A stretch of DNA of 64,000 nucleotides from Begonia masoniana (Eukaryota > Streptophyta > Magnoliopsida > Cucurbitales > Begoniaceae): assembly GCA_022432975.1 (NCBI GenBank), contig CM039510.1:14216381-14280380 (forward strand), written 5' to 3'. Position 1 is the first letter of the stretch. Each line of letters opens with the position of its first letter. Under the pieces are notes generated by a model. It had not been told where the DNA came from and made no database searches. It worked only from the letters and a program-made list of their open reading frames with translations. The position numbers were made by a program, and so were the translations under genes. Below, one piece after another: positions 1 to 64,000 of this stretch.

Positions 1-202
1 ATTCCGCCATGCGTAGGGACCTTGAAAAACCAATACTTGATTATATTGTTCTGCAAATAATTTCAATGTTGTTGCAAAACCACCAATCTGTGACTACGAC
101 ATGGGGGGTGAAGGCGATCTCTTTGAAGCTCCGAAGCCCATTGTTCACCATTGTTCTCTAATAATATAATATATTTTTTATTTTTTTATTTTTTATTTTT
201 TG

Positions 203-382
203 AAAATAGGTTGTAAGAACCGGAACCGAACCAGAATCGAAACCGGAATTTTCAGTTCGGTTCCGGTTCAGTTTCGGCCGGTTACACGATCAGTTTCGGT
301 TTGGTTATTCTGAAACCGAATGGTGACCGGTTCGGTTCGGTTCTTTTCCAAAACCGAATCGAAATCGAGTTTTGAACACCCT
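203..382. repeat. CCGGTTCGGTT-rich degenerate repeat, possible hAT-like MITE end
   Basis: The segment is built of alternating GGTTCGGTT and AACCGAACC words on both strands, so it can fold on itself, and it ends in TTTGAACACCCTG. Read in reverse that end is CAGGGTGTTCA, which resembles hAT-type terminal inverted repeats beginning CAGGG. I could not find the partner terminus or an 8-bp target duplication, so assignment to a transposon superfamily is inference. A poly-A/T-rich stretch lies just upstream (about 165-205). Confidence 0.35.
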
Positions 383-617
383 GCTCACAAAGATGTATTT
401 TGGTAGAAAATTTTCAATAAAATTTATGTATTTTGTTAATGATGGATGTTGAACTATTCATGAGAAGTCTTCCGTTGCGCTAAAGGTTTTCAAAACATAA
501 AAGTTTATAATGTTTTAGAAGGAAAAGAAAGTCTTCCCTTAGGCAAATGGTTTTCAAAGGTATTTTGTAAAAGTTTAGAAAGAAAAAACAAAGTAAGAAA
601 AACAGGGCATTAATATA

Positions 618-629
618 TGGTATCAGAGC
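618..629 (+). other. Primer binding site (tRNA-iMet) of a decayed Ty3 element
   Basis: TGGTATCAGAGC is complementary to the 3' end of plant initiator tRNA-Met and is the usual primer site of plant LTR retrotransposons. It lies 138 bp before a recognisable gag start at 767. A plausible LTR just upstream cannot be delimited because no second copy is in the window. Confidence 0.7.
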
Positions 630-766
630 ACCCAAGTCTAGATCGTTTTTGTAGACTGGGTAACAACACAAGCCTCAACAGAGAAGTGCTTCATCGACTG
701 TAAATATATTTTAATAATTGTTAAAATGTTATTGAATTTTAAGTAAAAAGATTTTAGGACATAAAA

Positions 767-1480
767 TGGTAAGAGGACAAAGACAAGAGGTTGGTAGTCG
801 GGATGAAGCCATTAACCGGTTGACAGATTTAGTCGAACGACAGTTTTAACACTTAGAAGATATATGGCTAGAGAAGAAGAAAGAGGTGTGTGACCAATAG
901 TTCGAATATAGAGATATTGTGAATCTAGTAATTGTTGAATAATGTATTCAAACTCTAGAGAATATGTTTGATTACGCTAAACTGAGGATGAAGAAAAAGT
1001 TTCATGTGCATTCTATATGTTGTTCAGGATGCAAGGTTTTGGTGGGATACGATGAAGACGAACACATAATGCAAGAAAAATGACATGGCAACAATTTAAG
1101 GAAGTATTTTATGAAAAATATTTTAATCACAATACACTAACAAGTAAATTGAATAGAATTCATTCAATACGTCAAATCGGGTCTGTTTCCGAATATGTTG
1201 CAAATTAGAGGCATTGTCTTGTTTTGCATCACACCTTGTAAGTACAAACGAAAACAAGATGCACTAGTTTGTGCAAGACATCAAGGTAGAAATCTATAAG
1301 GACGAAAAGATATCTGGAACAAAAGGAGTACTCTTTTTGGAGGTTGTGACAAAGGCCCTTGAGACCGGAGAAGCGGAACACCAAGTAGCAAAGCTAAGAG
1401 AAGCTAATAGGAAATTCTTTGGAAATTCAACCCCAACATAAGAGATGATCACCTGGATGAAATACCCTGATTTCAGAGAT
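767..1480 (+). pseudogene. Decayed Ty3/gypsy gag (Tekay-like remnant)
   Basis: The reading frame opens with MVRGQ and continues to RDEAINRLTDLVERQ, closely matching the gag N-terminus of element B (RDEALDRLTDLLDRQ at 17587 on the minus strand). Further gag blocks follow in different frames: an ENMFDYAKL stretch near 961, a TWQQFKEVFYEKYF block near 1084, and a RQIGSVSEYV block near 1170. Stops and frameshifts separate them. Gag coats the retrotransposon RNA in virus-like particles; this copy cannot make it. No protease or pol follows and no matching 3' LTR is visible, so it is a truncated old insertion on the plus strand. Confidence 0.75.
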
Positions 1481-1499
1481 GATCCCAACATTAAGCATC

Positions 1500-2436
1500 C
1501 GAATAATTAAAGAATAGAGGGAATAAATGATAAGCTACTTACCTTCAAGACCAAACTTCAATCATTTCTCTCAACGAAAATTCCAATGCAATACGTCCAA
1601 AGTTTCTCTCGAATTTTCTTCATTGGTTTATCTTAATGAGGTTAGGTTAAGCCCCACACCAATTATAACCCCCTTATTAATTTTTCTGGACCATAATAAA
1701 AAACCGATAAACTATAGCCTCATAATTTAATTTGCATTTAATTAAAAACTGTAATGTACCTATTTTTTGAAAATCTCCGGTATTTACAATTTTTATGTTG
1801 GATGTAGCGAAAATAATTGATATTGAGATTTAGAGATGTTTTTGGTAATGAAAGAAATTTGTAAGCTAAAATTAAAGGGAGTATATACAGTCAAAGTGAA
1901 AAATTATTGGATATAATTAAATTGTATCTCTTGCTTGCATATAATATGAATGATATCAATTCTCATTATAAGCTTCGAATATACCACTGTCATAGAGAGT
2001 TTCTCAATCATGAAGCTTTATCGAGGTAGAAGATCACAAGTTCTATGTACCCATCCAGACAATTTCATGAATTAATCTATCATGTTGATGGTGACTGAGA
2101 TGAATTTCAAATTAGTTCACATAATTAATATAGAATTAAGAATAAATAATTAACATCCCTCGTACCCATGTCCATTGTAGTGCAACTAAAATTACTCCAA
2201 CAAAAGCCGAGTAAAAAAAAACCAAAGAACGAAGGCTTAATAGCTGTTACTATACACAATTCAAAGTTCTAACATACCCGAAATTTCTTTGCCAGAGTGA
2301 AGTTAAAAATATGGAAAAGTCAATCGCAAGACAGAGAGCCAGCCAATCAAATTTAACCTATTTGACGATCCTGGCCATATTTACACTGCAGAAGATGACA
2401 GGCGAGGTCAGCTAAATTTCTCTCGCAAGATCAGCT
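1500..2436. other. AT-rich intergenic DNA, no gene seen
   Basis: No open frame here resembles a known protein and no repeat structure was recognised. The segment lies downstream of the ERF locus, which is transcribed towards it, so it should contain that gene's 3' UTR and polyadenylation region. Confidence 0.5.
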
Positions 2437-2896
2437 TCACTCATACTCCAAATCTTCCGGGTCTGGTAGTTTGTTCAAGTCAACTTGTAAGTACCCGTTT
2501 CTGGAGTGTGCTCGATCTTCGCCGTTGTCGGACGCTTGGTATGGCGACAGAGGGAGCTTTCAAGGGCGTCGACTCGCGTGCCGACCTCCGTCGCTATCTT
2601 CCGTATGTATGCTGCAGAGATATCGCCGGGGGAAGAACTCCAGGTGTATGAGATAAAAACTCAGGATAGTTCAGGCGAGCAGAGGGACCGCGGAGATGGA
2701 AGACGGCGGTGTCGTAAGCCCGAGCGGCGGCGACCGGAGAAGAGTAAGAACCAAGCCAAATCCTTGAGCGCTTATTGGGTTCTCGTATCTCAGCCACCCA
2801 CTTACCCCATTTCCTCATCCTTATCCCTCTGTACACTCTTTCGTTCTCCATTTCTCTTTTTCTCAGAGCTTCTCTCTCTTCATCTCTACCCTCCAT
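2437..2896 (-). pseudogene. AP2/ERF transcription factor, DREB A-5 type, interrupted by two frameshifts
   Basis: This is the only host protein gene I recognise in the window. Residues 22-79 of the first frame (start ATG at 2894-2896) form a complete AP2/ERF DNA-binding domain with the YRG and RAYD elements, the WVAEIRE strand and the WLGSY turn. Val at the WVAEI position favours the DREB side of the family, which binds DRE/CRT-type GCCGAC elements. The frame stops after about 100 residues (TAG at 2594), but the conserved tail continues in other frames. An RKIATEVG...RVDAL block (about 2545-2603) lies in a second frame, reached at a run of five C near 2630. A VDLNKLPDPEDLEYE tail then ends at TGA 2437-2439 in a third frame. 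The DLNxxP tail is the EAR-like repression motif of DREB A-5 proteins such as the RAP2.1 group. Family members are intronless and about 150-200 aa; this locus fits if the two indels are ignored. It is either a recent pseudogene or carries two assembly indels; the conserved residues on both sides favour recent breakage or sequence error over old decay. It is a single gene facing the (GA)n region. Confidence 0.85.
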
Positions 2897-3017
2897 CGGT
2901 TATTCACCTTTCTCTCTCTAAAAAACAACTCCAAAATCTCCAAACTTAATGAATCTTCATCACATGAAAAACCCATCAGCATAAAACGTGCCAACAAAGG
3001 GTTTTTGCTCATTTTCA

Positions 3018-3018
3018 G

Positions 3019-3065
<47 letters not shown>

Positions 3066-3136
3066 GTTGGGTTGTTTATCGTTCTAGTTGGCCTCTAAGG
3101 CTCGCTTACTGAATAACCCTTGTACTGTTCACTGTG

Positions 3137-3167
<31 letters not shown>

Positions 3168-3245
3168 CGTTGGGTTGTTTATCGTTCTAGTTGGCCACTA
3201 AGGCTCGCTACTGAATAACCCTTGTACTGTTCACTGTGGATGAGA
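3018..3245. repeat. (GA)n microsatellites inside a ~104-bp tandem duplication upstream of the ERF gene
   Basis: Two copies of a segment starting ACGTTGGGTTGTTTATCG and ending TTCACTGTGGATGAGA lie at about 3064-3143 and 3166-3243. They differ by a few bases and are each preceded by a GA run (about 3020-3064 and 3142-3166). The whole lies 120-350 bp upstream of the minus-strand ERF start. On the transcribed strand the runs read CT repeats, which are common in plant 5' UTRs and core promoters. Copy number is likely to vary. Confidence 0.8.
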
Positions 3246-3430
3246 TCTACTTACAAGTATATACATTAAATGTTTTTTTCCAATTTTTAATGTTTTCATT
3301 ATTTTATTAGTTATTTTAATAATAAATAAAAAATACTTTGTAATATAAAATCAAGTGATAGATATATTTAGTTTTATATATTGACGAGAGACTGAAATTC
3401 ACCGACTAATCTCACTGAATTTCCTTTATT

Positions 3431-4578
3431 ATTAGAGAAAAATGCAAAAAAGAAAAAGACGTTTAGGAAATAGTCAAAAAGAAGAAAAAACTTTAGTTTT
3501 AGGCGAAAGAGGAAAGCTATTTGAGAAATAAGCAAAAAAAAGGAAAATTTGGTGGTTTTTTGTTTTAGGCACGGCCAGAGGCCGGCTGGTCGATCGGACC
3601 AGCCGGCCTCTAATTTTTTTTATTAAAAAACAAAGGAGAGGCCGGCTGGTCGTCTCTGTTTTTTTTATTAAAAAAATCTTAAAACATATTTTTTATTTTA
3701 ATATGGCGGATTAATTTTAAAAAATTAACAAACGATATTCAATTTACTTGATATTTTTACCACATGTTCAACACAGTAGGAGACGATAATCGTGAAAATT
3801 TCGTGATTTTTGACCCTCGTACAATTTATTGTAATTTTATTTATTTATTTGATAAAATAATTATAATAAATCGTACAATCGTTAAACAATCACGAAACTT
3901 TTCACATAATCTTCCCATAATGTGATGAACATGTGGTAAACATTTCAAGTATATTAAATATCGTTTACTATTTTTCCCTAAATTAATTTTAGTATCTTCT
4001 TTATTTATAAATTAATTTTAAAACAAATAGTAAACGATATTTAATATACTTGAAATATTTACTACATGTTCATCACATTATGGGAAGATTATGTGAAAAG
4101 TTTCTTGATTGTTTAACGCTTGTACGATATATTATAATTATTTTATCAAATAAATAAATAAAATTACAATAAATCGTACGAGGGTCAAAAATCACGAAAC
4201 TTTTCCAATTATCGTCTCCTACTGTGATGAACATGTGGTAAAAATATCAAGTAAATTGAATATCATTTACTATTTTTTTAAAATTAATCCGCTATATTAA
4301 AATAAAAAATATGTTTTAGAATTTTTTTAATAAAAAAAAACAAAGAGAGGCCGGCTGGTCTGACGACCGGCCGGCCTCTCCTTTGTTTTTAATTAAAAAA
4401 ATTAGAGGCCGGCTGGTCCGATCGACCAGCCGGCCGTGCCTAAAACAAAAAACCACAAAATTTTCTTTTTTTGCCTATTTCTCAACACCTTTCCCTCTTT
4501 CGCCTAAAATCAAAGTTTTTTCTTCTTTTTGCCTATTTCCTAAACGTCTTTCTCTTTTTTGCATTTTTCCCTTATTAT
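3431..4578. mobile_element. Foldback element: 1.15-kb near-perfect palindrome (MITE-like)
   Basis: The left arm (about 3431-3998) and right arm (about 4004-4578) are reverse complements over essentially their whole length, with a spacer of only a few bases near 4000. The outer ends read GAGAAAAATGCAAAAAA on the left and, reverse-complemented, GGGAAAAATGCAAAAAA on the right. Both are flanked by TTA, as expected for a PIF/Harbinger-type target site; flanking TTATTATTA microsatellite sequence makes that duplication ambiguous. Within each arm are GC-rich hairpins (GAGGCCGGCTGGTC facing GACCAGCCGGCCTC) and a second-order inverted pair around ACCACATGTTCA/TGAACATGTGGT. There is no coding capacity. 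A read-through transcript would form a very long hairpin and could feed small-RNA production; that is inference. Confidence 0.85.
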
Positions 4579-7286
4579 TATTATTATTTTTTGAGACAGG
4601 AAGATTATTTTGTATTGTAATGGGTATTGGAGGGTTGAAAGTGATTGGCCATGTCTAATAAAAACAGCCTCTTGTCTGTAGACCTAAATGCTTTCCCATG
4701 TTGGCTTCTTTACGCTGCCCGTGCTTCTGCCTTCTTCGCCAAACTACAAAAGAATAGCTGTAGGGACAGTCTATTTCTGTTTTTCTTTTAATTTCTATAA
4801 AATTAAATTCAGCATTTTAAATATCAACTGTCCAAACTCAAATTTATTACTCTAAGAAATTCATTTAATTATTTGTAGTAAAAAATATTATATCAAAAAA
4901 TGCAGAATATTTTGCTTGCAATGTAATTTTCTCTTGGGTGGGAGTAGTTACGCATTTTCGGTAAGTGAGTTGAAAATTGAAACTTGGACTCAATTATAAG
5001 AGAACCCACACAAAAATACAAACACATCATTTTCTTCGTTTGTTTACAATTAAATAAAATTGAAATTAAATTATTGTATTATTAAATGATTTATGTAAAC
5101 GTGGAGTTGCTGTTATTGTCTATCACAACTTTTCACATCATAGAGTATCACAAATGGGAATGATAGCGATAATAATACAATTTAATATTATATGTTACAA
5201 ATATATTAGAATAATTATTTCATTTTAATTAAATTATTTTAATTATATGAATAATCTATTATAAGAGATCACAACACGCTAGTGATCAATTAAAATTAAA
5301 ATTGAAATAATCTTATTTTAAAATTAATATGAGAAAGCGAGTCCCAAGTAGTAGGTCGGTGGTCGGTAGAGAGATACCGTTAGGAATTGACTTTGTTTGC
5401 AGAAAATCAAACGATGTTCGTGAAATGTCATTTTTCTCCCTCTCTTGTCGTAAGAAATGAGGATAAAATGGGTATATGAGATGTGGTCGTGGGCCAATAA
5501 AATGCTGTTCCTCATAATTAAGGGCGGTGTTGATAAACAATTAATTAAACTATGTTTAATTGCGATTAGGCTTTCGGATTTTAAATTATAGATGATGACT
5601 AATGTTTTAAGTTCTAAGTTAAAGCGATTGAGGAAATCTTGAAATTCAATTCTCAATCTGAATCTAAAAAATACAAGAAAATGGTTTTGGAAAATACAAA
5701 AAATTATAATAAATATATATTAAAAAAACAACTTTATATTTCACTTTTTTTCTATTCATAAATGTTTTCGTTAAATTAAAAAGGAAGTCAATGCAAAAAA
5801 GTAATTGAAAATGTTGTGTATAATAATTAAGATTTGGCAATTTAATTCATTTTTATTAGTAAATTTTCAGTGACTGATGTTATTCTTTTGACAAGAAATG
5901 GAGACATATTTTGAAGGTTTTGAGAGGAGGAAAGAAATGTTTGCGTTGAATCCGCTGATTTTGTATGTTTCAAAATGAAGATTTGAAGAGGTGAGACAGA
6001 ATTTCGAACCGCACCAATCAATTTTTCAGTTCAATTTGATTTGATTTTTTCACTTGTAAAAACCTAACTCAGCTCCAATTTCTTCATTCCAAAGGGCAAG
6101 GAACAAATTGAACAAAAAGAACGCAACGAAAGAAAATAGTCTGCTTCACGTTCCATTCCCCGACCAATAAGCACGACCCATTCTAGGCCACCATGGGTAC
6201 CTTGAAGATGGTGGCATTGACCGTATTTTCCGTAAAACAACATTAAATATTCGAAAGTAGATATATTCAAAGATTAAGGCCACTTTGACTATGTATTTTT
6301 CTCATTGTAATTAAAACATGGACGGTTCTTGTACCCGAACTTGACATCAAAATCGAAAACAAGTGAAATCAGCCACAAATTTTGTCTAGGCAACATTATC
6401 TGGTATTTTTTAAATTTATTAATTTAACGAATTATTTGGTCAAAATGAGAGTCATATTTTCATCAATATATACAATTATTTTGATTTTATGAAAATTAAA
6501 TTATAGTTGTCCTTTTAGGTCGGTCAACAAAATAAATTTTATGAGAGTTAATTTTTAGAGATCAATATTGCTATTAACTTAAATGAACACTTTCTTTCAA
6601 TAACAAAATCATATCGGACCTATACTTAAATGTCACTGATGTTGCATCAACTGTGAAAATCATGGTAAGTTACGTCTAATTACTCGCTCCAACTCATTAT
6701 TTAGAACTAAAATCATTTTTGTAGAATATCACATATTTTACAAAACCTAAATAAAAATTAAGCGATTGAATTAATTAATTCTTACATACAATATTATAAA
6801 AATTAATACTAAATAAACAATTTATTTAGAGCTAATTATATCCATTTAATTTTGATAAAAAATTTATTAAAAAGCTTGAATTATAAACATGATCGTAAAT
6901 GCATGGCAATGCAAGAAAAAAATGAGTAGGTCCCATATTGAATTCCATATTACACGAAAATGCATGATTATGCTGCACTATGAATATCAAACATATAAAT
7001 AAAATAAAATTTGTGAATAATTGCGCATTATCATCTGAGTGCCCTTTTCCAAATTCATCAGCGGATCAATTCCGTGAGGAATACTGCTTTACTCGTTTTC
7101 AAGTCTTAGATCTCCACAGTAACATTCCAAAACATGATAATGAAAATTGAGTTTACAATTGAAATAATGAAAATTCAAAATTTAAATAAACCCTAAAACA
7201 AATCAACCAAAAATACAATTATGATGGTAATTTCAATCATACAATCCATTTATTCACAAATAGAAAAAAAGCATAGTACCTACTCT
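4579..7286. other. AT-rich intergenic DNA, no gene seen
   Basis: The open frames here are short, low-complexity and show no family signature. Parts near 5330-5560 and 6060-6270 are less AT-rich, but neither strand gives a protein I recognise. No repeat with a second copy in the window was noticed. Confidence 0.45.
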
Positions 7287-8700
7287 GTCACGACTTGGAG
7301 GCGGGCATAACAGAACGCTGGTCGTACGACCCAATCAACGGATAGGACCCGATCTTCGGATAGGACCTGATCACCTAGCCAAAGGTTTGGTTCGCAACGA
7401 AAAACTTGAAAATTAATCAAAAGCAAATATTCACACAGTTATTGAAGATATAATAGTATGATAAAGTAAAAGCAGTTCAATAAGGTCTAAGTATTCAAAT
7501 TCAAAAAGTTAATATTATACAAACTTAAATGTAAGAAAAATCATCACCAAGAAAATCAAATAAACACTAAACAAGGAAACAAATAAAGATAAGTGCTTCC
7601 AAACTTCAGCTGCTCGTTGTTTTTGTTCTTTTCTAGAAATGGAGGGCTTGCTTGGAGTGAGTGACTAACCTAGTAGAAATGTTATATTAAATAAATGTAA
7701 AACTTCTTTTACATTTTATTTCAAAACATGAAGGGATAACAAAATTGTTTTCAAAACATCGTTCCATTGAAAACTCATTTTCACCATTTTAAGGTAACAA
7801 GCTCTGAAGCCATCGATGAGGCATTAAGTTAAACATCAACATATACATAGATGAGTATATGAAAATACGTCATCATTGTACTTATCAAATAGAAATCACC
7901 TCAGTGAAAAAGGAAGGTCATTCAAAGACCCCTCTGACACATAAACATAGAAAGACGCGACCGAAATCCAACAACACTTCATGATCTAGAAAAAAGAAAT
8001 ATAAGCAACGTGCGATTTGAAGATCTAGCCCCGTTACCTGAGTTGTTAGTGAACAATGGTTATCTGTGAAGCAACTCGTATAAACGATAAATAACAAATA
8101 TCATTATCAGGTTTAGAAATTTGAAATCCATGGAGCGAGTCATCACCCCCTATTATCTATTTTGTAACTTGCAAACAAGACAACCTTCATGTAGTAGAAG
8201 GTGCGCTGGGATGTCATACTGATACTTTGACGCCAAGATCGTCCAAAGTATCACGAGAATCAATTCTCCATTACAACAATATAAAAAATATGCATAAATG
8301 GTAAACGTGTAAATCGTACATACATGTAAAAATACTAACGTGTTGGCGACAAGACTCGTCAGATTTTCTATAGGTGACAACTCACCAAAATAGGCTTTTA
8401 GAAAACAATGAAGTAATTCAACGTAAATAATATAAAAGTCCTACCTTTACGTCAAACACTTCTTCTTCCAGCTAGAGGAGCAACTTCAGCAATTGGCTCG
8501 AAATCATCAAAATCGTCTGTGCCTAAAACAAAATCAACATTATGATTATCTCACTCGACACTAAGAGAATAAGTCCTAAACCGGGACTAAAGACTCAGTT
8601 CATAACACTATAAACCAGTCAACACTTGTAGGGGGGGTCGACCCACTGGTCGACACTTAAACACTAGGGGTTTTGTCAAGGTAAAAAATTATCCCAACAA
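7287..8700. repeat. Possible old LTR fragment
   Basis: The segment begins TGTCACGACTTGGAGGCGGG, similar to the TGTCACGACCC start of element I's LTR (59727), and ends near ATCCCAACA just before element A. It contains GGTCGACC/GTCGAC words (about 8636-8664), also seen at 55780-55850. No target duplication or second copy confirms the ends, so a solo or truncated LTR is only a hypothesis. Confidence 0.3.
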
Positions 8701-8713
8701 TCGACACCTTAAA

Positions 8714-9745
8714 TGATGTGCCTAGGGGAGCAACCACCCGATCTCGATCCAAGACTTTAACTAATTTGTGTGCTCATTCTATAGGTAACATATTTGAAGA
8801 CCAATTGAAGCTAGAGGCTAGCACACAAGACAAGGTGAAGCCCTTCCACTTGTTGACCTGGGAGCCACATCAAGACCAAACTGAAATTGAAGAAATGACC
8901 AATGTCTCCCTTGAAACAAAGTGATGTAACTGAAAGTTTAGTTTATTTTCTGTAAGTTTCCAATAGTTCTCTTTCAACTTGTGTAGGCTGAACACATTTG
9001 CATTAGGGGTCCTCCTTAGGCTGTGTTTTGTGGTAAAATGGACCACTTGAAAGTGACATGTGGAGAGAAGAATTGATTTGCCAAAATTGTCAAAACAAGC
9101 TTGTACTTGGCTAAAGCATTTGGCCAATGGTAACTTATTTTGTCCTAGTTTTGTTGACCGATCACTTGAACCTTAATGTTTTAAAGAGGTGTGGTATTTA
9201 AACCACACTTATAGCTAATGATGGGCAACACATTTTGCAATAGAAACTTGAAGTTCATCTTCTTTCAGTCCTTGTAGTCGTCGGCATCAAGTCTCCACAT
9301 TCCCTCGAAGAGTCATATCCGAGCGTGTGGGCAATGTTGGTTTCCATTTTCGTGAGTGTAGTGAATTCCATCAATATTGCTCATTTCCATACTTCTCCAT
9401 TGAAGGTAGAAAATTTAGCAAGGGTGTACAAAGTTCACTTCACAGCAAATTGGAGAGCTCTTCCTCAAGAAGAGCCATAAACCCGAGGAGGTGCACCTTT
9501 ATCACCTTCCAGACCAGCACGCACCCCTTCATCCATACTTATCCATTTCCTTTGAGTTAGACCCTGGTTCTTAACATGTATTTCCATTTCTTCTAGAGGA
9601 AGAACCTATTAAAGTTTCATCTCATTTGTAGTTGTTTTGGTTGAGTTATAGCCCAAGTAAATCAGTCCATTTTTTAGTTTTTGTTGTTCTATTGATGGCC
9701 GAGTTTTAGTGAATTATTGGCCCCCTCCCTAGTTGAAGCACGTCA
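8714..9745 (+). repeat. Element A 5' LTR
   Basis: The LTR starts TGATGTGCC and ends CGTCA three bases before the primer site. Its first 585 bp align with the 3' copy at 23384-23960. The first ~210 bp form an open frame (8718-8924) that is the LTR-borne copy of the pol C-terminal extension (RGATTRSRSKTL). A TATTTAAA box at 9195-9202 sits inside a TGTGGT/ACCACA inverted repeat, and the matching position in the 3' LTR also has ATATTTAAACCAC. The 9300-9745 portion has no counterpart at the 3' end. Confidence 0.8.
9195..9202 (+). promoter_or_regulatory. Candidate TATA box of element A LTR
   Basis: TATTTAAA is flanked by the six-base inverted repeat TGTGGT/ACCACA. The equivalent place in the 3' LTR (about 23850-23865) keeps ATATTTAAACCAC, so the motif is conserved between two diverged copies. 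Transcription start is not known. Confidence 0.45.
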
Positions 9746-9747
9746 TT

Positions 9748-9759
9748 TGGTATCAAAGC
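9748..9759 (+). other. Element A primer binding site (degraded tRNA-iMet)
   Basis: TGGTATCAAAGC differs from the tRNA-iMet complement TGGTATCAGAGC by one base and begins two bases after the LTR end (CGTCA). This places the true 3' border of the 5' LTR at 9745. Confidence 0.7.
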
Positions 9760-9811
9760 CCTATTTTTTCTTGCTCTTTCCCTCTGTTTACAGGTATTTT
9801 ATTTACTTAAG

Positions 9812-10864
9812 ATGATGACAAGGAATGCATCAAATAATCTTTAAAACCGTGACAGTGCCACTCAAGCAACCAAAGCACCTAGCCCATAAGAGGGTGAGTC
9901 TAGTGTTCAAGGACATCTTGAAGAACTAAACAAAAAATTTGATACTCTTCACAAACTTTTGTTAGAGTCAACGGACTAGCATGCAAAGGTCCCTCAAACC
10001 CCAATGTATGAGAAGGGAATCAAGAACCCAAGAAGGAGGAAAATTCGTCGTGTAATCTTTGAAGAGGAGGATTCCGAGGATGAAGTTTATGATAGTCCAC
10101 ATGCAAGAAACGTTCCTAGTAACGAAAAGAAGCATGCTAAGGTATTCATTCTTTCCTTTAAAGGATCTTGTAATGGTGATGTATTTCTAGATTTGGTGGA
10201 AAATGTGGAGAAAATGTTTGATTACTATAACTATTCGAAGATGGTGGAGATACAATTAGTCTCTTTGGAGCTTGCAGGTTATGCTAGTTTATGGTGGGAT
10301 ACATTAAGCGCTCAAAGAAGGCGTGAGAATGATGCGGACATTGTTACTTGGAGAGTTATGAAGGCGTTGATAAGAAAGAGGTTTGTGCCAAGTCACTACA
10401 AGCAAGAGTTATTTTTGCAAATGAAAAATTTGAAACATGACACTTTATTTGTGGAAGAATATCTATTCGAGTTTTAGACGCTGAAGATGAGGAATGGATT
10501 GGATGAACTCAAAGAACAAGTTATTGCAAGATTCATAAGAGATTTGAATAGAGAGATTAGAGATATTGTCAAATTACAAACCTTTGACTCGATGGATGTT
10601 GTCATTCAACTTGTCATGAAGATTGAGAGGCAAATCAAAAGAAAAAGGAAGGGAGCTAGTAACCAGTTCTTCCCAAAGAATACCAACTCTTTCAAGCCTC
10701 CATCCAAAGCAGATGAAAATGGCTCCAATACAAATAGTTGGCCTATAAAAGGAATAGAAGACAAGAATGTGGTAGTAGATACCACTCGGCCAAGGAAAAG
10801 GGAGATTAAGTGTTTCAAGTACCTTGGATTAGGGCATATTGCTTCCTAGTGTCCAAACAAGCAG
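9812..10864 (+). pseudogene. Element A gag, 5' part
   Basis: The gag frame opens with an ATG at 9812. It has early stops (near 9840 and 9978), then a clear gag core from 10004: an SFKGSCNGDVFLDLVENVE block, YASLWWDTL, a MKALIRKRFVPSHYKQELF capsid block and a basic KIERQIKRKRKG tail. One stop at 10475 separates two long segments. The zinc knuckle begins CFKYLGLGHIAS near 10812 and has Tyr in place of the second Cys and a stop before its last Cys. Element B is inserted right after it; gag resumes at 20028. The same gag type occurs in element H (59177-59726). Confidence 0.85.
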
Positions 10865-10869
10865 GTAAT
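10865..10869. repeat. Target site duplication of element B (left copy)
   Basis: GTAAT precedes the element's TGTAACGTCCC end and is repeated at 20023-20027 immediately after its terminal CTACA. Five bases is the normal length for Ty3 and Ty1 integrases. Confidence 0.95.
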
Positions 10870-13125
10870 TGTAACGTCCCATAAATTCTACCCTTGTTAC
10901 TATTCCTAAAAATCATATAAAACTTGAATTTTTTGTCTTCATCCATTAATCTTACTCGTGTATAGACAATTGATTCATTTAGTGGAAGATATACTAACGT
11001 TTCCGTCTCAGACCGAATTACTAAGGAGAATTGGCCGACAACACTCTTTGGAAGACAACAATTCCTATCGGGTTTCATCAAATGAACAGTAGGGTCAACT
11101 CTTTTCGGAAGACAACACTTCCTATCGGGTTTGGACGAATGGTACAGTGGGGGTCGATGTGGTCTCTGTAATGAGATCGGTCGACGTTGTCATCCACAGA
11201 ATCGAACGATGTTATCATCCACAACATTTGGAAGATGATGCGTTATCGTCCATGGGATCGGACGACGTTATCGTCCACAACATATTTTTCCACGGACTTT
11301 ATTTTTCCATGGACTTTATTCGTCCACAGACTTTGGACGACTGTCTCGTCCACAAACTTTGGACGACTGTCTCGTCCACAGACTTTGGACGACTGTCTCG
11401 TCCACAGACTTTGGAGACTGTCTTGTCCACAGACTTTGGACAACTGTCTGGTCCACAGACTTTGGACGACTCTCTCGTCCACAGACTTTGGACGACTATC
11501 TCGTCCACAGACTTCGGACGACTTTCTCCCTTACTAAAATACTTAACAAAAACTTAGGCAGAGTCACCCTTGAGGTCTGCCGATCGATCGCCTCCCCTGG
11601 CAATCAGTCGGCTGGCTCTCTGGATTTTTATTTCCAGAGTGCTACTTCCCTACCCCTTCTTCCTCCATTAATCATACCAAAACACGATCCATCATGTTAA
11701 AACGCCGTTACCTCATACTTTCTTCAATCACCAAAATACACATCTTTAATTCAAGTTATCCAGTACCAAGCACCCTAAAATGAATCAACTTTACATTTTC
11801 TTTTCTAGCTATTTCATCACCCTTCAATATCACCTCAGCCCAACATAAACCCCAAAACCTTAAAATACTTAGTCCTTTGCTCCCACGGGTCAGAATTCAC
11901 ACTGACTGCACAATGCACTCCCACAGGCATTCCTCTTCAACCAGCTTATTCATCTTGCAGAGGGATGTCATTTTCACCTGCTTCAATATCACCTACACCA
12001 TAGAGACATTCCATGTGCTAAAGGCTTAGTAAATCTAGGTAAATGAAAATGCATGCTATGTATATGCCATTCAGAAAATCATGCATTTGTTTCATTCTTT
12101 AGTTTCATAGCAAAGGGTGTCACCGGGGGTTGACTCTCACCAGATGGAGAGGGCACATCTTGCAGTTAGATAGCTCTTTCCATCTACCGGGGGAAAAACA
12201 TATTCCTTCTCTCAAGACAGCCATGTCTGAACCCCACCCCGACATGACCATAGTTACGTGCATTCATAACTTTTCATTAATCTTTTCCTTTTTCATGAAA
12301 ACATAGTGCGGAAGTTTATTTTTATGCTTTCTCGAAAACATGGTACATGGACATGTACAATGCATTAATCTTAAAGAAAACATAAAAGAGTACATAGAAC
12401 CTAGTAAAAACCTTCTAGCACAACGAATATTTTAAACTACCCATTGAACCTACCCTTAACACTAAAATCACCAAATATCCTTAATTGACGATTTCTCTTA
12501 TGGTGTAGGCTAAATCTGCCAAGAAAGTCACAAAGACTTACCTCGGGTCCTCAGGACACCGAGCACTATCCGTGAGCTTTGTTCACCTAAGCCAATCCAC
12601 AATACACGACATTAAAACCGAGCTTAAACAATCGATTTACCACGAATTCTTGAATTTCAATCCCTAACTCAAAAAACCCTAATCGTATAACAACTCTATA
12701 AAAATCGAAGACTAACATCCAAAACGTTAGAACCTTACCTAGGGTCGCGGTTTAGGAAGGAAACGTGAAGGAAATTGATCGGTTGGAGGAGGAGCCGTTG
12801 AACTGTGAAAAATCGTAGGGGAGGAGAGAAATTTCTTGGCTGTGAAAGAAAAAGGAAGAAAGCGTGAAAGTGAAAGTGGTTTCTCGTAAGGGAGAGAAAA
12901 AGAAGGTGTTGCCTTTGTCAAGCTTCTTCCACAAGCTTAACACATGTCACACTCTCACTTGGTGCTCCCAACTAACCCTTTTTTACTTCCTAACTTGCCC
13001 CTCCAACTAGTTGTTTGCTTGGTTGGACTTAGTTTGGTTTCTCCTTACATTTCCTTCCACACACATTTTATACATTTGTTAATATATTACACAAAAGTCA
13101 TAATTCAAAAGTTTCAGATGTTACA
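10870..13125 (-). repeat. Element B 3' LTR
   Basis: It begins TGTAACGTCCC and ends GATGTTACA in plus-strand reading and aligns throughout with 17750-20022. The adjacent polypurine tract, read on the minus strand, is a decayed AAGATGGATGGAA at 13126-13138. A 26-bp minisatellite lies at about 11318-11530. Confidence 0.93.
11318..11530. repeat. 26-bp tandem repeat in element B 3' LTR
   Basis: About eight units carry the word CGTCCACAGACTTTGGACGA, each containing a CGTCC/GGACG inverted pair, so single units can fold into small hairpins. One unit is shortened by two bases (near 11411). More diverged CGTCCACA words continue upstream to about 11170, which suggests an older, larger array. The open frames across it are by-products of the period. 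Confidence 0.88.
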
Positions 13126-13164
13126 TTCCATCCATCTTAATTAAAATTTTGTCCTCAAAATTTG

Positions 13165-13600
13165 ATTACACAAATAATTCTGGGTAATTAGTCATCATGT
13201 CTTGTTGTCTCTCCCAGGTGGCTTCTTCTACATCATGGTTCTGCTATAGAATTTTCACCAGTGGAATTTTCTTGTTGCGTGGCACCTTAATAGAGGACTC
13301 CAAAATCTGCACTGGCTTCTCCACATAAGTCAGTGTTGGTTGAACCTCAATCTCTCATGCTTAAACGACATGCGATGGATCACACACACATTTCCTGAGC
13401 ATGGATATGTGAAGCAAATCGTGGATGCCCTCCATTGAAGTCGGAAGCTGTAGCCGATATGCCGTCTTTACGATCTTCTTCACAATCGAGAAGGGCCCCA
13501 CATAACGAGGACTTAGCTTGCCCTTTTTCCCGAACTCATAACACCTTTGAATGGGAAAATCTTTAGGTATACTTCGTCGCCCTCATTGAACTTTAATTCC
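13165..13600 (-). pseudogene. Element B integrase C-terminus and chromodomain (decayed)
   Basis: Reading right to left, a GDEVYLKI-like block (near 13570), a VGPFSIVKKI-like block (near 13480), a VFHISMLRKC-like block (near 13410) and a final LVKIL...VEEATWERQQDMM chromodomain stretch (13180-13260) are visible with stops between them. In Tekay-type elements this domain directs integration towards heterochromatin. The frame is not open. Confidence 0.7.
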
Positions 13601-14523
13601 CTCCGTCTGTTATCGGCATAGCTTTTCTGATGAATTTGTGTCACCTAAATACGTTGTCTGATAACAGCGATCTTCTCTGTAGTATGCTGTAAAATATCTG
13701 GGTATACTGGCTTCGCCAACCTCGTCCCAAAACAGTTGAGATTTACACTTCCGACCATACAATGCTTCATATGGAGTCATGTCGATCGTAGCCTGAAAGC
13801 TATTGTTGTACGAAAACTCAATCAAAGGCAAATATTTACTCCACGAGCCTTGGAATTCCAACACACACGCTCTAAGCATATATTCCAAAATCTAATTCGT
13901 TCTTTCTGTCTGTCCATCAGTCTGAGGATGAAATGCTGTGCTGAAATTCAGTTGTGTTCCCATGGCTTTATGTAGACTTTTCCAAAACTTGGAAGTAAAT
14001 CTCGGGTCTCGATTCGAAACTATCAAAATTGGAACCCCGTGTAGTTTGACAACCTCTTGTACATAAAGCTCGGCGAGATGATCCAAGGAATATGTCATTT
14101 TTACTAGTAGTAAGTGGGCCGATTTTGTCAAACGGTCCACTATTACCCAGATTCCATTGTGTCCTTTCGTCGTCTTTGGGAGTTCAATTATAAAATCCAT
14201 AGAAATTTGTTCCACTCCGGCATCGGCAGTGGTTGCAAGGTTCCTGCCGGCCTTTGGTGCTCTGCCTTGACCTGTTGGCAAACCAAACAGGTTTCCACGT
14301 ACTTGGCAACCTTTCTTTTCATATTCGGGCACCAGAAGTGTTGTTTCAGGCCTTTATACATCTTCGTACTCCCTGGATGCACAGAGTAGGCCGAGGAGTG
14401 TGCTTCTGTCAAAATCTCTCTTTTCAATTCCTCCTCATTAGGCACGTACCACCTATTCCTGAATTTTAATACACCATCATCTGACAAATTAAAATCGGAC
14501 GAGTCCTTGGATGTCATGCTCAA
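13600..14523 (-). pseudogene. Element B integrase (HHCC and catalytic core)
   Basis: The zinc-binding part reads H...H...C...C within [15 protein letters not shown] and ETCLVCQQ (about 14290-14430). The core follows as [24 protein letters not shown] and [13 protein letters not shown], then the PYEALYGRKC block. The first Asp and the Glu are present, but the middle Asp is replaced (SNRD for SDRD). Frameshifts near 14300 and 13890 and several stops break the protein into three pieces. Confidence 0.85.
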
Positions 14524-15960
14524 TCAATATTTCTCACACTCCAAGTTTTTTTGTTGAGCTTCTCGGATTTTGTCTAGTATTGTTGGCCTTAGTGAGATAT
14601 TTGCAAGCATATTGCACAACTCGGTAACGATCTCCACCTTAAACATCACAATCTCCATTTTTAATGTTACCGACATTGGTGCAAGCGAAGGTTGGCTCGT
14701 TGAAGGCATTCTGCTTAAGGCATCAGCGACCTTATTTGCCTTTCTCGGGTGGTATTTAATCTCGAAGTCGTAGTCTTTGACAAACTCCAACCACCTTCGT
14801 TGTTGCATGTTCAATTCCTTCTGCGTAAACAGATATTTCAGACTCCTGTGATCAAAAAATAATTCGCATTGTTGCCCATACAGATATTGTCTCCAAATCT
14901 TCAGTGCGAAGACGACAGCTGCCAACTCCAGGTCGTGCATCAGATAATTCTGCTCATACGGCTTTAATTACTGAGAAGCATATGCGATAACCCTTCCTTC
15001 CTGCATAAGTACGCATCCAAGTCCAACTTTAGACGCATCACAGTATATGCTGAACTTGTCGCCCTCAACTGGCAGTGTCAAAATTGGAGCTATAGTCAAT
15101 TTTTGTTTCAGCTCCTGAAAGCTCTTGTCGCATGCAGCTGTCCATACAAATTTCTCATTCTTTCTCGTCAATCGGGACAGAGGAATAGCGATCTTCAAAA
15201 ATCCTTCAATGAACTTCCGATAATACCTGGCCAATCCAAGAAACCCTCGTACCTCTCATACATTCTTAGGCTGTGGCCAATCTTTGACAGCTTGAATCTT
15301 AGTCGGATCCACAGAAATCCCCTCCTGAGATATAATTTGGCAGAGGAAACTAATTCGGTCTAGCCAAAATTCACACTTGGAGAACGTCGGATAAAGTTGG
15401 TGTTGTTTTAAAATCCTTAAGATGATCTGTAGTTGCTCTTTGTGTTCCTCCTTCGTTTTAGAGTAGATCAAGATGTAATCAATAAAAATGACCACAAACT
15501 TGTCCAAATACTCCTTAAAGACGCGATTCATTAGGTCCATGAAAGCTGCGGGGGCTTTGGTAAGTCCAAAAGACACTATTAAAAACTCATTATGCCCATA
15601 CCTCGTTCGAAACGCCGTCTTTTGAATATCTTCCCGTCAGACTCTCAACTGATAATAACCCGAGCGTAGGTCAATCCTCAAAAACACTCAGGCACCTTGC
15701 AGTTGGTCAAACAAATCATCTATTTGGGGCAACGGATATTTATTCTTCACCGTCAATTTATTCAACTTTTTGTAGTCGATGTAAATCCTGAGAGTTCCAT
15801 CCTTCTTCTTAACGAACAGAACTGGCGCACCCCATGGAGAAAAGCTAGGTAGGATGAATCCCTTATCTAACAATTCTTCTAGCTGAGACTTTAACTCTTT
15901 TAGTACGGGCGGTGCCAATCTGTACGGGTTCTTAGAAACAGGTCCTGAACCTGGATATAC
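14524..15960 (-). pseudogene. Element B reverse transcriptase and RNase H
   Basis: The RT opens with [42 protein letters not shown] and, after breaks, [19 protein letters not shown]. The catalytic box reads [11 protein letters not shown] where FIDDILIYS is expected, so one catalytic Asp is Tyr. RNase H follows with [31 protein letters not shown] and [11 protein letters not shown], then the [14 protein letters not shown] linker to integrase. At least five interruptions are visible. Confidence 0.88.
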
Positions 15961-16411
15961 ATCAATTACAAATTCAATCTCCCGGTCTGGCGGTAAACTG
16001 GGGAGATCATTGAGAAAGATTTATGTAAACACTTTCACGATAGGAAGGTCACTCGGCTTTACTTCATTGAATAACCGAGTATCAGCCACCGTGGCCAAAT
16101 AAACTGAGCAACTATTTCTAAATTGCTCACTGGCCTTCATAGAATACGAAGTAGGCAGCTCACTTGTCCTATTCATTGCCTGGAAGGTAAACTTTTCTCT
16201 ATTCGGGGAACGAAAAGTCAACATCCCGGATCTGTAGTCTATGGTGGTGAAATGGCGAGACAGTCAGTCCATCCCTAAGATAAGATCATACCGCTCTATG
16301 CCTATAATTATCAGACGGGTATAAATGGTATTATTCCCCACCGAGACTACATTGCCTTGAAAAATATGATCTGACTGCATATACTCACCCGAAGGCAGCA
16401 TTACTCTATAC

Positions 16412-16640
16412 TCACACTGCTAATTTAGGCGCTAACTTCAATCTAAACACGCAAGCAGTGGAAATAAAGAAGTGCATAGCTCCCGTGTCTATCAACAAAA
16501 ATACAGCTACGCCTATAACTAAAATGGTACCTGTTATAACCGAAGGTTGAGCCTCGTCATCCACGTTACAAGGCTCAATGAAGGCAAAAATTCTTGGAAT
16601 AACTCTCTTCTGGTCTCTACCTGCTCTCACGCAATCCTTA
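16412..16640 (-). pseudogene. Element B aspartic protease
   Basis: The active-site loop reads LLIDTGAMHFFIS; DTG is intact and the downstream residues diverge slightly from the usual [10 protein letters not shown]. The frame is closed by a stop at 16412, and the flap half of the protease (about 16020-16410) is full of stops. The protease would have cut the Gag-Pol polyprotein. Confidence 0.78.
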
Positions 16641-17587
16641 ACATAGTGGCCACTCTCTCCACATCGAAAACATTTATCCGTGCCCCATCGGCAATCACCA
16701 CTGTGCTCCTACTGGCACTTAGGCCACAAAGGCATTTGAGAAGCTTCCTGCACTTGTTTCCCTTTGCCTTGGTCTCCCTTTCCGTCATAGGGCCTCTTAA
16801 CTCCTCGTTGTTGTACTTGTTGTTGTCCCCTCGGTTTCCAGCCTCTATTCTGGGGTTGAGGCTGAATCTCTCGAAAGAACCCTCTAGCCGGCTATCTTGA
16901 TTTAATAAAAGTCAGTTCTACATCCACAAATTTCAACGCTCTTGCTGCGATATCTGCGTAAGGTACATTCAAAATTCCAGATACTATAACACTCTTTCAA
17001 ATTTCTGGATTCAACCCTTCCATGAATTGGTGCACCTTGTCTTCATTATCGCTTACTAGGCATGGTGCAAATCGAGATAAAGCTTCAAATTTCCAAATAT
17101 ACTCCGCAACCGAGCCAGTCTACTTCAGCTGCGTGAACTCCATCCTTTTAGCCGCCCTCACTATACGGCTGAAGTATTTATCATAGAACACGGCCTTAAA
17201 CCATTTCCACGTCATCACAGTCACGTCGGTGGTTGCCTAGATGGAATCCCACCTGAACCGAACATCCAATGCCAAATGAAAAGTGACGCATGCGAATTTC
17301 TCCCCATTCTCTATCTTCGCATACGCCAACATGTCCTCCATAGTTCGAACCCACTCCTCAGCTACAGAGGGGTCCGAAAACTGTCCGTTGAATACCGGAG
17401 GTCGTAGCTTTTGGAACCTTTCCATACCCTGATGGTTTGGAACAACTATCTCTCGGGCCCTGTGATCCTTACGGTTTACTAGCCTCTCAATTTGCTGGGC
17501 ATGTTTGTCCATATGCTGAGCCTGACGATCCAGTAAATCTGTCAGCCTATCCAAGGCTTCATCCCTAGCATCTCTACCTCTGACCAT
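16641..17587 (-). pseudogene. Element B gag
   Basis: It starts MVRGRDARDEALDRLTDLL at 17587 and runs open for 116 codons to a TAG at 17237. Continuing in frame are a MTWKWFKAVFYDKYF block, TGSVAEYIWKFEALSRFAP, VHQFMEGLNPEI, a Q-rich stretch and a zinc knuckle, CFRCGESGHYVKDC (about 16640-16680), with scattered stops. The start is the first ATG after the primer site, about 140 bp inside the element. Confidence 0.85.
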
Positions 17588-17729
17588 TTTGTAATCCTAT
17601 TAAAGGTAAGGACAAATAGTCCTAAGAAGTCAAAATAAAAGAAAACTCATAACATACTTACAGTTGAAGAAGCATGTCTGTGTAGTGGCTTACACAGTCG
17701 ATCAGTCTACAGAATCGGTTTTAAAACTT

Positions 17730-17745
17730 GGGAGCTCTGATACCA
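17730..17745 (-). other. Element B primer binding site (tRNA-iMet)
   Basis: The minus strand reads TGGTATCAGAGCTCCC, a full match to the tRNA-iMet complement, four bases inside the LTR at 17750. It fixes the element orientation as minus. Confidence 0.9.
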
Positions 17746-17749
17746 TAAT

Positions 17750-20022
17750 TGTAACATCACGTAAATTCTACCTTTCTTACTATTCCTAAAAATCCCGTAA
17801 AACTTGAATTTTTCATCTTCATCCATTAATCTTACTCATGTACAGACAATTGATTCATTTAGCAGAAGACATACTAACGTTTTCGTCTCAGGCCGAATTA
17901 CTAAGGAGAATCGACCGATAACACCCTTTGGAAGACAACAGTTCCTATCAGGTTAGATCAAATGAACAGTAGGGTCGACAACTCTTTTTGGAAGACAACA
18001 CTTCCTATCGGGTTTGGACGAATGGTACAGTGGGGGTCAATGTGGTCTCTGTAATGAGATTGGTCGACGTTGTTGTCCACAAAATCGGACAACGTTATCG
18101 TCCACAACATTGGACGACGATGCGTTTTCGTCCACGGGATCGGACGACGCTATCGTCCACAACATTTATTTGTCCACAAATTTTATTCGTCCACGGACTG
18201 TATTCGTCCACAGTCTTTGGACGAATGTCTCGTCCACAGACTTTGGACGAATGTCTTGTCCACAGACTTTGGACGACTGTCTCGTCCACAGACTTTGGAC
18301 AACTTTCTCGTCCATAGACTTTGGACGAATGTCTCATCCACAAACTTTGGACGACTTTCTCGTCCACAGACTTTGGACGACTATTTCGTCCACAGACTTC
18401 GGACGACTTTCTCCCTTACTAAAATACTTAACAACAACTTAGGCAGAGTCACCCTAGACATCTGCCGATCAATAGCCTCCCCTGGCAATCAGTCGGCTGG
18501 CTCTCTAGATTTTTATTTTCAAAGCGCTACTACCCTACCCCTTCTTCCTCCATTAACCATACCAAAATAAGATCCATCATGTTACAACGCCACTACCTCA
18601 TACTTTCTTCAATCACCAAAATACACATCTTTAATTCAAATTATCCAGTAACAAACATCCTAAAATGAATCAACTATACATTTTCTTTTCTAGCTATTTC
18701 ATCACCCTTCAGCCCAACATAAACCCCAAAACCTCAAAATACTTAGTCTTTTGCTCCCACGGGTCAGAATTCCCACCGACTGCACAGCGCACTCCCACAG
18801 GCATTCCTCTTCAACCAGCTTATTCATCTTGCAGAGGGATTTCATTCTCACCTGCTTCAATATCACCTACACCATAGAAACATTCTATGAGCTAAAGGCT
18901 CAGTAAATCTACGTAAATGAAAATGCATGCTATGCATATGCCATTTAGAAAATCATGCATTTGTTTCATTCTTTAGTTTCATAGCAGAGGGTGTCACCGG
19001 AGGTTGACTCTCACCAGATAGAGAGGGCACATCTCGCGGTTAGATAGCCTTTTCCATCTACCGGGGGGAAAACATGTTCCTTTTCTCAGGACAGCCATGT
19101 CTGAACCCCACCCCGACATGACCATAGTTACGTGCATTCATATCTTTTCATTAGTCTTTTCCTTTTTCATGAAAACATAGTGCGGAAGTTGATTTTCATG
19201 CTTGCTCGAAAACATGGTGCATGGACATGTACAATGCATTAATCTTAGACATGTACAATGCATCAATCTTAAAGAAAACATAAAAGAGTACATAGAACCT
19301 AGTAAAAACCTTCTAGCACAATGAATATTCTAAACTACCCATTGAACTTACCCTTAACACTAAAATCACCAAATATCCTTAATTGACGATTTCTGTTATG
19401 GTGTAGGCCAAATCGGCCAAGCAAGTCACGAAGACAAACCTCGGGTCCTCAGCACACCGAACCCTATCCGTGAGCTTTGTTCACCTAAGCCAATCCGCAA
19501 TACACGACATTAAAATCGAGCTTAAACAATCGATTTATCACGAATTCCAGAATTTCAATCCCTAACTCAACAACCCTAATCGTATAACAACTCTATAAAA
19601 ATCGAAGACTAACATCCAAAACGTTAGAGCCTTACCTAGGGTGGCGGTCTAGGAAGGAAACGTGAAGGAAATTGATCGTTTGGAGGAGAAGCCGTTGAAC
19701 CGTGAAGAATCATAGGGGAGGAGAGAAATTTCTTGCCTGTGAAAGGAAAAGGAGGAAAGAGTTAAAGTGAAAGTGGTTTCTCGTAAGGGAGAGAAAAGGA
19801 AGGTGTTTCATTTTCCAAGCTTCTTCCACAAGCTTGACACATGTCACACTCTTACTTGGTGCTCCCAACTACCCCCTTTTTACTTCCTAACTCGCTCCTC
19901 CAACTAGTTGTTTGCTTGGTTGAACTTAGTTTGGTTTATCCTTATATTTCCTTCCATACACATTTTATCCATTTATTAATATATTACACAAAAGTCATAA
20001 TTCAAAAGTCTCGGATGCTACA
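17750..20022 (-). repeat. Element B 5' LTR
   Basis: The plus-strand reading begins TGTAACATCAC and ends GATGCTACA. It matches 10870-13125 with numerous substitutions and a few indels, including a short duplicated ACATGTACAATGCAT word near 19215-19260. It carries the same 26-bp minisatellite at about 18200-18410. Confidence 0.93.
18200..18410. repeat. 26-bp tandem repeat in element B 5' LTR
   Basis: About eight units of the same CGTCCACAGACTTTGGACGA word as in the other LTR are present, but with different point variants (GAATGTCT spacers replacing GACTGTCT). Equal copy number with different variants suggests the array existed before the insertion and that each LTR drifted afterwards. Confidence 0.88.
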
Positions 20023-20027
20023 GTAAT

Positions 20028-23000
20028 GGTCCTTAGAGAGGGTACCAATGAAGTGGTTAGTGAAGATAAGGTGGTGGAAGATTCTAGTAAAGATGATGAG
20101 GCTCAAGAAGAAGTTATCTATGCTTAAGAAAGGCCACTACTAATGGTTATCTGGAGAGTCCTAACAACTCAAACCAACAATGAATAGTGCCAAAGGGAGA
20201 ACATCTTTCATAGCCGATGCTTGATCAAGGAGAAAGTTTGTTCTCTAATCATTGATGGAGGAAGTTGTACCAATGTTGCCTCTCATGACCTTGTGGATAA
20301 GATAGGGTTGGAAACAACTCTACATCCAAGCCTTACAAATTGAGATAGTTGAATGATCGAGAAGACATCAAAGTCTCCAAGCAAGTGAGCATAGAGTTTT
20401 TCATTGGTGGGTGTACGAAGACAAGGCCCTTTGTGATGTAATACCAATGAGTGTTAGCCACCTCTTATTGGGGAGGCCGTGGCAATATGATAGGAAGGTG
20501 ACTCATGATGGATACTCCAACTTTTACTCTTTTAAGTTTGGACGAAAAATGATCTAATTGGTCTCACTAAAACCAGAACAAGTAGCACTCGATGAAGAAT
20601 TGAGAAAGGAGGGAAAGACCAAGTCCACAATTTTCATGTCCAAGAAGGAATTAGGGAAGTCTCTTTTACATGGTGCACCTATAATCCTACTAATATTTCG
20701 GGAGAGAATGGAAGAATTAGGAGAAACTCCTATGGAGGTCCGAGCACTATTGGATCAATTTCAAGATGTATTTTCGGATGAACGCCCACAAGGGCTACCA
20801 CCCCTTCGGGGTATTGAGCATCAAATTGACTTACAACAGAGGGTTGTACTTCTGAATCGTCCTTCATATAGGATGAATCTAGAAGAAGCAAAGGAGTTAC
20901 AAAAGCAAGTTCAAGAATTTCTTGAAAAGGGTTACATTCGAGAATAAATAAGTCTACGTGTCGTGCCCACACTTTTGGTATCGAAGAAAGATGGTACTAT
21001 GAGGATGTGTGTGGATAGCCGAGCCATCAACTAAATTATGATCAAATATAGGTTTCTCATTCCTAGGCTCAAAGACATGTTGGATGAGCTTAGTGGTGTT
21101 TCATTCTTTTCCAATGTGGATTTAAAGAGTGATTATCACCAATTACGAATGAAGGAAGGGGATGATTGGAAGACAACTTTGAAAACCAAGTATGGACTAT
21201 TTGAATGGTTAGTAATGTCTTTCGGCCTCTTGAATGCTCTTAGTATTATTATGAGGCTTATGCATTTTGTCCTTAAGGAATTCTTAGGAAAATTTATAGT
21301 GGTTTACTTTGATGATATCTTAGTATATAGTTTAGACTTTGTCTCGCATTTGGAGCATCTTAGAGTCCTCTTTGAAACTCTTATAAAGGCTAAGCTTTAT
21401 GGGAACCTTGAAAAGTGTGCTTTTGTCTAAGAGAGAGTCCACTTCCTCAGGTTCATCATCACAAAAGGAGACATGGAAGTAAATGAGTCAAAGATTGAAG
21501 TCATTAAGGAATGGTCGATTCCAAAGGGGATATCGAAGGTTGGAAGTTTGCATGGGTTAGCATCATTTTATAGAAGATTCATTAAAGACTTCATCTCAAT
21601 TATGGCTCTAATAACCGATTGTACCAAGAAGGAAAAAGAGTTTCAATGGACTCAATCTTGTCAACATAGCTTTGAGTTGATTAAAGATAAGCTTTGTCAT
21701 GCCCCTATTCTTATGTTACCCGATTCAAATAAGATCTTTGAGGTGAAGTGTGACGCGTCTAGAGTGGGGGTTGGAGCAATGCTTACACCAGAAGGTAAAC
21801 CTCTTGCACACTTTAGTGAGAAACTTAAAGGAGTCGCTCTCAACTACTGTACATATGATAAAGAATTCTTCACCATCATTAGAGCTCTTGAAGTTTGGTA
21901 ACATTATCTACTTCCTAAGGAGTTAATCATTCATACCGATCACCAAGCCCTAAAACATATCAAGATTCAAGGAAAACTAAATAAGAGGCATGCTAAGTGG
22001 GTGAAATTCCTTGAATGCTATCTATATATCATCAAGTACAAGAAAGAGGAAATTAACATAGTGGCTGACGCTCTTTCTAGGAGGTACGTCCTCTTAACCG
22101 AGTTGAGTACTAAATTTTTTGGGTTTGAATTGATCAAAGAGGCCTATGAAGGAGACTAAGACTTCGGCCAATGGTATGAAAAGTGTAAAAAGAGGGCTGA
22201 AGGAGGGTATTTCATAGTTGATGGTTACCTTTTCAAAGTAGGGAAGTTGTGAATTCCAACTGGTAGAATCGTGAATCCTTAGTCAAAGAAGCCCATGGAG
22301 GTGGAGACAATCAAAGAACATTTTTATTGGCATCATTTACTTAGTGTGCACAAAGTGTTGGAGAAGTGCAAAAAGGAACATTTTTATTGGCATCATTTAC
22401 TTATTGCATAGTTTGTAAAAAGGCTAAGAGTCAAGTTCTACCTCAAGGACTTTATTTACATTTACCGAGCCACCCTTGGGTGGAAGTGAGCATGAATTTT
22501 GTTTTGGGTCTATCTCGCACAATGAGAGCAAAAGGATTCAAATATGGTAGTGGTGGATCAGTTCTCGAAGATGACTCATTTTATAGCATGTTCCAAGACA
22601 AATGATTCTCTCTATATAGTTGAATTGTTTTTCAAGGAAGTGGTCTGTATGCATGGAATCTCAAAGTCCATAGTTTCAGATAGGGATACCAAGTTCTTGA
22701 GTTCATTTTAGAAAATGCTTTGGAGGAAATTGGGCACCAAATTTCTATTTAGCACCAAATTTCACCCCCAAACCGAAGGCCAAACCGAGGTGGTAAATAG
22801 AACTTTAGGGGCCTTATTGAGAAGCATAGTAGGCAAGCAACTTTTCGATTGAGACATTCAACTCCCTTACATTGACTTTGCATACAATAGGAGTGTACAC
22901 AATTCTACTTAAATGACCCATTTTGAGGTAGTGTATGGTTTCAATCATCTCACACCATTAGATCTCATTCCATTGCCCACAAAGGAATTGACAAATCTTA

Positions 23001-23450
23001 GTGGAGCAAGCAAGACCGAGCAAGTAAGAACCATGCATGAAATGGTTAAAAAAACTATTCAAAGAAGAACGAAACTTATGTTAAGCATGCCAACTGAAGA
23101 AGGAAAGAGATCATTTTCAAGGAGGGGGATCTAGTTTGACTACATTTGAGGAAGGAAAGGTTTCCAAAACTAAGAAAATCCAAACTCCTTCCTAGAGCAG
23201 ATGGGTCATTCAAAGTGGTGGAAATGATCAATACAATGCTTACAAACTCGAATTATTAGGAGAATATGGAGTTTTAGCTACCTTTAACGTTCAAGACCTA
23301 TCTCCTTACTTTGGAGAGAAGGAAGTGAAAAAAGATGGCAATCATTCGGATTTGAGGTCAAATCTTCATCCACCCGAGGAGGAGGATGTGCCTAGGGGAG
23401 CAACCACCTGGTCTCGATCCAAGACTACTTGTGTGCTCATTTTGTAGGTA
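20028..23450 (+). pseudogene. Element A gag end, protease, RT, RNase H, integrase
   Basis: The segment resumes after B with gag's NEVVSEDKVVED tail. The protease reads SLIIDGGSCTNVAS (about 20240), with DGG in place of D[ST]G. RT follows (20730-21430) with [38 protein letters not shown] and an intact YFDDILVYS box. RNase H has [16 protein letters not shown] and [10 protein letters not shown]. Integrase has CIVCKKAKS (near 22400), [12 protein letters not shown] and [16 protein letters not shown], so the middle Asp and final Glu survive. It ends LRSNLHPPEEEDVPRG and crosses into the LTR at 23384. Stops are frequent (for example 20946, 21428, 21899, 22158). Confidence 0.88.
22315..22406 (+). repeat. 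Short direct duplication in element A integrase
   Basis: The 30-base stretch GAACATTTTTATTGGCATCA... occurs at about 22315-22345 and again at about 22376-22406, replacing the expected sequence before the CIVCKKAKS knuckle. The second copy disrupts the HHCC domain. Confidence 0.8.
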
Positions 23451-23960
23451 ACATATTTGAAGACTAATTGAAGCTAGAGGCTAGCACACAAGACAAAGGG
23501 AAGCCCTTCCACTAATTAACATGGGAGCCACATCAAGACCGAACCGAACTTGAAGAAGGGACCAATGTCTCCTTTGAAACAAAGTGATGTAACCGAAAGT
23601 TTAATTTATTTTCTCTAAGTCTCTAGTAGTTCTCTTTCAACTTATGTAGGCTGAACACATTTGCATTATGGGTCCTCTTTAGGCTGTGTTTTGTGGTAGA
23701 AGTGACCATTTGAAAGTGACATGTGGAGAGAAGAAGAGTTTTGCCAAAATTGACAAAACAAGCTTGTATTTGGCTAGAGCATTTGGCCAATTATCACTTA
23801 TTTTGTCTTAATTTTGTTGGTTGATCAATTGAACCTTAATGTTGTAAAGATATGTGATATTTAAACCACCCTTATACTGCTGATAGGCAGCACATTTTGA
23901 AATAGAAACTTGAAGTTCATCTTCTTTCAATCCTTGTAGCCGCCGGCGTGAAGTCTCCAC
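23384..23960 (+). repeat. Element A 3' LTR, truncated
   Basis: It starts GGATGTGCCTAGGGG and aligns with the first ~585 bp of the 5' LTR up to AAGTCTCCAC. The remaining ~445 bp of the LTR are missing; the sequence after 23960 is unrelated AT-rich DNA. This explains the missing 3' target duplication. Confidence 0.82.
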
Positions 23961-26900
23961 TTCTACACTCATCTATTCCAAATTTAAGATATTTTTTCAA
24001 TTCGAGAAGAAAATTCTTTTAAATAGGGTAAAATGTAATGAACTAAATTTCTAATTACCATGTTAACCACATTTTAAGCATGATTTGAATTGTAATGTAC
24101 TTATTCTAGAATTGTGACTTAATATTCTATTATTTTGAATTGTTTTATAATTTTTGGATATGTAACAAACAATTGTTACCATGCTCAAACTTCCAGTTGA
24201 AAGGTAAAAGTATGGAAGAGATTGTTAAAAGAAAGTTAGTGGATGTAAATTTAAGTTAATTGTGATTAAGATGGAAAAGTTAACCAACATGAAGTTAATA
24301 CCTTGATAAAAATTACCAAGATAGGACTTTTCAATTTGGTAAGTGAAAAGGGGACATTGGAGTGAGATTTGAGAAGTGTACAGCAGAACATAATCACTTG
24401 TGCTAACAAGGTTAACTATAGGTGCAAATAAAAAATTTTGACCAATAAAACGCTAACGAAGAGCCATTTTCATTTTCAAGTAGTGTTTGATCGATTACAT
24501 ATTAATCAATATTCGATTGATTGGTCTGAGGTTATCGACAAAAAAAGATTTGTCTAAGTCACTTCGTTTCTTTTTGTCCAAGTTACTTCTCTTTTTGTCT
24601 AACTCACTTCTTTTTTTCTTTGTGAGTTTCGGGCTTTTTCTAGCTGTTCAATGGCCCCCTCACGGAGTTCTTCTGAATTTCAAATAGTCTTCAAGATCCT
24701 ATCTTTTCGATTATCTAATAAATCACTTAATGAAAGTAGATTATCTTTCCATTCATTTCAAAATTTCCACAATTTTGACCAATAAAACGCTAACACGTGT
24801 CACCTGTTTGATTAAATGTTTAAAACATAATTTAGTGTGAGGTTCTCTGTCTCAATCATGGGTTGTTTTCAACCACCTAGGCTTTTCTCCACTCTTAGAG
24901 GCATTTCAAGGGGTTATTATATTATTTTATTTCACATAAATACTACTTAATTTTTTTTATTATTGAACTAAAATTATGTTCTTGTCATAGAATGCGACAA
25001 CATTACAAAGTTTTGATCTATATGAATTCAATTCGAAAATCCTAGTGTTTTATATTTTGGTGCATATTAACGTTGAAAAAGTATTCAAATTGATTAAAGA
25101 AAAGTCAAACTTTATTGATAAGGATGGGAGATAATTCAAACCGATTAAATGACATAATTATCTCATTTAAAATTTCAAGTCGAGATAAAGGAAATTACAT
25201 GAGATATCTTATCTAGTTCAAAAGTTGTAACGAAAAATAAAATATGATTCAAAAACACCAAATGAAAATTTTCATTTCATTCAAAATATTAAAAAGATGA
25301 TGGTGGAAGATGAGAAAATATTCTATGGGGAATATTATCAAAAAGAGGAGGCATTGCAGCAAATCGGATAGCAAAATTAACGAGAGATAGAAAAATCACT
25401 TTTTTTATGGAGATAGTGGGGAGTGATGGATTACGAAAACGGATAGTTAAAACTTGCAGATGCATAATTAGATTTTTTTTCTCTATTCCTTTCTTATATT
25501 CTATTTCTAAATATCATCACCAAGGTTTGACTTCTTAGAATCAACTTGTGTTTACCTTTCATTTGCATGAACTAAATTAATTGTGTAGGTTCAATTGAAT
25601 CCATTATTTAATTCATTTTTTTTCCTTGTTATGACTGAAAATCTTTGAGAATATTTGTACTTACCTGATCACCAAATATTGAATTCTATAATAATATATT
25701 TATTGAAAAATACAATAGGATTTGGATCTAGATAGAATAACATGTACTTGTTTTTATTAAGGAATTAATAAATCCAAAATTCACATTATATAAGAATATA
25801 ATTATATGACTCGTGTAAACCAAAACTTTTGTGTTTATATTGCATTATTTTAAATTTTCTTTGATATAGGAATATTAGAATTTAGTTAGTTATAATAGTT
25901 TACAAAATATTGGAAGAGTTTTTTAAATAAAATTGAATTTTGACTAACTTATTTGAGATGACTATCTAAGTAAAGGGGGAAGATTAAAGTTTGAGAAAAT
26001 AATATAAGAAAATTGAAATCCTAGGTTTTCAAATAATTAAGAAAAATTTTCATTTTCATTGCTTTTGCTAAAATTAAAAATTAAAAATTGAAAATTAAAA
26101 TTCTTATTTTGTAAATTATTAAAAAAAAAAGACTTTGGATTGATTAAATAAGATTAAAGTGATAAGTTTTAATAGTTTATTAAAGGGTAAATAACAAATT
26201 AAACCCTATCATTTAGGGTCAATTACACTTTAAATTCTATTCTTTTTTTTGACAAATTAAACCCTATCCTATTAACTTGTTAGCACAATTAAACTCACTC
26301 TTTGTTTCTTCGTGATTATCTACATTGGTCGCCCACTCGCTCTTGTAGGTCGTCCACTCTAGTGCATTTTTAGAACTACAATCATTTCCAGACTTTCGCT
26401 CTCTTACCTGATCACCCACTTCCGAGACACATTTTTCATTCTATCATTTTTGCTCGTCTACCTTGAACCTTGAAATTCCGCTCCAGAGACACATTTTTCA
26501 TTCTTCTATTTCCATACGTCTGCTTTGAACCTCGGACCTCACTCTTGAGAAACCCATTCTTATATTTTGGGGGCGTTTACCTTATTTCTTAATGCCCAAA
26601 CTTGAGAGCTCGTTGAAATCTAGTCATTTGCACCTGTGCCCAATCTTTAGTGTTCATCATTTTTTATTAGAGCATAGATTTTCATATCATTTTGAAATAT
26701 GTATCCAATTAGATTTTGTTTGAAATTTACCATACGCCTTAATGCAATGGAAAAATGATATTATTTTCTAAATTTAAAATTAGTATGAGCAATTCATTTT
26801 TTGTACGGATTTGGCAAGGAAGAAATTGACAAAAAAAAAGGGTAAGAAAGTTGATGAAAAAGCAAATGGTGGTTGGTGGGAGTTGAGTAACCGCAACTAC

Positions 26901-27327
26901 AAAGGCGTCATTCCATTTTCTAGCACCAAACATTTGTTATGACCTTCCAAAGTATACCAAATTCATAAGCAAAAGTATATCAAAGTATACAAAAGAATAC
27001 CAAATTTAGACCAAAAATCCATTAAGTAGAAGTATATTAAAGTAGACCAAATTCATAAAAAACTCAAGCACCGATTCCTCCCATTCATGTTCATCTCTTC
27101 CTCGACTAGTTGCCATTGATATCCTTCCTCTTCCTCAACTAGTTACTTCCACTGATGTCTTCCTCTTCCTCGACCAATTTCTTCCATATATAATTCTGAC
27201 GAAAATGAAAATAGAAATGATTAAAGGAAGGCCCACACCAATTGTAATAATAAAAAAGGTTACTTGAGTACGAGTTGCACCAGTTTAAGTAAAACCTATA
27301 AAAGGTGTCAGATAATCTTCTTGTTCA
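23961..27327. other. AT-rich intergenic DNA, no gene seen
   Basis: Short frames such as those near 24490-24690 and 26740-26930 are low-complexity (Phe/Leu/Ser- or Lys-rich) and without family signature. The 26190-26300 portion repeats an AAATTAAACCCTATC phrase twice. Nothing further is supported. Confidence 0.45.
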
Positions 27328-27600
27328 TCAATATTTAATAGAAGACCTTCCTCGACCACGATTAGTTGTAGTTGGGTAATTGCTTGTACCTGTTACTGAT
27401 GACAATTCTCCTTTGCAAGTTTTGGAATTTTGATTGGGACTACAACATCTGCGACATACCATAATCTTATGCTTCCTACATACACAGTGATGTTTGACTA
27501 TGTGACTCGTCAAGATCCCTTATCCTTTTGTCTACGAAGTTGTTTCTTAACTATAGGTGACATAATAGGATCCCTATCTATAGGAACAATTGTTATATAT
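27328..27600 (-). pseudogene. Possible Mutator-like (MULE) transposase C-terminal remnant
   Basis: The minus strand reads MSPIVKKQLRRQKDKG, a stop, and then, after about 20 codons, VCRRCCSPNQNSKTCKGEL with a final RGRGRSS. The Cys spacing followed by xNxxTCKG resembles the CCHC knuckle near the end of plant MULE transposases (CxxCxxxxHNxxTC), with the His here replaced by Gln. The upstream R/K-rich block also fits. Terminal inverted repeats were not found, so this is a weak call. Confidence 0.35.
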
Positions 27601-27989
27601 ATCAATTAATATGGTATTGGGGTTGTGAAGTTGGCTGAGCTTTATGCTTGCTATGATTTGTGCGAGAATTAAAAAAAGGTAGATATTGTTTATCATCAAA
27701 GATACTACTTTCGTTGTCTTTTTTTTTTTTCTTCAAAACATCTTTTCTCAAAGATCTTCTTGTTTGGATCGATCGTTCTCATCTTTTTTTTTTATTGTGT
27801 ATTAAAATTTATTAGGCTTCAATTCGGTGTCCTTTTTTTCTAATCATTCCTTAATATGCAGGTGTTTATTTTGTTCCTACAAATGTTTATTGTGGATTAA
27901 AATTTGTTAGGCTTCAATTTGGTGTTTTTTTTTTCTATTCATTCCATATATGCAAATGTTTCGTGTGGACCTTATTCAATTATTAAACA

Positions 27990-28883
27990 AGAAAATGACA
28001 TAAATGTTTAAAAAATTGCCTTTTGAGTATGATGAGCAGGCAAAAATTAAACTTAAATGCTAAAACAATTAATATTCTATATTGTGCACTCAATAGAGAT
28101 TAATTCAATAGAATATAAAGATGTGATAATGCGCATGAAATTTGATATTTACTTGAAATTACATATGAATGAACAAATCAAGTAAAAGAGAATAAGATTA
28201 GTATGTTTTTTGCATGAATATGAATTCTTCTCCATAGAAAAGAATTAAAATATTAGTCAAATGTTTACTCGATTTTTTAATGTTACTAATAGTTTAAAAG
28301 TGTTAAGTAAAGTTTATCCCAACAAATAGTTTGTTAGGAAAATTCTCTGATGTCTACCTAGAGGTTGGCAACACAAAGTGACAGCAAATCGAGATCTCAA
28401 TGTACTCAAATTAAATGAACTCATTGAATCTTTCATGACACATGAGATAATGATGAAGGCCAACAAAAAAGAAGAGCAAAAAAAGAAGGAAAACTCGAAA
28501 AAGAAAGACATAGCTCTGATAGCTTCATCAAGCAATCAAGTTGAGTCTGAGAAGAATGAAAGGATGAAGAAATAAATTTTGACTCAAAACTTCAACAAGT
28601 TTCTTCAAAGAAGAGTGGCAAGGAAAAAACAGTTACAAAGAATATTGGTCTCAAAAAGATAAGGAAGCTACTTGATACGAGTGTAGAAAGTCGAGGTATT
28701 TCAAAGCCGATTGTCCACTAGCTAAGAAAGCTCAGAAGACCTTTAAGAAAAAGGCAATCTTTGGAATGATAGTGAAGAAGACACATCATCTAGAAACGAG
28801 AAAGTAGCCAACATGTGCTTCATGGCAAAGCAAAGTAAGGTAGGTATTCAATTAGTTATTTAGAAGAAAATATTGATGAAAAT
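27990..28883 (+). pseudogene. Element C (SIRE-like Ty1/copia) gag, left fragment
   Basis: Joined across stops, the frame shows the copia gag (UBN2-type) order: KLNAKTINILYCALNRD, HEI.YLLEITYE, TNQVKENKISM, MFTRFFNVTNSLKVLSK, VRKIL.CLPRGW, then VTANRDLNVLKLNELIESF, a Lys/Glu-rich segment (28440-28575), a knuckle-like region near 28690 and WNDSEEDTSSRNEKVANMC at about 28760-28815. It is decayed and is cut at 28883 by element D (target AAAAT). The rest of the element is at 44072-45465. Confidence 0.78.
28879..28883. repeat. Target site duplication of element D (left copy)
   Basis: AAAAT directly precedes TGTGACGACCCG and is repeated at 44067-44071 after GTGTTACA. Removing D joins two parts of one copia gag. 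Confidence 0.92.
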
Positions 28884-29279
28884 TGTGACGACCCGAAACC
28901 AGACCCGATCGGGGTCCGGGATCGGAGCCATCACTCCGGGACAGTTAACAGAAAACAGGGACTATATTTTTTTTTGTACATTAAACTTTTAAAACATTTA
29001 CAGAGAGAGGGTGAGCCCTCTGGAGTTAAAGCAAACGAGATACAGTTGGCTGGATTACTGAAGTGAATAACAGAGGGGAGGGGGAGGAACAGGGAACAGA
29101 AAGGGCGAAGAAATTAAATAAACGGAATAAACAGGGAGTAAAAGCAGAAATACATAAGTATAAGGCTGGTGGGGAAACTTAATTTAAAAGAGCGGCGATG
29201 GATTTAGATAAGACAAAACAGATGACGTCAGTCGGTAGATGCTAAGTAAAGCTGAATCGGATGTGTGGTGACGTCATAG

Positions 29280-29515
29280 GAAGATGTGATGACGTCATCA
29301 GAAGATATAGGCAGCAGATGAAATCGGAATGTGTGATGACGTCATCGGCAGATATAGGCAGCATGTGGAATCAGAATGTGTGATGACGTCATCGGCAGAT
29401 ATAGGCAGCAGATGGAATCGGAATGTGTGATGACGTCATCTGCAGATATAGGCAGCAGATGGAATCGGAATGTGTGATGACATCATCGGAAGATGTGATG
29501 ACGTCATCGGCGGTA
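29280..29515. repeat. Short 47-bp array block in element D 3' LTR
   Basis: About four to five irregular units carry GATGACGTCATC cores and the words GGCAGATATAGGCAGCAG and GGAATCGGAATGTGTGATGA. Variants here include AGCATGTGGAATCAG and a GATGACATCATC core. It corresponds to the edge of the array in the 5' LTR. Confidence 0.9.
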
Positions 29516-29892
29516 GATGAAGTTTAGACATAGTTTTAAAGGCAAAATTTACAACTTTTGACAGAAAACATATAGACAGAGAGCGTAAAAACAGACATAG
29601 AAGTCCAGATTTCTCGGACCACATCAAAACATGGATCTGGAACACAATAGAAAACATGACAGAAACTTAAGAAAGATCACACTACATGGATAGCTCTAAA
29701 CCAGAACTATCCATGCACAGACTAACAAAAAATATTCCAAACAAATTTCAGAATACTCAAAACATAATTCCACTGTCAAATACAGAGGTTTTAAACATCA
29801 ATACGGTTCCATACTGTTGACTTATAGATTGTTTAGTCATAATTTGTTTTTGATTATGTATTTGTAGAATTAGGTGTACAATTTGATTATGT

Positions 29893-30893
29893 CGGCAGAT
29901 ATAGGCAGCAGATGGAATCGGAATGTGTGATGACGTCATCGGCAGATATAGGCAGCAGATGGAATCGGAATGTGTGATGACGTCATCGGCAGATATAGGC
30001 AGCAGATGGAATCGGAATGTGTGATGACGTCATCGGCAGATATAGGCAGCAGATGGAATCGGAATGTGTGATGACGTCATCGGCAGATATAGGCAGCAGA
30101 TGGAATCGGAATGTGTGATGACGTCATCGGCAGATATAGGCAGCAGATGGAATCGGAATGTGTGATGACGTCATCGGCAGATATAGGCAGCAGATGGAAT
30201 CGGAATGTGTGATGACGTCATCGGCAGATATAGGCAGCAGATGGAATCGGAATGTGTGATGACGTCATCGGCAGATATAGGCAGCAGATGGAATCGGAAT
30301 GTGTGATGACGTCATCGGCAGATATAGGCAGCAGATGGAATCGGAATGTGTGATGACGTCATCGGCAGATATAGGCAGCAGATGGAATCGGAATGTGTGA
30401 TGACGTCATCGGCAGATATAGGCAGCAGATGGAATCGGAATGTGTGATGACGTCATCGGCAGATATAGGCAGCAGATGGAATCGGAATGTGTGATGACGT
30501 CATCGGCAGATATAGGCAGCAGATGGAATCGGAATGTGTGATGACGTCATCGGCAGATATAGGCAGCAGATGGAATCGGAATGTGTGATGACGTCATCGG
30601 CAGATATAGGCAGCAGATGGAATCGGAATGTGTGATGACGTCATCGGCAGATATAGGCAGCAGATGGAATCGGAATGTGTGATGACGTCATCGGCAGATA
30701 TAGGCAGCAGATGGAATCGGAATGTGTGATGACGTCATCGGCAGATATAGGCAGCAGATGGAATCGGAATGTGTGATGACGTCATCGGCAGATATAGGCA
30801 GCAGATGGAATCGGAATGTGTGATGACGTCATCGGCAGATATAGGCAGCAGATGGAATCGGAATGTGTGATGACGTCATCGGCAGATATAGGC
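29893..30893. repeat. Homogeneous 47-bp array in element D 3' LTR (~21 units)
   Basis: About 21 head-to-tail units are nearly identical. Each unit reads CGGCAGATATAGGCAGCAGA, then TGGAATCGGAATGTGTGATG, then ACGTCAT. Each junction rebuilds the palindrome GATGACGTCATC, which contains TGACGTCA, the core site of plant bZIP (TGA/C-box) factors. The block starts abruptly after 80 bp of F-type LTR sequence (29810-29892). Confidence 0.96.
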
Positions 30894-31304
30894 CTCATCG
30901 GAGATATAGCAGTAAACGGAATCGGCAGAGGGATAACCTATGACAGAACCACTATTTGGCGGTGGATGGGAATAAGACAAAACATGTACAGTATCTATCG
31001 GTTAGGATGAAGTTTCGACATAGTTTTAAAGGCAAAATTTACAACTTTTGACAGGAAAACATATAGACAGAGAGCTTAAAACAGACATAGAAGTCCCAGA
31101 TTTCTCGGACCACATCAAAACATGGATCTGGAACACAATAGAAAACATGACAGAAACTTAAGAAAGATCACACTACATGGATAGCTCTAAAACCAGAAAC
31201 TATCCATGCACAGACTAACAAAAAATATTCCAAACAAATTTCAGAATACTTCAAAACATAATTCAACTGTCAAATACAGAGGTTTTAAACATCAATACAG
31301 GTTC

Positions 31305-32739
31305 CATACTGTTGACTTATAGATTGTTTAAGTCATAATTTGTTTTTGATTATGTATTTGTATAATTAGTGTACAATTTGATTATGTGTATTTAAAGAGA
31401 ATAATGAATATGAGTTTATTTGGAAATACCCCTGAAAAGGGTATTTTAGTTGTCTAATAAATCGGTTTGAGTATACAGAAGTAAATAGCAAAACAGGCTT
31501 GCATATACCGATCGCTGTTGAAGCTACTCCTGCCGATGCCGGTTCATGACGTGTTGAGGTGCATATGCCGATAACATTTACAAGTCTCATCTGCCCGTGA
31601 AGCTTTAAGCGAGCATCTACCGATGATGTGGTCAGTGCTTATGTGTTTCATCTGCCGAAGCGTTTTTGAAGATATCTGCCGATGACGTGTCAAGATGCAT
31701 CTGCCGAAGCATTTTTGAAGATATCTGCCGATGACGTGTCAAGATGAATCTGCCGATAGCATTTGACGCTACTCATACCGATGATGTTTTTAAGCAGCTC
31801 CTGCCGATTGACTAAACGACAAAAGGAGATGCTGACTAAAGCTTGCACCTACCGATCACGTTTTACAATGCTCCTGCCGATGGAGTTTAAAGCTGCTTCT
31901 GCCGATAAAAGTTGAAGATGCTTCTGCCGATGGAATTCAAGTATACACCTGCCGATGGATCTTTAGGATACATCTGCCGATGGCATTTCAAGCTGCATCC
32001 ACCGATGACGTGTCTCTGCTCATAAGTTGCATCTGCCGGTGAACTTCCGCCAGAATTCAAATTAGCCGCGAAGCTACAGTGACGTCGTTTTCAGCCATAA
32101 CTCCAGAACATTAATGGCGACGACGATTTGCAACTACAAACGGCAACGGCTACCTGAACTTGTACGGAAGCTGCTCCAACGGTAATTAAACTTCTATTAT
32201 TGGATAAGGAGCATTTAAGCCAAGCATTTTTGAAGACAGAGTATATAAGCCGAGCTTAGAGCACGAAGTCACAACTTTTGCGAATTTGATTTCCTGAGCC
32301 CTAACATGCAAATCATACTCTGTATTCTCAACCTACATCTCTCAACTCCAAAACTTGAGATTCTGTTTTTTTTTAGAGTTTGTAGATTATTGTAATCTGT
32401 CTTTCAAACCTGAAAATCCTGTAAGGCAGTGGATTGACGCCCGCTAAGTTCAATCCAGGATTGTGAAAGGCTGTGGATCGAAGCCCGTAAGTTCGATCAG
32501 ATTTTCTCGTTGAGGAGAAGTAAGAAATCTTCAAGGGGGAGCCTTGGAGCGTGGACGTAGGCAGTTTGGCCGAACCACGTAAAAATACTGGTGTCGAATT
32601 TCTCTTTCTCTCTCTTTATATTATTTGATTACTTGTGCTAAATCTAAGATTAATCAAGAAGAGAAATTAGGTTGAATTGCAATTAAAATTAAAAAGTCTA
32701 ATTCACCCCCCTCTTAGACAATTCCGATCCTACACATAC
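31305..32739. mobile_element. Element F: solo LTR of copia type inside element D 3' LTR
   Basis: The 1,425-bp LTR proper is 31310-32734, beginning TGTTGACTTAT and ending GATCCTACA, flanked by CATAC at 31305-31309 and 32735-32739. The corresponding empty site is seen in D's other LTR at about 42930 (TTCCATACATCGTTT). The terminal AATTCACCCCCCTCTT phrase is typical of Ty1/copia LTR ends. No internal region remains, so it is a recombination product. Its first 80 bp also occur at 29810-29892. Confidence 0.88.
31500..32045 (+). repeat. CTGCCGATG motif cluster in solo LTR F
   Basis: About twenty degenerate copies of a core (CTGCCGATG, CTACCGATG or ACCGATGATG), often preceded by GCAT or GATAT and followed by ACGTGTC, are spaced roughly 25-40 bp apart. 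Two 50-bp stretches (about 31668-31742) repeat almost exactly, with GATATCTGCCGATGACGTGT in each. The cluster looks like a diverged minisatellite; TGACGTG cores could bind bZIP factors. Confidence 0.8.
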
Positions 32740-33931
32740 ATCGTTTTACAAACCACAAAGTAGTACAGAACTGGACCTACATTTCAAATGTTTTAAAACT
32801 TCAAAAGATGGTACAATATTGGACATAACTTCAGAAAACACATTCTCACAGGATTAACTCTTGTCTGACTGCAGCAGCCAAACCCCGTGAGCTCGATCCT
32901 CTAACTACATCAGCTAGTCATTTTGAGGCACAAGGTCCTCATCTGGAGTATCCGTACCTACAACAGAGAGTTCATCTATGAGCCTAGAGCTCAGTAAGAA
33001 CATGGAATGCAGTGTGCATATGCTATGCATGAACATTTTCAAATACATGAACATTACATTACATTACATTACATTACATTACATTTCACTGGACAGGAAG
33101 GTATAAGTGGGAAGAGGAGCTGGCGCAAAAGGAATACATGCCACAACAGGACATAACAGGAGTACATGACAGGATGCCAGTCCTCGTCCACACTTAACCA
33201 TACATTTCATTACAGGTTTTATCTTACTTAACTTCAAACCGTGTGCAGAAAACATTTTCATGACTTTCAGAGAAAAACGTGTATGCATGAACATTCATAG
33301 ACATGCAACAGAATAATAAGCAGGATATAAAACAGAACACACTTAACCTAAAACATAACCTATGGTTTAACTACCCAACAGAAATCCCGACAACATAAAA
33401 CCTAGTACTTCCGTATTGTAGGGCCTTAAGGGCCAAACCTATAAGTATGAACTTACCTGTTGCTGCAGAGTTGATAGTCCTGAACGTCTCGGAAATGCTC
33501 GAACCCTAGTAGAAAAATAGAAAGGAGCCGAGGAGATCGAAGTAGCTTCGATGGCTGATTGTCGACTGGAAGAGAGAGTGCCGAGAAGAGAATGGAGAGA
33601 GAGCAGAGAAGTGAAATGAAGAGGATTTCACGTAGGAGGAGGAACTTAACTTCCTCAACAAGCTACCACGTGTCAGCTATCCATTTGCTATCTCCCACCA
33701 ACCATAATTTCTCCCCAATTTGCCCTTCCATGCATTTCAAACTTAGTGTTTTGTTAGTTACACATTAGTTAGGTTCTCCCCACACTAAATGCTCCAACAT
33801 TTTACAATTGAATTGTTATCGTATTTATGGCAATTTAAATCCATACACTAATTCAACAGAATATTACACGGCCAAAATGCCGGGTGTTATATTCCACCCA
33901 CCTTAACAGAAATTTTGTCCCCAAAATTTGC

Positions 33932-34628
33932 CTAAGCAAAGAGGTCCGGATATTGGGCCCTGACATCCTCCTGTCTTTCCCATGTGGCTTCCTCTACATT
34001 ATGATTTCGCCATAAAACTTTCACCAATGGGACCACTCGATTGCGCAACACCTTAAGTGAAGTATCCAGTATCTGTATGGGCCTTTCTTCATATGTCAGC
34101 GTCGGCATGATATCAAAGTCCACATGCTCCACGATCTGAGTTGGATCTCGTACGCACTTTCTCAGCATTGACACATGGAAAACATTGTGAACTCCATCCA
34201 TTGACGCTGGCAACTGTAGTCTGTAGGCCATGCTCCCAATTCTCTTCAAAATGGGAAAAGGGCCAACAAACCTTGGGCTTAGCTTCCCTTTCTTGCCGAA
34301 TCTCATCACACCCTTGAAAGGTGACACTTTTAAGAACACTTCATCACCGTCGGCAAACTCTAACTCCCTTCTCCTGTGGTCTGTGTAGCTTTTCTGTCGA
34401 CTCTGAGCAATTTTTATTCGTTGTTTGATAGCAGCTATCACCTAAAACATCTGCTGTAATATCTTAGGGCCGATAAGCTTGGTTTCTCCGACCTCATCCC
34501 AACACAATGGGGATCTACACCTTCTGCCGTAAAGAGCCTCATAAGGAGCCATGCCAATCGTAGCCTGATAGCTATTGTTGTAGGCAAACTCCACGAGTGG
34601 CAAGTATCTACTCCAAGGAGCATGAAAT
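33932..34628 (-). pseudogene. Element D integrase C-terminal half and chromodomain
   Basis: After the E insertion the frame resumes HAPWSRYLPLVEFAYNNSYQ, AMAPYEALYGRRC-type block, a TAG near 34440, then IKIAQSRQKSYTDHRRRELE, GDEVFLKVSPFKGVMRFGKK, VGPFPILKRIGSMAYRLQLP, VFHVSMLRKCVRDP, and the terminal chromodomain LVKVLWRNHNVEEATWERQE ending PDLFA at 33932. The chromodomain is complete for the Tekay type. Sequence on the two sides of E joins in frame across the GAAAT target. Confidence 0.92.
34624..34628. repeat. Target site duplication of element E (left copy)
   Basis: GAAAT precedes TGATGAGAACC and recurs at 37020-37024 after CACATCA. The duplicated bases fall within the LEFH codons of D's integrase. 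Confidence 0.95.
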
Positions 34629-35416
34629 TGATGAGAACCACAGGTATATGAAACCCGAGACCCTTCAACAACGCGGAATTAGAAACTCAGGAACGCCTGT
34701 GAAATCAAGTATAAGGAACTTGATCCCAATCGAACCTTGCCGACGGAACCAAAGTTATCAAACAAGGAGCTTGACCCGTAACCGAACTTGTGGTTAGAAC
34801 CAAAGCTATCAAGTTGATCTTTCAAGTTTTGACTTGAAGAAGATCTAGTTCTTCACAAAGTACAAAAGAGAAAATTCTCACAAAGAGTAACTCAAAATCA
34901 TGTATATTGCTTATTAATGTTGAAGCGCCTATGCCTTTAAATAGGCTACAAAATATCCTAAAAGTAATTAGAAAATATTACTAAACTGACAATTAGGAAA
35001 CTTTCTAAAACAATACTTAGGAAAACTTTCTAAATCTATGATTAGGAAAGCTTTCTAAAACTATAATTAAGAAACTTTCTAAAACTATAATTAAGAAACT
35101 TTCTAAAACTATAATTAGGAAATAATTGCTTGCCAAATTTGTTTTGTTGTTGTGCTTCCATCTCTCTTGCCACTAATCTTTGGGTAGTTTTCAAGTATCT
35201 TCGGCCTTCTTTTCTTCCCAAGCATCCTCTTCAATACTTAACAAATTTATTAATTTCAGCTCTTTTTGGAAAGAATCTTTCTCTTGGATTTCTATAATCA
35301 ATCCATTTAAGGCTTCTTGCATTTTCTTGATTCTTGATCTTGTCATTGGACCTCCAATACCTTGACATGGATCTTTAACTTTGGGCTTGAAGTTGGTTGC
35401 ACTCTTATTCACATCA
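34629..35416 (-). repeat. Element E 3' LTR
   Basis: Plus-strand reading starts TGATGAGAACCACAGG and ends TTCACATCA. It holds a candidate TATA element (minus strand CTATTTAAAG, about 34936-34945) and several repeats of TAGGAAACTTTCTAAAAC-type phrases (34985-35110). Confidence 0.94.
34936..34945 (-). promoter_or_regulatory. Candidate TATA box of element E LTR
   Basis: CTATTTAAAG on the minus strand is unchanged in the other LTR (about 36538-36547). No start-site evidence beyond the motif. Confidence 0.4.
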
Positions 35417-35457
35417 TTCCCTCTCTCCTCGAAAAGATTCGTCCTCGAATCCCTCAC
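35191..35457 (-). pseudogene. Orphan pol C-terminal tail in element E
   Basis: An 88-codon open frame starts in the interior (RDSRTNLFEERGND, upstream of the polypurine tract) and continues into the LTR with GIGGPMTRSRIKKMQEALNG and ends EEKKAEDT. The PMTRSRxKK motif is the hallmark of the pol C-terminal extension of a plant Ty3 group, also seen as RGATTRSRSK in element A. The rest of pol is gone. The second LTR carries the LTR-encoded part again (36794-37019). It shows that E descends by internal deletion from a full-length Ty3 element. Confidence 0.85.
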
Positions 35458-36217
35458 TCCCTCACGTGTTTACACTAGATTATATGTCTCTCCACTCGTG
35501 TTTCCCTCAAATAATGGCTTTTATATGATAGTCTCACCCTCTTGCCTTTTACCACTCAATTTTCTCTTTAATCTCTTTATGTAAAAACATAATCAAGAGA
35601 AAAAATTCAACAAGCAAAAACAAGTAAGATCAAACTTTTTAACTCAAAATTCTAATTTCCAAAATCGGTTAGAATCAAACAATTTAGAATAGGATGTAGG
35701 ACTTCAAGAGAGTAAACTTTTCAAGAAATGAAACTTTTACGAAAGGAAACTTTTCACGAAAGGAAACTTTTCAAGAAAGAAAACGTTTTACGAAATGAAA
35801 CTTTTCAAGAAAGGAAACTTTTCACAAAAGGAAACTTTTCAAGAAAATAAACTTTTCACAAAAGGAAACTTTTCAAGAAAGGGAATTGAGACAATCAAAG
35901 AAAAGAATTGAATAATCACACCAAAAAGCAAATAATGATGCATATAATGACGAAAAAGAAATTGATACTCGAGATATTGATACTCGAAATATTGAGATTT
36001 TTTTTTTTGGAAAGAAGAAAACTTGACAAATAAAGAGAATCGTTGATTCAATGACTTTTTTTTTTTCGAATTTCCGAATTTTTTTTTTCGAATTTTCGGA
36101 TTTTTTTTTTTTTCAAATTTCAATTTTTTTTTTTGAATTTTCAAAGAAAGAAAATCTAGAAGAAGAAGAAGAAGAAAAAAAAACAATAAAGATAGAAACT
36201 TGAATCTAGGAGCCAAA
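35417..36217 (-). repeat. Element E interior: GAAACTTTTCA repeats and poly-T tracts
   Basis: From 35700 to 35885 the phrase GAAACTTTTCAAGAAAG is repeated about ten times with ACGAAA/CACAAA variants. From 36000 to 36180 there are long T runs broken by CGAATTTTC words and an (AGA)n run. An open frame across 35839-36216 is Phe/Lys low-complexity and not a credible gene. Confidence 0.8.
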
Positions 36218-36229
36218 GCTCTGATACCA
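36218..36229 (-). other. Element E primer binding site (tRNA-iMet)
   Basis: The minus strand reads TGGTATCAGAGC, followed by TTTGGCT, two bases from the LTR end at 36232. It orients E as minus. Confidence 0.92.
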
Positions 36230-36231
36230 AA

Positions 36232-37019
36232 TGATGAGAACCACGGGTATATGAAACCCGAGACCCTTCAACAACGCGGAATTAGAAACTCAGGAACGCC
36301 TGTGAAATCAAGTATAAGGAACTTGACCCCAATCGAACCTTGCCGACGGAACCAAAGTTATCAAACAAGGAGCTTGACCCGTAACCGAACTTGTGGTTAG
36401 AACCAAAGCTATCAAGTTGATCTTTCAAGTTTTGATTTGAAGAAAATCTAGTTCTTCACAAAGAACAAAAGAGAAAATTCTCACAAAGAGTAACTCAAAA
36501 TCATGTATATTTCTTATTAATGTGGAAGCGCCTATGCCTTTAAATAGGCTACAAAATATCCTAAAAGTAATTAGGAAATATTACTAAAATGATAATTAGA
36601 AAACTTTCTAAAACAATACTTAGGAAAACTTTCTAAATCTATGATTAGGAAAGCTTTCTAAAACTATAATTAAGAAACTTTCTAAAACTATAATTAAGAA
36701 ACTTTCTAAAACTAGAATTAGGAAATAATTGCTTGCCAAATTTGTTTTGTTGTTGTGCTTCCATCTCTCTTGCCACTAATCTTTGGGTAGTTTTCAAGTA
36801 TCTTCGGCCTTCTTTTCTTCCCAAGCATCCTCTTCAATACTTAATAAATTTATTAATTTCAGCTCTTTTTGGAAAGAATCTTTCTCTTGGATTTCTATAA
36901 TCAATCCATTTAAGGCTTCTTGCATTTTCTTGATTCTTGATCTTGTCATTAGACCTCCAATACCTTGACATGGATCTTTAACTTTGGGCTTGAAGTTGGT
37001 TGCACTCTGATTCACATCA
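36232..37019 (-). repeat. Element E 5' LTR
   Basis: It is the same length as the 3' LTR and differs at only a handful of positions (for example CACGGGT for CACAGGT and GACCCC for GATCCC near the outer end). Confidence 0.94.
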
Positions 37020-37812
37020 GAAATTCCAGTACACACGACCTTAGCATATCCTTCAGTATTTGTATTGTTCTTTCAGATTGTCTGTCATTCTGTGGATGAA
37101 ATGTCGTGCTGAAGTCTAATCTAGTGCCCAAGGAGCTCTGCAAACTTTTCCAAAACCTGGAAGTGAATCTAGGATCCCGGTCCGAAACAATTGACACCGG
37201 AATACCATGCAGCTTGACAATCTCACTAATATATAGCTCAGCATACTGATCCATGGAGAATGTCATCTTCACAGGTAGAAAATGGGCCGACTTCGTCAAT
37301 CTGTCCACTATGACCCATATGCTATTGTGGCCTTTAACTGTCCTTGGAAGGCCAACAACAAAGTCCATTGTGATGTTCTCCCACTTCCATTCGGGAATCG
37401 GAAGAGGCTGAAGCATTCCACTTGGTCGTTGATGTTCAGCTTTGACTTGTTGACATATCATACAAGACTCCACATACTTGGCCACTTCATTCTTCATATT
37501 CGGCCACCAAAAGTGAAGTTTCAAGTCCTGATACATCTTTGTGCTTCCAGGATGCACAGAGAAAGAAGATGAATGGGCTTCCGATAAGATATGCTTCCGT
37601 AGCTCTTCGTCTTTCGGAACATACAATCTGTTTTTGAACTTCAGAACTCCATCTCCCGAATAACTGAAATCGGAAAAAGCCATTGGTACTTTGCTCACCA
37701 TATCAGCCATCTCCTTTGAATTGGTCTTCTGGGCTTCCTTAATGCGGTCCAGGACGGTGGGCCGTAGGGTTAAGTCTGCTAGTATGGCCGATAGCCCAGA
37801 AACTATCTCCAT
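37020..37812 (-). pseudogene. Element D integrase, N-terminal half
   Basis: It reads the HHCC domain ([32 protein letters not shown]) and the catalytic core: [16 protein letters not shown] with the first Asp, [14 protein letters not shown] with the second, [17 protein letters not shown] with the Glu. All three catalytic residues are kept. The frame is separated from RNase H by a 7-bp tandem duplication (GATATGG twice, near 37808-37821) and broken at 37020 by element E. Confidence 0.93.
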
Positions 37813-38764
37813 ATCCCATATCGAACTTCTGTATCTCCGTCCTCAAAGGCATTGATACGACCGACATAACTGGTTGCACAGTAGCTGGCATCCTGCTCAG
37901 TGCATCAGCTACCACATTAGCTTTACCAGGGTGGTATTTGATCTCAACATCGTAATCTTTCACAAATTCTAACCACCGCCTCTGCCTCATATTCAACTCT
38001 TTCTGAGTAAAGAGGTACCTCAAACTCTTGTGATCAGAAAACACCTCACATGATTGCCCGTACAAATGGTGTCTCCATACTTTCAGCACAAATACAACTG
38101 CCGCTAACTCAAGGTCGTGTGTAGGGTAGTTTTCTTCATGGCTCTTCAATTGTCGGGATACATATGCTACCACTTTCCCTTCTTGCATTAGTACACATCC
38201 CAAGCCAATCTTTGACGCATCACAGTATACGCTGAATTTACCGTCTTCAACTGGCAATACTAACATAGGAGCAGTGGTTAATTTCTGCTTAAGTGTCTGA
38301 AAGCTCACCTCACATGCTTCAGACCACTTGAACTTGATTTCCTTCCTCGTTAAGCTGGTCATAAGTTTCGCTATCACCGAAAATCCTTTGATAAACTTTC
38401 TGTAATAACCAGCTAACCCGATAAAGCTCCGTACCTCACTGGCATTCCTCGGCCTTGGCCATTCTTTCACTGCCAGAATTTTGGCTGGATCCACGGACAC
38501 TCCTTCTGCCGACACCACATGGCCTAGGAAGTTAATCCTGCTCAACCAGAACTCGCACTTTGACAGTTTTGCATACAACTGGTGCTGTTTCAGAGTCGAC
38601 AGCACAATTGCTAAGTGCCCCTCGTGCTCGGCCTCACTTCTGGAGTAAACCAGGATGTCGTCGATGAAGACGATTACAAATTTATCCAAGAAGTCCTGGA
38701 ATATCCTGTTCATCAAGTCCATAAATGCCGCCGGAGCATTAGTTAACCCGAACGACATCACCAA
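37739..38764 (-). pseudogene. Element D RT C-terminal part and RNase H
   Basis: An open segment of 341 codons begins [20 protein letters not shown] and contains the intact catalytic box [12 protein letters not shown], the [17 protein letters not shown] linker, RNase H with [34 protein letters not shown] and [11 protein letters not shown], and the [13 protein letters not shown] linker. It is separated from the RT N-terminus by a one-base deletion near 38808 and loses its frame at the 7-bp duplication before integrase. Confidence 0.94.
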
Positions 38765-39888
38765 GAACTCGTAATGCCCGTACCAGGTCCTGAAGGCGGT
38801 CTTTGGAAATCATCTGCTCTAACCTTCAACTGGTAATAACCGGAGCGCAAGTCAATCTTAGAAAATACCCGAGCCCCCTGTAGCTGGTTGAATAAATCAT
38901 CGATTCTTGGCAACGGGTACTTATTTCGGACAGTCAACTTGTTCAGCTCACGGTAGTCAATACACATCCGTAGGGACCCATCCTTCTTCTTGACAAACAA
39001 GACGGGAGCACCCCACGGAGAGAAACTAGGGCGCACAAAGCCCTTGTCCACCAACTCCTTTAGCTGAGTCTTCAACTCCCTTAGCTCTATTGGCGCTATA
39101 CGGTACGGATTCTTCGACACCGGTTCAGCACCAGGATACACATCGATCTCAAACTCTATCTCACGATCCGATGGCAATCCCGGTAGGTCATCTAAGAAAA
39201 CCTCTGAGAAGTTTCGAACTACCGGAATATTTTGACGTTCCACCTGACCTTGCATCTGAACATCTACTACGTGGGCAAGAAGTCCTACACATCCTGACCT
39301 CATCAGCTGTTGAGCCTTCAAGGAGGATATAACAGGCATACTATGTTTCTTCGGTACAGCCTGATAGGAGAACTCTACTTCATTCGGGCACTTAAAAGAC
39401 ACGAGCCCGGACCTGCAGTTGATGGTGGCGTGATGTCGAAACAGCCAGTCCATCCCTAGAATTACTTCGTATCCTTTCATATCGATGATGATAAGATTGG
39501 CATACAATTTTTGGTCTCCAACTGACACTATATCACCCTGCATTGCCTGCTCGGAGTGCATAAACTCTCCGGACGGTAGCATAATGCTGTAGGGTTTATC
39601 TGATGGCGTACAACAAAACTTCTGTCTAACTACGAAGTCTATTGCCACGAACGAATGTGTGGCTCCCGTGTCCCACAAGGTATAAGCCGGTGCATCACAT
39701 ATCAAGATTGTACCTGTAAGTGCTGTGTGCTGATCGGCATCATCAACGTCCTCCATCATTGCAAAAACCCTTGGTACTGCAAGGTTTGGTCTCGTGTCCG
39801 GCATCGGGCAATCCCGAACATGATGGCCTCCTTTGCCACATCGGAAACATTGGCCAGTAAAGAGCCTGCAGTCTCTCGTATGATTTCT
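38758..39888 (-). pseudogene. Element D zinc knuckle, protease and RT N-terminal part
   Basis: Directly in frame after the gag stop come a knuckle [14 protein letters not shown], the protease loop [31 protein letters not shown], then RT with [40 protein letters not shown] and [15 protein letters not shown]. The frame is lost at a single missing base after RADD (about 38808). Gag-Pol is one continuous frame in this family, so the three lesions are the only breaks. Confidence 0.93.
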
Positions 39889-40752
39889 CTAGCAGCATGG
39901 GCATACGGGAAGTTGAGGAGCTCCCATAGGTCTTTTCCCTTTGTCCTGGTAAACAGCAACCTCATTTGGTCTTTTCACACCACTGTTATGTTGCTGCCGT
40001 GGTTGCCCAAACTGTCCCTTTTGTTGTTGTTGTTGCTGCTGAGGGGCATCCTGCATGATTCTCTTTGATGTATATCTCTGAGACTTTGCCTCTAAGGCTT
40101 CCAACTGATAAGCTTTAGCTACCACCTTTGTGTATGGGGCCTCGTCAAATCCCCCATATGTAATCCCTCGTAAGAGGTCCATCTTCAAACCCTGGATAAA
40201 TTGATGCACCTTATTTTCATCAGTGGCCACTAGGTGGGGTGCATAACGGGATAGTGAATCGAACTTCTGAACATACTCCGCCACCGTTCCAAACTGTCGT
40301 AGTCGAGAGAATTCCAGTAACTTCTCCTTCCTCATGCTGCGGTCAAAGTACTTCTCGTAGAAGAGTGTTTTAAATCCCTCCCAGCTTAATGCCACAGTTG
40401 TTGACTGCACTGTATCCCACCGAAATCCAGCACTCTTGGTGAGATTAAACGAGGCACACATCACTTTCTTATTTTCCTCCACCTCTGCATAATTCAACAT
40501 GAGTTCAATCTGCCGGATCCATTCCTCAGCATGAGTAGGGACCGTCGATAACCTATAAAATGCAGGCGGCTGGAGTCGCCAAAATCTTTCTCCACTAGAG
40601 TCACGTGGAGCATTTGCATGGTTATTATGATTCCCATTATCTTCTCTGGCCATCATGCGTTCCATCATTCGTGACTGAATGCCGACCAACTCGGTTAGAC
40701 GATCGAGGGCGTCGCCTCTGTCATTTGCATCACCCTGATTTCCTCTCACCAT
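39889..40752 (-). pseudogene. Element D gag
   Basis: A 287-codon open frame starts MVRGNQGDANDRGDALDRLT and shows the retrotransposon gag core: AEEWIRQIELMLNYAEV, LSWEGFKTLFYEKYFDRSMR, GTVAEYVQKFDSLSRYAPHL, VHQFIQGLKMDLL, and a Q-rich stretch before the knuckle. It ends at an in-frame TAG (39889-39891); the next codons read on into the knuckle and protease, so this is a nonsense change rather than the natural end. The start is the first ATG, 141 bp from the primer site. Confidence 0.93.
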
Positions 40753-40892
40753 TCTAGAAAATCTTATAAACAGAATAACTAAATTAAATAAACAGAACTT
40801 TTACAGAAACTTAAACACTTACAGTTGGTGGAGCGATCTCACGTGGCGGGTTGCGCAGTCAGACATTTTACATAATCAATTTTAAAACCTTG

Positions 40893-40907
40893 TCCTCTCT
40901 GATACCA
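40893..40907 (-). other. Element D primer binding site (tRNA-iMet)
   Basis: The minus strand reads TGGTATCAGAGAGGA; eleven bases match the tRNA-iMet complement. It sits four bases inside the LTR end at 40912 and gives the minus orientation. Confidence 0.88.
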
Positions 40908-40911
40908 AAAC

Positions 40912-43900
40912 TGTGACGACCCAAAACCAGACCCGATCGGGGTCCGGGATCGGAGCCATCACTCTGGGATAGTTAACAGAAAACAGGGACTATATTTTTT
41001 TTTTTGTATATTAAACTTTTAAAACATTTACAGAGAGAGGGTGAGCCCTCTAGAGTTAAAGCAAACGAGATACAGTTGGCTGGATTACTGAAGTGAATAA
41101 CAGAGGGGACGGGGAGGAACAGGGAACAGAAAGGGCGAAGGAATTAAATAAACGGAATAAACAGGGAGTAAAAGCAGAAATACATAAGTATAAGGCTGGC
41201 GGGGAAACTTAGTTTAAAAGAGCGGCGATGGATTTAGATAAGACAAAACCATAGACGTCAGTCGGTAGATGCTGAGTAAAGCTGAATCGGATGTGTGGTG
41301 ACGTCATCGGAAGATGTGATGACGTCATCGGCAGATATAGGCAGCAGATGAAATCGGAATGTGTGATGACATCATCGGCAGATATAGGCAGCAGGTGGAA
41401 TCGGAATGTGTGATGACTTCATCGGCAGATATAGGCAGCAGATGGAATCGGAATGTGTGATGATGTCATCGGCAGATATAGGCAGCAGATGGAATCGGAA
41501 TGTGTGATGACGTCGAATCGGAATGTGTGATGACGTCATCGGCAGATATAGGCAGCAGATGGAATCGGAATGTGTGATGACGTCATCGGCAGATATAGGC
41601 AGCAGATGGAATCGGAATGTGTGATGACGTCATCGGCAGATATAGGCAGCAGATGGAATCGGAATGTGTGATGACGTCATCGGCAGATATAGGCAGCAGA
41701 TGGAATCGGAATGTGTGATGACGTCATCGGCAGATATAGGCAGCAGATGGAATCGGAATGTGTGATGACGTCATCGGCAGATATAGGCAGCAGATGGAAT
41801 CGGAATGTGTGATGACGTCATCGGCAGATATAGGCAGCAGATGGAATCGGAATGTGTGATGACGTCATCGGCAGATATAGGCAGCAGATGGAATCGGAAT
41901 GTGTGATGACGTCATCGGCAGATATAGGCAGCAGATGGAATCGGAATGTGTGATGACGTCATCGGCAGATATAGGCAGCAGATGGAATCGGAATGTGTGA
42001 TGACGTCATCGGCAGATATAGGCAGCAGATGGAATCGGAATGTGTGATGACGTCATCGGCAGATATAGGCAGCAGATGGAATCGGAATGTGTGATGACGT
42101 CATCGGCAGATATAGGCAGCAGATGGAATCGGAATGTGTGATGACGTCATCGGCAGATATAGGCAGCAGATGGAATCGGAATGTGTGATGACGTCATCGG
42201 CAGATATAGGCAGCAGATGGAATCGGAATGTGTGATGACGTCATCGGCAGATATAGGCAGCAGATGGAATCGGAATGTGTGATGACGTCATCGGCAGATA
42301 TAGGCAGCAGATGGAATCGGAATGTGTGATGACGTCATCGGCAGATATAGGCAGCAGGTGGAATCGGAATGTGTGATGACTTCATCGGCAGATATAGGCA
42401 GCAGATGGAATCGGAATGTGTGATGACTTCATCGGCAGATATAGGCAGCAGATGGAATCGGAATGTGTGATGATGTCATCGGCAGATATAGGCAGCAGAT
42501 GGAATCGGAATGTGTGATGACGTCATCAGAAGTTTTGATGATGTCATCGGCAGGAGGGATAACCTATGATAAAACCACTGTTTGGCGGTTGATGGGAATA
42601 AGACAAAACATGTACATTATCTATCGGTAGATGAAGTTTAGACTTAGTTTTAAAGGCAAAATTTACAACTTTTGACAGGAAAACATATAGACAGAGAGCT
42701 TAAAACAGACACAGAAGTCCCAGATTTATCGGACCACATCAAAACATGGATCTGGAACACAACAGAAAACATGACAGAAACTTAAGAAAGATCACACTAC
42801 ATGGATAGCTCTAAAACCAGAAACTATCCATGCACAGACTAACAAAAAATATTCCAAACAAATTTCAGAATACTTCAAAACATAATTCAACTGTCAAATA
42901 CAGAGGTTTTAAACATCAATACAGGTTCCATACATCGTTTTACAAACCACAAAGTAGTACAGAACTAGACCTACATTTCAAATGTTTTAAAACTTCAAAA
43001 GATGGTACAATATTGGACATAACTTCAGAAAACACATTCTCACAGGATTAACTCTTGTCTGACTGCAGCAGCCAAACCCCGTGAGATCGATCCTCCAACT
43101 ACATCAGCTCGTCATTTTGAGGCACAAGGTCCTCATCTGGAGTATCCATACCTACAACAGGGAGTTCATCTATGAGCCTAGAGCTCAGTAAGAACATGGA
43201 ATGCAGTGTGCATATGCTATGCATTAACATTTTCAAATACATGAACATTACATTACATTACATTTCACTGGACAAGAAGGTATAAGTGGGAAGAGGAGCT
43301 GGCGCAACAGGAATACATGCCACAACAGGACATAACAGGAGTACATGACAGGATGCCAGTCCTCGTCAACACTTAACCATACATTTCATTACAGGTTTTA
43401 TCTTACTTAACTTCAAACCGTGTGCAGAAAACATTTTCATGACTTTCAGAGAAAAACGTGTATGCATGAACATTCATAGACAAGCAACAGAGTAATAAGC
43501 AGGATATAAAACAGAACACACTTAACCTAAAACATAACCTATGATTTAACTACCCAACAGAAATTCCGACAACATAAAACCTAGTACCTCCGTTTTGTAG
43601 GGCCTTAAGGGCCAAACCTATAAGTATGACCTTACCTGTTGCTGCAGAGTTGATAGTCCTAAACGTCTCGGAAATGCTCGAACCCTAGTAGAAAAACAAA
43701 AAGGAGCCGAGGAGATCGAAGTAGCTTCGATGGCTGATTGTCGACTGGAAGAGAGAGTGCTGAGAAGAGAATGGAGAGAGAGAGAAGTGAAATGAAGAGG
43801 GTTTCACGTAGGAGGAGGAACTTAACTTCCTCAACAAGCTGCCATGTGTCAGCTATCCATTGGCTATCTCCCACAACCATAATTTCTCTCTAATTTGCCC

Positions 43901-44066
43901 TTCCATGCATTTCAAACTTAGTGTTTTGTTAGTTACACATTAGTTACGTTCTCCCCACACTAAATGCTTCAACATTTTACAATGGAATTGTTATCGTATT
44001 TATGGCAATTTAAATCCATACAATAATTCAACAGAATATTACACGGCCAAAATACCAGGTGTTACA
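40912..44066 (-). repeat. Element D 5' LTR (3.16 kb)
   Basis: Plus-strand reading begins TGTGACGACCCAAAACC and ends GGTGTTACA. It contains one continuous 47-bp array (about 41300-42540) and the empty target site of F near 42930. In the element's direction the array lies between the LTR start and the primer-site end, where U3/R promoter sequence is expected. Confidence 0.95.
41300..42540. repeat. 47-bp tandem array in element D 5' LTR (~25 units)
   Basis: The units are the same as in the 3' LTR. The centre (about 41530-42350) is nearly identical from unit to unit. The left edge (41391-41515) and right edge (42356-42530) share the same rare variants (GCAGGTGGAATCGG, GATGACTTCATC, GATGATGTCATC) in the same order. 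One unit is truncated at 41510-41520 (GACGTCGAATCGG). Confidence 0.96.
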
Positions 44067-44071
44067 AAAAT

Positions 44072-45465
44072 GCTTTTGACGAGTTACTTGAGTAATCTGA
44101 ATTACTCAAGTCAAAATAGAAGATGCTAAAGAAGAAGAGTAATGAGATGGTCAAGAAGCATGCAAATATAACTATATCTTTTGAAAAAGTAGTTAAAGAG
44201 TTGAAATCTAAAAATAGTAATTTACATAGCATAGTTTTGAAGTTTACTAACGGTAGCAAAAATTTTAATATGCTCTTAGGAAGAAACAAAGTAATTTTGA
44301 ATAAAGTCGATATTGGATATGAATTGTGTAAAAAAAAAGGCATACAAGAACTTCTTTGTTGGTCCAACTACTTGTAGCATGTGCAATAGAGTTGGTCATA
44401 AATCATTTGTATGTTCATTAAAATCAAATGATAAAAAGGATGTCTTATACTTTGGTATAGGTTCTTAAGGGAACCAAGGCTAACACTTAAGGACCTAGAA
44501 AGATTTGGGTATCTAACAAAACAAAATTATATTCTCTTTGTAGGTTGAAGATTCTCTCATGAAAGATTTATGGTATCTCAATAGTAGATGTTCGAGACAT
44601 AAGACAAAAGACTCTTCAAAGTTTACCTCCATCATAAATAATAAAGGAAATGTTACTTTTAAAGGTAATCAAAAAGGAAAAATCATTGAAAAATTGGAAA
44701 CATAGGATTGCTTCTAACCCTATTATTGAAAATATTTTATTAGTTGATGGGTTAAAGCATAGTCTTCTTAGTATTAATCAATTATATGATAAGGGATATA
44801 GAGTTATTTTTGCATCAAAAGATTTGCATGATAGAGGATAACTCAAAAGGAAAAATTTTGTTTATTGGTTATAGAAATGAAAATGTGTACACTATTGATT
44901 TAGAAAATGTTTCTTCTTTTGATGGAAAATGTTTTACAGCAAATTTCACTATTGTTTGTTGGTCTTGGCATATGAGGTTGGGTCATGTTGGTATGGATAC
45001 CCTATCTAAGATTTCTAGAAACAACTTTGTAAAGGGCCTTCTAAAGAAATCATTTGAAAATGATAGAATTTGTGATGCTTGTCAAATGGGAAAAACAAAC
45101 AAAAAGTTTGTTTGCTTCAAAAAGTGTTGTCTTTTCTTCCAAGCCTCTCCAACTTCTTCATATGGATATTTTAAGACCATCTAAAACTGCTAGATTATGA
45201 ACTAAGCGTTATGCATATGTTATTGTTGATGATTCTTTTATGTTCACATGGGTTTTCTTCCTAAAAAAATATGATGAAACCTTTGATACATTTTTTAGCT
45301 TTAGGAAGAAAGTTCAAAATAAGAAGGATATTTTTATAGTTGTTATTTCGTAGTGATCATGGTGGAGAAGTTAAAAATTAAAGTTTTGAGGTTTTTTTGG
45401 TGGTGTTGAGTTTTGTTTTGTTAAAGTGAGCACTATGTTGTGGAAAAGAAACCAACCTCTAGATT
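44072..45465 (+). pseudogene. Element C (SIRE-like Ty1/copia), right fragment
   Basis: It continues the copia element after D. There is a coiled-coil-like Lys/Glu-rich gag tail (44100-44380), a knuckle CSMCNRVGHKSFVC (near 44370-44420), and a protease region WYLNSRCSRHKT where WYLDSGCSRHMT is expected, so the catalytic Asp is Asn. GLKHSLLSINQLYDKGY, the pre-integrase block RLGHVGMDTLSKISRNN with RICDACQMGK (HHCC), and integrase words YVIVDD (near 45220) and RSDHGGE (near 45355) follow. After about 45465 similarity stops. Frameshifts and stops are frequent; no LTR of this element is in the window. Confidence 0.82.
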
Positions 45466-45914
45466 TTTGTGCTAGCCATCCATGTTATCACTTGTTTATA
45501 AATTCAATTGGAACCTAGGCCCAAGTCCTAGTTTGACTGAGGTTGAATCCACTTTGATTCTTTCTCTTTTCTTTTTCTGACTTCTTTTTTATTCTAATAA
45601 CAAAAAAGAAAAAACAAAGAAGGGTCACAGATATTTGATTGTAGCTCTAATCTTCTTCACAAAGAAGTACATCATGTAATAAAAAAAAACGTGGATCTTA
45701 ATGAGAAATCGATGTCTTACTCTATGACTTTTCGACAACAAAACAAGAGAACAGTAACCTGACAAATGGTTCGATCCTACTGGATGACCTATTTAGACCC
45801 CACATAATACCCAATATTAATTGTAAATATTGAAAAAGTGAATACACGGTCTATTCAATGCCCTCATATTGAGTATCAGGATCATATTTTTCTTTTAAAG
45901 CATAATTAAGATGA
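45466..45914. other. Intergenic DNA between elements C and G, no gene seen
   Basis: It is AT-rich with no recognisable coding or repeat structure. It is contiguous with 54918 onwards once element G is removed. Confidence 0.45.
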
Positions 45915-45919
45915 TCAAT
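45915..45919. repeat. Target site duplication of element G (left copy)
   Basis: TCAAT precedes TGTAACATCC and recurs at 54913-54917 after GGCGTTACA. Confidence 0.93.
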
Positions 45920-48443
45920 TGTAACATCCGAGAAAAATTTTCTATAACGTACGTAGCCCTTAGATTAGACAGTTATGGGAGCTTAACGTTAATCATAGGG
46001 TTATTCTAAGTATAAGAGTTAAGAGTGAAAGTGGGAAGAGAATTTAGAAAAAATATTAGAGTTGGAGTAGGTTAGGGTTATAGTGGTTTGAAGTAGAAAT
46101 GTTTGAAGGGAAAAGTAAAGAAAAATAAAGGGAAGACAAGTGGAAATGTGATGCTTCCACATTGGATTAGATAAAAGAAAAAGGGAGAGGTTACTTCATA
46201 AATTTTAAAATTTTAGTGGTAGAAATTTAAAGAGGAAAAGTGGAGTTTAAATTTAGTTAGGTGTGGGGTAAAATGACAAAAATTTGCCTTCTCTTCTTCT
46301 CCTTCCACTATGAACCATAAGCCTCCATTGTTGAAGTTTCAAGCTCATTTTGGTGAAGAAAATAGCAAAGTTAGTGGGTTAATTGGTTGGGTTTTGTTAG
46401 CTAACTAGTTTATGCAATGTTTAGGTAGCTTTGTTGAGTTTGTTAAAGAATTTCAGAACCCTAGTTAAGAGTCCGAAATTCTGAAATTTTTGATGAGTTT
46501 CCCTTCCCTTAGTTGTTAATTAAACCCTAGAAATCAAATGTTTAAATGGTTTAGAGATGAAAGGGGAAGTAGAAACATGAAATTGCCCATGTAGGGCAAA
46601 AACAGGGCAGTTCGGTTGTGCTGGAGTCCGAATTAGTGAATGATTTTTCTTGGACAAATGGATTATGGCATTGGATAGTAGACATGTAGAGGTTTACGGA
46701 ATGGGTTGAATCGTTGAAATCCGATGAAAAATGAGTGAGTTATGGCCGATTGAAGTTGGACGTTTGAAAATGAGAGAAAATCAGGATTTTGGAGTTTAGA
46801 TACTTAGGGTTAGCTAGTTGTTAATAGAAATAGAGTAAATGTCCTTTAAGTTTAGTTGTATGATTAGTAAGAGAATTTCCCTAAATTTATTAGGTTGACG
46901 AACGAGCAGTTAGCATAGCCAAAGTAACTGAACACGTATGGAGTATCCAGGTAAGTAGTGGTTGATTTTGATTGTGCTTTCAGGCCTACACCATGGAACG
47001 GTAGGGATTTGTTTGTTTATTTGGTTGTTTTGTTTTGTTTTGTGGTTAAGAATTTATGTGACATGCATCATCGTTTTCAAACCACGAAAAAAATAATTTT
47101 TGAACATGATTTTGATGTGGGAGCTTGAAACGTAAAAAGATAAGAAAAGATTGCAACTCGGTCTCGGGTAAAGTCGCCTTGTCAGGGAATAGTGCTAGAG
47201 AAGCACCTCGAAAGGGTCTATATGCATGATGTGCTGCTGAAGATACGTAATGTATCATGAGTATGAACGCCTCGAGTTAACGTGCTAGAGGAAGCACTAG
47301 AGAGTTCTATGATCGGTGGGAGGAGATCGTGTATGGCCGTCCTTGGAGAAAAGCTTGGATGTGTACCTCCAATTTTGCTCTGCTGGGTTAAAGTGTGGCC
47401 GTCCTGGGAGCAAAGCTTGAATGAGTGCCTACTTGATCCACACGTAAAAGTGAAAGAATAATGAAACGAAAACGAAACAAAGACAACCGAGAGTTTAGAA
47501 AGAGCATGTGTTAGGGGTTGAATATGCATTGTGTCTTTACATTCATTATTCCCTACTTGCTAAGCAATAGGACTACGTTTTGTGTTCTATAGTGTAGGTG
47601 ACGACGAGCTCTCAGGTGAGCTATTTAAGGGAGGCCAGGACCTGGGCGCAGTCAGCGACGCATGTGGCATGCCAGTACGGGCAGTTGTCGGGGCGTCTTG
47701 ACCATGGTATTGCTGGGAGGTGAGGTGGATTCGTATGTTGATGGAAATGTTGGTTTGTAAATACGTTAGGGAACTTGAACTCTTTTTAGCGTGTTTTGAA
47801 CATAGTGTATAAATGTTTGGTTTTCAGGGTTTGGTTTCAGAAAATTTAACCGTTATGCTGCTCGGTTTTTCGTAAAAGAAATGACGTTCTTTTTCACCCG
47901 TTTTCGTTGACATCTTTGAGTCATGTTTTCTGGGATTTTCAAGTGTCAAGGAGTTGAAAATGTCGGGAAAAGTTTTGCGGAAGTTTTAGGTGATTTGGTT
48001 AGGTAAAATAAGAAAAAATTAGAAAAAATTGGAAGAAATGTGCAAATGGGGTGCTGGTGGCCGAGGAGGAGGCGCGCAGGAGCTAGAGGGCGCAGGCCTG
48101 GCGTGCGTATCGTGCGCGCAATGCGCGCTGGTGGGTCACGCGCAGCGCCCAGCGCCGATTGATCGGCACATGTGACACGTTTTGATCGAGAAAGCCGAGA
48201 GGTTGCCGATCGATCGGCGCTTGCACTGATCGATTGCCACCTGGCGCGCGGAGTTGCGCACGGTGCGCACAGCGGCAGCGCACTGCCTGGGCAACGCGCG
48301 TGCGGCGCCCATGGTGAGGCACTCTGGTTTTTTTTCAAAATTTTCCTACTTTCAATATGTTTTAACCCAACTTTTTTAGACACGTTTTGTACGTATTTTA
48401 CGCACGTTTTCCAATAATTTTTTAGGGTTCGAAAAACCCTAGT
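45920..48443 (+). repeat. Element G 5' LTR, 3'-truncated
   Basis: It matches 52313-54787 and stops at AAAAACCCTAGTG, where the 3' LTR runs on for another ~125 bp to GGCGTTACA. A GC- and CpG-rich block (about 48055-48315) contains GATCGATCGGCGC and many GCGC words. Confidence 0.93.
48055..48315. other. CpG-rich island in element G 5' LTR
   Basis: About 260 bp are strikingly rich in CGCG/GCGC against an AT-rich background. The same island, with different substitutions, is in the 3' LTR (about 54405-54675). Open frames crossing it on both strands (Arg/Ala/Cys-rich) follow from composition and are not genes. Confidence 0.8.
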
Positions 48444-48502
48444 GAAGGAGGTTGATGAGAAGGAGGTGAAGGAGGTTGATGAAGGAGGTTGATGAGAAGT
48501 GT

Positions 48503-49480
48503 GTTAAACCAGTTGAAGGCCCGAGAAGGATGTTCAAGGAGATTACGCCACAGATGAGCAGAGGTGGATCTTCTTCCCAGTTTCAAGGAACAAAAAGGCC
48601 GGGAGAAAATCTAAATGACCAGAGAGGAGGAAAGAAGCCGCAACAGCAACAAAGGAGGAGGTATCTGCAATGTCCTAAGTGTTTGAAAGTTCATCCAGGA
48701 GAGTGTGGGCAATATGCTGGCAAGTGTTTTAACTGCTTTGAATCTTGCCATCTTTTCCGAGATTGTCCAAATCCAATGATCACCCGGTGCTTTAATTGCA
48801 ACGAGCCCGAACATTTAGCCAAGGATTGCCCTGCAGCAAAGAAGGGACCAGCTAAGGCTACACCCAGGATCTTCACCATGATCGAGCGAGATGATGAGGA
48901 TCGACCAGCTGTGATCTCAAGTACTGTACTTGTCAATTCAGTGCCTGCATTTATGTTGATAGATTCGGGTGCATTACATTCATTCGTAGTAACGGATTTT
49001 GTGGTAAAACTGAATCTGGAGGTGAAGCTCGCGGGGTGTATGTATGATGTGAAGCTACCGTCTATCGTCTATATTCAGATCAGATGGTGCCTAATAGTTT
49101 GGTATCGGTCGGAAGGAAGACTTTGCCGGCTAACTTGATTGTGATGGGGATAACCGGGTATGATGCGATACTCGGTATGGGTTGGCTCTTCTGTCATTAC
49201 ACAACCATTGATTGTTGGGCCAGAATAGTTAATTTTCATCCCCCTAACGGTGAGAACCATTCGTTATAAGCCTTGAAGAACGTGATGAAGTTATCAGTTA
49301 GGGCACCTATGGATGCTCAGAAGTTGTTAATGGGTGAGTTCGTTTGTTTTCTTGCAACCATAGTAGATTCTCAGTTCCAAGTAGAGTCGAAACCTCAGGA
49401 TATTTTAGTTGTCCATGATTTTCCTGATGTATTTCTGGATGATTTGCCTAGTCTATCTCCGAACTAGGAAATCGAGTTCG
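48503..49480 (+). pseudogene. Element G gag C-terminus and protease
   Basis: It opens in mid-gag with FKEITPQMSRGGSSSQFQG and a Q/R-rich stretch. Two adjacent CCHC knuckles follow, CFNCFESCHLFRDC and CFNCNEPEHLAKDC, preceded by CPKCLKVHPGEC. The protease loop reads FMLIDSGALHSFV (DSG variant, functional in many retroelements), then ILGMGWLFCHYTTIDC in the next frame. Frameshifts near 49075 and stops at 49269 and 49467 break it. Confidence 0.88.
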
Positions 49481-50870
49481 TGATTGATACATACCCTGGA
49501 GCAGAACCAGTGCCAAAGAATCCTTACAAGTCTGCTTCGCCTGAATTGAAAGAATTAAAAAAGCAACTGGAAGAATTGGTTGATAAGGGGTTTATACGCC
49601 CTAGTTTTTCGGCGTGGGGAGCGCCAGTTCTATTTGTGAATAAGAAAGACAGATCACTACGAATGTGTATTGACTACCGAGAGTTGAACAAGCTGACTAT
49701 TAAGAACAAGTATCCTTTGCCGAGTATTGATGATTTGTTCGATCAACTCCAAGGAGCTCGGATTTTCTTAAAGATTGATTTGAGATCGGGATATTATCAG
49801 TTGAAGGTCATGTTGCAGGATATTCCAAAAATAGCTTTCTGGATGAGATACGGACATTATGAATTTTTGGTTATGTCGTTCGGACTGACAAATGCTCTAG
49901 TTGCTTTCATGGACCTGATGAATTGGGTATTTCGAGAGTATCTTGATAAATTTGTGATTGTGTTTATCGGTGATATTCTTGTATATTCCCGTGATGAAGA
50001 TGAGCACAAGGAGCATCTGAGGATCGTTTTGGAGACTTTAAAGCGGCATCAGTTGTATGCAAAATTCTCAAATTTTGAGTTTTGGCTGGATAAGGTGCAT
50101 TTTCTAGGGCATGTAATTTCTAGTGGAGAGATATCGGTAGATCCAGGCAAGATTCAATCGATTAAGGAATGGCCTCAGCCAACGAATGTCAGTAAGATTT
50201 GAAGTTTTCTGGGGTTAGCTAGATATTAAAAGAAGTTTATTGAGGGCTTTTCTAAGATAGCAGCACCCTTGACTCGGCTGACAAGGAAAGATGTTAAGTA
50301 TGAATGGTCAGAAGAGTGTGAGCTGAGTTTTCAGATGCTGAAGCATAAATTGACTACAGCTCCGGTGTTGACATTGCTAGTGGCAAAGGAGAAATTCAGT
50401 ATTTACTGTGATGCCTCTCGGATTGGATTGGGTTGTGTGTTGAGAGGAATTATAAGAAATTCAGTCTTATGAGAGGAATTATCCAACCCATGACTTGGAA
50501 TTAGCAGTGGTGGTGCTTGCTCTGAAGATTTGGAGACACTAACTATATGGTCAGCAGTGTGAGATAAATTCAGATCACAAAAGTCTGAAGTATATCTTCA
50601 CTCAAAAGGAGTTGAATATGAGGCAGTGGCGGTGGTTAGAGTTTGTGAAGGACTACGATCTGGAGATCAAGTACCACCGCGGTAAAGCCAATGTAGTGGC
50701 GGATGCATTGAGTCGTGTGTCAACCTCAGTTTCGGCGATGAAGGCTGAGATGTCCATGGCGTTGAGTACGAAGTTTTAGAGGTTTGATTTGGAGCTGGTT
50801 TCAAATGTTACAGCAGTGTTATCAGCTTTATCTCTGAAGCCCACTATTCTTGAAAAGATTAGAGAAGCTT
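49480..50870 (+). pseudogene. Element G reverse transcriptase and RNase H
   Basis: RT is open for 240 codons: [54 protein letters not shown] and [16 protein letters not shown]. The catalytic box reads [12 protein letters not shown], so the first Asp of the DD pair is Gly. RNase H continues with stops: FSIYCDASRIGLGCVL (50400), then [35 protein letters not shown] and [13 protein letters not shown]. The RT change is expected to abolish polymerase activity. Confidence 0.9.
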
Positions 50871-52317
50871 AATAGAAAGATTCGGAGTGTAACAAATTCA
50901 ATCTGAGTATGACATCAGATGACAGGACTGAGTTCAGCTATTCGAAAGATCGTATTTTGAAGTTCCGCAATTGGTGGTATGTTCCAAACAGTGAGCAACT
51001 TCAGAATGAGATTTTGCTAGAAACACACTTTTCGAGATTTTCTTTCATCCTGGCAGTACCAAAATGTACAGAAATCTCAAGCAACATTACTAGTGGCCTA
51101 GCATGAAGAAGTCTGTAGCGGAGTATGTGGAAACATGTTTGGTCTGTCAGCAAGTTAAGGCAGAACATCAGAGACCTGCCGGGAAGTTACAGCCATTGCC
51201 GGTTCCTGAGCGGAAATGAGACCAAATTTCTATGGATTTTGTTGTAGGGTTACCCAGGATGACGAAGGGATATGATGGTATATGGGCGATAGTGAATCGT
51301 TTAACCAAATCAGCTCATTTTTTGCCGGTGAAGATGACATTCAACATGGATCAGTTTACGAAACTGTACATTCAGGAGATTTTAAGGTTGCACGGTGTAC
51401 CGACTTCTATTGTATCGGACAGAGACCTGAGGTTTACATCCAAGTTTTGGAAGAGTCTGCATAAGGCAATGAGGACTCGGCTGAATTTCAGTACAGCATT
51501 TCACCCTCAGATGGACGAACAATCTGAACGGACCATTCAGATTTTAGAGGATATGCTTCGAGCATGTGTATTGGAGTTTCAGGGTTCCTGGAGCAGGTAT
51601 TTGCCTTTGGTAGAGTTCTCGTACAAAAACAGCTATCAGGATACGATCGGTATGGCTCCATACGAGGTTCTATACGAGAGAAAATGTAGATCACCTCTTT
51701 ATTGGGACGAAGTCGGGGAAGTCAGTTTGATTGGACCCGAGATTGTACAGTAGACAACTGACAAGATTAAATTTATTTGGCAGTGGATTTTGACACCTCA
51801 AAGTCAGCAGAAGAGCTATGCTGACGATAGAAGAAGGGAATTGGAATTTGAGGTGGGAGATGAGGTCTTTTTGAATATTTTGCCGTTTAAGAGAGTGATG
51901 ATGTTAGAGAAAATGGGTAAGTTGAACCCGAGGTATGTTGGACCGTTCCTGATCACTAAAAGAGTTGGAAAGACGGCATACCAGTTGGAGCTGCCAACTT
52001 CTATGGAAGGAGTGCACAATGTCTTCCATGTCTCTATGCTGAGGAAGTGCCTAAGAGATCCGTCACACGTAATGGAGTAGCAGAATATTGATGTACAGCC
52101 AACATTGACATACGAGGAGAAACCGGTGGAGATCTTAGACTATACAGTGAAGACATTACGCAACAAGGACATTCCACTAGTGAAGGTGTTATGGCGTAAC
52201 CACAATGTTGAGGAGGCGACGTGGGAAAGGCAGCAGGATATGATGGATCGCTATCCTGAGCTCTTCAGGTACGCAAATTTTGAGGACAAAATTTTATTTA
52301 AGGAGGGTAGATTATAA
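50871..52317 (+). pseudogene. Element G integrase and chromodomain
   Basis: It has remnants of the HHCC domain ([13 protein letters not shown] at 51130), then an open catalytic core of 173 codons: [32 protein letters not shown] and [17 protein letters not shown], keeping D, D and E. PYEVLYERKCRSPLYWDE, KSYADDRRRELEFEVGDEVF, VFHVSMLRKCLRDPSHV and the terminal LVKVLWRNHNVEEATWERQQ chromodomain with YPELF follow. Stops at about 51218, 51752 and 52078 interrupt it. The frame ends at 52315 in the LTR border. Confidence 0.92.
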
Positions 52318-54912
52318 CACTCGGAAAAAATTTCCTATAACTTACGTAGCCCTTAAACTAGAATCATAGGGTTATTCTAAGTATAAGAATTAAAAGTGAA
52401 AGTGGGAAGAGAATTTGGAGAAAATATTATAGTTGGAGTAGGTTAGGGTTATAGTGGTTTGAAGGGAACAGTAAAGAAAAATTAAGGGAAGACAAGTGGA
52501 AATGTGATGCTTCCACGTTGGATTAGATAAAAGAAAAAGGGAGAGGTTACTTCATAAATTTTAAAATTTTAGTGGTAGAATTTTAAAGAGGAAAAGTGGA
52601 GTTTAAATTTAGTTAGGTGAGAGGTAAAATGGCAAAAATTTGCCTTCTCTTCTTCTCCTTCCACCGTGAACCCTAAGCCTCCATTGTTGAAGTTTCAAGC
52701 TCATTTTGGTTAAGAAAATAGCAAGGGTGGGTTAATTGGTTGGGTTTTGTTAGCTAACTAGTTTATGCAATGTTTAGGTAGTTTTGTTGAGTTTGTTGAA
52801 GAATTTTGGAACCCTAGTTAAGAGTCCAAAATTCTGAAATTTGTGATGAGTTTCCCTTCCTTAGTTATTAATTAAACCCTAGAAATAAGATGTTTAAATG
52901 GTTTAGAGATGAAAGGGGAAGTAGAAACATGAAATTGCCCATGTAGGGCAAAAATAGGGCAGTTCGGTTTTGCTGGAGTCCAAATTGGTGAATGATTTTT
53001 CTTAGACAAATGGATTATGACATTGGATAGTAGACATGTAGAGGTTTACGAAATGGGTTGGATTGTTGAAATCCGATGAAAAATGAGTGAGTTATGGCCG
53101 ATTGAAGTTGGACGATTGAAAATGAGAGAAAATCAGGATTTTGGAGTTTAGATGCTTAGGGTTAGCTAGTTGTTGATAGAAATAAAGTAAATGTCCTTTA
53201 AGTTTAGTTGTATGATTACTAAGTGAATTTTTCTATATTTATTAGGTTGACGAACGAGCAGTTAGCATAGCCGAAGTAACTGAACACGTACGGAATATCC
53301 AGGTAAGTAGTGGTTGATTTTGATTGTGCCTTCGGTCCTAAACCATGGAACGGTAAGGATTTGTTTGTTTATTTGGTTATTTTGTTTTGTTTTGTGATTA
53401 AGCATTTATGTGACATGCATCATCGTTTTCAAACCACGAAAAAAATGAGTTTTGAGCATGGTTTTATGTGGGAGCTTGAAACGTAAAAAGATAAGAAAAT
53501 ATTGCAACTCAGTCTCGGGTAGAGTCGCCTGTTCGGGAAATAGTGCTAGAGCAACACCTCGAAAGGGTCTCTATACGAGATGCGCTGCTGAAGATACATA
53601 ATGTATCGTAAGTATGAACGCCTCGAGTTAACGTGTTAGAGAAAGCACTAGAGGGTTCTATGATCGGTGGGAGGAGATCGTGTATGGTCGTCCTTGGAGC
53701 AAAGCTCGGATGTGTGCCTCCGATTTTGCTCTGCTGGGTCAAGGTGTGGCTGTCCTGGGAGCAAAGCTCGTATGAGTGCCTACTTGATCCACATGTAAAA
53801 GTGAAAGATTAATGAAACGAAAACGAAACAAAGACAACCATGAGTTTAGAAACCGCATGTGTTAGGGGTTGAGTATGCATTGTCTTTGCATTCATTATTC
53901 CCTATTTGTTAAGCATTAGCTTTACGTTTTGTGTTCTATGGTGTAGGTGACATCGAGCTCTCATGTGAGCTATTTGAGGGAGGCCAGAGCTAGGGAGCTG
54001 TCGGCGACGCACGTGGCATGCCGGTGCGAACAGTTGTCGGGCCGTCTTGACCATGGTATTGCTGGGAGGTGGGGTGGATTCGTATTTTGATGGAAATGTT
54101 GGTTTGTAAATATGTTAGGGAACTTGAACTCTTTTTGGCGTGTTTTGAACATAGTTTATAAATTTTTGGTTTTCAGGGTTTGGTTTCAGAAAATTTAACC
54201 GTTATGCTGCTCGATTTTTCATAAAAGAAACGACATTCATTTTCACTCATTTTCACGTTTTTGCTGACATTTTTTAGTCGTGTTTTTTGGGATTTTCAAG
54301 TGTCGAGGAGTTGAAAATTTCGAGAAAAGTTTTAGGTGATTTGGTTGGGTGAAATATGAAGAAATTAGGAAAAATTGGAAGAAGGGTGCAAATGGGGTGC
54401 TGGTGGCTGAGAAGGAGGCTCGCAGGCGCGCAGGCGCTGGAGGGCAGAGGCGTGGCGCGCGCGCGATGCGCGCTGCTGGGGCGCGTGCAGCGCCGATCGA
54501 TCGGTACATGTTGCGCGTTTTGGTCGAGCAAGTCGAGAGGTTTTCGATCAATCGATGTTTGCGCCAATCGATTGGCACCTGGTGTGCAGAGTTGTGCGCG
54601 GTGCGCGTAGCGGCAGCGCGCAGGGCACGATGCCTGGGCGACGAGCGCACCCAGTGCGCACGCGCGGCGCCTATGGTGAGCCACTTTTGTTTTTTTTTTT
54701 TTAAATTTTCCTACTTCTAATATGTTTTAACCCGACCTTTTTTGACACGTTTTATACGTATTTTACGCACATTTTCCAACCATTTTTTAGGATTCAAAAA
54801 ACCCAAAAATCGAGTCGAAATTTTATCAAAAATTTATTTAATCGTAGTTTAATGAGTAGTATGATTGGGCAAAGTAGCGAATCGAGCTTGGGGTAAGTTT
54901 GGCGGCGTTACA
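52313..54912 (+). repeat. Element G 3' LTR (full length)
   Basis: It begins TATAACACTCGG (the 5' copy has TGTAACATCCG) and ends GGCGTTACA, 2,600 bp. It contains the second copy of the CpG-rich island. Confidence 0.93.
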
Positions 54913-54917
54913 TCAAT

Positions 54918-55360
54918 AGATTTCTGATTCCTTCCTTACCTACGAGATCCTATCTAACTGGTAGGCAAGTCTTGGGTCTTCCCCATGAAACCCATCATCT
55001 TTGACTATGACTTGGCATTGTTTGCAAATGTTCCTGAAATTAGAGGGCTTGCAGGGTTTATTCAGACTAGAGTGAAAGCTCATGATACAAGTGTCAGCGA
55101 GAATGCTACTTGAAGTGCAAGATAGCATAAAAAAGAAAACGTGGTTTTCACTCCAGATGGATTCCTTCCCTTTAAAGGGAAGAGAGTTGTTTTGGAAACT
55201 TCAATTATTTTGGTTGTCCGGCCAAACAACTGGAGTTCAATCTCATAAAGGGTCACTTGCAAAAAAAAAAACAAACTACACATTGGGCACGCTGTTCAAC
55301 AAATTGATGGAATACTATGGACTTGAAATTTAAACGTGTAAAACATACGTACAAATATGA
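54918..55360 (+). pseudogene. Unrecognised decayed coding-like segment
   Basis: In one frame, with a few stops, it reads PMKPIIFDYDLALFANVPEI, then RGLAGFIQTRVKAHDTSVSE and VVFTPDGFLPFKGKRVVLE. Composition is protein-like and less AT-rich than the surroundings. I do not recognise the family. It may be a fragment of a host gene or of another transposon, interrupted upstream by element G. Confidence 0.3.
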
Positions 55361-55962
55361 ATTGACGTGCTAGTGACCAAACCCTGTCAGGGTTTTCATA
55401 GGTCTCAATCCACCAAATTAAGTTTTATAAACTATGCAAAACAATCCAGTATAGTATAGAAACCTCTACCTCAACGACGACAAAAGTCTTACCGACAACC
55501 GCACATGTTAGCACGATCAGCCATTGAAAACGAGACATTGGATTCCAAGACAACGAAGAAAAGGATAGAGTCATAAGCTATAACAACATGACATCAAATC
55601 CCAAATCAGATCATGAGAATTAAGAAATGAAACAAATCAAGGTTAAGAACCCTAACAAACAAGGGACAACGTTAAAGCCTTAACCAATACACAAGGATGA
55701 TGATAATAGGTGGGTCCTACATCGACACTAGGAACTCACCTAAGGTACCACAAAAAAATAATCCAAAAATAAAATAGTGTGCGGTCGACCAAAACCCATA
55801 AGCGGTCGACCAAAACTAGCATGGGTCGACTGGTCGACCTTAATGGTTGAGAAGTCTACTTCTCGGTTTTTCCACCAAGAGTCTAGTGTCGACCCAAGCG
55901 TTCGAAACCTCCAGACAGGGGTTGACACCTTTAGAAAAGGGTCCACCTTTGTTGCTCTCAGG
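55361..55962. other. Intergenic DNA with GGTCGACC repeats
   Basis: The palindromic word GGTCGACC/GTCGAC occurs about five times between 55782 and 55841, twice as GCGGTCGACCAAAAC. Similar words occur at 8636-8664, so this may be an old LTR of the same type. No gene is supported. Confidence 0.4.
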
Positions 55963-56459
55963 TGACATGCCGAGGAGGCCCAAAACTAAATCACTGTCCA
56001 AGGCCCAAAATCTACTTAGCATGTTTACTAATGAATTTATTTTTCCTTTTCTTGCAAGAGTTGATCTTGTAGAGGACCTCACCTTACTTGGAGAGCTTGG
56101 AAGGAATCACCTTTTTGGCCCATGGAAATTTGTCTTATCGGCCCATGAAATATTGTAATTTTGGGTTTTGAACTTATTTGGCATACTCTAGCCTTTTTTG
56201 TATGAATTATTTATATTTGCATCATGCATTAGATTGTGTGGTTAAGGTTAGATGTATGTTGGTGGATGATGGGTTGAAGACTTAACGTTCAAAGGAGAAA
56301 GCCCCTCAATAAATTAGATTTAAAGGAAGCTTTGGCCCAAAGAAGAGCCCACTCTTAAGGTATGGATTTTGTAGGTACAAGTGTTAGTGGCAACATAGAT
56401 CATAGATTTGGCAAAATCTCATCCATTGGCTAAGCAATGGCTCAGATCAATTGGAGCTG

Positions 56460-56710
56460 GATTCTGGCGCGCGCGCGGGCAGGGAGCAAACATCGGGCAG
56501 GCGCACGCAGATAGTAGCAAATGGCGCGGGCAGGCGTGGGCGGGCAGGTGTGGGCATCGGATCAGGGCGCGCCACGGATTGCTGCGCTGGAGAGGCGTCA
56601 AGCGTTGATGAGGGCGCGCACGAATCAAGCCATTTGCGCCGTTGATGGAGCGTGATGCTGGGCAATCTGGGCCACCAAATTGGCGCGTGGCAGCACGCGC
56701 GCAGATTGCA
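56460..56710. other. CpG-rich island in element H LTR
   Basis: GGCGCGCGCGCGGGCAGGG and many later GCGC/GGGC words make a 250-bp GC-rich block starting ~340 bp and ending ~90 bp upstream of the candidate TATA box. The four overlapping Arg/Ala/Pro-rich open frames here are composition effects. Confidence 0.75.
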
Positions 56711-56798
56711 CCTCCTTAGCCACCCGATCTTTTCTTCATCCAATGGCCACCATCCACCCTTCCAATTGCCAAACCCAAATCATCCACCCTAGGTTGTC

Positions 56799-56806
56799 TA
56801 TTTAAG
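56799..56806 (+). promoter_or_regulatory. Candidate TATA box of element H LTR
   Basis: TATTTAAG lies 650 bp before the LTR end, directly downstream of the CpG-rich block and upstream of a C/T-rich region, as expected for an LTR core promoter. Confidence 0.45.
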
Positions 56807-57452
56807 TATTGCATTGGTGTGTGTAAAACACTTTTGCCCATTTTTATAAAATTACTATCTCCCTAACCAAGTGTTAGAAGCCCTTCGGGTATTCCTCAAT
56901 TCTTGAATCAAGTGGAGAAGTCCTCCATTGTTCCCCTAGCTTTGGGTTGCTAGGTGAACTCTTATTCATTCCCTCACCTTTTCTTTCTTAAGAGTTAAGG
57001 TTTTAAGGAAGAAAACCTAGGCTTACGGTGGTCATTTTCCTCTGGGAAAACGTGCACCTGAGAGCACATGTAAGATAGATCCCGGGTCTGCCAAGGGTAT
57101 TTTCATTTTTATTCACATTTCCACACACATCTCACCCTTACATTTCGGCCATTCACTTAACACACATCAGTTTATTTTATTGCATTTTTCTTCATCTCTT
57201 TGCATTCTTCTTCACAGATTTTCACGCACTCTATTCCACCTTCATGTTGTTCTATTTTCTTTTGCATTTCATTCATTTTCTTCCCTATGGTATTCGGCCA
57301 TCACACACACACATCATCTCTTTCATCTTACTTGCATTTTATACCCATTTGCTACTCTTTATTCTCGGATTTGTGCTACACCTATTCACCTGAGGACGTT
57401 GTCCTTTTTATGGGTTAAACACGGCCTCTTTTCTTAGGGCCTCCGTGACAAG

Positions 57453-57464
57453 TGGTATCAGAGC
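57453..57464 (+). other. Element H primer binding site (tRNA-iMet)
   Basis: TGGTATCAGAGC, a full match, lies three bases after the LTR's terminal CA. Confidence 0.9.
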
Positions 57465-58535
57465 TAAGGTGCTTCCCTTATGCGTTTTAGTTGCATTTGA
57501 CGTTAGTAAAAAATCTAGCACAAAACTGGGATTGCCGCTCTCATTTTATGCTTTGTTTCCATTATGTTTTAGTGCTGTTTTATTCATTGATTAACTAAAT
57601 ATTGCAGCATGATTTTCTTGCATTTTTTAGCTTAAACACTAAGGTAAATATGGTATGCATTGAGGCTTTAGATCGGCCAAGGTAAGAACGCAACTCCTTT
57701 CGGTTTTATGCTTGTTTTTCTCCTCGGTTTACTTGTTATTTAGCCTCGGTTTTGAATGTTATACCCTATTGGTTTTCAACTTTTATTTGACTATTGTTTG
57801 GAATATCTTTGCATTAATATTATGTCATTTGGATCCTCTGAAATATGCTAAAAAATTAGTATAAAATCGGCTTACAAGATTTGATAACAAAAAGGTTGTT
57901 AAAATCGGTTTATATGTGTTGATATCTTTCGGTTTTTAGCCATTTTATACTCTCGGTTTTCATGACATGTTGATGGTTGTTTGCACTGAGATTTATCTTG
58001 TGAATCGTCTATTATATGCTAGTATTTCAGTACACCAAATTGATTTGAAATATTGTAGTAAGTTGAAGCTCAAAATCGATCATGTTGAACATTACACTAA
58101 CATGAAAATTCTGCTATGTTAAAGTGAAAATTTCAGCATGATAACTTGATCAAACTTGTGTTTTAATATTGATCCTTGCTGTTTTTGGAGTTATTTAGTT
58201 GGTATTAATATTATCTTGAGTGAATCAAGTTTAAAGTTGATTAATTTTTGAAGTTTGGTTAAAATCGTGGTATTAGAACATTTATTGAAAATCCAATTTC
58301 TAGAGTAGTTTACTAAGTGTTTGTTAAAATTTCTAAGTTATTTTTATGTCTTCAAAATTTAAATGTTAAGTGTGAGCATGATTTTTATTCATTATTGTCT
58401 TAGCTAAGAATCATTCTTTAGTGCCTAAAATTTATCTAAGACCCTAATTAGATAATCACCTCAGTAATTTAAGATGAAACAACTTAGACAAGAATTAAAA
58501 TTTAAAACTTGGATTTAACTACCTAACACTTAGCA
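57465..58535 (+). other. Element H untranslated leader
   Basis: About 1.07 kb of T-rich sequence lies between primer site and gag. It contains CTCGGTTTT/TCGGTTTTATGC words repeated several times (57695-57960). No coding is seen; it should include dimerisation/packaging signals by analogy with other LTR elements. Confidence 0.55.
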
Positions 58536-59726
58536 ATGACTAATAAAAGTGGTTTTGCCCGAGACACACCACACCAACAAGATCCTAGCCGGAGTAGAGA
58601 CACTCCCCCTCCCAAACACACTAGACACGAGGGTGAATCTAGCATGCAAGGTGGCATGCAAGGGAAACTCAATGCCTTAACAGGCTTGGTTGGCACCCTC
58701 ACCCAACAACTCAAGGATGTTTCCCTTGAGATGGCCCAACTTAGAGATCACATGACAAACCATCCCCCAAGAGAATCCCATGAACAAAATTCCTCCCGAG
58801 AAACCTCTTCTAGGATTAGACACGAATGCCCTAGGCGTAGAACTCCTATACAAAGACCCTTAGAGGACGATGAATGGGCCGAGCCCCAAAGAAGGAGACC
58901 CCGTTATTATGACTCGGAGGATGAGGATTGGGCCAGAGCTAAGGAAGAGCATTATCGCCCGAATCGTCGTAAGGACAATGATGACTTCCGCAATATCAAG
59001 ATCACCATTCCACCTTTAATGGAACGTGTGACGGACACACTTTTTTGGATTGGGTTGACAAGGTTGAGAGAGTTTTTGAATGTCACGATTACTTCGAGAG
59101 AGTAAAAATCCAACTTACCTCCCTCGGACTCACGGGCCATGTCGCACTATGGTGATCCAACCTTAGAGTCCAAAGGATGAGATCTATAGGATACCCTGTC
59201 TCCACATGGAACTCCATGAAAGAACTAATGCATAAGAGGTTTGTCCCCCGACACTATAGACACGAGCTTTTCCACCAACTCCATAACCTTAGGCAAGATA
59301 ACCTCACTGTTGATGAATACCTTACGGAATTTGAGACACTCAATATACGCTGTGCTATTAAGGGACTTGAAGAAAAACTCATCGCAAGGTTTATTCGAGG
59401 ACTAAATCGTGAAATAGGTGATGCGGTGGAAATGCAGCAATTTGAGGCCATGGACTTGGTCATCCAGTTAGCCCTCACAGTGGAGAGACAATTGAAGAGG
59501 AAGCGTAAAAACAATTTTCCTAGCAAGTTTTCACCAAGAAATTTTGACCATGATAAGACTACCCCAAAGAACGAAGACAAGAGTCCAGTTAATCGTAATT
59601 GGCCCCCGAAAGGACCAAACACCACTCACAATCCCCCATCAACAAACAAAACTCAAGAAAACCAACCTAAAGGACCACACGTGCACGAGATGTCCAATGC
59701 TTTAAATGTCTAGGAAAGGGACATTA
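58536..59726 (+). pseudogene. Element H gag
   Basis: It starts MTNKSGFARDTPHQQDPSRS at 58536 and is open for 189 codons through a coiled-coil-like KLNALTGLVGTLTQQLKDVS segment and an acidic/Arg-rich stretch to TAA 59103-59105. A short frameshifted part follows, then 178 codons from 59177 with MKELMHKRFVPRHYRHELFH, LTVDEYLTEFETLNIRC, KLIARFIRGLNREIGDAVE, VERQLKRKRKNNF and an N/P-rich tail. The zinc knuckle begins CFKCLGKGHY in a shifted frame (59699-59726), where element I is inserted. The capsid block parallels that of element A. Confidence 0.88.
59722..59726. repeat. Left target site copy of element I
   Basis: CATTA precedes TGTCACGACCC within the knuckle codons. The partner copy must lie beyond the window. 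Confidence 0.5.
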
Positions 59727-62221
59727 TGTCACGACCCTAATACTGTACCCGTATTTTTCCGTACTATATTTTTTTTTAACCTAATATTTTTAACTAAACT
59801 CTAGGCGGAACCTAAACCGAAATCGAAACCAGAATCGAAATCGGAATTGAATTATAACTTTTAAAACAATTGAAACTTTAAAACCATTTAATTAAAACTT
59901 CCTTTAATTAAATTAAAAACAATTTAAATAATAAATAAAAAAACAAAGAGAGTCGATTATTCACTGGGGCGAATAATCGCCCCTAAGGCGATTGCAACAG
60001 GCGAGCAATCGCCTGTTGCATCGCCACTCCCTCTGGATTTTTCAGAGGGAGGCGATTCAATCGCCAGGGTTGGCGACTACTCGCCAACCCTTCTGCCCCC
60101 TACTGCCCTGTTTCCATTTCATCACTCATTCATTCGATTTCTCCTACGCCAATTACACAACACAACTTCTTCTTACACCCTAAACCATATAATAACATCA
60201 CGACACAAATACTCTCATTTGCTCATTCTTTTCACACTCCACTGTTCACCCAAATAAACAACTCGAAACACATTTTAAAACTAAGAACATTTTTATGAAA
60301 ACGAACTGCATGGATACGTTTAAAACCTCAACAAATCCTCCTGTTTCAAATCACCACGCAGCTCCAAAATACATTCAATGAAAGACTTTTAAACAATTAT
60401 AAAACAATTTCCAAAACATCAACCTATACATAAATACCTATCAACTATCCAGAATCCAACAACCTAAAGTATTTCTATACAAACATTAGCCCAAAAGTCC
60501 CAAAACCCTCAAAATCTGTACATACAGTCCCCACGAGTCAGGTAAGCCTCGACTGCGCCAGCACACCACCGCAGCCATCTTCCGTCAACTGGACTCAAGA
60601 CTCTAGAGGAGGAATCTCGTCCTCACCTGTATCCTCGAAGTCACCTACACCATACAATACACTATGAGATAAAAATCTCAGCAAGCTCTCATAAATGCAA
60701 CTATATGCTATGCGTGTGAGTTCAGAAATCATGCAGCATTTTCTTTACTTTACTCTGTGGGTGTCACCGAGATCTCAACCTCCTAACCGGAGAGAGCACA
60801 TCCTGCGGTTGGACTACTCTTTCCAGCTAGAAGAGGGGGTACACGCTTACAACACGTACAGCCGTGCCTGAGCCCCATCTCGCATGACCTGTAAACTGTA
60901 TGTCTTTCGGCCTGTATGCCTTTCGGCCCATTTTAACTGTATGCCTTACGGCCCATTCTAATCTTTGCATTATCTTTAAAACATTGTGCAGAAATTCATT
61001 TTCATGCTTTTCTTTAAAACACGTGATGCATGAACAGTTCATAATAGAATTTAAACACTCAGCATACATACCATCAAGACTGTAAAACAAAATCTATAAA
61101 ACAATTAAACCTAACTACCCAACCAAAACATTATAAACTAGTGCGTCACCAAACTCCTCGAAACGACTTCGATGTATGGTGTAGGCCAATCGGCCAGAAA
61201 AGAATCACGAGAACTTACCTCGTGTCCAAAGCAGCTCAAGCTCCGTCCACGAGCGTTGGTTGTCTGAAGCAAAACACAATATTCGCCGTTAAAACTAATT
61301 TAAGGTACTTAACGTCCAAATAAATAAAACCTTAACTAAAGAATTTCTTGAAACGTCCAACTTAATTATTCGAAGCATATCGATGAACAGTTTACGATTG
61401 ATACCTCAAAACTACAATTTACAAGTTTTTTTCCCTAAAACTCAAAAATTCTCAAATTAGTCCTAAATCAATCGAATTCGTCCAATAACGTTCAATACGT
61501 CCAATATATACTTTATTACGGCAAACCTATTAATTACAAACCCTAAATCTCATTTTTAATCGAAAACCTAACGAAAACCCTAAACGTAAAACTCTATGAA
61601 ACTCGAAGTTTAACGCTCTAAAACTTTAGAATCTTACCTAGAGCGTCGATTGGAGGAGAAAGCACGAAGAAAACGGAACGAACGGAGCACGAATTGGCGT
61701 CGGATTTGGAGAAATCGTTCGTCGGCGGCCAGTGAAGGAGTCGAGAGAGAAATTAGGTTCTGTGATTTTGTGATTTTCGTTAACTGAGAGAGGAGAAGAG
61801 AGATTTAAGTTTTTAATTAAAATTTCCTTTGCAAATTATTATTTTGCCCTTAGCACTTTGTTTCGTCATTCGGTTCGTTAATTGTCTAGCTATTCGGTTT
61901 CACCAAATCTCTTTATTTCACCAATACGTCTAACTTATCATTTGAGATTTAATAAAACCGTCCGTTTGCAATTCGGACCTCGTTTACTATTTTTACGAGA
62001 ACGTCTTTTATATTACGAGAAGTGTATTTACTCGGAATATAGTGTTTAATCTCCGAAAATTCCCATAATTTCCTTAAAATTCCTATTAATCGTTAGGATC
62101 GTAATGACGCTTTCTTTTCGTGAAACGGACCTGATTTGACATATTTACCAAAAATGCCATTATATAATAAAATATGAATATAAGATATTAAATCCGAAAT
62201 CCGTACACGCTGGGTATTACA
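59727..62221 (-). repeat. Element I 3' LTR
   Basis: Plus-strand reading begins TGTCACGACCCTAATACTG and ends CTGGGTATTACA, 2,495 bp, next to the polypurine tract. It contains GGCGATT/GCGAATAATCGCC words (59965-60095) and a triple CTGTATGYCTTWCGGCC repeat (60895-60955). The 5' copy is outside the window. Confidence 0.88.
59960..60095. repeat. GGCGATT/AATCGCC inverted-repeat cluster in element I LTR
   Basis: The heptamers AATCGCC and GGCGATT alternate about eight times in 135 bp (for example GGCGAATAATCGCC, GGCGATTGCAACAGGCGA, GAGCAATCGCCTGTTGC), so several short stem-loops are possible. It has no coding potential. Confidence 0.6.
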
Positions 62222-62261
62222 TTCCACCCTCCTTATTCAGAATTTTATCCACAAAATTAAA

Positions 62262-63626
62262 TCATACAAATAACTCAGGATATCTAGTCATCATATCCTG
62301 CTGTCGTTCCCACGTCGCTTCTTCCATCTCGTGGTTCCGCCATAGGACTTTGACTAGCGGAATCTCTTTGTTGCGTAGAACCTTGATGGAATACTCCAAA
62401 ATACGTACCGGCCTCACCTCATAGCTCAAGGTAGGCTGTACCTCGATCTCTGAAGCCTCCACGATATGCGACGGATCGCGCAAGCACTTCCGAAGCATAG
62501 ATACATGAAACACGTCGTGGATACCCTCCATAGAAGCCGGAAGCTGTAATCTGTACGCCAACTTCCCAATCCTCTTCAGAATAGGAAAGGGCCCCACATA
62601 ACGAGGGTTTAACTTACCCCTCCTTCCAAATCTCGCAATGCCCTTGAACGGAGAAACTTTGAGATACACCTCATCACCTTCTTCGAACTCTAGCTTTCTC
62701 CGTCTAGTGTCAGCATAGCTCTTCTGTCGACTCTGGGCTACCTCAATACGCTGTCGAATAATGGCAATCTTCTCTGCCGTCTGCTGTAGAATCTCAGGAC
62801 CAACGATGCTGGCCTCACCAACCTCATCCCAATATAGTGGAGATCTACACTTTCGACCATATAAGGCTTCATACGGAGCCATGCCAATGGTAGCCTGGAA
62901 GCTGTTGTTATTGGAGAACTCGATCAGTGGCAAATACCTGCTCCACGATCCCTGAAACTCCAGCACACATGCTCTAAGCATATCCTCCAAAATCTGATTC
63001 GTCCTATCTGTCTGACCATCAGTCTGAGGATGAAATGCTGTGCTGAAATTAAGTTGAGTCCCCATAGCTTTGTGCAGACTCTTCCAGAACTTCGACGTGA
63101 ATCTCGGATCACGATCCGAGACAATAGAAACTGGCACACCGTGCAGTCTGACAATCTCTTGCACATAAAGCTCTGCGAGCTTATCCATAGACGATGCCAT
63201 CCTCACAGATAAGAAGTGGGCCGACTTTGTCAATCGGTCCACGATCACCCATACGCTATCATGGCCCTTCGTCGTCCTCGGGAGCCCCACAATAAAGTCC
63301 ATGGAGATCTGCTCCCATTTCCACTCTGAAATCGGCAGTGGCAATAACGTTCCGGCCGATCTCTGGTGCTCTGCTTTTACCTGTTGACATACTAAACAGG
63401 TCTCAACGTACTTGGCAACCTCTCTCTTAATGTTCGGCCACCAGAAGTGTTGTTTCAAATCCCGGTACATCTTAGTACTTCCCGGGTGCACAAAATACGC
63501 CGAAGAATGTGCCTCGGCCAATATATCCTTCTTCAGATCCTCATCGTTAGGCACGTACCACCTATGCCTGAACTTCAGAATACCGTCCTCTGATAAATGG
63601 AAATCCGACGAGTCTCCCAATGTCAT
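62262..63626 (-). pseudogene. Element I integrase and chromodomain, open for 454 codons
   Basis: It holds the HHCC domain (His40, His47, Cys77, Cys80), the core with Asp110 (ISMDFIVGLP) and Asp171 ([10 protein letters not shown]), and then QTDGQTDRTN. Residue 207, exactly 35 residues after Asp171, is Asp where this family has the catalytic Glu (codon 63006-63008). PYEALYGRKCRSPLYWDE, QKSYADTRRRKLEFEEGDEV, GPFPILKRIGKLAYRLQLP and VFHVSMLRKCLRDPSHIVE lead to the chromodomain at residues ~420-454 (LVKVLWRNHEMEEATWERQQ). The open frame begins at the first ATG after a TGA (about 63630); it is a fragment of pol, not a natural start. Confidence 0.93.
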
Positions 63627-63629
63627 GCT

Positions 63630-64000
63630 GGATCAAAGCTCCTCACACTCCGTATCATTCTGTTGAGCCTCACGTATCCGATCCAGAATAGTCGGCCTGA
63701 GTGAAATGTTGGTGAGCATACTGGACAACTCTGCCACTATCTCAACGTCGAACCTCTCAATCTCAGACCGCAGCGTAACTGACATCGCTGCTAATGAAGG
63801 CTGACTCGCAGAAGGCACTCTACTCAAAGCATCAGCTACCTTGTTCGCCTTTCCTGGGTGGTACTTTATATCAAAATCATAATCCTTGACGAACTAAAGC
63901 CACCTTCTCTGACGCATATTCAGCTCCTTCTGCGTAAATAAATACTTCAAACTTTTGTGGTCAGAAAATATCTCGCACTGTTGCCCATATAAATAATGTC
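63630..64000 (-). pseudogene. Element I RNase H C-terminus and linker
   Basis: Reading inwards from the window edge: [33 protein letters not shown], a TAG where Glu is expected, [33 protein letters not shown], and NDTECEEL before a TGA that separates it from the integrase frame. The two nonsense codons are the only breaks seen. Confidence 0.9.

What the first reader, a model, noticed from the sequence alone, without database searches (positions are those of the whole stretch)
41300..42540. LTR-borne array of about 25 perfect TGACGTCA (bZIP) sites
Every ~47 bp the LTR of element D repeats GATGACGTCATC, a palindrome with the TGACGTCA core bound by plant bZIP (TGA, C-box) proteins. With the second LTR the element carries roughly 45-50 such sites in one 15-kb insertion. 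In the element's direction the array sits in the part of the LTR where U3 enhancers are expected. It could be a strong stress- or hormone-responsive enhancer, a decoy that titrates bZIP factors, or neutral satellite growth. The near absence of core mutations in the homogeneous part could reflect recent amplification rather than selection.
Basis: partly seen in the sequence, partly recalled or inferred. Interest (0 to 1): 0.82.

Follow-up and report, generated by a model that had tools for sequence, protein, structure and literature searches.

The report
bZIP-site array in retrotransposon LTR
A jumping element in a plant genome carries dozens of copies of a well-known regulatory DNA word in its control region; a short cluster of this word is an old feature of a large family of such elements and probably switches them on, while the long uniform array looks like later local growth, possibly distorted by genome assembly.

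Summary
The array is real. The window holds 49 TGACGTCA (0.61 expected), all in one LTR retrotransposon (minus strand, about 28884-44066, TSD AAAAT): 21 in the 5' LTR, 28 in the 3' LTR. The 3' LTR count is unreliable: 29513-29891 is an indel-rich repeat of 31004-31389 that looks like an assembly join. In the window's own 795-Mb genome, each of the 32 related LTR stretches that I scored carries TGACGTCA-type slots, 5-13 per stretch, spaced mainly 21, 46-48 and 80 bp. Of 97 one-mismatch cores, 85 are CpG transitions; the other core bases vary less than the flank. The core is paired with CGGNAGA in a composite counted 146,906 times genome-wide (reversed-pattern control 4); TGACGTCA pairs 20-50 bp apart number 59,965 (CpG-matched control 4,482). 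I read the short cluster as a lineage-wide U3 enhancer for bZIP plus an unknown partner, active when unmethylated. The long uniform array is secondary: another element has 47 extra units in one LTR and none in its sister (that array too lies beside a suspect duplication), and degenerate cores are amplified as well. The uniform blocks are younger than the insertion, or smoothed by assembly. Precedents: ERV9/LTR12, IAP CRE, HTLV-1. No binding data exist here.

The parts
28884..44066 (-). Element D: Ty3/gypsy LTR retrotransposon with both ends and TSD, chromodomain-type integrase, coding strand minus
   Evidence: Ends, PBS and TSD read; Pfam domains
28879..28883 (.). Target-site duplication AAAAT (left)
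44067..44071 (.). Target-site duplication AAAAT (right)
40912..44066 (-). 5' LTR, 3.15 kb
28884..33890 (-). 3' LTR, 5.0 kb, enlarged by a nested solo LTR and a suspect duplication
41299..42546 (-). 5' LTR array: 29 core positions, 21 perfect TGACGTCA
41515..42357 (-). Uniform block with exact 47-bp period, 843 bp
41299..41514 (-). Low-side edge units (2 of 6 cores perfect); ends in a truncated 23-bp unit
42358..42546 (-). High-side edge units (1 of 5 cores perfect), with a 21-bp unit
29223..29510 (-). 3' LTR array, first part (7 perfect cores)
29892..30893 (-). 3' LTR uniform block, exact 47-bp period, 1002 bp, 21 perfect cores
29513..29891 (.). Indel-rich duplicate of 31004-31389; probable assembly join or unpolished sequence
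31310..32734 (+). Nested solo LTR (Copia-like ends, recalled, not confirmed) with CTGCCGA repeats; shares 17-mer ATATCTGCCGATGACGT with the array unit
33932..40800 (-). gag, protease, RT, RNase H, integrase and chromodomain pieces in separate frames; interrupted by 34626-37019

Best explanation
The thing has two layers. (1) A family-wide U3 control module: 5-13 slots per LTR of a composite site, TGACGTCA (bZIP core) followed after 1-2 bases by CGGNAGA, spaced mainly 21 and 46-48 bp. It most likely acts as the enhancer of the LTR promoter: bZIP dimers plus an unidentified partner bind it when the core CpG is unmethylated and drive the genomic RNA. After insertion the CpG is methylated, binding stops, and the core decays to TGATGTCA or TGACATCA. 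(2) The long uniform 47-bp array is a secondary expansion of one unit inside an already inserted LTR by unequal exchange or slippage, not needed for enhancer function, with a length that the assembly does not fix. Shown: presence, conservation pattern, genome-wide abundance. Suggested but open to assembly error: expansion after insertion. Inferred: bZIP binding, enhancer role, methylation.
For: All 32 LTR stretches scored carry core slots; none was chosen by its core, though 20 were found by a 20-mer flank that adjoins a core. In these, U3 pieces match element D at 67-97% (loci L009-L028). Of 445 flank-anchored places, 147 have a perfect core, 82 one mismatch, 17 two, 17 three and 182 four or more, a two-peaked distribution; of 97 one-mismatch cores 85 are the two CpG transitions. 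Mismatch per site in 291 slots: non-CpG core 0.021, core CpG 0.187, flank 0.094. Composite count 146,906 against 4 (a core with CGGNAGA on both sides counts twice); paired cores 59,965 against 4,482. Other unit lengths built on the same core: 36 bp, 47 bp of other sequence, 57/22 bp, 54 bp, 77 bp. Secondary growth: L031/L046 has 47 extra 21-bp units, its sister LTR L032 a 9-slot cluster only; in six other pairs slot numbers differ by at most 2. At 55 substitutions in 1893 LTR bases, the 843- and 1002-bp uniform blocks should each have gathered about 12 and 15 changes since insertion; they hold none. Mechanism precedents read as passages: IAP LTR TGACGTCA, CREB1 binding blocked by CRE methylation, CRE loss halves reporter activity (PMC9729108); LTR12 U3 repeats (PMC11853044).
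Against: No expression, methylation or occupancy data. The TATA box and start site were not located (one search found one weak TTATA), so 'U3' is by position. With looser slot thresholds the contrast shrinks (4 mismatches: non-CpG core 0.048, flank 0.101) and at 5 mismatches reverses (0.134, 0.116) as chance matches enter. Slots within a family are not independent. Arrays with degenerate cores are amplified as well: L035 (34 CpG-transition and 2 perfect cores) and L049 (70 and 32), and a TGACGCCA array at C1:4804179-4805345. The L031 array, the main case for one-sided growth, lies beside an indel-rich duplication and may be an assembly product.
Confidence: 0.55

Rival explanations
1. Neutral satellite growth: palindrome-rich short repeats expand by slippage or unequal exchange, and the bZIP core is a passenger.
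For: One-sided array in L031/L032, amplified degenerate cores in L035 and L049, TGACGCCA array, other palindromic arrays without TGACGTCA in the same genome: 26-bp TCGTCCAC units at 11320-11528 and 18196-18413 and a 20-bp TGTCGACA array.
Against: Does not explain why non-CpG core bases vary less than the flank at the stricter thresholds, why LTRs with U3 pieces only 67-75% identical to D still hold several perfect cores, or why the same two-part composite is so frequent.
Confidence: 0.25
2. The uniform arrays are wholly or mostly assembly products (contig joins, over-polishing or graph loops); the true LTRs have ordinary clusters. This concerns layer 2 only and can hold together with the enhancer reading.
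For: Indel-rich duplications beside the uniform array in element D's 3' LTR (10 one-base indels, 4 substitutions) and in L031 (15 and 14), against 5 and 55 in clean comparisons of D. The 5' LTR's low-side edge repeats part of its high-side edge series, with a truncated unit between. Zero differences in 843 and 1002 bp.
Against: Irregular long arrays exist (L034, L049), so real expansion is likely to happen; no indel-rich duplication was seen beside the 5' LTR's array; L031's second copy against its sister also has some one-base indels (5 to 14 substitutions), so that comparison is not clean.
Confidence: 0.35
3. Decoy: the sites titrate bZIP factors.
For: Very high site number; LTR12 transcripts are reported to sequester NF-Y (PMC11853044 passages), and TE-borne E2F sites are suggested to dilute E2F (PMC12595863 passages).
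Against: The CpG-transition excess suggests methylation, which would block most binding; no selective reason for the element to titrate. No test here.
Confidence: 0.05
4. Silencer, insulator or host-recognition module: the composite is bound by a repressor or a chromatin factor.
For: Strict two-part grammar with an unidentified second motif.
Against: No clear reason for an element to keep a silencing site; CRE-type LTR sites known from animals activate (passages).
Confidence: 0.1

Closest known systems
ERV9 / LTR12 U3 enhancer (human); PMC11853044, passages read
   Same: U3 holds 5-17 tandem repeats of about 41 nt, each with factor sites (NF-Y, GATA-2, MZF1), variable in number between copies
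   Different: Different factors and host kingdom; here a bZIP core and unit lengths of 21-80 bp; binding not shown here
IAPLTR1/1a CRE (mouse); PMC9729108, passages read
   Same: Perfect TGACGTCA in the LTR, CpG in the core
   Different: The passages speak of a CRE in the LTR, not of an array; CREB1 binding and methylation control are measured there, inferred here
HTLV-1 21-bp repeats (viral CRE); PMC506788, passages read
   Same: Repeated bZIP sites in an LTR enhancer; a 21-bp unit also occurs here
   Different: Works there with the viral activator Tax; no such gene was looked for or noticed here; repeat number there is small (recalled: three)
E2F sites amplified by transposons in Brassica; Henaff 2014, known only through PMC12595863 passages
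   Same: A transposon-borne factor site of very high genomic number
   Different: There mostly MITEs and Helitrons; here LTR clusters and arrays with a composite motif
Retand elements with tandem repeats between pol and 3' LTR; PMC11963269, passages read
   Same: Plant Ty3/gypsy elements with family-specific tandem arrays
   Different: Arrays lie in the internal region, not in the LTR; the term 'transcription factor' does not occur in that text

Membership tests
Ty3/gypsy chromovirus | gag, protease, RT, RNase H, integrase in this order with chromodomain after integrase | tested here: met
   the chromodomain match (E 0.00073, 19.8 bits) is below Pfam's cut-off, as is rve (21.4 bits); SH3_Tf2-1, H2C2, RT and RNase H matches are above theirs
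Ty3/gypsy chromovirus | LTRs with TG..CA ends, 5-bp TSD, tRNA-Met primer site | tested here: met
   AAAAT on both sides, PBS TGGTATCAGAG; the 3' LTR's inner end reads TA instead of TG; PBS identity recalled
Tekay/Del lineage | Placement in the RT tree | not tested
   Name recalled only; no tree built
U3 tandem-repeat enhancer of the LTR12 kind | Tandem factor sites in U3, number varying between copies | tested here: met
   U3 by position only
U3 tandem-repeat enhancer of the LTR12 kind | Factor binding and enhancer activity | not testable with these tools
   no experimental data
CRE-driven LTR (IAP kind) | Perfect TGACGTCA in the LTR | tested here: met
CRE-driven LTR (IAP kind) | Methylation-sensitive bZIP binding | not testable with these tools
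   Indirect sign only: 85 of 97 one-mismatch cores are CpG transitions
Plant bZIP (TGA/C-box) target | Palindromic ACGT-centred core bound by plant bZIP | tested here: inconclusive
   Core sequence present; which bZIP, if any, binds is recalled knowledge
Transposon-amplified factor-site network | Most genomic copies of the site lie in transposable elements | tested here: inconclusive
   Of 10 extra loci, 6 match LTR pieces of L050 or L053 in the rows shown, 1 matches L052 only, 2 match only the 54-bp array of L012 (not shown to be an LTR), 1 (L061) nothing; the loci were chosen by the composite and all lie near one end of one contig

The most novel reading that the evidence does not exclude
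One LTR-retrotransposon lineage has seeded a plant genome with of the order of 100,000 copies of a composite bZIP-plus-partner site, kept by selection in the active lineage against fast CpG decay, with repeat number as a tunable strength dial; other LTR families share the same module (17-mer shared with the nested LTR), so enhancer modules pass between families. The host's bZIP network would then sit in a sea of transposon-borne sites opened whenever methylation drops.
Probability: 0.3. Interest if true: 0.85.

Novelty: new variant of a known kind. Interest (0 to 1): 0.6.

Why it matters
If right, a large share of the strongest bZIP sites in this genome would be transposon-borne, CpG-gated and concentrated in arrays. 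That offers a natural test of how an LTR lineage keeps promoter sites alive against methylation decay, and whether site number sets retrotransposon activity. It also warns that ChIP or DAP peaks and site counts in such genomes depend on how arrays were assembled.

Tried and rejected
Rejected: that the sites belong to this one insertion. Rejected: that the array at L053:1484-1718 is in a Copia LTR; it lies in a TSD-flanked stretch with gypsy-type ends (1040-3262, TSD GTATA; type by recalled end sequence) that interrupts Copia gag. Rejected: that the whole 49-site count can be taken at face value. A first slot scan used a wrong spacer (78, 81 and 97 slots at 3, 4 and 5 mismatches) and was replaced. 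The nested LTR was not confirmed as Copia: its genome searches did not complete. The protein search (120 of 7993 hits listed) showed an RT common in flowering plants; host species not identified. Viral, phage, plasmid and prokaryote collections were not searched, as unsuited.

Literature, all in the held open library: LTR retrotransposon, TGACGTCA, bZIP, tandem repeat: 0 papers; 76 papers, 20 listed; 85 papers with at least 5 of 6 terms, 20 listed; TGACGTCA, retrotransposon, plant: 10 papers listed; by title and start of abstract none is on a plant LTR with this site, one is the mouse IAP paper; as-1, retrotransposon, long terminal repeat, plant, bZIP: 1 paper, a genome assembly. Searches looked for precedents. 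I found no report of this plant module in these listings; listed papers other than the six opened by passages were not read, and subscription journals are mostly missing.

Position-opened genome counts are incomplete: TGANNTCANCGGNAGA 90,189 and TGACGNNANCGGNAGA 73,888 (the same request twice by mistake), but the baseline TGACGTCANCGGNAGA and the flank-opened count did not complete, so only a lower bound follows: at least 16,301 places differ at the CpG. A shifted-spacer control for the composite and the plain TGACGTCA count did not complete either, so the tightness of the 1-2 base spacing has only the reversed-pattern control.

Full report
What is there. The window lies at C9:14216381-14280380 of a 795-Mb assembly in 308 contigs, a flowering plant to judge by the relatives of its RT. 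Element D occupies about 28884-44066 on the minus strand, with TSD AAAAT on both sides and a primer site TGGTATCAGAG next to the 5' LTR. Pieces of gag, protease, RT, RNase H, integrase and a chromodomain-type end are found, in separate frames and interrupted by another insertion at 34626-37019, so this copy's coding region is broken. TGACGTCA occurs 49 times, all in D's LTRs, against 0.61 expected.

Array anatomy. The 5' LTR has 29 core positions, 21 perfect. The uniform block (41515-42357) has an exact 47-bp period for 843 bp; outside it 8 of 11 core positions are altered, 7 of these 8 at the CG and one by a truncated unit. In sense orientation the array spans about positions 1505-2766 of a 3154-bp LTR. 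The 3' LTR has 7 cores in 29223-29506 and 21 in a 1002-bp uniform block, 29892-30893.

An assembly warning. The 3' LTR continues after its first array part into U3 and the first ~80 bp of a nested LTR, then jumps back into the uniform array and repeats the same stretch. The two copies differ by 4 substitutions and 10 one-base indels in 375 aligned bases; three clean stretches of the two LTRs differ by 55 substitutions and 5 one-base indels in 1893. The same layout is in another element: in L031 a 520-bp stretch of U3 stands before and after the array, with 14 substitutions and 15 one-base indels between the copies. This spectrum fits unpolished long-read sequence at a join. Array lengths in such places are not trustworthy. 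A caution against overreading: L031's second copy against its sister LTR also has 5 one-base indels to 14 substitutions, and no such duplicate was seen beside the 5' LTR's array, though its low-side edge units repeat part of the high-side series.

Family comparison. The 20-mer flank of the unit occurs 472 times in the genome (152 forward, 320 reverse, control 0). The LTR's terminal 190 bp gave 3155 first-look candidates, of which 40 were scored, matching at 88-100%, the window's own two included. I scored 32 LTR stretches: the window's 5' LTR, 20 loci found by the 20-mer flank and 11 found by the LTR end. None was chosen by its core, but the 20-mer adjoins a core, so those 20 were bound to have at least one slot. 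I left out of this count D's 3' LTR, L031 and L034 (long arrays), and L033 and L036 (the same LTRs as L025 and L026). Each of the 32 carries 5-13 core slots in unique contexts, at least 2 of them perfect; together 176 perfect, 85 CpG transitions and 12 other one-mismatch cores. Anchored on the flank motif alone, 445 places split into two peaks (147 perfect, 82 with one mismatch, 17, 17, then 182 with four or more). In 291 slots with at most 3 mismatches, mismatch per site is 0.021 for non-CpG core bases, 0.187 for the core CpG and 0.094 for the flank; with 4 allowed (321 slots) 0.048, 0.207 and 0.101; with 5 (408 slots) 0.134, 0.262 and 0.116, where chance matches enter and the contrast is lost. 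I read this as core constraint in the active lineage followed by CpG decay after insertion.

Sister LTRs. Eight element pairs, D included, have U5-side divergence K of 0.020-0.037, roughly 0.8-2.9 million years at recalled plant rates. In six pairs the slot numbers of the two LTRs differ by 2 or less. In one, an LTR carries 47 extra 21-bp units and its sister a 9-slot cluster; this is the array beside the L031 duplication, so it may be real growth or an assembly product. D carries long arrays in both LTRs. Since D's LTRs differ by 55 substitutions in 1893 bases, the two uniform blocks should each have gathered about 12 and 15 changes since insertion; they have none, so they are younger than the insertion or smoothed by assembly. 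Arrays of degenerate cores exist (L035, L049; TGACGCCA), so amplification does not need a perfect core.

Genome scale. TGACGTCA pairs 20-50 bp apart: 59,965, against 115 for the reversed word and 4,482 for the CpG-matched TGTCGACA, where nearly all listed places are one array. The composite TGACGTCA-N1,2-CGGNAGA: 72,323 plus 74,583, control 1 plus 3; because the core is a palindrome, a core with CGGNAGA on both sides counts twice. The listed places, all on C1, show several unit types. Ten further loci picked from the list: six match LTR pieces of L050 or L053 in the rows shown, one matches L052 only, two match only the 54-bp array of L012, one (L061) nothing. L050 is a gypsy element, 69% identical to D's coding region over 2.2 kb, with 36-bp units in its LTRs.

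Shared module. The nested LTR at 31310-32734 shares ATATCTGCCGATGACGT with the array unit, in the same sense orientation; the longest match in 1000 shuffles of either sequence was 13. The local alignment scored 60 against a shuffle maximum of 56 (0 of 1000 reach 60) and 26 in the other orientation. Its Copia assignment rests on recalled end sequences.

How it most likely works. The short cluster is an LTR enhancer of the CRE kind. In mouse IAP LTRs, CREB1 binding to TGACGTCA is blocked by methylation and loss of the site halves reporter activity (PMC9729108, passages). Human LTR12 has a U3 with 5-17 tandem repeats of factor sites (PMC11853044, passages). HTLV-1 uses 21-bp bZIP repeats (PMC506788, passages). 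The partner that would read CGGNAGA is unknown. The long uniform array is a later expansion. Binding, activity and methylation are inference.

Verdict.

Noticed in passing
window 11320-11528 and 18196-18413: A repeated pair (10866-13125 and 17746-20022, 91% identical) carries a 26-bp array with the imperfect palindrome TCGTCCACAGACTTTGGACGA and no TGACGTCA.
   Followed up: partly
window 34626-37019: Insertion inside D's coding region with 791-bp ends of 98% identity (34626-35416 and 36229-37019), splitting integrase from chromodomain.
   Followed up: no
window 31310-32734: Nested solo LTR with 12 CTGCCGA motifs, many about 25 bp apart, and TGACGTG cores, sharing a 17-mer with the array unit.
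   Followed up: partly
L012:19-700: 54-bp array with TGACGTCA of a different family, similar to L058 and L060.
   Followed up: partly
G000 C1:13312777-13314774: 20-bp array of another palindrome, TGTCGACA.
   Followed up: no
G000 C1:4804179-4805345 and 4813544-4814129: Arrays with core TGACGCCA before CGGCAGA, a non-palindromic variant.
   Followed up: no
L050:860-980: Long run of G (about 25) inside a 36-bp array, possibly a sequencing or assembly fault.
   Followed up: no
L010:3860-4242: A stretch that by eye resembles the region just outside the LTR lies inside the array, a rearrangement or a join fault.
   Followed up: no
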